Shown here: piece after piece, positions 1 to 64,000 of the stretch | How the letters are laid out: each line of letters begins with the position of its first letter | Numbering within the stretch: the first letter of the stretch is position 1 | Translations under genes and position numbers: made by a program | Assembly (NCBI RefSeq): GCF_018320785.1 | Contig: NC_054867.1 | Coordinates: forward strand, 55,377,776-55,441,775 | From: Cheilinus undulatus | Taxonomy: Eukaryota; Chordata; Actinopteri; Labriformes; Labridae | Direction of reading: 5' to 3' | DNA length: 64,000 bases | The notes under the pieces: model-generated | The model's database searches: none | Seen by the model: only the letters and a program-made list of their open reading frames with translations | Told to the model about the DNA's origin: nothing

Positions 1-137
1 GTTCCCCAGTCTTTCCTAAAGGCTGACCTCCACGCCCTGACCCATCAGTCACATGACTGCCCCTTAATTCGCTTCATATTTTTGATCAAAAGAAAATTCC
101 TTTATTAAGCTGCGTAAAAAAGTCAAGATCTTTAGAT

Positions 138-1022
138 CAGGGGTGTCAAACTCAATCACTGCAGGGGCCGGATTCTGGATTCAGGTCTAACCTGAAGGCC
201 TAACAGGGTCACCTTTTTAACCAGAAACTGCCAACCTTGTTTCACCAGTAATAAAATATGAAAAAAAAAATTTAAGCACAAATGATGAGTGATTTTGACA
301 TTTACAAAGTTAAAAAGATCAGTTTAAAGGCTCACAATCTGAGAAAAGTAAATGTGTTAGCAAAGAACTGTCAAAACCTGAAATTTAAATTGAAAAATAA
401 TGTTTTTTAAAGGCAAATATATTAGAAAGAAAGTCAAAATCATGGGATTAAAAGCTCAAAATATGAAATAAAATTTGTAATCATGAAATTAAAAGCCAAA
501 ATATGATTCAAGTTTAAATTGTGAGTCTAAAAGGTCAAACTATGGGATTATGAAGTCAAAGTTTGGAGTTCAAAATATGAGGTAAAATACAAAATAATTG
601 GTTAAAAGGTCAAAATATCACTTAAATATTAGAATTATGAATCTTAAAGCTCAAAATATTATATGAGAAGTCAAAATTATGAGTTGAAATGCTCAAAGTA
701 TGAAATAAAAAGTCAAAATCCAAGTTTGTGTCCTTATTGTGAGATGCTAAATTGAAAATGTGAAATTAAAACAAAATTAATTTCTTTTCCCACATTCCTG
801 GCTTCTTATCTAAATATTTCAACTCGTTACTTTTTTAGATTTTGTGACTTAACAAGGAAAACTTAAATCATCAGGATAAGTTCACCTTTTTATACTTGAG
901 GAAATCTGCAGACCTCAGACTGATGGTCCAGTTTGAACAGAAATATCATATGATCTTGCGGGCCGGATTTAACTGTTCCACGGGCCGGATTTGGCCCCCG
1001 GGCCTTGAGTTTGACACCTGTG
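138..1022 (+). mobile_element. hAT-like non-autonomous element (GGTGTCAAACTCA family), copy 1
   Basis: Ends CAGGGGTGTCAAACTCA and TGAGTTTGACACCTG are inverted repeats. Flanks CTTTAGAT and CTCTAGAG are a degraded 8-bp duplication. The interior is AT-rich with a degenerate AAAGTCAAAATATGAG-type repeat. Two other copies are at 34715 and 41691. Confidence 0.8.
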
Positions 1023-3178
1023 CTCTAGAGGGAACCCGAACTTTCCTCACTATCAAGGGAAAACAGAGTAAAATAAATGTTAGGGTAAGCGAGGGCTTCT
1101 AGAAGTAAGAAAGGAGTTTTAAATTTGATTTCTCTGAAGTTTTTTTGTGGCTTTTCTGATTTACTTTGTGAATTTTATTTATTTAAATTTAAATTCACTT
1201 TAGTTGATGAGTTATTTATTTGCTTAGTATTTCATATTAAGAAAAAATGTCCTAAAAATGTTATAATTCAAATGGTATCAAAATCGGACTGGAGGCTTTT
1301 AGGTCCTGAGCGTGTTTTACCTGGTAGATTTGTGCTAGGGCTGGGCAATTAATCGCAAATTAGACAAAATTTACAATTGAAATATTTCTTTAACCTGAAG
1401 TGTGTCAGAAAACCAGTTTCATATTTTTTGCAGCAGAGATTTTATGCACACAACACAAATATTTAAGTTTTTTTAGGATTAAAATCCCTGCTTAACTCAT
1501 GAATATGTTTCTCTTATTTAAAACAAGATCAAGATAAAAAATGATCTTCCTCTTCAACATAGCAGCTGATGTCAAATTTACAATATGAGCCAAAATAATC
1601 ACAATTAGATATTTGTTTTAAATAGTTTTGCCCCGTTTTATTATTATCTTAAATGGTTAAAATGTATTACTTGTCTTTACTGAAAAGTAAGTATGATGAG
1701 GAACCTAAAAATATTCACATCTTAAATCACAATTACAATACTGGGGGGAAAAATGCAGTTCGATTATTTTTGAAATTGTTCAGCCCTAATTTGTGTCTCC
1801 AAAGCTGTGTGACGTTCAGGAGAGCTAAACTGAAGAAAAGGCCACTCATTATTTAAGATGAATGTTTCAGGAAATGTGATGCATTTCAGAGAAATTGGGG
1901 GAAAAACACTAAAAAACACTACAAATATCAAGTCATTTTTGAGGAGTTTATTTATGAGGATAAAAACGTTCCTGGAGCTTCAGAGGAAAAGGAATTATTC
2001 TTAATCTGGATTAAAAAAAAGGTCAAAACCTTTTAGTTCTCACACTAAATGAAAGTAAATCCTGACGTGTAAGTCTGTAGACGTTCCTGCTCAGGGTTTT
2101 TTGATAGTGCTGCTGTCTGTTTTGTAATGATTTGTAGAAGACACCACAGAGTCCTAGAAATTTAAAGAAACCTGACAAACTTCAGAGAAAGGGAATGTTA
2201 GCATCTATAAAGCATTATTTAACTGAACATCTCAGTCTGACATCACATACAGGGTTTAATTTACATAAATCATTTTGAAATGCATGTTTGGATTCACATT
2301 TCAGCAGCTGTTTAAATCCACCAAGCGGTCCGGATTTATTAAACCCTGATTTTGCATGTTTTCGTCTCCACCTGCACCCTTACCTGGTAGTAAACCGGGG
2401 GGGTTGTGTTTGCATCAGCTGTGTTATAGCGTTACATCAGAGCAGTGGATTCAGTGAGGAAGAGCGCCACCCAGCACCAAAGGGCGATGGAGGATGTGGT
2501 TTTTCTAACAAAGGGAATTCTTACGGACTGTAGTGTGTTTGTTGTGGGCCTCAGGTCGGGCGGGTACACTTGGTACCCCTGTAGAAGAGTGCCTAAAACC
2601 GGGCTGTCCTGAAACGAATCAGACATTAAGGCTTTTGCACACTCATCCTGTTTTTACCTTCCCTAATTGTTAAAAAAGAAATATGATCTTTCTGTGTTAA
2701 TCATGTTTGCACACTGACTCTTTTTTGGGACAGTTTTTTTTTTTTTTTTGCATTTTGTCTCATCAGTTATTTAACCTCCTGAGACCCAGTGAAAATCCCT
2801 CATAAAGCCTGAAAATTGCAGCTCACTTTCTTTCTCTCTCCCTTGCAATGAAACCAACTTTAAATCAGCTTAAATTTCACTCAGACAGTCCGTAAAAATG
2901 TGTGCATGAAGTAGACGGACCAAAAACTGGCCAAAACTGGATGTTTGTGATGAAACCTCTATTGAAAAGTACTTTGCATTGTCATCAAGGATTCTAAAAT
3001 GTTAGTGCTGGACTATTTGACACTCAGACACGACAATAGGACATGCAGTTTTTTTAATGCCTGTTTAAAATCCACAGGACCGTAACAATTGAAACCACAT
3101 AAATGATGATATTAGATTGTTGCTGTAAGTTTCTAATCTTGCCCATGATTTGCAAGAAATTGCAAGAAAAGGGTCTGT
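1023..3178. other. Intergenic, no gene recognised
   Basis: AT-rich sequence without a convincing exon or recognisable element. A 42-codon ATG frame at about 2486-2614 has no supporting features. Confidence 0.4.
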
Positions 3179-3501
3179 AGCATCACATTACGTAATACCG
3201 CATTATGTAGTAATGTAATAAATTTTCAATTCATTATGTAGTAACGCTGCATTTTGTAAGCCACTAAGCGGTTAGGGTTAGGGCAAGATAGTAGGGTATA
3301 CCCTGGAGCCCACCTTAAGTCCTAAGGTTAAGGTTACGTGTTTAGTCTAGCGTCCTGAAGGGGGGTTAGGTTTAGGCATAAGTCACTAAGCGGTTAGAAT
3401 TAGGGCAAGGTAGTTGGGTAGGGCATACCTTGGAGCCCACACTAAGTCCTATGGTTAGGGTTATTACATAATACGGCGTTATTACATAATGTGGCGCTAC
3501 A
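3179..3501. mobile_element. MITE with TTAGGG-rich internal duplication
   Basis: Imperfect inverted termini (AGCATCACATTACGTAAT; GTGGCGCTACA end) are flanked by 8-bp direct repeats GGGTCTGT. The core holds two diverged copies of a roughly 120-bp unit beginning CACTAAGCGGTTAG and containing telomere-like GGTTAGGGTTAGGG. Confidence 0.65.
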
Positions 3502-3899
3502 GGGTCTGTGACCAAACCGTTGGAGTCAACCTCTGGAAAGTCCCTGTTTGAAAGGACCTGAAGTTTGTGTGCTTCATCCTACCCCTCCATTTGGACTGGT
3601 GCGTGGGGCAATGGGCTTGCTGAGTTAGACAGTGTGGCATTTCTGGTATCTGAGCATGCAGACGAAAGTCTGAGTCTTTCAGTCCTTGGTCTTCCTGGTC
3701 TTACTAGACTCTAGCGAGGTCTGGACATTGACGGATGGCCAGAGGTGCCAGCTGGACTCTTTAGTGACAGCTTCTTTTCGAAGCATCTTTGGGTGTCGTC
3801 ATTAGACCGTGTGTCTAATGCTGACTAATGTTGGGAAGGAGTAGCTGCACTTTAACAGAACCTTGGCACACTTTCCCGAGCCTGATCTAGTTCGAGTGA

Positions 3900-4025
3900 T
3901 ATCTGTTGAGATGGGGCATGGGCCTGGTGCAGGCCTGGACAATGGCCATCAGGAGGCCAGAGTAGCACAGGACCAGGGTTGGAGTGCTGAACCGGCGTAT
4001 GCTCCCATACCTGACCCTGCTAACC
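3900..4025 (+). mobile_element. Non-LTR retrotransposon fragment
   Basis: The segment GCAGGCCTGGACAATGGCC and following bases match the end of the LINE-like fragment at 25520-25580 in the same orientation, indicating a second truncated copy. Confidence 0.45.
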
Positions 4026-5104
4026 CTCCATTTTAACAAGAATCCGAACACCCCAACCCTTCATGTGGATGTTCAAAAGGGTCTTTTAGGGTCACATCGG
4101 CCCAACAGAAGGATGCTAAAAAGTCAGTTGGGGCAGTTGATAACTTTGGTACCATCACTAACTTCTTCCAGTGGAAATAGGAAGAACTACAAGTGTTTTT
4201 GTACTGAACTAAGTGGGACTGCTTGGTGGAAAAGCAGCTTTAGAGTCTAATAATCTTCAGACTTAATTTTAAATGGCTATTTTGTAAGAAAAAAGAATTA
4301 TTCATGCAAACAGAAGCATTACACAAATGTTAATAAAAATGTCATCTGGCAGCTGATTTGTCTTTAAGGGCAATAACAGAAAGAGGATCTGTTTTCATGT
4401 CAGATTGAAACTATTCCACCTAAAGTTTCATGATGATCTGGGATTTACTTGGATGTATGAACATTCCTGGAAACCCAATAATGTAAAAACTATAGTTATA
4501 AATTTAGAGCAATAACGGCATACAGGTCATTGAATTTATTCTGATAACATGTATTTAAAGTGAAATTACCATGTCAGAGTGTTTTTCTATAAGTGTAGTG
4601 AGTTTTAGGACTTCACTGCAGAAAGTGTTATTAAAAATACATAAACCACTCATTATGGACCTGCTGTGAATTTAGCTATTTGAAGAATTGATCTAATGTT
4701 TAACACACACGTTGTATAAATACTTTGAATTTTGCCTTTTTTTGTAAAGCACATAATTGTAAAGAAAACTACTTGCTGGTTGTAAAAAACCTGACGCCTG
4801 GTTGTTGGACAAACATGTTAGTTTTATATTTGTAAAAAAAAAAAAAGAAAAAGAAAAGTTATTTTAACAGAATTTTTATGGAGGGCTTTTCTCATGCTCC
4901 ACTCTGCAGAGAATTTGTACATAAAAATTAAAGTTAGCCCACATTATGAGGATGTACGATAATTATTTTGCTATTAAAACAGATGTCTTATGAAATACAG
5001 AGAAATAATGATGACCCATAAAATGTTCAGTTTCTTTTCTGACACTAAATATGTTTTTAAAAACCCGGATGTCTTCAGTTTGTCTGATTTTACCAACACC
5101 TTTG
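4026..5104. other. Intergenic, nothing recognised
   Basis: AT-rich single-copy-looking DNA with a poly(A) tract near 4836. No exon or element could be supported. Confidence 0.4.
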
Positions 5105-5720
5105 TGGATGGATGAATAAAGGAAGGATTAATAGATGTATAAAACAGATGGATGGATGAATACACAGATGGATTAATAGATGTATAAAACAGATGGATGG
5201 ATGAATAAACGGATGGATTAATAGATGTATAAAACAGATGGATGGATGAATAAACGGATGGATTAATAGATGTATAAAACAGATGGATGGATGAATAAAC
5301 GGATGGATTAATAGATGTATAAAACAGATGGATGGATGAATACACAGATGGATTAATAGATGTATAAAACAAATGGATGAATAAACGGATGGATTAATAG
5401 ATGTATAAAACAGATGGATGAATGGATTAATAGATGTATAAAACAGATGGATGAATGGATTAATAGAAGTATAAAACAGATGGATGAATAAACAGATGGA
5501 TTAATAGATGTATACAACAGATGGATGGATGGATTAATAGAAGTATAAAACAGATGGATGTTTGGATGAATTTATAGATAGAGATAGATAAATGGACGAG
5601 TAGATGATGGTTAAAAAATTGATGGATCAATAAAAGGATGGATGGATGAAATTATGGATAAAGAGGTGGATAAATGGATGGATGGATAGAAAAAATGATT
5701 GATGTTTGTATTAATGATTT
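5105..5720. repeat. 45-bp GGAT-rich minisatellite
   Basis: Units combine GATGGATGGATGAATAAAC and GATTAATAGATGTATAAAAC; they are regular at 5120-5400 and shorter and degraded to about 5720. The period is a multiple of three, giving a spurious minus-strand frame. Confidence 0.92.
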
Positions 5721-5901
5721 GAAAATTAGATGAATATATAGATAAATAAAAGTATGGATGGGGTGACACATGTCAGAAACAACTGAAATGTAATTGACAT
5801 AGCCGCTCTCTCCTTAAAGGTGTTTTTATGCACCAATAAACCGACACTGGTTCTTCTGTAAAGGGTCTGGCTGTGACACATATGCTGTCCTCAGCCATCT
5901 C

Positions 5902-5907
5902 TTTATT
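5902..5907 (-). terminator. Candidate poly(A) signal of gene A
   Basis: AATAAA on the minus strand about 670 nt past the gene A stop at 6577. It is the first canonical hexamer noticed downstream; the 3' UTR length is inferred. Confidence 0.4.
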
Positions 5908-6576
5908 GAACGTTTATACGATGAATAACAAAGCACACAAATACACTTAAAGGTAAATGAAAAAGATGCTACTATGACAGAAGTCTCCATTCATTGATCA
6001 GATATCAGAAAAACATAAGTCCAGGAGTCTGGATGTTAGTACACGAAGAGTTCTGGTTGCCCTAAGCTGTATGTTTGGAGTCCCAGTGTTAACCAATCAC
6101 AGCAGGCTTTGGAGAGGGCAGCAAAAAAAGGTTATTATTTAATGACATCCTAGCACCCATCAGAGGTTACCTAAAATAATATTTAATCATCTCAATAAAC
6201 ACATATCTGCAAAGGTACAACTAAAAAAACAGCTAAATTAGAGAAAACTCTGCTCAGCACAGTCACAAAGTCCAATCAGTGTTGAGATTCACAGACTTCC
6301 TTGAATGCATCAGAAATGATGGATATGACCTCCGTTCAACAGGCGTTTTAAAAGTTGTTTCTAAAGACAGACCTGACAAAGCTTACATTTTCCAAATCAT
6401 GATTTTGTTAAGATGATGAAGACTTTGGTCACTAAGTCAGCTGAGAGAATATCACACTTCTGCACCTCATCATGGCTCTATACTCTGAATCAACTCTCCC
6501 ATTCATAAAATCACTGATCAGTTATTATTGATTAGTAGTTAAAAACAGATATTTAGTAGACTTCTTCCTGTTTGCT

Positions 6577-9500
6577 TCATTTAAACCACTCTTTCTTCTC
6601 CTCTTTCTTCTGTACCATGTGGACAAACTCTCTGCCCTTCCTCTCTCCTTTTGGGCGTCGACTTTTCCCTTGGCGGCTGCTGATTGGCTGGATCCCCTGC
6701 TTCTCAAAGATGTCTTCCAGCAGCGTCTGTCCTCTCCTCTCAAGAGAGTAGCTGATGGACGACCAGGTGATGACGGAGCCGCGGTACGGCCTAAAAAAGG
6801 ATTCAAAATGTCAAATAACGGACTTAAAGCTAGAGGAACGAGTGTGATGAATATGCTCAATAGGAATAAGCATTCACACAGTGCTGTGGAAATATTTAAA
6901 CCACTCTTCATTTCTTTTATTGAGGGAAAATCCATCCAAACCTACCTGGCCACCACTTTTTTTCTGCCTGTTTTTGCCACTTCTAAACCAAATCTTTCCA
7001 CTCTCTGCCTATTGTTGCCTCTGTTGACACATTATTGCCACTATTAACCCCTTTTACTACTTTTTAAGCCTGTATTTGATATGCCCATTTTTGCCAGTTT
7101 CTGACTATTTCTGCCTCAGCTAACCCTTTTGTTGCCAGTTAATATCAATTTTCATCCCATTTCACCAAATTTCCACCTATTTTTGCCACTTTCACACCAT
7201 GTCAGCCACTTATGAATCCACTTTTACCACTTAATATGCACATTTTTGCCACTTAAACCCATTTTTACCATTGTTTAGATTATTTTTGCCACATTTACGT
7301 AATTTTTAGCATGTCTATCCCATTTCTGCTACTTTTAAAATCTAATTTCACCATTTTTCCCACCATTTTTTGCCCTTATTAACCCATTTCAGCTATTTTT
7401 AACATATTTTAATTCAGTTTTTAACAAAAGGATCATTTTTAAGAGGGCTACTTACTACACAAACAAATTAGATGAGTTTCTTTGATAAGAGTGTTTATTA
7501 TTCAGGTTGAATAGAAAATACCACAGTTTAACTTTACAGTGGACTGTGATTTTGCTGGTCCCCAGTTTGGCTGGGCCCCAGAAAGCTCTCCCATCTATCC
7601 CCCCTTATGGATGGCCTTGTCTGTACATGACTATTCTAGAATATGCATGACTGTGTTCAGCCACCTTCAGGCACAGTGGGGGTCCCTGGTCACTGGCACC
7701 TTGATTTTTGGGGTCGTGGGCTGAAAAGGTTGAGACCCCCTGCCCTAGACACTCCCCTGAGCGTATACGTTGAGGTCTGACTCTGTCGGCCATGAGAGAC
7801 AGCCATGCTCAGATACTCACACGTAGAAACCTCTGGTCATGTAGTTGAAGACTTCTTTGTAGCGGAGAGGATAATCCCACATCTGGACGTCCGTCACCTG
7901 ACCGTCAAAGCCTGGAATATCGATCACGGGCTCACCTGACCACAAGTACTGAACACACACATCCAAACACACAGATCAGTTACATTTTGAAATGAGAGCC
8001 TCAGATTTAAATCATTACGGCTATTTTTGACATTGTAAAGCTGATGGATTGGACAGATTCCACGTCTGTCATCAGGCGAGTCTCTGTGCAAAGTTCCAGC
8101 CTGAAATGATTGTGCCTGGTCTGAAAAATTACCGGACCAATCAGCTTCATTTGAAGAGAAGGCGGTAGCTACTGGTGGGGTTTGGTTGTACTGCAAGGTG
8201 ATAAACAATGGTGACTGGTGTTTAGCTCAGATACTTCTATAGAGACAGTTACAGCAGAACTGGACAGCATTTCTTTATCAAAAGAAGGGCAAAAAAACTG
8301 CACTTGAAGCTTTTCATGGGTGTTTTCATTCTTCCTGACCGGCTTTGGCATGAGTTGGATTTACCGAGTTTCTCCATACTATGACAGCGCCTGCCTGTCA
8401 AGCTCATGTTACTCACCAGGAGCTGCACATGCCCACTAAATCATGTCTTGTAGCTGTGAATGGCCCATAATGAATGTGACAGAATGTTCATCCAGTCACC
8501 CTCAGACAATCTTTAAAGGTGTTGGAGTTTCCCACATTGGCCATGTTCCTTGTTGTATAATTTCTCATCTGAACAGCGTTTGGTTATTAAGTCTAAACAT
8601 GACATGAACTCACCCTCCAAACCAACTTCCCTCTGCAATGGTATAACATCACACCGTACCGGTGCATGGTTGGTTTACACAGTGGGCCAGATCTACTAAA
8701 GGTTTGCATGTATAAAAATGTGTGCAAACTCACTGCACACGCAAAAAAAGGGTACAGACTGATTTACTAACAGCGCGCGCTAAGGGTTGTGTCTTTCAAA
8801 GGTGCAAAATAGCGTAGCTGCATCCAATTAGTACGTTCACCACAATGAATATTCAATATGGGGCGTTTAAACGCAATTGTGCGTGTGCTGGGAGGAGAGA
8901 TGTAAATATATTATTTTAGCGCACGCAAAGTGATTTATCAAACCTGAAGGAAATTTTGCTCACAGAAACTGCGTCTATATTTGACACGTCTCAGATTGCG
9001 CACACATGACTGCGGTTATTGTGGCAAGAAAGAGACATCGAAACGATGAAAGAAGACGCAGAGAACGCACTTTTCATCCTCGTGTGAACATTTTTGGAAT
9101 GAATGAGGAAACAGTCATTAAAACATATCGCCTATCCAGCCTTGCCATTTTGGAGCTGTTGGAGGAACTCAGAGTGGATTTGGAGCCATAAGGAGGAGTC
9201 ACACAATACCTGCAATGACAAAACTCCAAGTTTACATTTTTAGCATCTGGGTCATTCCACCGGGGTAGCTATTACAGCCGGGATCTCCCAATCCCGTTTT
9301 TCTGATGTTCTGTGTGAAGTTGTAACACTTAAAGGTGCAGTGTGTAGAATTTGGAATTTTAGCGACATCTAGCGTTCAGATTTTAGAATGAGCCGATCTG
9401 TTACCAAAACATCACATCACTAAGCAACGAGAGCCTGTGAAGACCAAAAAGGATCATGAGCTGGACATCATTTATAGCAGTGACTAGGTGAGGGTATATT

Positions 9501-12500
9501 CATTCATTTTTGTAACCATTATTTTTATAGATTATAGGTCAGTCTTCTTCTCCACCTGCCTTCCAGGTAGCTTTCAGGACTGGCGGGCAGGTTCGTATTT
9601 AAAAATTGCGTTTTGGGAGTGCAGATGGTCAAGTAGTTTAAGGCGCTACCCGTGTACGCGGGCAGCCTGGGTTCGAATCGAGGCCCTTTACCACACGTCT
9701 CTCCCCACTCTCTTCCCTGTTTCTAAGTCTATCCACTGTCCTTCCTCTATCAAATAAAGGAATGAAAAGGCCCAAAAATAAATCTTAAAAAAAAAAAAAA
9801 AAATCGCGTTTTGCTCTTTCTGTCCCCAAAACGTTGCCGTAGACAACATGGCGGTTCGTTATGTCATGTTTAAAGGGGATGATTGTGCACTTATTTTAAC
9901 ATACTTCACATAAATATATAAACATTACATCCCATTTACATGCTGCCAAATTCTACACACTGTACCTTTAACTTTTCTCAAGCTAGCGTTAAACTCACAC
10001 AAGGGGGATTTTTAAGGAAAATAGAAAACCTTTTAAAGTAAAGAATATTTCAAAATGCAATAAACAGCAATTCTGAACAAATATAATCAAAAAATCTCTC
10101 AAGAGAATGTAATGAGTTTGAAATGCTTCCCATTTAATTAACACTCCCCAGAACATAAGCGCACGTCGTAAACTTAAATGAAAAGTAGGTCACAACAAAA
10201 TTAAAGATATTATCTCAGTCTTTATAATTTCATAATGAACTAAAAGTCTAAATCTAATGAAAACAGCAACCTCGTCCTTATCTGAGCTCTTTTAAGTCGT
10301 TTTTAAATCTCTATGACTCATGTAAACGCAAAAGCAAAAGTCTATAATCCATCAGTCTCCTCAGAAAAAAAAAACAATAAATCCACACAGAAAAAAAAAA
10401 GAAAAAAAAAAAGAAAAAAAAGTGCAATCGACGGCTAATTAGTAGTATACCAGGTAAAACATACAAAAACAAGACGATCTCACACAAATCCAGGAAGCAT
10501 AATCCAACAGGAAAACTCTTTTGCTTCTCCGACTCCCCGAGGGCTTCTTTGCTGTAGCTCATTTACGTGTTTACTGGCTTCATCCATCAACTCCTCTAAT
10601 TCTGTCAGGTCGAATTTCATTTTGCGCATTCGACTCTCATGCTGCAAACCATGAAACACGCAAAACCCTCATTTAAATAGGCGTGTCTCCAACACGTTTG
10701 CACCTTTTGTCATTTGCGCACTGACTCTTAGTAAATCACCCACAGACCACGGTCCAACCCCAAACACAAAATTCTAGATTGCACACGCAAATCAGTACAC
10801 GCAAATTTGGATCTTAGTAGATCTGGCCCAATGTGTCAAACAGTAACAGCACCAGCAGCAAATAGGCAAGAACTGTGTTGGTTGTCACACTCCTATGTCA
10901 CCACCAGAGGGCACTGTCTCCCAAAATTATGTATGGAAATTTCCAGCTCATCTCCAGTCTTCCCTGTATTAGGACAGCTGAACTTGAGGTGAGAGGACTT
11001 TTTGTGTTTTTCATGTCATGTCATAAATATTACAACACTCAGCTTACTTTTCTAAAGCGTAGTTATACTCATGGGTTCAAAACTACTGTAAATTATAATT
11101 TAATTTTGGTAAGATACTCAATTAACCCTTAGAACTCACAGCTATTTTTTTCGCCATCATGTCTCATCGGGACTTTTTGTCTTAAACAGCTTGTAAAACA
11201 TCAACCCTGCGATGCTCAGTCAAGCTCTATACATCCTTTATTTCAGGACAATCTAGGCTTTAAAAGGAACCCCGCATGATCAGACAAGTTCATCTTCTTG
11301 GATAGATATTTGCATCTCTTGTATGTATATTGAACTAAAAAAACTCACCAGATTGCTACATTTTGAGTAGTTTGAGTTTATAAACTCACCAGGAGACCGC
11401 CATGTTTGGTCCGCACTGGCGCTGTGATGTCACAGTTCCGCAGCGCTCCTCACCGTTCCTCTGCAGTAACCTGTTTCTGACTGGCAGCCAGTGTTAGGGC
11501 TGCATCTCAGAAACGCAGTACGTCTCACAGATGGAGAATTTTATAATTTGTGGTCTCCTCTATTTTTTATTTGCAGCATGAGCGGTTATCTGTCCATCTA
11601 GACAGGAAAATGATAAATACAGAGCCATATTTACCTTCTTGTGGCAAATATTTAAATCCACATGGGTAGAAAATGTTTGAAATCAGTGTCTTGATGAACC
11701 AGATGAAGGCCACGAACTAAAATGTGTCTGTTTAATAACGTTGTTCCCCAAACGTCTACTCTTTGTGAACTCTTCTTTTTCCACACGGTTCAGGTAAATG
11801 TAAACAGTACGAAAGCACTTCCGGTTTGCACTTTTCAAAGTAAAAGTCCACTTTAGCATTTCATTGGAGAAACTCCCTTCATATGTATACTTGTGCTTTT
11901 ATTTTGAAAAGCTCCCAGCAAGCTTCCACTACACACTGAATCCAGTCTGTAGGGGGTTTTATTGAGGTAAAACGAAGGAGGAATGACAGAGCTTTGACAG
12001 CAGGGAGACAAAACCAGCATGCAGCAAACTCATGTCAGCAACAGCTGCAAGCAGAAAAAACTGCCTGAAAAACGTTTACTGCTGGCAACGGAGAGGAGCG
12101 CTGAGGAAAGGTGACGTCACACTACCAGCGCAGACCAAAACATGGCGGCCTCCTGGTGAGTTTATGAGCTCAAATTTACTCAAAATGCAGATATGTGGGG
12201 TATTTAGTTCAATATACATTTGACAGATACAAATATCTATTCAACAAGATGAACTTGTCTGATCATGCAGGGTTCCTTTTAAGAATATAACTGTGAAAAA
12301 TATCAGTGAAAACTTCCCTTCTGCACACTTTCGGGCATCTTTGACGAGACCGAGTGTTTAATTCTGACGTGCTCAGGAGAGCAGGGATGGGAAGAGTCAA
12401 CTGCCGGAAACAGGAGTGTCAGTTGCGCTTTCATGGACACCTGGCATGATTTCCTGGGCCTGATCCAGCATGTGTCGCAGAGGAGTCAGACCAGGTCTGA

Positions 12501-15208
12501 CCCTTTTCCGATGCCCCCTGAGAAAGGTTCTGTGACCCACATTTGGGCCCTGACCCACCAGTGGAGAACCATAGCTATGTAGTGAAATAGGTTTGATTTC
12601 TGACACAGCCCATGTCTATCTAATTAAAGCCTCAAATTTAGCCTAAAGTAGTATTCAAAGTAAATATATATATATATATATACTCAATGTCAGAGTCCCA
12701 TAATTATCTGTAGTTATATTTTAGCTAAAAGCTGCCCTGCTGTTGTTGTGCATGCCTAAAGTAAAGATGCATTATCAGGCCGTGGCTGCACAAACAAACA
12801 TGAAGAACAGTTGTGTCAGTACTCTCCTCACCCTAGAGGGCAGGATCCTCCTGGTGCTCATGTTCGACCCACTGAACAGCTGAGCCACGTTCCGCTCAGT
12901 GTCCACAGTGAGGCAGACTCTGGTCCAGACCTCTGGATTCAGGTTTGACCAAAACCGGACGGATGGCGTCAGGTACACATCGGTGTAGTAGTACGGGTTT
13001 ATCGGCAGAAAATACCGGTCAGGGAATTCAACACCCACTGTCAAAGGGGTTGTGGATGGACTGAGAGTGAAGAGAGTGCGGATGACTGCTTGATGGGCAG
13101 CGGCCAGGTAACGCAGACACACTGACACACCTGTGGGGAGAGGGAAAGAAGAAATGTGCCTGATTTACTTCACACTCTGCCCCTTGTAACCACAAACTTA
13201 CAAACATGTCACCTAAAAGCATCAACTTTAAGCAGGACAGAAAATACCATGAAAGGATGAGAACATTTCCATCTGGTTTTCATACCAAGACACCTTTTCT
13301 GTCTGGTTATGTAGTCTGTGGATGTGCTCACCTCTGTAAGGAGATGCTGTAGTCCAGTAAGGGTATCTAGTAGTTCTGTAGGGTCGAGTCTTGGGCCTGG
13401 GGGTGGTGTAGGGTCGAGTCTTGGGCCTGGGGGTGGTGTAGGGTCGAGTCTTGAGACTGGGGGTGGTGTAGGGTCGAGTCTTGGGCCTGGGGGTGGTGTA
13501 GGGTCGAGTCTTGAGACTGGGGGTGGTGTAGGGTTGGGTGGTAATATTCATGTCTCTGTAGGGAGTCGCTGAATGCCCGGAGTATGGAGTGTGTCTGAAA
13601 TATGTTGGATAGAGGCGTATTCCTCCTCCATTAGCACTCAAAGTGAACATCTTCCCATTTAGATTTGTTCCAGGATATCCTGAAGAAAAAAAGAGGGAGA
13701 GGAAACAGAAACAAGTCATCAGCATAATATTAAATAATTCCTTTACTCAAATATAATATGATGCTCATGCTCAGTGCAGTGAATGTGTCTCAGTGATTGT
13801 AGTATAAAGACTCCTGTGTCTGGAAGGTCTATTCACTAGTTCATCAGTATTCCTGGCTACCATTACACCATGAAGACAAAAGAACACACAGAGAAAAGGT
13901 TACTGGAAAGTCTAAGTCAGGGGATGGAGACAAGATTCAGCAGCTGAGACGGGAGAGACTCTGCAGACAACAACTGTTGGCCCGGTTCTTCACCAGTCAG
14001 AGCGTTATGGGAGAGTGGCAAAGAGAAACACACTGTTGAAGAAAACTCAGATTCAATCTGGACTAGAGTTCCTTGTGAAGAGGAAGAAAGTTCTTTGGTC
14101 TGATGAGACCAGAATGGAGCTTTTAGACCATCAGACAAGACGCCAAACACTGACATCCCCCAAAACACACCATCCCCACTGTGGAGCATGCTGGTGGCAG
14201 CATTATGAGTTGGGGACGCTTCTCTGCAGCATCACGCTGTGGGGATGCTTCTTGGCAGCATCTTGCTGTGGGGATGCTTCTCAGCACCCGGCCCTGGAAG
14301 GCTTGTAAAGGTAGAGGGTAAAATGAATGTGAAACGGGAGTAAAATTGCCGTGTTTAAGTATGAAATCCTGACTGAGACCTATCCACACAGACTCAGAGC
14401 TGTGACTGCAGTCACTTATTTTACATTACAGATTTTTATTTAATTGACATTACTTTGTAGAAATCAATAAAAGGGTAAAACATCCGAGGAGATGAATATG
14501 TTTTACAGGCACTGTAACCCCAAACAGTGCATCCATAGTGTACTCTGACTTCTTGTCAGATTAAACATAAGCCAAAATTATCAATCAGGTCCAGATAACA
14601 CCTTTGAGTATCTAAGTAAAATTAAGGTTTGAATTGTTTTTAAAAATTAAATCTGGCTAAAAAAGCAACAAACCAATTACATTTGTTATGTTTTAGTTTA
14701 AATGGGTCATGTCGTCTCATTTAGGACGTTCTAATTTAGCTTGAGAATTACAAACAGCTCCAGCCTTTTTGTCTCTTGTGAGATCCTGAAATAAGATGTT
14801 TATCTGGACTTGTAGGGTCAATTCACCTTATCAAGTCCAATGAGATATTCCAAACTAGAAATTATACTAGCAACCCTTCAACTGCACTCGTATTTGTTCC
14901 TCTTTTCACATGACTGCAGCCTAGTTTCCTTGTCAGACATGTTGCACAGGGAGAGCAGCTTTAGATTCCTATCTGCATAAAAACTATGAACTATATGTCA
15001 GGAAGACAACATATGAGTTCCTACCTGGAGTGGTCCACCATGCTCTCGTCGTCCATGATGGTCTTGTTGGCCACGATGATTCACCATCATCGGCCCTTTT
15101 TGCGTGAACTACAAGTTCTGACATAAATCCAGATCCACAGTAGGTGATGAGCAGCGCTGCGGACATCAGGGTCATCACCATGGCAACACAAAACAGCTTC
15201 GTCCTCAT
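6577..15208 (-). CDS. Pentraxin-like gene A (5 exons, repeat-bearing)
   Basis: Exons in transcript order are 15208-15025, 13679-13332, 13130-12832, 7948-7821 and 6790-6577, giving about 390 residues. All introns are GT-AG and the phases (1,1,0,2) match genes B and C. The ATG at 15208 opens a short basic N-terminus and a hydrophobic stretch (LFCVAMVMTLMSAALLI), a signal peptide or signal anchor. Exon 2 begins the pentraxin fold (NLNGKMFTLS) and then carries about five 10-residue Pro/Thr/Arg/Tyr units. Exon 3 has the two cysteines expected to pair in pentraxins (VSVCLRYL and WTRVCLTVD). Exon 4 has GFDGQVTDVQMWDYPL, matching the G-x-WD block of CRP/SAP, and exon 5 has SVITWSSISYSL. The Ca-binding Glu-Gln-Asp loop of CRP is not present. 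NxS/T sequons occur at NIT (exon 2) and NMS (exon 3). A basic C-terminal tail of roughly 35-40 residues is unique to this copy. Pentraxin membership is well supported; ligand and role are unknown. Confidence 0.85.
6945..7743 (+). mobile_element. Truncated hAT-like element (GCAGTGGTTCTCAAC family)
   Basis: Matches the right-hand four fifths of the complete copy at 53761-54743, including the degenerate TTTTGCCACTTTTAACCC interior and the terminus GGCTGAAAAGGTTGAG. It lies in gene A intron 4. Confidence 0.7.
8031..8402. mobile_element. MITE, GCAAAGCTGATGGAT family
   Basis: Shares termini and interior blocks (CAAAGCTCCAG-type, TTCTTTATCAAAAGAAG-type) with copies at 31682 and 45332; a short fragment lies at 24403-24500. 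Gene A intron 3. Confidence 0.55.
9329..9972. mobile_element. MITE nested in the Harbinger-like element
   Basis: Near-perfect inverted termini TTAAAGGTGCAGTGTGTAG and the complement of CTACACACTGTACCTTTAA, with matching continuation to about 25 bp. It contains a SINE. Confidence 0.8.
9616..9802 (+). mobile_element. tRNA-derived SINE, nested
   Basis: Contains a tRNA-like promoter with B box GGTTCGAATCG (about 9670), a conserved body and a 3' poly(A) tail. It is flanked by direct repeats ATTGCGTTTTG (9605-9615) and ATCGCGTTTTG (9803-9813), one mismatch. Confidence 0.88.
11264..12278. mobile_element. Long-TIR transposon with TTAA target sites
   Basis: Inverted arms of about 180 bp (11264-11442 and 12108-12278) start AAGGAACCC and end GGGTTCCTT, flanked by TTAA on both sides (11260-11263, 12279-12282). 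TTAA duplication fits piggyBac- or Kolobok-type elements. No transposase remains in the core. Gene A intron 3. Confidence 0.78.
13376..13533 (-). repeat. Coding 30-bp minisatellite in gene A exon 2
   Basis: Five 30-bp units encode alternating PYTTPRPKTR and PYTTPSLKTR. The position in the gene corresponds to the larger array of gene C, and both share a TPRPYT-like motif. Confidence 0.95.
13780..14516 (+). mobile_element. Internally deleted Tc1-like transposon
   Basis: The sequence follows fish Tc1-like elements in order: TGGCTACCATTACACCATGA, then GTCTGATGAGACCAGAATGG, ACACACCATCCCCACTGTGG, a duplicated GCTGTGGGGATGCTTCT block, and the terminal CAGGCACTGTA. Much of the transposase is deleted. 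Gene A intron 1. Confidence 0.85.
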
Positions 15209-15320
15209 CTTCACGCGCTCGGTCTCTGCTGTAAACTGTCTGATTGTCCTTCACTGTGTAGAAATAGAAGTGATTATCTGAGATGGTCCCTTACAATGGG
15301 CTGCACTCCTGTTTGTGTAC

Positions 15321-15344
15321 TTTCATTTCCCGCTAATGACGTCA
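15321..15344 (-). promoter_or_regulatory. CRE and GGAAATGAAA motif upstream of gene A
   Basis: A perfect CRE palindrome TGACGTCA (15337-15344) lies beside GGAAATGAAA (15321-15330, minus strand), about 110-135 bp before the gene A ATG. The same 10-mer lies about 60 bp before gene C (44096-44105). GGAAATGAAA resembles ETS or interferon-response half sites; a regulatory role is inference. Confidence 0.35.
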
Positions 15345-15789
15345 TAGGGAATCTTAAGTTTCGTTTCTGTTTGTATGGAACGTCAAAAGGGTCAAATATG
15401 ATCTTCTATATCTGGCAGATCTTATTGAGATTTGTGCAGTATTTGGGAGTTCAAACGTCTGAAACCATTCTGAAAATACTTGGTTTCAGCTCCTGTCTTA
15501 TTTTTTTCACCCTGGTTTAAATTAAAAAGCCTCATTAATCATTTTAATCAAACTACAGTAGCTTTACAATAGTTTTGTATGGAATGCCAAAAAGGTCAAA
15601 AATTGATCTCCAGTCCCTGAAGTTCAATAAGTGTCATTAGTGCTCTTACAAAGAGTGTATTATATGTGTTAAATGGCAGGACTGGATGAGTTTAATTAGG
15701 CCATATTCACACTACAGGCATTGCTCAGATGAGATTTGCTTTTGTTAAGCTGCTCACATTTTATTTTTAATAAAAAATATTGAATAAGT

Positions 15790-15995
15790 GCTGGTTTAGC
15801 TCAGCGGGTACAGCAGGAGCCTATACTGATGCTATGGTCCTTAATGCACTGGTGGTGGGATTGTTTCCTGGCCCCGTCCATGTTTGGTGCATGTCTTCCC
15901 CGTCTCTTTTTCCTCACATTTCCTGTCTCTCTTCAGCTTTCCCATGCTACTAAAGCAGACCTCAAACGGAAAAATATGCCAAAACTTGTAAAATA
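15790..15995 (+). mobile_element. tRNA-derived SINE (second family)
   Basis: Begins with a tRNA-like A box (TTTAGCTCAGCGGGTACAGC); the body includes CCCGTCTCTTTTTCCTCACA and the tail is A-rich. The B box is degraded. It is unlikely to be an active tRNA gene. Confidence 0.65.
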
Positions 15996-16027
15996 TAATT
16001 GGATTAAACTTCCGGGAAGGGTTAAGG

Positions 16028-16345
16028 CAGTGTTTCCCAACCATTTTTCCTTGGAGCCCCCCCTACACGCTCCTCAGAAAAGCAGAGCCCCCCCTAGGAC
16101 CCAAGAGAGAAAAAAAAGTGACACATTGCTGCCAAAAATCAACACAGATTTTAATTGTTCCACTGATAAAACCCTAAAAAAGGTCCATGCATACTTTTCT
16201 TAACAAAAGACCTTTGTATAAACTACTTCATAACTGCTTTATCATGGTTTTAGTCAATATTTGCAAACCTATTTTTGGCGGCTTTGGAGCAGACAAATCC
16301 TTGCGCCCCCCCGGGGGGTCCCGGACCCCAGGTTGGGAACCAAGG
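16028..16345. mobile_element. MITE with CAGTGTTTCCCAACC ends
   Basis: Inverted termini CAGTGTTTCCCAACC and GGTTGGGAACCAAGG bracket about 320 bp with C-rich subterminal blocks. Ends of this form are typical of hAT-like elements in fish. Confidence 0.7.
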
Positions 16346-19020
16346 GGTAAGGTAAGGGTTAGGACACCCAAAGTTGAAGACCTGACCTACAAAACTTAAA
16401 TATGTAAGGTTTAATAAAGCCGAGTAAATAATCTGCTTACAAGATACAAAGCTCAACCTCCATGAAAACACTTGCAAACAGCTAAAATAGCTAAGGCTAA
16501 AGCTAACGAAGATAACAAAGCTACATATGCTAGGTAGATAACCTAGCTATATAGCTAACATAGCTAAGTCTAAAGCTAATAAAGCTATGTAAGCTATGTA
16601 GGTAACATAGCTTTGTAGTTTAATGTCACACTAATTAAGCCATGTTAGCATAAACTACATAGGTAAGATAGCATTTGTCTTTTGCTGTGTTTTAATGCTA
16701 TTTGTTTTTTGTAAAGCACTTTGGTCACCTGTAGGGTGTCATAAAGGGCTATATAAATAGAACACATTTACATTTAAAGTAAATTAAGTTAACTGTACTA
16801 GATTATGCTACCTTTTGTAAATCTTGACCTGTTTTAGAGGTAGTTATAGTGGCTCGCTTCAGCTTACATTGTCTTAAGTCTCACTAGTGGTAATGTTTAC
16901 AACATAGCTAGCGAAGCTATAGCTTTAGCTAAAGCTAAGGAAGGTACAGAGCTCCACCGTTAACATAATTACTTCTGAAACTAGTCCATTTCTGCTTTGT
17001 CCTGGATAAGACACCTCAACTCTTTTCTGTTTTATTCATTAAATACTGCTTAGCATGTCATGTTTGCAAAATGGTTTTTTTACGGCTAGAACAGGTGGGC
17101 TTAGTTTGTGAATAAAGTTAAATTTCTAAAAACGTTCATACATTGTCTTGACAGATGTAATGTCTAACAGCATCAGTCTGCAAGACGGGGCCTCTGCAAT
17201 CAGACCCCTCTTCTCAGTCCTGATCAGCTGGGTTTATCCCCCAAAATACAGTCCAGCTTTTAAAACGAACATGTGACCACGACTGCTATGTTGTTTGGAG
17301 TCTCTTTAAAGTTCGCGTTAAGGCTTTGGCCTTTCCTAAGGCTACAGCCACGTCCTTCTGTGGCCACGTTTAGACATTTTCTTTGAGAAAAAGGTTGGAT
17401 AGGATGACCCCTAAAGTTTTGCTTGTATGAAAGCAAGTAGAGGTTCACGCTTCACTGTGCTTGAAAAGGCGTGAATTTGATATGAAAATAGCAGATTCAG
17501 GATGGAAAAAAATTCTGATATGGGTCACATATGAGCAAAAAAATCCATTTTAGGTCATTTTAACTGAACTTAGCCTTAACTTAGTGCATCACAAAGGGTC
17601 TTAATCTTTAAAATAAACAGCAGAGAGTATGGTTTTCTTCATAAAGTATCATGAGAGAACTTTGGTTATGATTTGGAGCAATACAAAGATTCTTTGATTG
17701 AAGGTCAATCACCAACCTTTGGCTAAAAACCTGTGGGGAACTTCCAGTTGCTTTCAGTTGTAAAGGATTCGATGAACAGTAATCCATCCAATCAAAATGT
17801 TCCATCCCTGCTGTTGCTGCTGTTTGTTCCAGTTCTGATTGGTGGGCTCTCTATAAAATTCCAGAAGGTCGAGGTTATGGCATTCAACAAGAAAATACTT
17901 TTGAACCACAGTAAGATGGATCAATCACATCTGTCCTCCCAGTGGGCCATCTTTGTTTTCTCTGAAGACTTCTGCTACAAATCAAAAGCTGCCTTAAAGC
18001 TCATCGATCCGGCTTTCTCACTGGGTTGATGTCAGAGCCACAGTTTGCTCATGATAAAAACAAGCCAGCTAGCCTGTCTGGGTTCTGTTTTTCCTGTTTG
18101 ATGCCATGCCTGAGGAGGAAGAAGATGGACAGATGAAGCTAGATGGCTCATCTGTTCCATCAGCTGTATATTAATGAAATTATGGACAGCAGGATTTGGA
18201 TTTGTTCTTAGCCAAAAGGACCAACAGGAGGAAAAAAAGACAAGTGTTACACTTTGCAGGGCTCCAAAGTCCAAATATTTTTTTCTGCCAGAGGTCATCG
18301 CACTGATGAAGAGCAGCAGTGCTTGAAACCTAACCACTCTGGTGCAGTAAATATTTGGACTTTAGAGCCTTGCAGCATGTTTTTGTCATCTTCCTGTTAG
18401 GTTTGTAACTCATGCTTCATCTTTCACAGTCCACAGGATGATGACCATTATCTGGCATCATAAGGAAAATGTGCAAAAATATGTTGTGGTTGTTATCATT
18501 TTTATAAACTTCCTACAACTCTGATTAAAGTCATCCACCTGGAGGCTGTTCCTTGTGAATATGATGCATGTTAAACACAAACTAATCATTCTTGATTCAA
18601 GTTGGTGTTTTCTGTGTCAACTTTTGGCTTCAGGAATTATAGGAGCACAACATCCTGTTTGGGTTTTTCATGAATCACAGCATGTTATCCTGAAACCCAG
18701 CAGCAATGGACAACATGACACCTCCAGAAATATTCAGCTAAAATATCTCACTTGCCCCCTAGTGGCTGACAGCAGTTAGGGGACTTGTCTCACTGTAAGA
18801 GATTGAAAACGACACATTTGGGTTGCAGGTTAGCAAATGTTAAACAAAGAGAACCCAAAAGCAATGTCACAGAAGCAAAAAGAAAAAAAAAACACTACTG
18901 CAAAACAAGAAAGGTCAAAATTATAAAAGTTTAAACAGAAAAAATCTCACCAAAAAAAAAAAAAACTGGAGACGCGAAGAGTCAGGAAGAAGACTAAAAC
19001 ACAGAAATGAACATGATGGG
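16346..19020. other. Intergenic between genes A and B, AGCTA-rich stretch and hairpin
   Basis: At 16480-16650 the motif AGCTA/TAGCT recurs as low-complexity sequence. At 18256-18375 a hairpin has about 25-bp arms (GGCTCCAAAGTCCAAATATT and its near complement) around a 65-70-bp loop. No exon was recognised. Confidence 0.45.
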
Positions 19021-19024
19021 GATT

Positions 19025-19730
19025 CACAGATGAACAAGACACAGGTGTGACAACAAGACACAGGTGTGACAACATGACACAGGTGTGACAACAAGACACA
19101 GGTGTGACAACAAGACACAGGTGTGACAACAAGACACAGGTTTGACAACAAGAAACAGGTGTGACAACAAGACACAGGTGTGACAACAAGACACAGGTTT
19201 GACAACACAAAACAGGTTTGACAACAAGAAACAGCCGTGACAACAAGACAGATGTGACAACAAGACACAAGAGTGACAACAGGACACAGGTGTGACAACA
19301 AGAAACAGGTGTGACAACAAGACACAGGTGTGACAAGACACAGGCATGACAACAAGACAGGTGTGACAACAAGACACAGGTGTGACAAGACACAGGTGTG
19401 ACAACAAGACACAGGTGTGACAACAAGACACAGGTGTGACAACAAGACACAGGTGTGACAAGACACAGGTGTGACAACAAGACACAAGAGTGACAACAGG
19501 ACACAGGTGTGACAACAAGAAACAGGTGTGACAACAAGACACAGGTGTGACAACATGACACAGGTAAGACAACAAGACACAGGTGTGACAACACGACACA
19601 GGTTTGACAACAAGAAACAGCTGTAACAACAAGACAGGTGTGACAACAAGACACAGGTGTGACAAGACACAGGTGTGACAACAAGAAACAGGTGTGACAA
19701 CAAGACACAGGTGTGACAACAAGACATAGG
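19025..19730. repeat. 19-bp minisatellite (AGGTGTGACAACAAGACAC)
   Basis: About 36 units, some lacking 4 bp. Because 19 is not a multiple of three, all three minus frames stay open with the same repeated words; these are not genes. Confidence 0.95.
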
Positions 19731-21070
19731 AGAACCTATGAGGAGCAATCAAGGAGAAGGGAAAAACACACGGACAGTAAGACAACCAGAAATCTGACAC
19801 AAGGAAGGCAGACTACAAAATAAAACAGGAAACAGTGAAGAGGAAGAAAACAAGAACACAAAGGGAATGATCAAGGTAACTAGAAATGAAACTGGTAAAC
19901 ATTCTGTGAAGAAGGAACACAGGAGGTTGAAACAAACAAAAAGCTCAGAAAGCATAAGAATCTCAAAATTTAACACAAGAAATAAAAACATTTGAAAGAG
20001 AATAAAAAGCTTAAAACAAAAATATGCAAATCAGACAAATTTCCAAAAAATTATTATCACGGTTTATTTAAGAGTTTGGCCCTTAAACACCCTGTCAAAA
20101 GCTGACCCTTGCACAAATGTAGTTGATGACCCCTGTCTTAGGGGTTTGCAACACGTATGTATGTATGTATTTTATGGATGTGTAGAGTGTGTGTGGACTT
20201 CTGTTGCAATCTTATGGCCAATCAGAGACAGTGAAGACTTTCTAATGTATTCCAATTAATGCAATGTGTGCATTTTATGACAGTGCTTCTGTAACAGTGA
20301 AAATTCTTTTGCTTTAAGAAAAATAAGACATGAAAATAGAAAATATATTGTGGCCCAAAAACACCATTACTGCCATTTTATCATTTATAAACTGACCTTA
20401 AAGTCTTTTTCTCCAACGGTCACTTTAAGTCGACTCATCAGTTGTACTCATGAATCTTTGGGCGTCTCAAACCCTGTCAGCTGATTTCCAAACAACCTTA
20501 ACACTTGTTTACTTTCACTCCAAGCACAGACGTCAGCAGCCTCTGGAACTCTCATTTCAGACTGCAGCCGGCCCTAACAAAAACAGTGTAAGCCCAAACG
20601 GGTCCAAAATGGTCTCTGTTCCTTCAGTCCAATAAAAATGACCTTGAGTTAACGTCATGTCAACCCTAAATACGAGCAAATTTATTTTAAATCATGTTCT
20701 TTCCTTTACTAGTTTATACACAAGCAGCCCTGCAGATTAAGCTCTGACTGCAGCGCTGACAGACTCTATGGGATGCCAAAAAGGTCAAAATTTCTCTTTC
20801 TTTCTTGACGTTGAAAAAGCAAGACTAGACAAGATATACATGTTGTGGTTTCGGGTTTTGACAACCAGAAGCTCTGCTATCACTGCTACTACACCTCTGC
20901 ACCACCCACATTCACACCCATTCCCTTCCGTCTAATTACCCATTTGCTCACCATTCTCCACCTGTATGTTCCCCAGTCTGCTGGGTTCTTTTTCTTCTAA
21001 AGTTTCAAGTAGATTGCTGTTATTTTGGATTTGAGACCTGTTTGCACCATGAGTGAAGTTACCCACTGAG
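19731..21070. other. Intergenic, nothing but a short (GTAT)n
   Basis: A GTAT microsatellite lies at about 20153-20172. GGGATGCCAAAAAGGTCAAA at 20770 is related to similar words at 15380 and 15580, hinting at an old dispersed repeat. No exon was recognised. Confidence 0.4.
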
Positions 21071-21073
21071 TTA

Positions 21074-21651
21074 GGCTGAATCTCAATGTCCACACTCAAA
21101 CATTCACTGACTTTGAGTCACACTGAGTCCACGAGGGCTTAGGGCTGTCCCACTGTCAAATCATAAAGTCTGTCAGGGATCTCTCGCCGACTTTTTAAGC
21201 CCTTCTTGCACCCTTTCTGTGAGTGGGCGTATCTGCAGACTTAGGGAGGGAATTACCCATAGTTCATTGCATTTTGACGTATGACAGGGATTCCCGGGGG
21301 ATGCCAGCTAGCAAACCCTATAAAAGTGAAGTGAAAAGAGCGAAATTGTAAACAACAAAACATGGAAGGTGCAAAAAGGGGTCAATGTCCCAAAAAAAAG
21401 ATTTCTTCCTGTAAGTATTTTATATAAAACAGCCTTCATCCCTAAGAAAACAGGTCTATAGGTGAGGCACGCTTGTTTTTATCTTTGTTTTCAGTGCTGC
21501 GAGATGCCGACTGTCTAAAAAAACAAAGGCTGTCCTATTCCTGTTTCTACCACTTTGAGCCCTTGCAGCTTCATGAACTCAGTCACTTTCCAGGTGCAGT
21601 TAGTTAAGCCAATCAGAACTTTGGGTTTAAGAAGGGGATTGAGTTTCAGCC
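21074..21651. mobile_element. Harbinger-type MITE with TTA target duplication
   Basis: Inverted termini GGCTGAATCTCAATGTCC and GGGGATTGAGTTTCAGCC are flanked by TTA on each side (21071-21073 and 21652-21654). A 3-bp TWA target site is typical of PIF/Harbinger elements. Confidence 0.65.
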
Positions 21652-21654
21652 TTA

Positions 21655-22840
21655 GGCTGGCCACACACTACAGGATTTTAAGCCCAATTTGAGGCAAGAT
21701 TTGCCTTCCCTGACAATTGTGGGGGGGTATCCCGAGTGGTGCCTGTCACAAATGATAATTTGTCTGAATAGTCTGCATGTGTGTGTCAACACGATTATTT
21801 TACTGCACCAAATCGCGTTGTAGCCCCCCAGACCCTGAATTGTAAATATCAAACACATTTGATATTTACGATACCCACAAGTACCCACAACAATCAATGA
21901 GAGTGAGCAGATGGGGTAGCGTCACCAGGCCAATCATATGTACTTTCACCACTCACAACCATAAACACAACTGTAGATTCATTCAGCCAGGGTTTCATCC
22001 TGAGTCTTTCCCTTGTTTTATGATTTTTGCTGCCCCTGTAACACATGCCAGGGCAGCCTGTTGTGGAGGGACAGAAAGAGCATATACCGACCGACAACCG
22101 TTCATAAAACTATCAGCTTTGTAAGGTTATCTGTGACTGAGGGGTTAGACATCAATGTTTTACACCAAACATGTAAAGTGGTTTGTTCTGGGCATTATAG
22201 GGTTTGGTTTATTGCAATGAGTAATGCCAGTAAAATAAATGCAAATACATAAATCATAGGTCAAAACATTGAGAAGTCTTGCACATCCCATAAAAGCCAA
22301 AATGGTACCAGATTAAGAGCTTTTAGGGAGCCAAAAATGCAATCAAGCATGTTTTACTCAATAGAAGAGAAAATAATCATATATAATAAAAGTAAACATG
22401 AAACAAAGTAAAAATTAAACATGCATACGATATTCATTATGAAAGTAAATAAAACACAAAGGTTATTGAAGGCATCTGTTGGCATCTGTCTTGTTACAGG
22501 TTGTCTGCAGTCTCATAATCTTGCTGATGTCAGATAGGGGGCAGGAAGCAAAGAACAGCGGTTAATAAGTAGTTCTCATTATTATTAGACTACAGTTAAA
22601 AGAAAATGCCTACTTACAATGAGTATACACCCTACAATTTTAAGAAGTATTTTTCCCCATCATTTAACTGATTTGCCTGGCATGGAGGAGATCAATATTT
22701 CATATTTTACTCAGGAACACTTCTGTCATACATATAATCATTTTAAAGGTTTTACTCTCTGCTCTAAAGATGCTCCCTGGGTTAGTCAAGCATGCTTTAA
22801 GTTTCTTGAGGGTGCAAAGCTAAAAACTCCCATGTGAACA
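21655..22840. other. Intergenic, left end of another repeat
   Basis: GGCTGGCCACACACTACAGG at 21656 looks like the terminus of a dispersed element, but no matching right end was found. The rest is AT-rich with no exon recognised. Confidence 0.35.
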
Positions 22841-22849
22841 CATATATTT

Positions 22850-23065
22850 ATGACAATAAAATTAGTTCAAAAGCTATTAATCCATAGTAGCATGAGTCTG
22901 AATGTGAGGGCTCAACAAGCTTTATGCTATAAAGGAGGAGGCTGGGGTGGAGGAGGGGAAACTTTGCCAGCTGCAGCAGCGGGTGCATCAGCATTAAACT
23001 GAAACGACTCCTCAAGCAATCTGAGTGACTCGTTTCAAAAAATTCCTTGAGGCTTTCACTTAAAT
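22850..23065 (-). repeat. Dispersed repeat with a single unit of the 51-kb minisatellite
   Basis: On the minus strand this matches the flanks and one unit of the array at 51360-51880 (GCTTTATGCTATAAAGGAGG and GGCTGGGGTGGAGGAGG, with shared flank AAATTAGTTCAAAAGC). It represents the unexpanded form. Confidence 0.7.
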
Positions 23066-23365
23066 CAGACATGCATCCATATTCGCACGTGGTGTAAGCT
23101 TGGACATCCTGCTGTGCTGCTCAGCATGCTGTGTTTTAGAAAATTAGAAAATAACAACAAACTGTGACGTAAGAAATAAATTGTTGAACCCAAAATTTCC
23201 TGGGAGATTATCCCTAAACCCCAAATATGGTATAATCAGCTCAAACAGCTCAAACTTTGGTGTTTTGATAGTGCTTCTCATGCAGAAATCAATTCCTGCC
23301 CCCCATCTGGAGTTCTCCACTGTAGCGTGACATCATCTGCAAACAACCTATAGTTTGGCGTATGG

Positions 23366-26300
23366 CTACTCCCTGCTTTCATAGGTGTCTTCTAACAGAG
23401 CATTTCCACTGTAGCAGATGGAAGACCATGTAATGGTGGAGCCACGGTAGGACCTGGAAACACAAGTATAACATTGATATAAGTATTTAACCCAGAAGTT
23501 AAGGACGACTGCAGGAAAAATCTGCTGTTTCAAAAGCTTTATTAGCACAGTCATTTTGATCACTTTGATCTTTGTTGATTACTTCTGACAATTTTAACAT
23601 TTCACTCTTTGTTATGCTGATTTTTGCCTCTTGCAACAACCTTTCACCTTTGATTCTGCTGGATTTTACCACTTTTTACCCATTATTGCCTCTCTCAGTC
23701 TATTTCTTGCCCCTGTTCACCAATTTTTGCCACTTTTAAACCCATTTTTTTAAAATTCCAATTCACCACCTTTTCCACCCATTTTTGCCACTTTCTACCC
23801 ATTAAAGTCTATTTAGGAAAAGAGGTTCGCATTTTCAAGAAGGTTATATTCTAGGGCATAAATAATATTTGTTGCTTTGAAAAGTGTGGTTATTATTCAT
23901 GTTAAAAAACATGGTTTCACAGCATAAGTTTACAATGGATCATGATTTCCCTGACCTCCATGGTCCTCCTGTTTGGCTGGGCCCCAGAAAGTTCTCCCCT
24001 TTAACCCCCCTTATAGGCGGGCTTCGGGGGGGATAACCCATGTTAAACCAGATATTTTGTGAGACATGCTGCCGCTATAGCCTTGAACAGCAACACCATC
24101 AATACCAGTAAGCAGCTACCCACTCACAGGTACTTACCCCCTGGCCATGTAGTACAAGACTTCTTTTTGGCTGAGGGGATAATCCCACATCTGGACGTCT
24201 GTCAGCTGACCATAAAAACCTGAAATAGCGATCACAGGCTCACCTGACCACACGTACTGCAAAAACACAGAGAGCATATATGCAGTCATTAGGTCTCATC
24301 TACCAACTGTGAAGAAATGTTCTCCTCAAACCCTCTTGCACAGCTTTTAAGAAGATTCTGATGTCCTCCAAAGCTTTCTTATGTTTCCATTTGTTCTCTA
24401 ACCTTGCAAAGCTGATGGATTTGCCAGACTCCATGTCTGTCATCAGGCAAATCCTTGTTGCAAAGCTCCAATCTGAAATTATTGTGCCGAGTCAGTTTTA
24501 GTGTCTTGGGGTCCTGTAAAGGCACCTGAAGGCACGACCGTGAGCTCCAAATGGATGCTGCTGGATGCAGTGAGTGTGGACCCACCTGTGAGCTGTGATC
24601 CACCAACTGTGGAGGAGACTTGAATGAACTGAAGGCCGGGGGAGCACCAGGTGTATGTGGGATCCAGGCTGAGATGCTCAAGGCGGGTGGGGAAACCTCC
24701 CTCCTGTGGTTCCATGCTGCTCCATATGGAGGGCAGGCATCATCGCCATGGTCTGGAAGAGGAGCACTATTGCTCCAGTCTGGAAGGGAAAGGGTGACGT
24801 GGAGAGTGTGACAACTACAGGGGTACTACACTTCTCTCAGAGCCAGGCAAGGTCCCTGCAGTGATACTGCTAAACAGGATCCATGATCCACTGATCCAAC
24901 ACCAGCGGCCTGAACAGTTAGGCTTTACAGCTAAAAGACAGCATCCTGGCACTTCAGGTCCTCAGTGAGCACTTTCAGGAATTTAATAGAGGGCTGATGC
25001 AGTCTATGTTGAAGCATTTGACTTGGTGAGCAGAGATGCCCTCTGGAGGATTCTGGAGCTCCACAGGATCCCACATTCACTCATCCAGCTGGTGTCTGCC
25101 CTTTATTCTGGTCCAGAGAGTGCTGTGGAGTGTGGTGGCTCCAACCCTGACTTCTTCCCAGTTGATTCTGGGAGCCTCTACACTCTTCAGTACCTGACTG
25201 GATAAAGGGGCGGTAAACCATGGAGTGTCATTTGGCGGTGTCCAGATCACTGACCAGGATTGTGTTGATGATGTTGTGATCCTTGTAGAGACTGTAGATG
25301 TCCTCTCTCCTAACTTGCTGAAGCACTGGGGATGCTCGTCTCCTGGACCAAAACAAGGATCCAGGTGGGGATAGCTTGGATGCTACCATCGAATCTGTGT
25401 CTGTGAATGGTGAGAATGTGGAAGTTGTAGAGCAGTTCACCTACCATGGCAGTGCAATCCAGTGATCTACTGACTGCAAAGCTGAGATCATCTGCAGGTG
25501 CACCTGGAGAGATGAAGGCCTGGAGCAGGCCTGGACAAGGCCCTCAGGAGGCCAGGGCAGTACAGGACCAAAGTTGACGCAGAGAAACTCCAAACGGGGA
25601 ATATACTCACATACCTGTCCTGACCTGATTCTGGTGCTAAAAATATGAAATCTTCCTATTTTGATGTCATTTGGAGCAGCTCATTAGTGGGGATGCTGAG
25701 TAAGCATCCATACTATTGATATTTTCGCATCTGCCATTTTGTTTATTATTCTTCTTCCGTGTCCGCTGTCTCCTCCTTCATACTTTGTCGTATTGACACC
25801 GTTTGAACTTTAAAAAACTCAGTTTCTTCGTCATTCGACTGCTATGACTTTTCTCATTTCTAACTTTAATCATTCTTAAAATATTTAACTTTGTTTAACA
25901 ATGTTAAACAGATGGCAAAATTTCACAAATCTGCACTTTCTTCAACTCCTCATAACTTTGGCACTCCTTGCACTATTTTCACTACTCTATCATACTCTTC
26001 AGCTTCTTGTGCTGTTTTTAGCTAGTTATAATACTTTTTATACTATTTATACTTTTTTTTTTACTAATTTTCTTTTTCTAAAACTCAAATAACATTATTT
26101 CAGATGGGCAAGCCCTTTAAATCCTCTAAATTTGTTTTTTTGTTTACTAAATTCTATATTTTGAGCAATGATTTCACATTGCACTCTTCAGCTTTTATGC
26201 TATTTTCACCTTTTTTCCCCACTATTTTCAGATATTTTCATGGTATTTCCAGCTATTTCTATGCTTTTCAGCCTTTGAATGCCATTTTCAGCTACTTTTA

Positions 26301-29300
26301 TGCTATTTTCAGCTATTTTAAGGCTAATTTCAACTATTTTACGGCTATTATCAGCCTTTTTAGGCTACTTTCAGCTATTTATATCCTTTTTAGCTATTGA
26401 ATGCCATTTTCAGCTACCTTTATGCCATTTTATGCTATTTTTATGCTATTTTCAGCTATTTTTGTGCTTTTGGCTATTTTCAGCAGTTCTTCCACAATTC
26501 AGCTCTCAGCATCCCCACACAATTTCAGCTAAAATTGCAATTGTGATCTAGTTTGGATTGTTTTGACCATTTAAATTCCATTATGGCTATTGAGATCTTC
26601 CCTCTTCTCCTTACAGGAGTGAACAATTCAGCAGTTTAAAAACGTCCCATGGATCCCACACAGGTTTCTCTTCGGTGCTTTCTTGAGGAGAAATTTAAGA
26701 AAAATCTCAGGAAGATATTGGTGAATGAGGCCAAAGTTCAAAGGATCTTTTTGAAAACTTAGACTGGGGGAAAAATCATGAAGTCAGATCATTTTGCAAT
26801 GCCTGCTAAAATTGCTAAAATGCAGAACAGTATGTGCTACTACTTCCTCACCCTAGACTGTAGGATCCTCCTGATGCTCATGTTAGGGCCGCTGAAGACC
26901 TGGGCCACATTGGTCCTGGAGTCCATCGTGAAGCAGAGTCTAGTCCAAATTTCAAATCCCAGATTTGGCCAGAATTGAATGTAAGTTTCCATTGGGTCTG
27001 AGATACTATATCCGAATTTTGTTATTTTGACAAAATACTGTCTGTACTCGAATTTCAGCTCCAGAGGAGTCGTGGATGGATTGAGAGTAAAGATAGAGCG
27101 GATGGTTTTGTCCTTAGAGTCGGCCAGGTAGCGCAGACAAACAGACACACCTGTGGGGAGTGACAGAGAGGTGAAACCAATAAAACAGCAGGAAAGGTGG
27201 AAGTAACAGAAAGTGACTGATGGAAGCTGAGATGATAAAATGTATGGGGGGGGGGTTAACCACAGAATTGGCTGGGCCCTCCGCTGTAATGCTATCAATG
27301 CATGTGTGCTAGCGTCCTGGCTAACAGTTAGCTCATATGAAAGCTAAAAAGTGAGTCAACGATTACTAGGTTCTATTGTTGGAATTATTTATCCATGCTA
27401 CTTTTTGACCCCTTTCCACTCATTTTCCACACATTTTTGCATTTTTATTTAGTCACTTTTAACCATTTTGCCACTTCATGCCTATCAATAGCACTTTTTT
27501 GCCTTTTAAAACAATTTTTGGTGCTTTTTGCCACTTCACAACCTTCGTGTGATTTTTCCCCACTTTTAACCACTCTTGGCAGTTGTTTAACCAATTTTAC
27601 TACTTGATGTCATGTTTAACCAATTTTTACTACTTTTCACCCTGTTTCACTACTTTTTTTGCTGTTTTCAACCAGTTTTTGCTGCCACTTTAGACACATT
27701 TTTTGTCATTTTTAAGATTTGCTGTTTTTTTTACCTTTTTATACAAATTGTTGAAATTAAAAACAGTTTTTGCTGCAACTTTAGACCCATTAGTGCCATT
27801 TTTATCACTTTCAACCTATTTTACCACTATACTTCCATGTCTGCTACTGTTTTGCTACTTCTAACCCATTTTGCTGTTACATACCCTTTTTTTTTCAAAA
27901 CTGCAACAAGTGTTCTTTTTTCTTTTTTTAATTTTCAATCAATTTTTGCTGATTTTTAAACATTTTTATTTTTTTATTTTTTTGCATCTTAACACAGTTT
28001 TGTGTTTTTTAAGCTTTCCAGACATTTTTACCACCATTTTACCACTTTAACCAATTTTTGCTGCTTTACACCCATTTTTGCAATTTTTGGAAATGCTTAA
28101 CCAATTTTTGCTTCTATTTTTGCCTTTTTGTCACATTTTTTAAACAATTTAATTTTTTTTCCAACTACATGTCATTTTTTGTCAGTTTTGCTGGGTTTTG
28201 GATTCTTTTTAATTTTTTAACCATTTTTTTCTGCTTTTCCCATATTTTTTAAAAACTTTTTTTCAACTTCAAACTTTTTCGGATTTGTTTTTAACCTTTG
28301 AAAACATTTTTGCCACACCCTCCACCCATTTTTACCACTTTTAACCTATTTTTGCTTCTTTTGCCCATTTTTGTTGTTTAACAGTCTTTTGCAATGTTAT
28401 AAACCCAAGTTCCACTGCTTTGCCACTTTTAACCCATTTTTGCATTCCATTTTTGCTGTTTTCCCCAATTTTCTTCTCTTTTTCACCATTTGTAATTGTT
28501 TCCAGTTAAGGTTGTCTTAGTTTCTTCTACCTTATTTTCTGGCATCCTGACGCTTGTGCACATCATGGCTTAGCTATTCTGACATTATTTTCCTAAGCAT
28601 GTCTTTCTATGTGCCCATCCTCATTGTCAAAATGACCTAAATAAAAGTAATTGTGTTTAAATCAAATAGGTTTACATTTTGAAAAAAGCTTCATTTGTTC
28701 TTCAGCATTAATACATAAAGTTATTTTTTTGTTTCTTTGACAAGAGTGGTTATTATTCAAGTTAAAAACAAAATATGGAAATCACAGCTTTAAAATGGGC
28801 TCCCCAGATGGGTGGCCTTGTGGGTAAATGATCCATGCTGCCAAAATGTGTTTGATTTACACCACAATCTACAACTGTATTGAAATGTGTATCAGCTAAC
28901 AGCATCAGCTCTCTACTAAGATGAGAACCTCTTCAAAAAAAGTGGAGCCTGTTTCAGTCTGTGTAGTCTGTCAGTGTGCTTACCTGCCAAAGGTGAGGCA
29001 GTCATCATGGGGGACGCGGTGTTGAAAACACCAGGGATAGGACACGCAAAAAAGCGCAGTGACGCACCATCAATCATTGTGAACATCTTCCCTTTTAAAT
29101 TTGTGCCATTTGATCCTGGAAAACAGAGGACAAGCATCAGAATTTGATCAAATCTTCCATTTTACTCAAACAGCATAACCTCAGCTAGTCACAAAAAGAT
29201 GGGTACAAGTGTGGTACAATAATAAAAGTATTTTGAAGAACCAGATTTTTTTAAACATGCAGTTTACTGAAGCCCTACACATACACAATACAGAGCATCC

Positions 29301-31483
29301 ATACATATTAGTTTACGCCATTTTCATGTGAAAACAAAATTCATAGTCGAGACTGCTTTACCCACTACAAGAGGCACAATGTCCGCTTTCAGGGCACCAA
29401 AGAGGACATAGTGTCAACTTTAGTCCACTTACAGGACAACCAAAAAAGAAAATAGTGTCAACTTTAGTCCACTTACAGGACACCAGAGAGGGCACACTGT
29501 CAACTTTAGTCCACTTACAGGACACCAAAAAGGACATAGTGTCAACTTTAGTCCACTTACAGGACAACCAAAAAAGAAAATAGTGTCAACTTTAGTCCAC
29601 TTACAGGACAACCAAAAAAGAAAATAGTGTCAACTTTAGTCCACTTACAGGACACCAAAAAGGACATAGTGTCAACTTTAGTCCACTTACAGGACAACCA
29701 AAAAAGAAAATAGTGTCAACTTTAGTCCACTTACAGGGCACCAAAGAGGGCACACTGTAAACTTTAGTCCACTTACAGGACACCAAAGAGCACAGTGTCA
29801 ACTTTAGTCCACTTACAGGACACCAAAGAGCACAGTGTCAACTTTAGTCCACTTACAGGACAACCAAAAAAGAAAATAGTGTCAACTTTAGTCCACTTAC
29901 AGGACACCAAAAAGGACATAGTGTCAACTTTAGTCCACTTACAGGACAACCAAAAAAGAAAATAGTGTCAACTTTAGTCCACTTACAGGACACCAAAAAG
30001 GACATAGTGTCAACTTTAGTCCACTTACAGGACACCAAAGAGGGCACACTGTAAACTTTAGTCCACTTACAGGACACCAAAGAGGGAACACTGTCAACTT
30101 TAGTCCACTTACAGGACACCAAAGAGCACAGTGTCAACTTTAGTCCACTTACAGGGCACCAAAGAGGGCACACTGTAAACTTTAGTCCACTTACAGGACA
30201 CCAAAGAGGGAACACTGTCAATTTTAGTCCACTTACAGGACACCAAAGAGGGAACACTGTCAACTTTAGTCCAGAATTTCAAAACACTAAACTAAATTTC
30301 CCAGGGAGGTTAAGATTTTATTTAAAGGGATGTTTTTGACCACTTATGGTTTATGGTAACAGCAGAAATACCCAGAAAACATGTTAATTATTTCTTTTAA
30401 ATCCCCCAACTTCAAAGCAAATCCCTTGTCACAAAAATTAAGAAATGCATTTCCTTAAAGTACATGAAATTGATGGAGAATAACCCCTAACATAAGAAAA
30501 ACAAATATCCTGATATTTCTACATGGTATTTATGAAAATTCAAAGGACACCCCTCAACATCGCTATTTAATAAATTCTCCATATTTCAATGGAAATATCA
30601 AAAAAAAGCTAAGCAAATTCTGGTCTAAAAAATAATCAAATCAGATTTCCAAATATTTATAAATATATTTCCCAAATCTCCATGGAAACACCAACTACAT
30701 CAAAGACATTTTTTATTTAATTCACAAACCTAAAACAACTTCCTTTATCCTCAATGGACATTCTGGACAATATCTTAAAAATCAGGAGGGCAGGACTGAT
30801 TGCTATGTTATGTTATGTTCGAGCAGGGTCTTAGGAGGTAAAGCTTCAACCTAAATTAGGAATAATCAGTGTGGGGTTGATTATGTATGATAAGTAGGCC
30901 AGCACACTGCAATATTCTTGGGTTTATGTGGTGAACAAATAGTCTCTCTGGAACAGGTGCCGCATTTACATCCATATTTCTCTCTTTAATTTTACAGACT
31001 CCATATACCTGCCTGAACTATGCTCATTCCCGCCTCGGTATTAACACGTCTCAGTGCGCATGCCTGAAGTATGGGTAGCCCGAGGGACACTAAGCATACA
31101 GAATATAACCTATGACTATAACACACACGGAGCCAAAAGTGTCACAACCAACCCCGGTCTCCCCTAGTATGATTCTTCTAAACTGAGTCATCTATCCTGC
31201 CTCACCAGATCTTTGTCATCGTGTTGTTAGAGAAGTTTCAGAAGCCTTCCCATACCTACTAAAGTGTAAACTGTGTTGTTTTACCGTCGTTTGATCAGAA
31301 AGTCGTCAAACGTGCCCTAAATTCACTTCAGTTCCTACCGGGTGTCCATGATGACGGCGCTGTCGCCCTTGCGGCCCTTTGGACGTTAGATTTCAGGTCA
31401 TGGATGAACGTCAATCCAGAGTTGGCGATGAGCAGCGCTGCGGACGTCAACGTCATCACCATGACAACGTAAAACAGCTTCAT
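23366..31483 (-). CDS. Pentraxin-like gene B (5 exons, no repeat insert)
   Basis: Exons in transcript order are 31483-31339, 29115-28984, 27150-26852, 24256-24138 and 23453-23366, giving about 260 residues with GT-AG introns in phases 1,1,0,2. The start at 31483 (MKLFYVVMVMTLTSAALLI) is the first in-frame ATG and aligns with the hydrophobic leader of gene A. Exon 2 is only 132 nt and has the first beta strand (NLKGKMFTM) but no amplified repeat, so it is the compact form of the family. Exon 3 is exactly as long as in gene A (299 nt) and keeps both pentraxin cysteines (SVCLRYL, RLCFTMD) and an NMS sequon. Exon 4 reads GQLTDVQMWDYPL; exon 5 ends LLEDTYESRE. It is the most diverged in exon 4, with residues changed in the otherwise shared PVIDIPGF segment. 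Extra Cys residues occur in exon 2 (FFACP) and exon 5 (SSICYS). No disabling change was seen, so it is probably functional. Confidence 0.82.
24403..24500. mobile_element. MITE fragment, GCAAAGCTGATGGAT family
   Basis: About 95 bp matching the left part of the element at 8031. Gene B intron 3. Confidence 0.5.
24600..25630 (+). mobile_element. Non-LTR retrotransposon reverse-transcriptase fragment
   Basis: Broken frames read LKAGGAPGVCGIQAEMLKAG, then a PEQ.GFT-like block, DALWRILELHRIPHSLIQ, and LVSALYSGPESAVECG, in the order found in LINE reverse transcriptases (RTE/L1-like). Several stops and frameshifts make it inactive. It lies in gene B intron 3, antisense to the gene. Confidence 0.75.
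25687..26518. mobile_element. DNA element with 14-bp TIRs and TTTTCAGCTA interior
   Basis: Perfect inverted termini GTGGGGATGCTGAG and CTCAGCATCCCCAC bracket an AT-rich element whose right half is a degenerate array of TTTTCAGCTATTTTTATGCT. Gene B intron 3. Confidence 0.75.
27395..28470. repeat. Degenerate TTTTTGCCACTTTTAACCC array
   Basis: T-rich, loosely periodic (about 20-30 bp) sequence in gene B intron 2, akin to arrays at 7.0, 23.6, 33.3, 48.0 and 53.9 kb. Long open frames here are composition artefacts. Confidence 0.75.
29350..30272. repeat. About 42-bp minisatellite in gene B intron 1
   Basis: About 21 units of CAACTTTAGTCCACTTACAG followed by a variable spacer of ACCAAAAAGGACATAGTGT or shorter. 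Spacer length differences break the frame between units. Confidence 0.95.
30275..31335. other. Gene B intron 1, nothing recognised
   Basis: AT-rich to 30780, then mixed sequence with AATATTCTTGGGTTTATGTG and a GC-richer patch at 31030-31170. No exon or element was identified. Confidence 0.35.
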
Positions 31484-31681
31484 CCTCACGCGCACAGTGT
31501 CTGTCCTTCTGGTCTGGTCTTCGGGTCTCTCTTCTCTGTTGAAGTGACTACTGGGGTCTCTCCGCACAAGCCTCACTTTTTCTTTTTTGAATAAACTTTA
31601 TTAAAAAAAAAAAAAGTACAAAGACAACAGGGGGAGTCCAGGGGCGACGTAAGACTTGTTCTCTATTGAAGTAAATCAGTT

Positions 31682-32235
31682 AACCTGACAGGCCAGATGG
31701 ATTTGTTCCACACATCCATCTGGGAAAGCTTCCATAGGAAATGTTTGAGAAAAGGCAGAGGATCTGAAAAAAAAACTCGGAGCGTGATTGGGTGAACATT
31801 CTGTCTGTCACATCTCTACGGGCCAATAAGAGCAACAAAACACATGACGTAGCTGCTATCGAGCTACACCTGCGCAGCTACTGAGGAATAACTCAAAACA
31901 TGGCGACTATAGACATGTAAGTACTTGACTTTTTCGTTTTTGAAAAGAAAACAACTCACTGCTGTTCTTTGTTCTTCTTTTAACCAAGAAATGTCGTCAA
32001 GTTCTGATAAAACTGGCGCTTTAGCGGCATCCACGCTAATCTCTTCCTCCATAACTGCTCCAGCTCTTGCTGCTGCTTGTTTATGTCACGACTCTGCTGA
32101 GCCTGAAAGTACCGCCCCTCGTTGCTGATTGGTCCTGTCACTTTCTAACCGGGCCCAAACGTTCAGATGGGAGCTTTGCCAGATGGATTCACCAGAGAGA
32201 AACAAGGAAAAACGGGCGCATCCGTCTGCTTTGCT
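31682..32235. mobile_element. MITE, GCAAAGCTGATGGAT family, upstream of gene B
   Basis: Matches the 45332-45763 copy in inverted orientation over most of its length, including GAAATGTCGTCAAGTTCTGA-type and GCTGCTGCTTGTTTATGTCA-type blocks. Confidence 0.65.
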
Positions 32236-32241
32236 AGGGTA

Positions 32242-33064
32242 TAAATCAGTGTCATCTGGGTTTGAATTTGAATTTCTAAAATGGAATTTTTTTAGCATCA
32301 AAATTGGATTTTGAATTTGACAAACTATCAAGTTAGCACCGATTTTTTTTTTGCCACTGAATTTTTTTATCCAATGTGAAAATAAATTCAGTGTAAAAAA
32401 AAAAAAAAAAACAATGTCTCAAAAAAGTCCATTTTTAAAAATTCAACATCGAAAAAAAATCAGTGTCAAAAAATTCAATCTAAAAAAAAAAAAAAAATTC
32501 AACAGCAAAATGTTTGACTTCAGCATCAAAAGAGACTGAGTATACCAGGGAGAAGCAATCGATCCCTGTCACAATTGATCTAACATCCAGCCAATCAGGT
32601 TACGCTCCCTCGGTCATGTGACAGAGACCCGGAAAGACCCGCGATGTGTAGGGTAACATCTAGTACTGAATTTTATGAACACAAATGGCAGAGAAAGTAG
32701 ACACGCGTACTAAGGCACAATCTCCTCCGCTGGCTGACATTACTTTGTGAATCTCTGTCACATGACCGAGGGACCTTAACCTGATTGGCTGGACGTTAAA
32801 TCAATTGAGACAGGGATCGATTGCTTCTCCCTGGTTTAGTCGGTCTCTTTTGATGCTGAAGTTGAAAATTTTTGCTGTTGAATTTTTTGACACTGAATTT
32901 TTTGAGACATTGAATTTTTTTACACTGAATTTATTTTCGCATTGGATTAGAATTCAGTGGCAAAAAAACTGGTGCTAGTTTGATGGTTTTTCAAATTCAA
33001 AATCCAATTTTGATGCTAAAAAAATTCAGTTTTAGAAATTCAAAGTCAGATGGCACTGATTTAC
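32242..33064. mobile_element. Foldback element with arms of more than 300 bp
   Basis: Left arm about 32242-32632 and right arm about 32750-33064 are inverted copies (for example AGCATCAAAATTGGATTTTG near the tips and CAGCCAATCAGGTTACG-type near the loop) around a 118-bp spacer. Arms are rich in ATTCAGTGT/AAAATTCA words. No coding capacity. Confidence 0.8.
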
Positions 33065-33654
33065 TTCTGTATTTCTCTTTTTTTACCAATAGCAAGCATG
33101 TAACTGAGTAGTTTTTGGGGCACATCTACTTTTTGAGTAGGCTACATTTTAAAACCAAGACTTTTACTTACTTGTACTTGAGAACTCTTGACCCTCCCCA
33201 GCTGTGAAGTATTGATATGATATCAATGCATGTGTGTTAGATCAGTAGCATCGGTGCTAGCGTACTGGCTAACAGTTACCTCAATGTGGAGCTGAAAAGT
33301 GTGTCAAGCTGTTTTGAGTTCTGATTATGTATTGGTGCCACTTTTTAACCACTTTTCATCACGGTTTCTGCCCATTTTTTCCTCATTTGTTTTCATATTA
33401 AACCCAATTTTGCAATTTTTCGCCAATCTTTGCTTCTTTTAACCATTTTAACTACTTTAGCTTCCCATTTTGCCCCTTTTAAACAATTTTTGCCATTTTT
33501 AAACACAATTTTTACCTTACATATTTACGACTGTTAGCCACTTTCTGACACCTTTAACCCATTTTGTGCCACTTATCAACTGCTTTTCACTATTTTTACC
33601 ATCCATTTTTGCCTAAATTTTCTTTCTTAACCAATTTTTCTGCTTTTTGCCACT

Positions 33655-34430
33655 TTTAAAGGGGACATGTTATGCAAAATCACTTTTTCAGGCTTTTCTT
33701 ACAAAAATATGTGCCCCTGGTCTGTCCACAATCCCCCCCCAAAAATCAGAAAAATCCACTCCTCCCCCCTCTCTTTCTCCAACAACTTCAGACCTATCCT
33801 TAGATATAAAGTTTATTATAATTTTTCAATATTATTTATGTTTTTATGGTCTTGTTGTCATTAGAATCACAAATTCTTTTCAATGGCAAAAACACAAAAT
33901 ATGCAATATTTTCCAAAAATGTGGTGCAAAGTGAAACATTTGTGAAGGAAATATATCAGTCTTGACCATGTCAATAATTGATAACAGTATTGATTTTAAT
34001 GCAATATTATCTTTGGCACAATGAGAATTTTAAGAATAATGTACACTCTTCAACCTCATGTACACAAACGGTCTGTCTCATAAAAGAGCTATAAAAATGT
34101 AATACTTTTTTTTTTTTTTTACTTTCACTGCATCAGATCTTTCCAATAACTTCAGACCTATCCATACATATAAGTTTTATTATAATTTTTCAGTAATTTT
34201 CATGCTTTTATGGTCTTTTCGTCTTTAGAACCCCTTATTTTTTTAACAGGAAAAACACAAAATAAGCAATATTTTCCAAAAATGAGGTGCAGAGTGAAAT
34301 ATTTGTGATGAAGATATTACAGCCTTGACCATGCTAATAATTGACAGCAATGTCGTTTTTAATGCATTATTATTTTGGAACAATGAGAGTTGAAAAAAAA
34401 AACTTGCGAATGAATCCTCAGGTTTTATAT
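33655..34430. repeat. Repeat remnant with a direct duplication
   Basis: GGGGACATGTTATGCAAAAT at 33661 resembles the end of a fish DNA element. Segment 33785-34070 is repeated directly at 34140-34420 (AACTTCAGACCTATCC, then GCAATATTTTCCAAAAATG). The right copy overlaps the expected 3' region of gene C. Confidence 0.6.
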
Positions 34431-34589
34431 CCAGATGAGGATTTTTGTCCGCTTAGTAAAGAACAGAAGTTAAATCTCCTTCCTTAATGCTTCCATTTAC
34501 ACTCTTATTCTCTCTTTCTCTCTCCTCTTCTGAGGACTCTTCTTCTCTCCTTTAGGGTGTCGTCATTTTCCTCTGTGGCTGCTGATTTG

Positions 34590-37500
34590 CTACTTTGCCT
34601 GCTTCTCATAAACGTCCTCCAACAGCGTGGATCCTCTGGCAGAGTAGCTGATGGACGACCAGGTGAGGACGTTTCCAGGGTGCGACCTGAAAAAGACAAA
34701 GGCATCATTTTACACAGGGGTGTCAAACTCAATCACTGCAGGGGCCGGATTCTGAATTTGGGTCTAACCTGAGGGCCTAACAGGGTCGATATTTCACTAT
34801 AAAATGCCAACCTTATTTTCACCAGAAATGAATTACGGGGGTAAGAAACTTGGCTCTGATGATAAATGAGTTTTTTGTTATTAAAAGGTGAACATGATAA
34901 GTTAAAAACTAAAAATCTGAGATAAAAAGTCAAACTTATAAGTTTATAAAGGTAAAAATATGACATTTAAAGTCAAAATAATGTTTTTAAAAGGCAAAAT
35001 ATGAGATAGAACACTGAAACCATGAATTTTAAAAGTCCAAAACTGAGATAAAATTCAAAATCATGATTTTTAACGAGGCAATTTAAATAAATTTTTAATA
35101 TGAGGCAAACATTGAAATCATGAGTTTTAAAAAGGTATTTAAAATAAATGAAAAATCATGCATTTTTAAGGTTAAAAAAAAGAGATCAAAGTCAAAGTTA
35201 GGAGTTGGAAAAGGTCAAAACGTGACATAAAAGTCAAAATCAGGATTTTAAAAGGTCCTAAAACTGAAATAAAATTGAAAATCATACGTTTTTAAGGTAA
35301 AAAAAAAAGAGATAAAAGTTAAAGTTAGGAGTTGAAAAAGGTCAAAACGCGAGATAAAAGTCAATATCATGATTTTAAAAGGTCTAAATAGGATCAATCT
35401 AAAAAGTTAAAAAATGAGATAAAAAGTCAAAGTTATGAGATGTAAAGGTTAAAATATGTAATAAAAAGTCAAAACCATAACTTTTGGTCATAACTGTGAG
35501 ATTCAAAATTGAAAATATAGAGAAAACATGAATTTCTTTCCCACTTTCCTTTTTATCAAATTATTTTTACTGTTTACTTTTTCTAATTTTTATGACTCAG
35601 CGAGGATGTTATAAATTATCAAGGTTAAGTTTACATCTTTATACTGGACGAAATCTGCAGACGTCATACTGGTGGGCCAGTTCTAATAAAAAAAGAATCT
35701 GGTGGGCCGGGTATAACTGCACCACGGGCCAGATTTGGCCCCCGAGCCTTGAGTTTGACACCCCCTATTTAATTCATGCTTAAACACAAGGGCTGAAAAC
35801 GTGTATGTCTAGAACAATAATTTTATATCAAGTCCAAATTAAATATTTACTGTGTCTGATGATACCTAATGAATGCTCAGGATTGTGGTCATAAATCTGG
35901 TTGAATTCTTTCCAAACATGTCTGACCATTAAAAATCACCTTGAACAGATCTGATCTTTTCTCATAAACATGACTCCTACGTACCCGAGGGCTCCACTGG
36001 TCATGTAGTTGAAGACTTCTTTATAGTGGAGAGGATAATCCCACACCTGGACATCTGTCACCTGACCTTCAAAACCTGGAATATCAATCACGGGCTCACC
36101 TGACCACACGTACTGAAAACACACACACATTGAAACACATTAGAGACAGAAGCAACACACACCAAAATGTCTTTCTGGAGATGCTAAAATAGGTGCATTT
36201 AAAAAGCCCCCCCCCCCCAAAAAAAAACATCGTAGTGCAGTGCATTATATTTGTAATTTATGAAGTGTGCTGTGACATTTAAACATTGTAGTAATGCAGG
36301 GGTTGTTTGTGCAAAATCTCAAACAAGCTCGGATAAACACAGGTGTCCTCACCCGAATCTTGAGCATCCTCCTCATGCTCATGTCAGGGCCGCTGAATAT
36401 CTGGGCCACGTTCTTCACGGCGTCCACAGTTACACAGAGTCGGGTCCAGATTTCTGGCTCCATGTTTGACCACAGTCTTATGTTATGTTGCAGTATGAGG
36501 TTGTGCTGACTGTACCTGCTGTAGGTGAGCGCGTAACGCTGACTGTCATAGTATCTCAGTGTCAGAGGAGTTGTGGATGGACTGAGGGTGAAGACTGTGT
36601 ATCCAACACCAAGGACACGCAGACACACCGAGACACCTGCAGGGGTTCAGAGGTTCAGTAAACAAAATGAGTGGCTTTATTTTTCCTTTAAAGTCTCAAG
36701 TCACAGAGATTAACACGTAGAAAAGCAGTGCAGTGCTCAACTCTCGGGAGAACTGGGACAGCCCTCGCACTTGGCGTGAACGCGCATTTTGAGACTGAGG
36801 GTTAAGATTGAGGGTTAGGGGGAGAACTGGGATTCAGCCTAAGTGTGGTTTTAGTCGACGAAAACTCAAAAAATTTCAATCTAGTTTTGGTCAACGAAAA
36901 CTCAAAAAATTTCAATCTAGTTTTAGTCGACAAAAACTCAAACATTTCAGTCTAGTTTTAGTCGATGAAAACTCAAAACATTTTAGTCTAGTTTTAGTCG
37001 ATGAAAACTCAAAACATTTTAGTCTAGTTTTAGTCGATGAAAACTCAAACATTTCAGTCTAGTTTTAGTCGACGAAAACTCAAAACATTTTAGTCTAGTT
37101 TTAGTCGATGAAAACTCAAACATTTCATTCTAGTTTTAGTTGACAAAAACTCAAAACATTTCAGTCTAGTTTTAGTTGACAAAAACTCAAAACATTTCAA
37201 TCTAGTTTTAGTCAACAAAAACTCAAAACATGTCAGTCTAGTTTTAGTCGACAAAAACTCAAAACATTTCAGTCTAGTTTTAGTCAACGAAAACTCAAAC
37301 ATTTCAGTCTAGTTTTAGTCGACAAAAACTCAAAACATTTCAGTCTAGTTTTAGTCAACAAAAACTCAAAAAAATTCAATCTAGTTTTAGTCAACAAAAA
37401 CTCAAAACATTTCAGTCTAGTTTTAGTCGACAAAAACTCAAAACATTTTAGTCTAGTTTTAGTCGACGAAAACTCAAAACATTTTAGTCTAGTTTTAGTC

Positions 37501-40500
37501 GACGAAAACTCGAAAAATTTCAATCTAGTTTTAGTAGACAAAAACTCAAAACATTTTAATCTAGTTTTAGTCGACAAAAACTCAAACATTTTAGTCTAGT
37601 TTTAGTTGACGAAAACTCAAAACATTTCAGTCTAGTTTTAGTCGACGAAAACTCAAAACATTTTAGTCTAGTTTTAGTCGACAAAAACTCAAAACATTTT
37701 AGTCTAGTTTTAGTCGACAAAAACTCAAACATTTTAGTCTAGTTTTAGTCGACAAAAACTCAAACATTTTAGTCTAGTTTTAGTCGACGAAAACTCAAAC
37801 ATTTCAGTCTAGTTTTAGTCGACGAAAACTCAAAAAAATTCAATCTAGTTTTAGTCAACAAAAACTCAAAACATTTCAATCTAGTTTTAGTCGGCAAAAA
37901 CTCAAACATTTTGGTCTAGTTTTAGTCGACGAAAACTCGAAAAATTTCAATCTAGTTTTAGTCAACAAAAACTCAAAACATTTTAATCTAGTTTTAGTCA
38001 ACAAAAACTCAAACATTTTAGTCTAGTTTTAGTTGACAAAAACTCAAAACATTTCAATCTAGTTTTAGTCGACAAAAACTCAAACATTTTGGTCTAGTTT
38101 TAGTCGACGAAAACTCGAAAAATTTCAATCTAGTTTTAGTCAACAAAAACTCAAAACATTTTAATCTAGTTTTAGTCAACAAAAACTCAAACATTTTAGT
38201 CTAGTTTTAGTTGACAAAAACTCAAAACATTTTAGTCTAGTTTTAGTCCATTAAAAGTCCTCACATTTTAGTCTTTACTTTTAGTCCAAGCATTTATTTT
38301 CTTGTCTAAATCTAGTACCAAATCATGGTACTGTGTTCTCTGCCAAACCTGGGGTCCCCGCTTTGTACAGCTGAGAGGCAGAATAGATACAGATGCATTT
38401 TTTTAAGGGCATTTTCGTGCCTCCATTAGACAGGGGAGCAAGTGGACAGAGTCGGAAACAGGGTCAAGAGTGGGGGAGAGACATGCGGCAAAGGGCCCCA
38501 GGCCTTAACCACCAGGCCACCCGCTCCCCAGATGCATTGTTTATGACAGATTTATCCACAGTGGAGAAATATCACGCGTTGTTAATGTCCAACAAAAAAC
38601 TACATTACATTTTAGTCTAGTTTTTGTCGTCTTAACAAAAACTAAACTTAGTTTCTGTCTGTTTTAGTCATCATAGATCTATTTTTGTTAATCTTGGTCC
38701 AGTTTTTGTCATGGAAAAGAAAGGCTGTCGACGAAAATTTTTCGTCACAGTTTTAGTCAACTAAATTAACACTGGGCACCAGGGGTGAAAATGTCCGGAC
38801 AAAAGAAATGCCTTCTAGCTTGACACACGTGTTGATATGTGATGAGCTTGACCTTGCCCGCCACTCTATGGCACATCAGGGTCTGTGATGAATCCTTAGC
38901 TCCCTACATGCCTGAAACTTCAGCACATGACTGTAAATAAAGCCAAGAAAAGGACAATTTAATGTTGGGAATAGATGCTATTGCACTATCTCCACTCTTT
39001 ATAACATGTAAATAAAGGCTCGTCCACATGGAGACAAATTCAGGAGTATACGCAAACGTTTTTTGTCGTAGCGGCGTTTCATCCACACGGAAACAACATT
39101 TTGGAAGGCTGTAAAAGCTACTCTTTGAACTTTTTCAAAACAAACGGACAAACAAGAAAAGAACGGAAATATATCATTTTTGTCTCCGTGTGGACGAGGT
39201 CAAAGTCAAGCAAAATATCCTGTCTCCACTGTTCCTGGTCCATGTCTTTGCACGAGAGAAATAAAGAAAAAGTTTAATAACAGGGTCAGATTAAAAAAAA
39301 TAGTTAATGCTCTGCTGCTTCCCTGTGCATGATGATTGGATACGACAGAGGGGAGCAGTGGAGTCAAACTCAGTTTTCAATGAGGTGTGATTGTTCATGC
39401 AGCATGCTGTAAGACAATAAAGTTTCATTTCCTTACCTCTGGTCGTGGGGGCAGGGTAGGTGGTGTAGGGCTGGGCAGTGGTGTATCCCCAGTTCCGGTT
39501 CTTATAGGGAATGTAGGGCTGGGTAGTGGCGTATCCCCAGTTCCGGTTCTTATAGGGAATGTAGGGCCTAGGGTTGGTGTATCCCCAGTTCCGGTTCTTA
39601 TAGGGAATGTAGGGCTGGGTAGTGGCGTATCCCCAGTTCCGGTTCTTATAGGGAATGTAGGGCTGGGTAGTGGCGTATCCCCAGTTCCGGTTCTTATAGG
39701 GAATGTAGGGCTGGGTAGTGGCGTATCCCCAGTTCCGGTTCTTATAGGGAATGTAGGGCTGGGTAGTGGCGTATCCCCTGTTCTTGTAGTGAGTGTAGGG
39801 CCTAGGGGTGGTGTATCCCCAGTTCCGGTTCTTATAGGGAATGTAGGGCTGGGTAGTGGCGTATCCCCTGTTCTTGTAGTGAGTGTAGGACCTAGGGGTG
39901 GTGTATCCCCAGTTCCGGTTCTTATAGGGAATGTAGGGCTGGGTAGTGGCGTATCCCCAGTTCCGGTTCTTATAGGGAATGTAGGGCTGGGTAGTGGCGT
40001 ATCCCCAGTTCCGGTTCTTATAGGGAATGTAGGGCTGGGTAGTGGCGTATCCCCAGTTCCGGTTCTTATAGGGAATGTAGGGCTGGGTAGTGGCGTATCC
40101 CCAGTTCCGGTTCTTATAGGGAATGTAGGGCTGGGTAGTGGCGTATGCCCAGTTCCAGTTCTTATAGGGAATGTAGGGCTGGGTAGTGGCGTATCCCCTG
40201 TTCTTGTAGTGAGTGTAGGGCCTAGGGGTGGTGTATCCCCAGTTCCGGTTCTTATAGGGAATGTAGGGCTGGGTAGTGGCGTATCCCCAGTTCCGGTTCT
40301 TATAGGGAATGTAGGGCTGGGTAGTGGCGTATCCCCAGTTCCGGTTCTTATAGGGAATGTAGGGCTGGGTAGTGGCGTATCCCCAGTTCCGGTTCTTATA
40401 GGGAATGTAGGGCTGGGTAGTGGCGTATCCCCAGTTCCGGTTCTTATAGGGAATGTAGGGCTGGGTAGTGGCGTATCCCCAGTTCCGGTTCTTATAGGGA

Positions 40501-43500
40501 ATGTAGGGCTGGGTAGTGGCGTATGCCCAGTTCCAGTTCTTATAGGGAATGTAGGGCTGGGTAGTGGCGTATCCCCTGTTCTTGTAGTGAGTGTAGGGCC
40601 TAGGGTTGGTGTATCCCCAGTTCCGGTTCTTATAGGGAATGTAGGGCTGGGTAGTGGCGTATCCCCAGTTCCAGTTCTTATAGGGAATGTAGGGCTGGGT
40701 AGTGGCGTATCCCCAGTTCCAGTTCTTATAGGGAATGTAGGGCTGGGTAGTGGCGTATCCCCAGTTCCAGTTCTTATAGGGAATGTAGGGCTGGGTAGTG
40801 GCGTATCCCCAGTTCCGGTTCTTATAGGGAATGTAGGGCTGGGTAGTGGCGTATCCCCAGTTCCAGTTCTTATAGGGAATGTAGGGCTGGGTAGTGGCGT
40901 ATCCCCAGTTCCAGTTCTTATAGGGAATGTAGGGCTGGGTAGTGGCGTATCCCCAGTTCCGGTTCTTATAGGGAATGTAGGGCTGGGTAGTGGCGTATCC
41001 CCAGTTCTTGTAGTGAGTGTAGGGCCTAGGGGTTGGGTATCCCCTGTTCTTGTAGGGAGTGTAGGGCCTAGGGGTGGGGTATCCCCTGTTCTTGTAGGGA
41101 ACATAGGGTCTGGTAGTACTGTCCCACCATCTCCTGTAGGCTGGTCTGGCAGAGCCGAATCTGTGTCTCCTGTAGGGAGTAGGGACAGGCCAGGATGTAG
41201 CTGTAGGAGTAAAATCGGGGGAGTAGAGGGATATTCCTCCTTTACCAGAGGACAAATGGACCATCATTCCATTTAAATTTGTTCCCAAGGCTCCTGAAGA
41301 AACAATAAGATTAATTTAGCTCAATGAAGTATGACAAAAAGACATTTATTAGTTACCATACTGAGACAAGATGATTGTAATGATATTTTAAGTTGGTACA
41401 ATGGCAAGTAAAGACTGTGCAATTCACAGAATGCTGCAGAAACACCTGGAATATTCCACAGTAGTGAATTGGTAACAGGTGGTAGTGCCATGAGAGAGTA
41501 AAAGGAGGAGTCCTGAAAGACTCAGTCATTCACAGACAAAGCTAGCATGTGGCTCTTCACTTTGTTAAAGAAAAGCTGTGGAGAGAGTAAGGTGAGTGCT
41601 GCACAGACTGAAAAATGTCCAGAGGCTGCAGACGTCAGACATCCAGAAACACACACATGTAAGACTACGTTCCATCCGTACAGCCTAAACCAGGGGTGTC
41701 AAACTCAAGGCTCAGGAGCCAAATCCGGCCCGTGGTACAGTTATACCCGGCCTGCAAGATCATATCTTATTCTTATTATAACTGGCCCTAAAATATGAGG
41801 TCTGCAGATTTCCTTCAGTATAAAAATGTAAACTTAACCTTGATGATATAAAATATCCTTAAGTCATAAAAATGTAAAAAATATAAAGAGTAAAAAATAA
41901 CCAGATGAAAGGAAATGTGGGAAATTCATTTGTTTTAATTTCATATTTTTGGACTTTTATTTTATGTTTTGACCTTTTATATTTATTATTTTGATTTCTT
42001 ATCCCATATTTTGACCTTTTGTATTTATTATTTGGACTTCAAGCTAATATTTAGGCTTTAAATTTATTATTATGATTTTTTATCTCACATTTTGACTTTG
42101 CCAATTTATTATTTTGATTTTTGTCTAATATTTTGGCTTTCTTTTTTATATTTGACTTTTTATCTCATATTTTAACCTTTTATGTTCACAATTTTAAATT
42201 TCAAGTCATATTTTGGCCTTAAAAACATGATTGTGACTTTCTTTTTTATATATTTGCCTTTTAAAAGCCTTATCCTAGCATCTAATTTTGTGTTTTAACC
42301 TCTTGCACTAATAAGTTTGACTTTTTATCTCAGATTTTGAGCCTTTTACCTCATCATTTTGGCTTTTTAAATCTCAAAATTATCCATCATCAGTGCTTAT
42401 TTTCCTTCATAATGTATTACGATCGAAAATGAGGTGGACAGTTTAGTTTAATGTGGACCCTGTTAGGCCCTCAGGTTAGACTTTCATTCAGAATCCAGCC
42501 CCTTCTGTGGTTGAGTTTGACACCCCTGGCCTAAACTATAAAATCATTGGTTCAAAATATCCTTTCATAAACATGGAGATAAGAGATATATTTAGAAATG
42601 TAATCTAGCAGCCAGTTAGCTGGGTAAAATAAAGGAATTTAAATAACAGGGGAAAATAACTTGAAGTTATCCTTTTTATAAGGTCGGTTATTTCTCAGTT
42701 ATGAAAATCCAAATTGATCACAAACATGATTTAACTTGAAAATAACACCAAGGAGAGTCTCCTTCACCAGCTATCTCTCTAATTACTGGTCAGCTGCTGA
42801 GACGTTTAACTAGCATTCAACCAAGTTTGAATGCTTTATTAAAGAGCTGAGACGTCTAAGTGTGCATGAGCCTATAGATGTCTGCAGCCAGGCTCCCCGA
42901 AAAATGAGAACAAAAAGATCAGGAGCTCTTCAAAGATCATAACTGCAAAAACAAAAATCACCATGCAGGTTATTGCAAACAAAGTTCATGGTAAAAATGG
43001 AAGAAAAACTGATATGAAAGGCACTCTAATGCAAATCCTTTATCAGACGAGGGGTCTCAGAGTCTTCATCAGGGTATCCTGGGTTAGTCAGAGTTTACAT
43101 ATATACAGTATATATGTAGGAATTCCCTGTGTTTTCGCTTATTTTGTTTTTTTACATCACCTGAAGTTTGAGCTCCTGCACTCAGAGGACCTGGTCGTTT
43201 TGTTCTCTTAAACCAGCGTTACTCAACCCTGCTCAACCAAAGAGCCATACAGTTGAAAAAAACCTTTGCAAAAGCCACCATCTAAGTGGTGAAAAACTGC
43301 AAAAATGGGTTAAAGTGGCAATAAAAATAAGTTAAAGGGGGTAAAATGGTCAAACAGCAGCAAAAAAGGGTGAAATGGGGCAAAATCTGCATAAAATGCC
43401 AAATACTGGGGGAAAAGTGGCAACAAATGGGGAGAAAAGGTGGCAAAAATGGTCAGAAAGTGGTAAAAACATGACAAAAATATGGGCAGAAGGCCACAAA

Positions 43501-44034
43501 AGGTGGGAAAATGGGAAAAAAGCAGCAGAGAGTGGCTAAAATTTCGGGGGAAAGCGGCATTTAATATCAAAATGCAGCTTAAATGGGTAAAAAGTGGCAA
43601 AAATGGGGGAAACGCAAGATAAAAGAGTCAAAACTGGGCATAAAGCATTAAAAAGAGGTGTCAAAAGTAGGCTTAAAGCAGTAAAAACTGATTAAAAGTG
43701 GCAAGAAATTGCAAATAAGGGCAATGGAAATATGCAGTTGACAGTTAAAGCCAACTGTAAAAGTGTGGGAAACAAACTGATTAATGTGACATGCAGGGAT
43801 AATTTCTGAGGTCAAAGTTTCCCTTTATTTAAGGTTTTCTGGGGGAATAAATTCAGACATAAAAGAGCCATACTGTGTTCTGTCTGTGTTACCTGGGGTG
43901 GTCCATGATGCCATGGTCAGAGGCGATGCAGTTGTAGCAGACGGATAAGCAGATGTAGAGATGAGCAGCGCCGCTGTCATCAGAGCCAACATCACATGGA
44001 GGTGAAGCAGCTTCATCTTCATCAGAATCTTCAT
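34590..44034 (-). CDS. Pentraxin-like gene C with giant 14-16-residue repeat exon
   Basis: Exons in transcript order are 44034-43893, 41293-39437, 36636-36353, 36112-35985 and 34686-34590, giving about 835 residues with phases 1,1,0,2 as in A and B. Exon 2 is 1857 nt and stays open throughout: after NLNGMMVHLSS and a Tyr/Arg-rich segment come about 34 units of consensus GYATTQPYIPYKNRNW, with 14-residue variants such as GYTTPRPYTHYKNR. The pentraxin core follows, with both cysteines (SVCLRVL, TRLCVTVD), GFEGQVTDVQVWDYPL and NVLTWSSISYS, ending EKQAK. The start is uncertain: ATG 44034 is the most upstream, but ATG 44016 (MKLLHLHV) aligns with the gene B start and better fits a TATA-like site at 44068-44074. 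The NMS sequon of A and B is lost (DMS). Exon 5 is 97 nt; sequence beyond its stop is still similar to the coding tail of gene A. The product should be very Tyr-, Thr- and Lys-rich. Confidence 0.82.
34715..35765 (+). mobile_element. hAT-like element, GGTGTCAAACTCA family, copy 2
   Basis: Same termini and internal degenerate repeat as the copy at 138. It lies in gene C intron 4, with its end only 28 bp from the exon 5 acceptor. Confidence 0.8.
36848..38262. repeat. 36-bp satellite with GTCGAC core, gene C intron 2
   Basis: About 39 units of CTAGTTTTAGTCGACGAAAA plus CTCAAAACATTTTAGT, 35 or 36 bp. Many carry the palindrome GTCGAC. It forms the left part of a dispersed element also present, unexpanded, at 56095-56510. 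Confidence 0.95.
38263..38785. mobile_element. Dispersed element carrying the satellite, interrupted by a SINE
   Basis: Sequence after the satellite (CATTTTAGTCTTTACTTTTA through GTTTTAGTCAACTAAATTAA) matches 56190-56510. The match is interrupted exactly by the SINE at 38400-38529. Confidence 0.75.
38400..38529 (-). mobile_element. tRNA-derived SINE with exact target duplication
   Basis: Minus-strand copy of the SINE family at 9616. It is flanked by 9-bp AGATGCATT at 38391-38399 and 38530-38538. The related locus near 56325 has a single AGATGCATT and no SINE, serving as an empty site. Confidence 0.9.
39017..39200. mobile_element. Short MITE (CTCGTCCACA ends)
   Basis: About 184 bp with inverted termini CTCGTCCACATGGAGACAAA and TTTGTCTCCGTGTGGACGAG. 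Gene C intron 2. Confidence 0.8.
39470..41110 (-). repeat. Coding 48/42-bp minisatellite in gene C exon 2
   Basis: About 34 tandem units, mostly 48 bp, with interspersed 42-bp variants (14 codons). Both lengths are multiples of three, so frame is kept. Units differ mainly by R/W at one codon (CGG versus TGG) and G/A at another. A higher-order block of seven 48-bp units plus one 42-bp unit (378 bp) is duplicated: the variant with a GCC-for-CCC change appears at 40141 and again at 40519. Confidence 0.97.
41427..41605 (+). mobile_element. Tc1-like transposon fragment
   Basis: GAATGCTGCAGAAACACCTGG and the following bases match 58826-58905 of the larger Tc1-like element, then continue with CAGTCATTCACAGACAAAGC, expected of that family. 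Gene C intron 1. Confidence 0.65.
41691..42528 (-). mobile_element. hAT-like element, GGTGTCAAACTCA family, copy 3
   Basis: Inverted orientation relative to the other two copies. It is flanked by a perfect 8-bp target duplication GCCTAAAC (41683-41690 and 42529-42536), which places the family with hAT elements. It lies in gene C intron 1. Confidence 0.88.
42537..43212. other. Gene C intron 1, nothing recognised
   Basis: Mixed AT-rich sequence with a small palindrome TATATACAGTATATAT near 43097. No exon was identified. Confidence 0.35.
43213..43785. mobile_element. Repeat, GTTACTCAACCCTGCTCA family, copy 1
   Basis: Shares its left end, an interior array of GGGCAAAAAGTGGCAAAAAT, and its right block (GTGTGGGAAACAAACTGA) with 56651-57290. 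Gene C intron 1. Confidence 0.7.
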
Positions 44035-44067
44035 CAGAACAGTCTCTACAGTCTGTCAGCCCTCTCT

Positions 44068-44112
44068 CTAAATACTGGACTCCAGCTCTGTTTAATTTCA
44101 TTTCCTGTTTCA
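44068..44112 (-). promoter_or_regulatory. Putative core promoter of gene C
   Basis: On the minus strand GAAACAGGAAATGAAA (about 44096-44111) precedes a TATA-like TATTTAG (44068-44074). The spacing to ATG 44034 is only about 34 bp, so a start site near 44040 would leave little or no leader and would favour ATG 44016. Confidence 0.3.
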
Positions 44113-44296
44113 GATGTCAAGCTTCCACTTCAGTTTTCATGGTGAATGCAGAAAACTCACTCACAGCTTTTTTATTTGTTTTAAACTTCTTCATTTTAAA
44201 GCAGAAGTTGATTTTTATCCTTCATAATAGCACGATTTCTGAATAAAACGGTTCCAGTGTTTTTTTTTTATAAACAGGTCAGCTGAAGGTGCTGGG

Positions 44297-44545
44297 TCAG
44301 TATCAGATAAGATTTTCCTTTATTAGTCCCACAGGGGGAAATTCAAAATTACAGCAGCAAAAAGTAGTATAGACAAAGCAGGCCATCAGCGACAATAACA
44401 CAGTAGAAATAGAGGACAAATGAAAGTAGTGTACACAAGAGCATTAATAAATACGCACAAAAAATGACAAATTATAAATAGTATACAAACTGTTATGTAC
44501 AGGTTGGATATATTACAGATTGGGTATGGTGGAGATATTTATGTG
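44297..44545 (-). mobile_element. Non-LTR retrotransposon 3'-end fragment
   Basis: AAGATTTTCCTTTATTAGTC followed by CCACAGGGGGAAATT resembles the antisense 3' end of common fish LINEs; no coding part is present. Confidence 0.45.
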
Positions 44546-45331
44546 TGTGTTCTGGTTTAACTAGGCTAGTCTGACTACTGCTCGGCTGGGTTTACTGTGT
44601 CTAATAAAGCCATTATACCCCACACACATACAATTTTAAATACTCAGAGCCAAAGATCTCACAACATGTAGTTTTTCTGCAAATTTCACATCATATTTTG
44701 AAGACCGATCAGCTCCCAAACCTCACTGAACATGTTTTTTTTTCTCTTGTCCCACCACTACATTTCAAATTTAACAGCTGAAATTAGCTTTAAATTCCAC
44801 TTTTCTGTTAATATTACATTCTTGCTAAATCGTGTTTTTAAATCCAAGAACATGTTTTAAATAATAGTTATTTTTCCTTATTTTTCCACGTGTGCAACCA
44901 AAACAATTTTAGAAATATAGAAAACTAGAAAAGCACTTGGAGAGTGCAGACCTCAGTCATTATCCTTATCTCCTAATAATGAAAAATCCTGTAAAAAATC
45001 TTCAGTATGACCCAAACTTTGTGATTGGAGGAAATTCAGTCATCTAATTTGCATATTCTGACATCACCAGGCGGCCTCTACCACGATTGGCTGTGCTTTT
45101 TCTCCCATGGCTTCTACCACGTGTCTACCTCCGCGGTGTTTGTCATTCCCGATCTCCGTTACTATTCATGGTGTTTTGAACTTTAACTCATCGTCGTTCA
45201 GTACATTCCTCATGGTTAAGGCACAGGTCACTGCCATGTGACTGGCAGGTTAGACACCTGCCTCAATGAGCAGAGGAACAGGTCTGCTTAAAAATGTGCC
45301 TAAAATCATTTATATAAATGTAAATATATCC
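44546..45331. other. Intergenic upstream of gene C
   Basis: About 44925-45010 (AGAAAAGCACTTGGAGAGTG, then CTCCTAATAATGAAAAATCC) matches the start of the RTE-like fragment at 59868. The remainder shows no exon. Confidence 0.4.
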
Positions 45332-45763
45332 TAACCTTGCAAGGCAGATGGATACGCCCGTTTCCGTGCTTCTCACTGGTGAATCCATCTTGCAAAGCTC
45401 CAGTCTGAGGAGGGGCAGTACTTTCAGGCGCGGCGGAGTCGTGACGTAAACAAGCAGCAGCAAGAGGCCGGTGACATCATGGTGGAAGAGATCAGCGTGG
45501 ATGCTGCTAAAGCCAGTTTGATCAGAACTTGACATTTCTTTGTTAAAAGTAGAACAAAGAACAGCAGTGAGTTGTTTACTTTTAAAAAACCACAGAAGCC
45601 ATGTACTGACATGCGGCTATGTCACCTGTTTTTGTTGCTCTGATTGGCCGTAAAGATGTGACAAAAATCCAAAGGTTTTTTCAGATCCTCTGCCCTTTTC
45701 CAAACGCTGTGTATTGAAGGTTTTCCAGATGAATGTGTGAAACAAATCCATGTGTCAGGTTAA
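45332..45763. mobile_element. MITE, GCAAAGCTGATGGAT family, copy near gene C
   Basis: Ends TAACCTTGCAAGGCAGATGG and CCATGTGTCAGGTTA form imperfect inverted repeats; the interior is shared with 31682-32235 in the opposite orientation. Confidence 0.65.
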
Positions 45764-45984
45764 ATACATCCTGAATTATAAAGATATATAATTTAAACAA
45801 CAAGCCCGTTATCCTGTGGTTATATGGTTATATCACATATAAATGTCATGAGCTACAATAAAAAAATAAAAATGTATTCACACAACCCTGTTACCAGAGC
45901 AGTTTTAACAAAATAATCTTAAATTATTCTCTTTCCCCTCAAGGGCTTTAAACGTTAAACTCCTGTATGTAGTGAAAATACTTA

Positions 45985-46875
45985 TGTACAGATTTATAAA
46001 ACGCGCAAGCAAGATTTTAAATCGCGCGTGCGAAATAAAAAAATGCGCGTGCGAGATTCTAAAACGTGTGTGCGAGATGTTAAATCGGGCTTGCGAGATA
46101 TTTAATCGCGCGTGCGATATTCTAAAACGCGCATACAAGTTATTAAATCGCACGTGCAAGATACATAAAGGCACCTGGGAGGTACTTAAACGCACGTGCG
46201 AGATATTAAATCGCACATGCGAGATACTTAAACGCGCGTGCGAGATACTAAGATGCACGTGCGAGATATTAAAACGCGCGTACAAGATACTAGAACGCGC
46301 ATGCGAGATATTAAAATGCGCGTGCGATATACCAAAACGCGCGTGCAAGATACTAAAATGCAGGCGCGAGATACTCAAATGTGCGTGGGAGGTACTGAGA
46401 CGTGAGTGCGACATTTTCAATCGCGCGTGCGTGACACTCAAACGCGCATGCGAGATACTAAATCAAGCGAGCGAGATATTAAATCGCACATGCGAGATAC
46501 TTAAACGCGCGTGCGAGATACTAAAATGCACGTGCGGGATATTAAAACGCGCGTGCGATATACCAAAACGCGCGTGCAAGATACTAAAATGCACGTGCGA
46601 GATACTACGACGTGCGTGGGACATACCAATGAGGTGGGTGCAAGAAACTAAATCACGCATGCGAGATACTTAAACGCGCGTGCGAGATATTAAATCGCAC
46701 ATACAAGATACTAGAAGGCAGGCGCGAGATATTAAAACGCGCGTGCGAGATACTAAAATTCACGCGCGAGATACTCAAATGTGCGTGGGAGGTACTGAAA
46801 CGTGAGTGCGACATTTTCAATCGCGCGTGCGTGACACTCCAACGCGCTTGCGAAATACTAAATTGCGTGCGCGTA
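45985..46875. repeat. CpG-rich 21-bp satellite
   Basis: About 42 units of GCGCGTGCGAGATACTAAAAC with frequent C/T and G/A changes. The 21-bp period equals seven codons, so both strands show long frames (for example ACEILKR words). Confidence 0.95.
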
Positions 46876-47990
46876 TTAAAAAATAAACATGTTCATGGGA
46901 CCTCCTGGGCTCCGGGAGAAATGATTTCTGAAAGAACATCTTAAATACCTGTGGTTCAGGTGGTTTAGTTTAGGTGACAGGGTTGCACCAAGCAAAGGAA
47001 AACACAAATTAAAAACCCAATAAAAATGTCATCTTAGATGCCTGAGCAGGACTGAGCACATTACCAGATGTTTTATTGCCTGCAGATTTTAAATATATAT
47101 ATCAGAAATGTGAGAACCAAAAGTTTATTTTTCAGATGTTTTGGTGGCTAAACTGTCCTCCAATTCTGGAATAACCCAAGAGATAAAATCCTCTAGAGTT
47201 CAACTATAGTCCATTAGCTGTTGTGTAATCTGAGGTTACTGTAATCGTCCACGTGGAGGAAACCTGCAGAGAGAACAATGTGATGTCTCACTCTGCTGTG
47301 ATTTTCCTGAACCACAAACAAACCACAAACTTCCCTCCGTGTGTGGAAAGAGGTACTGGGAAAGCGTTCTCTTGTGTGTGAACTTCTCTTTTCTCAGACT
47401 GTAAACACAATCAGATCACAACAACCAGGAATGAAACTAACACCACAGCTTCAGCCTCGCTGTGTCAGCAAAGTCTCACTTCCTAAAACCCCGCCTGCTG
47501 AATATCTAACCGCATATGCAGCTAAAAACATTCCTGCTGGGGGGAATTTAGATTGTTATAAGCTACTTTATGAAGAAAACCTTCAGTGAACTCATTTTAT
47601 TTTAATAATATTCCTCAAGCTGAATGTGATGATGGAGTTTGATTTCTCCTTTTTAAAACAGACTAAAAAATCCAAAGTGAGTAACACCAACACAGGAAAC
47701 AGACGGCGTCATTTCTGCCGACAACAGCAAAGACAGATCAACACTTCCTGTTTACATCACCTGAGGAAGACAGAGTACAGAGGTCAGACTATCAAAATAA
47801 AACTCTTTTTAGCAGGCCTGCCCACAGAAACCCAGAGAATGGGCCCTAGTTGTGATTTAGTGATGGTATTAATGATCAGTAGCACTGGTGCTAGTGTCAA
47901 TGCTAACAGTTTCCTCATTCTGGACCTGAAAAGTGCGTCAAACTATTATTGGGTTTATTTATGCCACTTCTAATCCATAAACACTTTTAT
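46876..47990. other. Intergenic, nothing recognised
   Basis: Mixed sequence; an open frame at 47341-47589 lacks an ATG context, splice sites or family resemblance. Confidence 0.35.
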
Positions 47991-49620
47991 GCCTATTTAT
48001 GGCACTATTATTTGCCAGTTTTAATCTGTTTTTACCAATTGTTGCCACATCTAAACTCCATTCCATCACTTTTAAATGTTTTTGGCCTGTTTCTGCCATT
48101 TTACATCCATGGGTGACCCATTTTCTTTACTGCTATTAACCCTTTGCACCACTCTTTCATCTATTTTTAACTATTTAAACCACATTTCACTATTTTTTAT
48201 GCCCATTCCCACTTTAAACCCATTTTTGCCCCATCCTATCCAATTTCAACACTTTTATTTCTGTTCATTTACGCCACTTTAATTGAGTTTTAGCCATTTT
48301 TTAACCACTGTGACACTTTTCACCATTTTTTTCTGCCGTTTTTGCCACTTCAAACCAATTTTGTCCCATTTCAACCCAATTTCACCACTTTTAAATCACT
48401 TCCGCTAATTGTTTTTGTCAGTTTTTGCCACTTTCCAGCTTTACTTGCACTGTTGACCCCTTTTTACCACAAGTTTATCAATTATTGCCAATTTTACCCA
48501 CAATTACTATTTTCAGTATTTGTTATGCTACTTTAAACCCACTTTGCAATATTCCTATCCCATTTCACCACTTTTTCTGCCTTTTTGTGCCACTCTCCAG
48601 CTATAGGTGTTTTAGTTGACCATATTTACCACTATCAACCCCTTTTAACCACTCTTTTCATCCAATTTGCCATTTTTTTCCCACATTACCAAAGTTATTA
48701 CACCTATTTTTGCCACTATTAACCTATTTCCCCCATTTTAATTCCATTTCACCACCTTTTCTGCCCATTTTTGCCACTTTAAAGCCATTTTGTTTCTTAC
48801 AAACTTGTTCCACCCCGCTTTCTGCCTTCTCTTGCCAATTTCATGCTATAGTTGCCACTTTTGGCCCCTTTTTAATGACTTTTCACCCATTTTCACTACT
48901 ATTTTGTCCATTTCACCATGTCTTATGCCCATTTTTGCCACTTTAAACCAATTTTCGAACCAATTCGAACCCCATTACACCACTTTTAAACCTTTCCCAC
49001 CATATTATCTGCCAGTTTTTGCCACTTTCCAGCTGTACTTGCCACTGTTGACCAATTTTTTTTTACCAATCTTTCATCAGTCTTCATAATGCCCATTTTA
49101 CCTGTCAAACCCTTTCTATCATTTTACTGCTATTTGCCTTTGTTGACCCAGTTTTAGCACTAGTGACCTCTTTTCACCACTCTTTCATCAATTTTACCAA
49201 ATTGAACAACATTTCAGGGTTTGTTATGCCCATCTTTGTCATTTTAAATCCATTTAATCCAGTTTCATCAACTTTTCTTCCTGTTTACGTCACTTTAAAC
49301 CAATTTTTGGCAGGTTTTAACCCAACTGCAACACTGTTAAACTCTTTCCACCAGCTATAGTTGCCTCTGTTGACCCAGTTTTACCACTATTGACCCATTT
49401 CACAACTCTCTTTATCTATTTTTGCCATTTCTAATCATATTTAACTATTATGCCCATTTTTGTATTCCCTTTCACCAAATGTTCTGTCTGTTTCTGCCGC
49501 TTTTTCCTATTTTGTGACTTTTAATACCTTTTTTTTTCCACTTTAACCTTTTTTGCCACATTTTAACTCTATTGCACCACCTTTTCCGTCCATTTTTTGC
49601 CATGGATATCCCAGCTTAAA
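47990..49620. repeat. Long degenerate TTTTTGCCACTTTTAACCC array
   Basis: About 1.6 kb of loosely repeated CCATTTTTGCCACTTTAAAC words, the largest of its kind in the window. Open frames within it are compositional. Confidence 0.8.
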
Positions 49621-50210
49621 TTATTTTCCTTGATTCCTTTCCGGGCTGATAAATGTCAGTGACTTTGTTTCTCATATGTTCTTGAATTTCTTTAGGTGGT
49701 GTCAGTTTTTTTTTTTTCTTCTTCTTTTGAGATCTTTCAGCCTATTTCACCTTATCTGGTAGTAATCGGGTCTGGGGAAACTGAACTCAACTCTCCAAAA
49801 ACATGTGGTTAATCAAAGTTAATTCATGATTTAACAGGGGGGAAATTACGTTTGCACATAAAGTCAGGTAGGGTTGGGTGCCTTTTTTTTACCTTAATAA
49901 ATTACATCATAATTTAAAAACTACAATGTGCAGTTATTTAGGTTATCTTTGTCTCATATAAAAAAATATTTGATGATCTGAAACATTTAAGAGTGACCAA
50001 AAACAGAAGAAAGAAAGAAAGAAATCAGGAAAGGGGCTAATACTTTTTCCAGAGCATTGTATATCTTCTTTTTTCTTATTCTTTTCTTCACGACTACTTC
50101 TAAGTTTTAAGCCGGGAAAAAAAAAAAAAAGATTTCTGTTCGTTTTTTTCTTTAATTTCTTGTAAACAATCAGATTCAGTCAACACGCGCGCTTTTATTT
50201 TGAAGGTCTA
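49621..50210. other. Region upstream of the ARF promoter
   Basis: AT-rich with several T and A homopolymer runs. Nothing else recognised before the GC-richer promoter begins near 50180. Confidence 0.35.
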
Positions 50211-50218
50211 GCTAGTAG

Positions 50219-50234
50219 CGGAAGTAGCGGAAGT
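50219..50234 (+). promoter_or_regulatory. Tandem ETS-type sites upstream of ARF
   Basis: Two CGGAAGT motifs at 50219-50225 and 50228-50234, followed at once by the inverted form ACTTCC, match the ETS/GABP consensus common in housekeeping promoters. They sit in the GC-richer 250 bp before the ARF start. Confidence 0.45.
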
Positions 50235-50385
50235 AACTTCCTCTGTAATGTGTCGTTGCCATAGGCCGTTGCGGTGTTGACGTCGGTGTTGTTGTTGTTG
50301 CTGCCAACGTTTCTGCTGCCACCGTGTACCGAGCTGACACCAGCCTTTGTGACAGCATGGATAACACACACTCGGACCGTCTGTC

Positions 50386-50392
50386 TATAAAA
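50386..50392 (+). promoter_or_regulatory. TATA box of the ARF gene
   Basis: TATAAAA lies 84 bp before the ARF ATG. A start site about 30 bp downstream would give a 5' UTR of about 50 nt and would exclude the overlapping upstream ATG at 50357, which otherwise opens a different frame running past the ARF start to 50509. Confidence 0.5.
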
Positions 50393-50469
50393 ACACACAC
50401 CGACACACACACCGACAGAAAGAGCGCGAGCCGTTTACCGAGAGGACAGAACTTTCTTCAACAACCGCC

Positions 50470-55596
<5,127 letters not shown>

Positions 55597-55890
55597 CGTG
55601 GATTTATTCTGTTTGATGCTGGATCTTTATACTCATGGAGCTTTCTGCTGTGAGCTGAGCCGAGGTGAGCAACCCAGGAGACACAGAACATCTGAGGAAC
55701 ATCTCATAACGCTGACCTCGTCTAAATGAACAGAAACAGAAAGATTCTTTTATTTTATTGTTTTGTCTTCTCTGTACCCTTTTTCCCTTTTTTCCCTGAG
55801 ATTTCTGTCCTGAAGTTGGCTTTTTTTAGTGACACTATAACCAGGGTTTGTTCAGATTTAAGCCTTCAAATAAAGTTGTTTTCAATAACT
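55597..55890 (+). other. ARF 3' UTR with poly(A) signal
   Basis: Sequence after the ARF stop leads to AATAAA at 55869-55874, followed by a T-rich stretch suited to cleavage about 20 nt on. A 3' UTR of roughly 290 nt is inferred. Confidence 0.6.
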
Positions 55891-56094
55891 ATTTATTGGG
55901 AATATTCTCCAAGGGCATTAATACAGGTCTTCAGTTTAAGGAATATTTTTATAGAAACTTCTGGAATGTTACATTTAGAGCCACAGAATGAATCTGTGGA
56001 GTTACAATAAAAGACAGGCTGGGGTATGCATCAGAGGATTCACACGGCTGATTTGAGCAGATAATCCTCCCTGTAGAGCGGTGTGCATTTTTAT

Positions 56095-56510
56095 AGCAAT
56101 TTTTAATTTTAGTCTAGTTTTAGTGATTAAATGCCTTTTAGTTTTAGTCACATTTGAGTCATTTCTACCCTTTAGTCTAGTTTTAGTCCGTGAAAAGTCC
56201 TCACATTTTAGTCTTTACTTTTAGTCCAAGCATTTATTCTCTTACCTGAATCTGGAACCAGACCATGATAGTGTGTTCTCCTGGGGTCCCTGCTTTCTAC
56301 AGCTGAGAGGCAGAAGAGATACAGATGCATTGTTTTTTGACAGATTTACTCAGAGTGGAGAAATATCATGGATTTTGAATGTCTGATGAAAACTAAACTT
56401 ACTTTAGTCAGTTTTAGTCATCACAGACCTACCTTTGGCTAGTCTTGGTTTAGTCTTTCAGCTGTTGATGAACATTTTTAGTCAGAGTTTTAGTCAGGAA
56501 CATTAACACT
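56095..56510. mobile_element. Unexpanded copy of the 38-kb satellite element
   Basis: Shares CTAGTTTTAGT words and the unique part (CAGCTGAGAGGCAGAAGAGA, AACATTAACACTG) with 38230-38785 but has only a few repeat units and lacks the SINE. Confidence 0.7.
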
Positions 56511-56650
56511 GCTGTAATGAAGGAGGAGGACACTGCACCTCAGGAAACAATCATTTTAATGTCTGATCAACATGACAGGATAAGTCCATGTTACAGGGCT
56601 GCTTTTACAGTGGCACAAAGGAAATAGAATCAGTTCTTTAGGTATTATCT

Positions 56651-57290
56651 ATAGCAGTGTTACTCAACCCTGCTCAGCCAAAGAGACACATTTTTGAAAA
56701 ATACATTTGCAAGGGCCACAATCTAAGTGGCAAAAAGTGGCAAACATGGGTTAAAGTGGCAATAAAAATAATTTATAGGTAGCGAAAATTGTCAAAAAAG
56801 TGGCAAAAATGGGTGAAAAGGATCAAAATATGCATCAAATGGCAGACACTGGGCAAAAAATGGCAGAAAAGGGTTAAAAGTGGAAAATATGGGTGAGAAG
56901 TGGCAACAAAAGAGGATCACAGTTGCAAAAATGGTCAAAAAGCTGCAAAAACATGGCAAAAAAAGAGTGAAAAATGAGTATAATGGGCAAAGAACAGCAG
57001 AAAGGGGGGAATGGCAAAAAATCAGCAAAGAGGGGCTAAATAAAAAAAAAATTGTTAATTAATTGCAAAAGGCAGCTTAAATGGGCAAAAAGGGGCAAAA
57101 AAGGGGCAAAAATTGCAAAAAGCAGGATTAAGAATCAGAAATGGGCAAAATGTGACAAAAAGAAGAGGCAAAAAATGGGCTGAAAACAATAGGAAAAAAA
57201 AAGAAATTAAAGTGGCAAATATACAGACAAAAGATAAACGTTGACTATTAAGTTTGACAATTAAAGCTGACTGTATAAGTGTGGGAAACA
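56651..57290. mobile_element. Repeat, GTTACTCAACCCTGCTCA family, copy 2
   Basis: See the 43213 copy; the interior array reads GGGCAAAAAGTGGCAAAAAT, the complement of the TTTTTGCCACTTTT words elsewhere. Confidence 0.7.
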
Positions 57291-57419
57291 AACTGACCTC
57301 AAATCAGCTTTAGAGACAGGATGAGGAGTTCAGACATCCATGGAGCTTGAAGTAGCACCGCTGCTCCGAAAAGAGCCAGTGAGGGTTGTTCAAGTCTGAG
57401 GATGCCTCCTGGATGCCTC

Positions 57420-57520
57420 CCTGTGGAGGTCTTCCAGGCAAAAAACATCACATTCCTCTACCCAGCCACTTTTTCCAGGTCTACCTGGAGGATGTGGCTG
57501 GGTAGAGGGATGTGATGTTT
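57420..57520. repeat. Short inverted repeat
   Basis: AAAAACATCACATTCCTCTACCC is mirrored by GGGTAGAGGGATGTGATGTT, and GTCTTCCAGGC-type words recur around it; arms of about 25-35 bp form a hairpin. Confidence 0.55.
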
Positions 57521-57663
57521 TTTTTTGTTTTTTTTTAAAAGCAACTAAGCAATTGTAACAATAAATTAAAACAAGCTTTATCTGTGGTGTTCCTCCCCTC
57601 AGCAGCAGTGTTGATTGTACCACTAAAACTACTGGTATATTATCATTTCTTGTTGTTTAACAG

Positions 57664-57789
57664 CGGACAGACGGGGATTTAAATCCTCAGGTGAGGCGTT
57701 TGACGACATTTTGGACACAAACACTCAGAGCCTGAAGAAGGCGGTCGAGGTTTACATGAAAAGCTTCATGGTAGCAGATTTTCTTTGAC
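57664..57789 (+). CDS. Putative last exon of an unrecognised gene
   Basis: A pyrimidine-rich stretch ends in an AG at 57662-57663, followed by an open frame entered with one nucleotide from an upstream exon: GACAGA... reads DRRGFKSSGEAFDDILD, then NTQSLKKAVEVYMKSFMV, then ADFL and a TGA at 57787-57789. Amphipathic, protein-like composition and an AATAAA at 58048-58053 suggest a true terminal exon and short 3' UTR. No upstream exon was found between the ARF gene end and this point. The required phase (1) does not match the end of ARF exon 5, so it is probably not an alternative ARF terminus. It could also be a relic exon. Confidence 0.4.
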
Positions 57790-58909
57790 TGCTTACTTTA
57801 AGAAAACCCGGCTTTGTTGTTATGCAGAGGTTTTTCCTCCTGTGTTGCCTACTGAAGCACTTTAACTCCAGTTTGGAGAACTACTCAGAGTTAACGCTGT
57901 AATTATTGTGGATTAGAGGCTGATGGCACTTTGACCTGAAACTAGTTTAATCTAAATCTAATCTAAGTTTACTGCACTGATTTTCTTCACCTGTTTACCA
58001 ATATTACACCACGTTTATGAAGGCTGGCTTCTTTGGCATTTGTGATGAATAAATCTCTATTTGACTATCATACTTTTAACATATACTATTATTTAAAAGT
58101 GTTTTTTTGGAGGTTAAATTTGTACTTAAATACAACACTGTTGCTATGACGATAAACGAATGGCGATTTTATGTTGGTGAAATCATAATAATTATTATTT
58201 TGTATTTTTAAAAGACTTTGCCTTTATTTAAGATACAATAAAGTTGATCAAAGACCAGTTTTTTGTTTTTATTTTGCATTAACATTGGGGGAATAAAAGC
58301 CATATTCCAAAAAAGTTGGAACACTTTGATAAATATGAATAATACAGGGTACATTGATTTGCAAATCATTTTCACAGCACAAAATCAAAATAATTAATGC
58401 AAAGAACAGATGAGATTATCAGCACATTCATTTCTGTCTTCTCTGCCGTGGACTTAAGACCTGAGTCCCTGATGTGACTGAAAACCTTTTATTAAACAGG
58501 GATGTTTCCACGTTTCCTCGAAGTCTTCATCAGGAGTCTATTTATGTCCTGATTAAGACTCGTTGGAGTCACATGGCCTACCATCCCTGTTTGATAAATA
58601 AAAATATCACGTCTGTGCCTCAGATCTTCAGTTTTGTCTGCCATCACTACCATGGACTCTATTCTCTTTAATCCTTGACCCTCATCCTGGAGACCACCTG
58701 ACCCTGGTTGCAGTTTCTTATTCATAAACTATTTGGAAATATAAACATATCATGACTTTAATGCCTGCAACATGTTCCAGAAAAAGTTGGGACAGGGCAG
58801 TAAATGGCTGGAAAGGTTGTGGAATGCTCCAAAAACACCTGGAACATTCCACAGGTAAGATGGTTAACTGGTAACAGGTGATAGCAGCATGATTGGGTAT
58901 CAGAGGAGT

Positions 58910-59456
58910 AGTGTTGTGGTACTCAAGAACGGTCTTGGTCTTGAGACTGGTCTCAGACTGGCCGAACTCTGGATTTTCCATCGAGACCAGCACTGATCTA
59001 CTATTCCTCGACGTCATTAATGTGATAATAAGGAGCAGTACTTGCTAAAACAACAAATACCTGCAAACCTGCAAAAACTCAGACATCAGCCCATCTTATT
59101 TCTAGTCAGAAATCCCTCTGAACACTTTAGGCCTCATTCACCTGACTAATCTAGAGAAACATCTCATTTTCAGATATTTAAAATAATTCCAGACTTGTCA
59201 GTGGCTTTTAAATACATACAAAGATTTATTTTTTACAGAAAGTTAGTTAGAACAAATTTGTTAAGATTTGAGATTTTTGCATGCTGTTCTTTGAAAGAGT
59301 TGCAGATGCCTAGTTTTTATCTGTCAGATTTATTAAAAAGAAAAAGAAAATAAAAGAGAGAATGCTCTTTAATTTTTCAACCTTGTCATGTTGTTTTAAA
59401 TAGATTTTTATGGTCTTGGTCTTGGTCTCGGATATTGTGGTCTTGAGTACAACACT
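58910..59456. mobile_element. MITE nested in the Tc1-like element
   Basis: Inverted termini AGTGTTGTGGTACTCAAGA and TCTTGAGTACAACACT with subterminal GGTCTTGGTCTTGAG words. The flanking Tc1 sequence resumes after it. Confidence 0.8.
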
Positions 59457-59867
59457 TTGAACAGACGAATAGTCCCACAGTATACAACCGACATTCCTTA
59501 ACATGCCATTACAATGAATGTAGAGATTTCTTCATGTACAGACCATAATATCATCCAAAGATTTAGAGAATCTGGAGAAACCTCTACATATAAGGGGCAA
59601 GACTGGAAACCAAAACTGGATGCCTGTGACCTCTGACCCCTCAGGCAGCTCTGCATTAAAAAACTGTCATCATTCTGTGATGGATATTACAACATGGGCT
59701 CAGGAGCACTTCAGAAAACCTTTATCAGTGAACACAGTATGTCTCTGCATCTACCATATATCAACAACACCCAGAAGTCCCGCCCACTTCTCTGGGCCTG
59801 AGCTCATCTGAGATGGACTGACCTGAAGGGGTCTGATGAGTCCACATTTAGAATTGTTTTTGTAAAC

Positions 59868-60515
59868 TAGAAAAGCACTCAGAGAGCATAAACCTCTGCC
59901 ATTAGCCCTATCTCCCAGTAGTGAAGAATCCTTTAAAAAATTCCTGGATCCGTCCCCATGTGCCCCCCACCATGGCATTTGCCGATTACTCCCTCCCCGG
60001 TGGGGTAGAAACACAGTGAGGCAAAGCATTGGCTTCATTACAGGTGGACTGTCATGGTGGAAGCATTGCCTGCCGGGGCCAACAGATGCACTGACAGTCT
60101 CACCCATGTTCTCACTGGATGACTGGAAGTCATGTCAGAGGGTGAATATTCCTCTATTCCTCCCAGCATTGTGAGTATTCTCGCTATAATTCACTGTCTT
60201 TCTCTCTGTTACGCTCAGACTCGTCTCCTCGACCGGGCGTGTGTCTTTCAAACTCTATAAACTCCAAAACTTGAGCCCAGACTTTAGCCCTATCTCCCAA
60301 TAGTGAAGAATTCTTTATAAAATTCCTGGATCAATACGGTGATCTGGATCACTCCCAAAATCTAATCAGTTCTTCCTTATGCCATTTCTGACATTTCCTG
60401 AAAATTTCATGAAAATCCATCCACAACTTTTTGAGTTATGTTGTTAACAAACTAACTAACAAACAAACAAACTAACAAACCCTGTCGATCACATAACCTC
60501 CTTGGCAGAGGTAAT
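59868..60515 (+). mobile_element. RTE-like non-LTR fragment nested in the Tc1-like element
   Basis: Begins AGAAAAGCACTCAGAGAGCA and ends with CATGAAAATCCATCCACAAC and an AACTAACAAACAAACAAAC tail, a common LINE 3' form. The Tc1 sequence resumes at TGGCCATGGAGTC. Confidence 0.65.
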
Positions 60516-60955
60516 AATGGCCATGGAGTCACCTGAGCTAAAGAGGAAGAGGGCCATCTAAACTGTGATGGTGTGTGGGTGTGTTAGTGCCCCTGGCATG
60601 GGTCACTGACACATCTGTGAAGACACTAATACTGAGAGGTGTACACAGGTTTGGAGTAACATTTGCTTCCATGGGCTCATCCTGTGCTTGTCTGCTTATT
60701 TAAGGCCATGAGTTACAACAGCATGGCTTCACAGTAAAAGAGTGAGGGTGCTCTGCATGCAGTCCAGACCAGTCTGTCATTGAAAATGTATGAGCGTATG
60801 AAGCACAAAATATGACAAGAGAAACATCACACTGTTGAGGATCTTAAGATGAACATCAGTCAAAATTGGGAAAAAAAAAATCCAAAATTCAAGTCTTCAG
60901 ATGCTGTGATGTAAAACAGAGGTAGTTAAACTTCTGTCCCAACTTTTTTGGACCA

Positions 60956-61655
60956 CACTGTAGGCATAAAATTCAGAATGCACTTATATATCCATAAACC
61001 AATAATTTAATCAGCTTGAACCTCGACTATCTGTCTTTGTGCAGTATTGAGTTTTAGCCGTAAAGGCTGGTTTAATTTGTAAACATGCGCAGACCGACTC
61101 AGACGGGTGGAGTTAGTGCTTTTTATTTACCACTGAAAAGCATTTTTTCTTTACTCATGTCACATGAAACAGTTACAACAGAAACATATTTACAATTAAA
61201 CATCATGGATGCTCGTCTTTTTTTCCCCGCGTCAGTAAAGTGCAGCTTCATCGACACGAGTCCTTCACCCGATTACAGCGAGAAAACGTCCTCCCAAAGT
61301 AACAGAAACATCAGTAACAGCTGGTTTACGCCCTAAAAGCTGAATGAAGAGGCTTGGCTGCTGACACTGAACATCTCTTCTTTTGATGCAGGAACTGATG
61401 ATGAATTATTTGGTTTTTCTACAGAAAGTCATCTGTAGATCATTTTTTATAAAGGCAAATAAGTGAAGAAAACCTGCAGAAAAAAAGCAAAAAAAAAAAA
61501 GCCTCAAAATGAACCAAACAAACAATGATGACATAGTGGATAAGTACTGTGACATTTGAGCCAAGAATTTATAGAATCATGATCCTAACATACATCAGGA
61601 ACTTTTTTTTTCAGCCTGGATACTGAATCAAAGCAAACAGATCTGTTCTCTAGTG
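60956..61655. other. Intergenic, nothing recognised
   Basis: A GC-richer patch near 61210-61280 contains an open frame but no splice or start context was convincing. Confidence 0.35.
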
Positions 61656-62634
61656 CAGTGGTTCATAACCTTTTCAGCCTGTGACCCCCAAAATAAAGGT
61701 GCCAGAGACCGGGGAGCCCCACTGTACCTGAAGGTGGTTGAACAGCCATGCACAGTTCGGAATAGCGGACAAAGCCATTCCTAAAGGGACATAAATGGGA
61801 GAGCTTTCTGGTGCCCAGCCAAACTGGGGCCCATGGAGGTCAGCAAAACCATGGTCCATTGTAAAGTTAAGCTGTGATACCCATATTTTATATTTGACCT
61901 GAATAATAACCACTCTTATCAAAGAAACTAATATCTTTATTTATCCATGTGTCTAGGAAAATTAAAAAAGAAAAAAGACATGGTGGAAAAGGTGGTGAAG
62001 TTGGATTTTAAAAGCAGCAGAAATGGGTTAGAAGTGGCAAAAATTAGATAAAAAATAGCAAAAATGGGTTAAAGTGGCCAAAATGGGCAAAAATAGCGGT
62101 AAAAGGGAGTTAAAATGTGGCTGAAATGGCTTTAAATTGGCAAAACGAGTGGAAATTTGGTGAAATGGAATGGAAAATTGATATAAACTGGCAAAAAAAA
62201 GGGTTAACTGAGAAAGGAAAAATAGGCAGATGTTGGCAGAAATTGGTTAAACAACCAAAATTGGGCATATCAAATGGTGAAATGTAGTTAAAATGGGAGA
62301 AACTGGGTGTAAAAAGGGTTTAATAATGGCAGTAATGGGTCAACAGAGGCAACATTAAGCTTAAGGGGCAAGAATTGATTTGAAAGTGACAAAAACAGGC
62401 AGAAAAAGTAATGGAAAGAGTAAAACCAACCAAAATAGGTAGTAAATGGCAAAAATGTGTTAGAATTGGTGGGAAAAATGATGAAAAGGTGTAAAAAATA
62501 TTACAAAATTGGTGTAAAGTGGCAACAGTGTAATTTAAAAGATATTCTTAGTTTTTTTAAGGCCATCTGGAGACCCCCCTCTCAGTGTCTCGTGACCCCA
62601 AAGGGGTTCTCAACCCCAAGGTTGAGAACCACTG
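61656..62634 (-). mobile_element. hAT-like element (GCAGTGGTTCTCAAC family), inverted copy
   Basis: Full-length inverted relative of 53761-54743, with target duplication CTCTAGTG / CTCTAGTT (61648-61655, 62635-62642; one mismatch). Confidence 0.88.
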
Positions 62635-62642
62635 CTCTAGTT

Positions 62643-63400
62643 AATCTTCACTTTTTTCATAATGGACACTTGACTACAAACTGCATTAAAATAAACCTTT
62701 ATCAGGTATGGATGCATTTAGTGGACTTTTAATAGGCTTTTTTTCTTTATTCAAGTAATTTTTAACCATGCATTTTATAAAATGTATTTTCCCTTCTCAA
62801 ATAGATCACCTTAATATCAGAGGAGTGCATCACTAATTGCTATAAACCATTATCAGTATTTCAGTGCACATTCTGCAGAAAAGAGAGGAAATTTAGTGTT
62901 TGAAATGTGCAGATTTTTGCTTATAGTGGAAATTTTATCTGCCATGTTTGACCAGCAGTGGTTTTATGAAAGATAATCTTCCATGTGGAGAGTAAAGGAG
63001 GAGGAATGCATCATTCAGAATGCAGTTTTCTATCATCACCTGATGCCATTTAAACAAGGGGGTCCACTGGTTAAACTGGTATCTGAACCGTGGGTGGCCA
63101 AAGTGAGTCTGGACTCTAGAGTTACAGGTGCATCATGTGTTTCCTTCATGATTAATACAGTTAAAGCATGATGGGATGCTGTCGTTTTAGTGGTTAGTAG
63201 TAGCAGATAGCATTGTTTTCAGCTGTTTTGCATACAATCACAGCGATATTTCTATGAGAATCCACTGAGAACGGAGGAAAGAAGAGAAAAAATCTCTATT
63301 TTTGTAGGATGCTTTAAGAAATGGTCAGCTGGAGGACACACCACACAGGAACAACCCTTCAAAATAAGACTCCTTGCTCTCGTTCGTCCTCTCTTCTTGT
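62643..63400. other. Intergenic, nothing recognised
   Basis: AT-rich sequence between the hAT-like element and the right-edge gene. No element or exon could be supported. Confidence 0.35.
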
Positions 63401-63405
63401 ATTTC

Positions 63406-63507
63406 TCACACGTGCGGTCCAATCGCAGTCTTGGCTCTGACGTTCTTCCACATCTCCGTCAGATCCTGGTTCATGATTCCACGTTTTTTAGTTAAATCCT
63501 CTATCAT
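63406..63507 (-). CDS. Small ORF, possible alternative or relic terminal exon
   Basis: ATG 63507 opens 33 codons (MIEDLTKKRGIMNQDL, then TEMWKNVRAKTAIGPHV) ending in TGA. The composition is protein-like and it lies on the same strand, about 220 bp beyond the poly(A) signal of the gene at the right edge. It could be a distal alternative last exon of that gene, the end of another gene, or chance. No family was recognised. Confidence 0.22.
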   Translation of the reverse strand: MIEDLTKKRGIMNQDLTEMWKNVRAKTAIGPHV

Positions 63508-63730
63508 TGCTGTTAGCTTTTTTCTTTATAAAACAAACATAAAAAACAGAAACTTACAGGTTAATGTTTACATGTGGAGCTGGTATAAAAAGCAGCGTCC
63601 GCTATCAGACGTTTCCACGCCTGCTGCCCTCCTCTTCTTACAGCGAGGGTGTGTTTAGTTTATCCTCTGTTTGCAGAGTGATGAGCTCCACCATGATCTT
63701 CAGAGTCCAACAGCGAGGGTGCACATGTTC

Positions 63731-63736
63731 TTTATT
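63731..63736 (-). terminator. Poly(A) signal of the right-edge gene
   Basis: AATAAA on the minus strand, about 120 nt after the TAA at 63854. Confidence 0.5.
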
Positions 63737-63853
63737 CCCAGGCAGCCCCGGACGGGCGGGTGACGTTCCCTTCCTCTGACTCCTGAGATGTTGGTTTCGA
63801 CGGTACCGGCTGGGATCTGCTTGAGCGGTGAAACATGCGTCCTCCTCGCTTCG

Positions 63854-64000
63854 TTAGGCTTCAGACTCGCCTCTCTTCTTTCCCTCCTCTCCCCCGCTGT
63901 CCTCTGATTGGCTGTTGCTAAGCACGAGGAACTGTCCGTCAGGGGCAGGTGGGTTTGCGGGACGACTCGAGGCGGCGATCAACCGACTCTGCTCCTCCAG
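63854..64000 (-). CDS. 3'-terminal coding exon of an unrecognised gene (partial)
   Basis: An open frame runs in from the right edge of the window and ends at TAA 63854-63856. The 48 visible residues begin LEEQSRLIAASSRPANPP, continue with GQFLVLSNSQSED and end in an acidic then basic tail (GGEEGKKRGESEA). The start of the segment could be the end of a coiled coil; the rest looks disordered. A canonical AATAAA on the same strand at 63731-63736, about 120 nt past the stop, and CpG-rich coding composition support a genuine gene end. The protein family was not recognised. Confidence 0.6.
   Translation of the reverse strand: MEEQSRLIAASSRPANPPAPDGQFLVLSNSQSEDSGGEEGKKRGESEA

Follow-up and report, generated by a model that had tools for sequence, protein, structure and literature searches.

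Three tandem genes of Cheilinus undulatus predicted to encode divergent pentraxin domains, two of them with an internal loop filled by tandem repeats

The closest described relatives of the genes considered here are the short pentraxins CRP and SAP (PF00354), for which the cited part of PMC5446266 gives a classical signature, H/SxCxS/TWxS, and vertebrate genes of two or three coding exons. Another related system is the adhesion receptor ADGRG4, whose pentraxin-like domain (PDB 8b55) is described in the cited sections of PMC10687090 as lacking a typical calcium site. According to the same sections, this protein also contains Ser/Thr repeats, its beta2-beta3 loop has attracted interest, and in laminin-G domains that loop belongs to the ligand-binding rim; the strand numbering used below follows this source. 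The place of the loop in the pentamer is not settled in the cited part of the CRP review PMC4897210. No pentraxin with an internal repeat was met in titles and abstract openings among the matches listed, which is no proof of absence.

The locus compared here with these systems lies in a stretch of 64,000 nucleotides of one genome (GCF_018320785.1, contig NC_054867.1, positions 55,377,776 to 55,441,775), hereafter the window. It contains three tandem minus-strand genes, A, B and C, each modelled with five exons, in contrast with the two or three coding exons of CRP and SAP. The features, in window positions, are as follows.

43893..44022, minus strand, gene C exon 1, hydrophobic start, probably a signal peptide; last residues ..WTTPG, donor GT
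39437..41293, minus strand, gene C exon 2, codes for the first two strands of the predicted pentraxin domain and for the repeat linker of 596 residues after them
39483..41120, minus strand, gene C repeat array, 35 units (7 with 14 residues, 28 with 16)
36353..36636, minus strand, gene C exon 3, VSVCL.. to ..MLKIR
35985..36112, minus strand, gene C exon 4, YVWSGEPVIDIPGFEGQVTDVQVWDYPL..
34590..34686, minus strand, gene C exon 5, ..NVLTWSSISYSARGSTLLEDVYEKQAK, stop
31339..31483, minus strand, gene B exon 1, hydrophobic N-terminus
28984..29115, minus strand, gene B exon 2, the first two strands, then a non-repetitive linker of 22 residues
26852..27150, minus strand, gene B exon 3
24138..24256, minus strand, gene B exon 4
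23366..23453, minus strand, gene B exon 5, includes the stop
15025..15208, minus strand, gene A exon 1, hydrophobic N-terminus, closing with ..WWTTPG
13332..13679, minus strand, gene A exon 2, the first two strands, then a linker of 93 residues with 10-residue units
13377..13534, minus strand, gene A repeat array, TRF period 30 bp, 5.3 copies
12832..13130, minus strand, gene A exon 3
7821..7948, minus strand, gene A exon 4
6577..6790, minus strand, gene A exon 5, frame continues 39 residues beyond ..EKQ (gene C has 2 more there)

Splice phases are 1/1/0/2 in all three models, and open frames can be joined across all five exons of each gene. The introns are GT-AG (12 of 12), although the exon-4 donors of A, B and C were picked by the analyst to fit, so that this figure does not stand as an independent count. 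Exon 1 of gene C was located in the window by a tblastn search in which A exon 1 served as query (E 0.003), and a hydrophobic N-terminal window is present in exon 1 of all three genes, a feature shared with CRP and SAP. Judged from the predicted products, the three genes arose by tandem duplication and encode divergent proteins with a pentraxin domain and a hydrophobic N-terminus, and we infer that these products are secreted.

The assignment to the pentraxin fold family, made in the earlier note, has been borne out by Pfam, hhalign and PDB profile matches. In Pfam searches PF00354 scored 26.8 bits with B, 27.0 with C (exons 3-5 only) and 16.6 with A, above the cut-off of 25 in two of the three, and these matches cover only the C-terminal quarter of the profile (from position 144 of 194). 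When hhalign set the three cores against 11 further pentraxins encoded in this genome, it aligned 180 columns with a probability of 99.1 and an E of 5.3e-19, the latter being the value for one single comparison. Searched against the PDB, a profile of A, B and C alone matched C-reactive protein (4pbo, profile positions 3-192, E 5.6e-5), while a joint profile including two C8 pentraxins matched SAP (1.8e-22) and CRP (4.1e-22), matches whose strength owes much to the two pentraxins included. A core cysteine pair (C46 and C114) is invariant in all three proteins, and when the two C8 pentraxins join the alignment the pair C33 and C95 is invariant in 5 of 5. Core homology, the cysteine pair, a W-D-Y/F-x-L motif and the C-terminal strands are likenesses to CRP and SAP. 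Exons 4-5 gave their best tblastn matches with same-genome pentraxins on C8 (28.97 Mb) and C20 (E down to 9e-11, 14 loci). Single exons were less informative: in the 14 loci exon 3 on its own reached a pentraxin at no better than E 0.006 for A and 0.010 for B, and not credibly for C; single-exon Pfam and PDB searches did not find a pentraxin, and C3 was not among the 40 places listed by a genome-wide PF00354 search. The non-pentraxin reading that the last two results would suggest by themselves has been overturned by the spliced proteins and the profiles. Exon 3 (100 residues, 3 rows) yielded a fold model of low confidence (pLDDT 43.6), which is uninformative.

Several classical features have been lost. 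The calcium-loop motif GQ[ED]QD is absent from A, B and C (0 of 3) and present in all 11 other same-genome pentraxins (in c8a and c8b it spans an exon joint made by the analyst), and the alignment shows a gap of 14 columns where the calcium-binding loop would lie. Likewise, none of the three carries the signature H/SxCxS/TWxS, which is found in 9 of the 11 others. The earlier note had mentioned neither of these losses, nor the richness of the surroundings in minisatellites. The intron position differs as well: in two C8 genes (locus L013) the intron lies about 8 residues later than in A, B and C, after the cysteine strand, and an intron before strand 3 as a common feature of the C8 genes was dropped, since in two of them it follows the strand. 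With regard to ADGRG4, the lack of a typical calcium site is a likeness, and its domain is weakly matched by the joint profile (E 5.3e-5). However, its repeats form a stalk after the domain that leads to a membrane receptor, as described in the cited sections of PMC10687090, whereas the repeats of A and C lie within the domain and the models end after it. A stop codon closes all three models at that point, and within these models the domain is not followed by receptor regions with seven membrane helices, no hydrophobic 19-residue window beginning after residue 9 being found in them.

A further difference from CRP and SAP lies in the beta2-beta3 loop. Exon 2 is bounded by AG and GT in gene C, at the coordinates proposed in the earlier note, and measures 348, 132 and 1857 bp in A, B and C, in each case from phase 1 to phase 1. 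It had been taken to encode the first strand only; in fact it encodes two (GTNLNGKMF and GGIRLY in A), which places the insert after strand 2 and before strand 3. Counted from the ..RLY/RFF/SLY strand to VSVCL, the linker has 93 residues in A, 22 in B and 596 in C, and 8-9 residues at the same site in the 11 other pentraxins, which retain the calcium motif. The earlier estimates of a few tens of residues for B, about 50 of repeat units for A and about 530 for C are right within rounding. The array of C is made up of 35 units (7 of 42 bp and 28 of 48 bp), which add up to 546 residues and are followed by a 15-residue tail; its commonest unit is ATTQPYIPYKNRNWGY, in 20 copies, and TRF reports a period of 48 with 32.7 copies (39464-41007). 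Unequal amplification among the copies, also proposed before, is evident from TRF, unit counts and linker lengths alike. The alignment places domain strands on both sides of the repeat, which therefore lies inside the domain, as had been suggested, and not outside it or at a terminus: the linker is a loop fixed at both ends and no stalk in the usual sense. On these models the beta2-beta3 loop is longer in A, B and C, with tandem repeats filling it in A and C, and a repeat-filled loop appears to be a build absent from the other pentraxins compared in this analysis. A pentraxin domain with such a loop is, in our judgement, very probably the correct description of the architecture.

In composition, the linker of C is basic and aromatic, with 83 K/R/H against 2 D/E and 150 Y/W/F among its 596 residues (pI 10.0; Y 18.3, P 13.8, T 13.8 and N 10.9%), and that of A is rich in T (25.8%) and P (20.4%). 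O-glycosylation is plausible by composition for the linker of A, and less so for that of C. Mussel foot protein 1 is likewise built of short repeats in which Tyr, Pro, Thr and Lys abound, a likeness to the repeats of A and C in composition only; its repeat is not known to have a folded domain around it. Elsewhere in the genome no strong match to the repeat of A was found when 150 out of 963 candidates were scored; there were 43 weaker matches, the first of them with E 0.004 and 38% identity. A match of C exon 2 to PF23642 (28 bits, cut-off 27) lies within the repeat, where no single stretch is significant alone, and was set aside as low-complexity.

The explanation we prefer is that these are divergent pentraxins in which the repeat loop has become a new binding site, a tentative reading that falls a little short of being probable as a whole. 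Under it, the sandwich would fold and close around the insert, which would leave and re-enter the domain as a disordered loop, and this basic, aromatic-rich loop would take over the binding once done at the lost calcium site. The loop might then attach to polyanionic surfaces (the glycans of mucus, the coats of microbes or eggs) by numerous weak contacts of charged and aromatic groups, and unequal crossing-over among DNA units that are nearly alike would determine its length. The place of the beta2-beta3 loop in the ligand-binding rim of laminin-G domains speaks for this reading. The binding function by itself we regard as doubtful. Gene B, which has no repeat, is as open as A and C, and this counts against the explanation, as do the Pfam score of A below the cut-off and the poor matches of exon 3 taken singly. 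A strong rival is a recent, possibly neutral expansion, given the minisatellite hot spot and the fact that the commonest units of C differ only at amino-acid-changing sites: the array would have arisen in a length-tolerant loop of a minisatellite-prone region, the core being functional and the repeat a passenger, which we hold to be a serious possibility, if not quite the probable one. Arrays of at least 100 bp occupy 11.9% of the window (exonic ones included) against 0.54% of 23 other loci; the first intron of B and the second of C also contain arrays. Long internal exons often hold tandem repeats coding for disorder, as stated in the cited part of PMC12457776. The 27 near-identical C units that start with ATTQ vary at just two sites, both of them replacement and none silent, so that the repeat bears no mark of constraint. 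Unit spacings never depart from a multiple of 3 in the exonic arrays (0 of 27 and 0 of 4), while 7 of 8 other arrays in the window have some that do; the core alone requires such multiples, however, and they are no argument for the repeat itself. Against pure neutrality, the linkers of A and C are both basic and Tyr/Thr/Pro-rich despite different unit lengths. The protein score of the A linker with the first 85 residues of that of C was reached by 2 of 1000 shuffles and their DNA score by 6 of 500 codon shuffles, and a 25-bp DNA match of 88% joins the two repeats, though weakly (E 0.058). From composition, shuffles and this match we lean towards one origin for both repeats; the likeness could, even so, reflect a shared seed without function.

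Decay of the gene, or regular skipping of exon 2, seems distinctly unlikely. The frame would survive skipping, as the length of exon 2 is divisible by 3 and its phase is equal at both ends in each gene, and 3 of 6 frames are open across the C array, so that openness comes cheaply there and is weak evidence for coding. However, skipping would delete two strands of the sandwich, the open frames join through five exons per gene with GT-AG introns (the fitted donors included), and the cores of A, B and C are under constraint, judging from dN/dS of 0.40-0.49 at dS 0.59-0.74 in exons 3-5, which speaks against decay. A wrong copy number in the assembly, through collapse or expansion of the repeat, is very improbable: 20 of the 35 C units are identical in DNA and such arrays are difficult to assemble, but the variant units lie scattered through the array and two blocks of 7-8 units resemble each other, which points to a real long array, and A and B do not depend on the copy number of C. 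To return to the preferred explanation, its furthest extension would be that the calcium site was discarded and the rim loop became an expandable, doubly anchored, cationic and aromatic arm. Each subunit or ring would then use many such arms to bind or cross-link mucus, egg coat or microbial surfaces without calcium, and a fast-changing coding minisatellite would tune their length; we consider this extension unlikely.

The biological significance depends on expression. If expressed, gene C would be a case in which a compact, disulfide-bonded vertebrate domain of immune type takes some 600 residues in one loop, an insert about three times the size of its host domain. It would therefore be a natural test of the tolerance of a beta-sandwich to internal insertion and, in addition, of whether selection adjusts coding minisatellites or simply tolerates them, with 22, 93 and 596 residues in one loop of three tandem copies allowing direct comparison.

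The window (55377776-55441775) belongs to contig NC_054867.1, here C3, which is 57.17 Mb long in a genome of 1.17 Gb and 46 contigs. Tblastn with exon pieces has placed five exons for each of its three tandem genes. All 12 introns are GT-AG, with phases 1, 1, 0, and 2 common to A, B, and C; the models are nevertheless predictions, because exon-4 donors were selected to suit frame and phase.

Gene models of the window
15208-6577, minus strand: gene A, five exons, predicted protein of 390 residues
31483-23366, minus strand: gene B, five exons, predicted protein of 260 residues
44022-34590, minus strand: gene C, five exons, predicted protein of 831 residues

The frame of gene A continues for 39 mostly basic residues beyond ..EKQ (6577-6696, minus strand), that of C for only 2; the extension is either a genuine tail or one-time untranslated sequence read through. 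On the plus strand, an open frame at 55034-55339 matches the ADP-ribosylation-factor family (PF00025, E 9e-9).

The pentraxin label proposed in the earlier note had to be tested, since single exons gave no pentraxin match in Pfam or PDB. Once spliced, B scores 26.8 bits and exons 3-5 of C score 27.0, both above the PF00354 cut-off of 25, and A reaches 16.6; all of these matches fall within the C-terminal quarter of the profile. In addition, a profile of the three cores (the domains after removal of the A and C linkers) can be aligned across 180 columns with a profile built from 11 other pentraxins of this genome, eight on contig C20 and three on C8 out of 40 genomic PF00354 places (probability 99.1; E 5.3e-19, the value for that single profile-profile comparison). 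Against structures, the profile of A, B, and C alone found C-reactive protein 4pbo at E 5.6e-5 and human CRP at only 0.11; with two C8 pentraxins added, SAP (1.8e-22) and CRP (4.1e-22) were reached, much of the score being owed to those two. Exon by exon, the matches are uneven: among 14 loci, exons 4-5 have pentraxin matches down to E 9e-11, while for exon 3 the values are no better than E 0.006 (A) and 0.010 (B), and C's exon 3 is without a credible match. A tree of 14 cores sets A, B, and C on one side of a branch (support 100/100); it does not fix their branching order, and the program flags long branches meeting. Genome-wide, exon 3 of A has at least three matches at E 0.001, all of them the three window copies, and exon 4 of C matches the same copies plus a weak C8 pentraxin (E 0.047). 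Further pentraxin-match clusters lie at C8:28.96-28.99 Mb, C20:6.68-6.86 Mb, and C21:2.09-2.12 Mb; two C8 matches (28974041 and 28973617) contain one TGA apiece, which may be introns read through.

In the alignment, the insert sits between the second strand (GGIRLY, ASLRFF, GGISLY) and VSVCL, which carries the first conserved cysteine of the core. The repeat is therefore inside the pentraxin domain, as had been suggested, and exon 2 encodes two strands rather than the single one supposed. Because the cysteine bond of the ADGRG4 domain joins strands 3 and 8, according to PMC10687090, the insert is assigned to the beta2-beta3 loop. Measured between the same boundaries, this loop is 8 residues long in the three pentraxins of C8 and 9 in the eight of C20, compared with 22 residues for B, 93 for A, and 596 for C.

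The array of C, within exon 2 (39437..41293, minus strand), consists of 35 units (7 with 14 residues each and 28 with 16), followed by a 15-residue tail; 20 of the 35 are identical (ATTQPYIPYKNRNWGY). Unit 34 resembles a hybrid between the 14- and 16-residue types; a block of 8 units and one of 7 are alike. Such patterns would be expected after unequal crossing-over. The 27 units starting ATTQ vary at two sites, both replacement and none silent, and thus reflect recent homogenisation, with nothing to indicate that the repeat is constrained; variation is greater among the seven 14-residue units, at silent and replacement sites alike. A 78-residue piece of C's repeat has no other genomic match below E 0.07, and a 71-residue piece of A's matches itself and then only weakly, from E 0.004. 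With C exon 2 masked, the only match of the array DNA in the window and 14 loci is A's array, a weak one (25 bp, 88%, E 0.058), and the alignment score of A's linker with the first 85 residues of C's was reached by 2 of 1000 shuffles. Both linkers are strongly basic, that of C containing 18.3% Tyr and 6.5% Trp.

Arrays (period at least 10, length at least 100) cover 11.9% of the window, exonic ones included, about twenty-fold the 0.54% seen in 23 loci from other parts of the genome, which include the six C8 pentraxin loci; three neighbouring loci, excluded from this background, have 3.3, 0, and 1.5%. The window lies about 1.7 Mb from the end of C3.

Minisatellite arrays of the window
5105-5571
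19033-19730
29381-30273
36848-38248
45997-46862
51365-51876
52486-52799

Two arrays are intronic (intron 1 of B, intron 2 of C), which together with the high coverage indicates that the mutational supply is local and not particular to the exon. The open frame over C's array is weak coding evidence, since three of the six frames are open across it. Better evidence comes from the flanking strands, splice sites, and phases kept in three genes, from dN/dS values of 0.40, 0.48, and 0.49 for exons 3-5, and from unit spacing, which is never off a multiple of 3 in the two exonic arrays (0/27 and 0/4) and is so at least once in seven of eight other window arrays, these being taken as non-coding by assumption and two of the seven owing it to a unit of 19 or 41 bp. 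On either strand, the 21-bp array at 45997-46862 (about 41 copies) stays open over long distances (254 and 185 aa), which illustrates how repeats can yield extended open frames where there is probably no gene.

The stretch around GQ[ED]QD, where calcium ligands lie in CRP, is absent from A, B, and C and present in all 11 other pentraxins; the signature H/SxCxS/TWxS is likewise absent from the three and present in 9/11. Judged from these sequences, the three proteins are therefore unlikely to bind phosphocholine in a calcium-dependent manner. All three start with a hydrophobic stretch, read as a predicted signal peptide; a membrane anchor is possible, and in the whole predicted proteins no further hydrophobic 19-residue window starts past residue 9.

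A repeat-filled beta2-beta3 loop inside a divergent pentraxin domain is thus a well-supported architecture. Neutral growth within a permissive loop accounts for the array almost as well as a function of the loop in binding does. In laminin-G domains the beta2-beta3 loop contributes to the ligand-binding rim (PMC10687090, section 9). As for the functional reading, the pentraxin domain would most likely fold round a disordered, basic, aromatic loop, to which the binding role of the lost calcium site may have passed.
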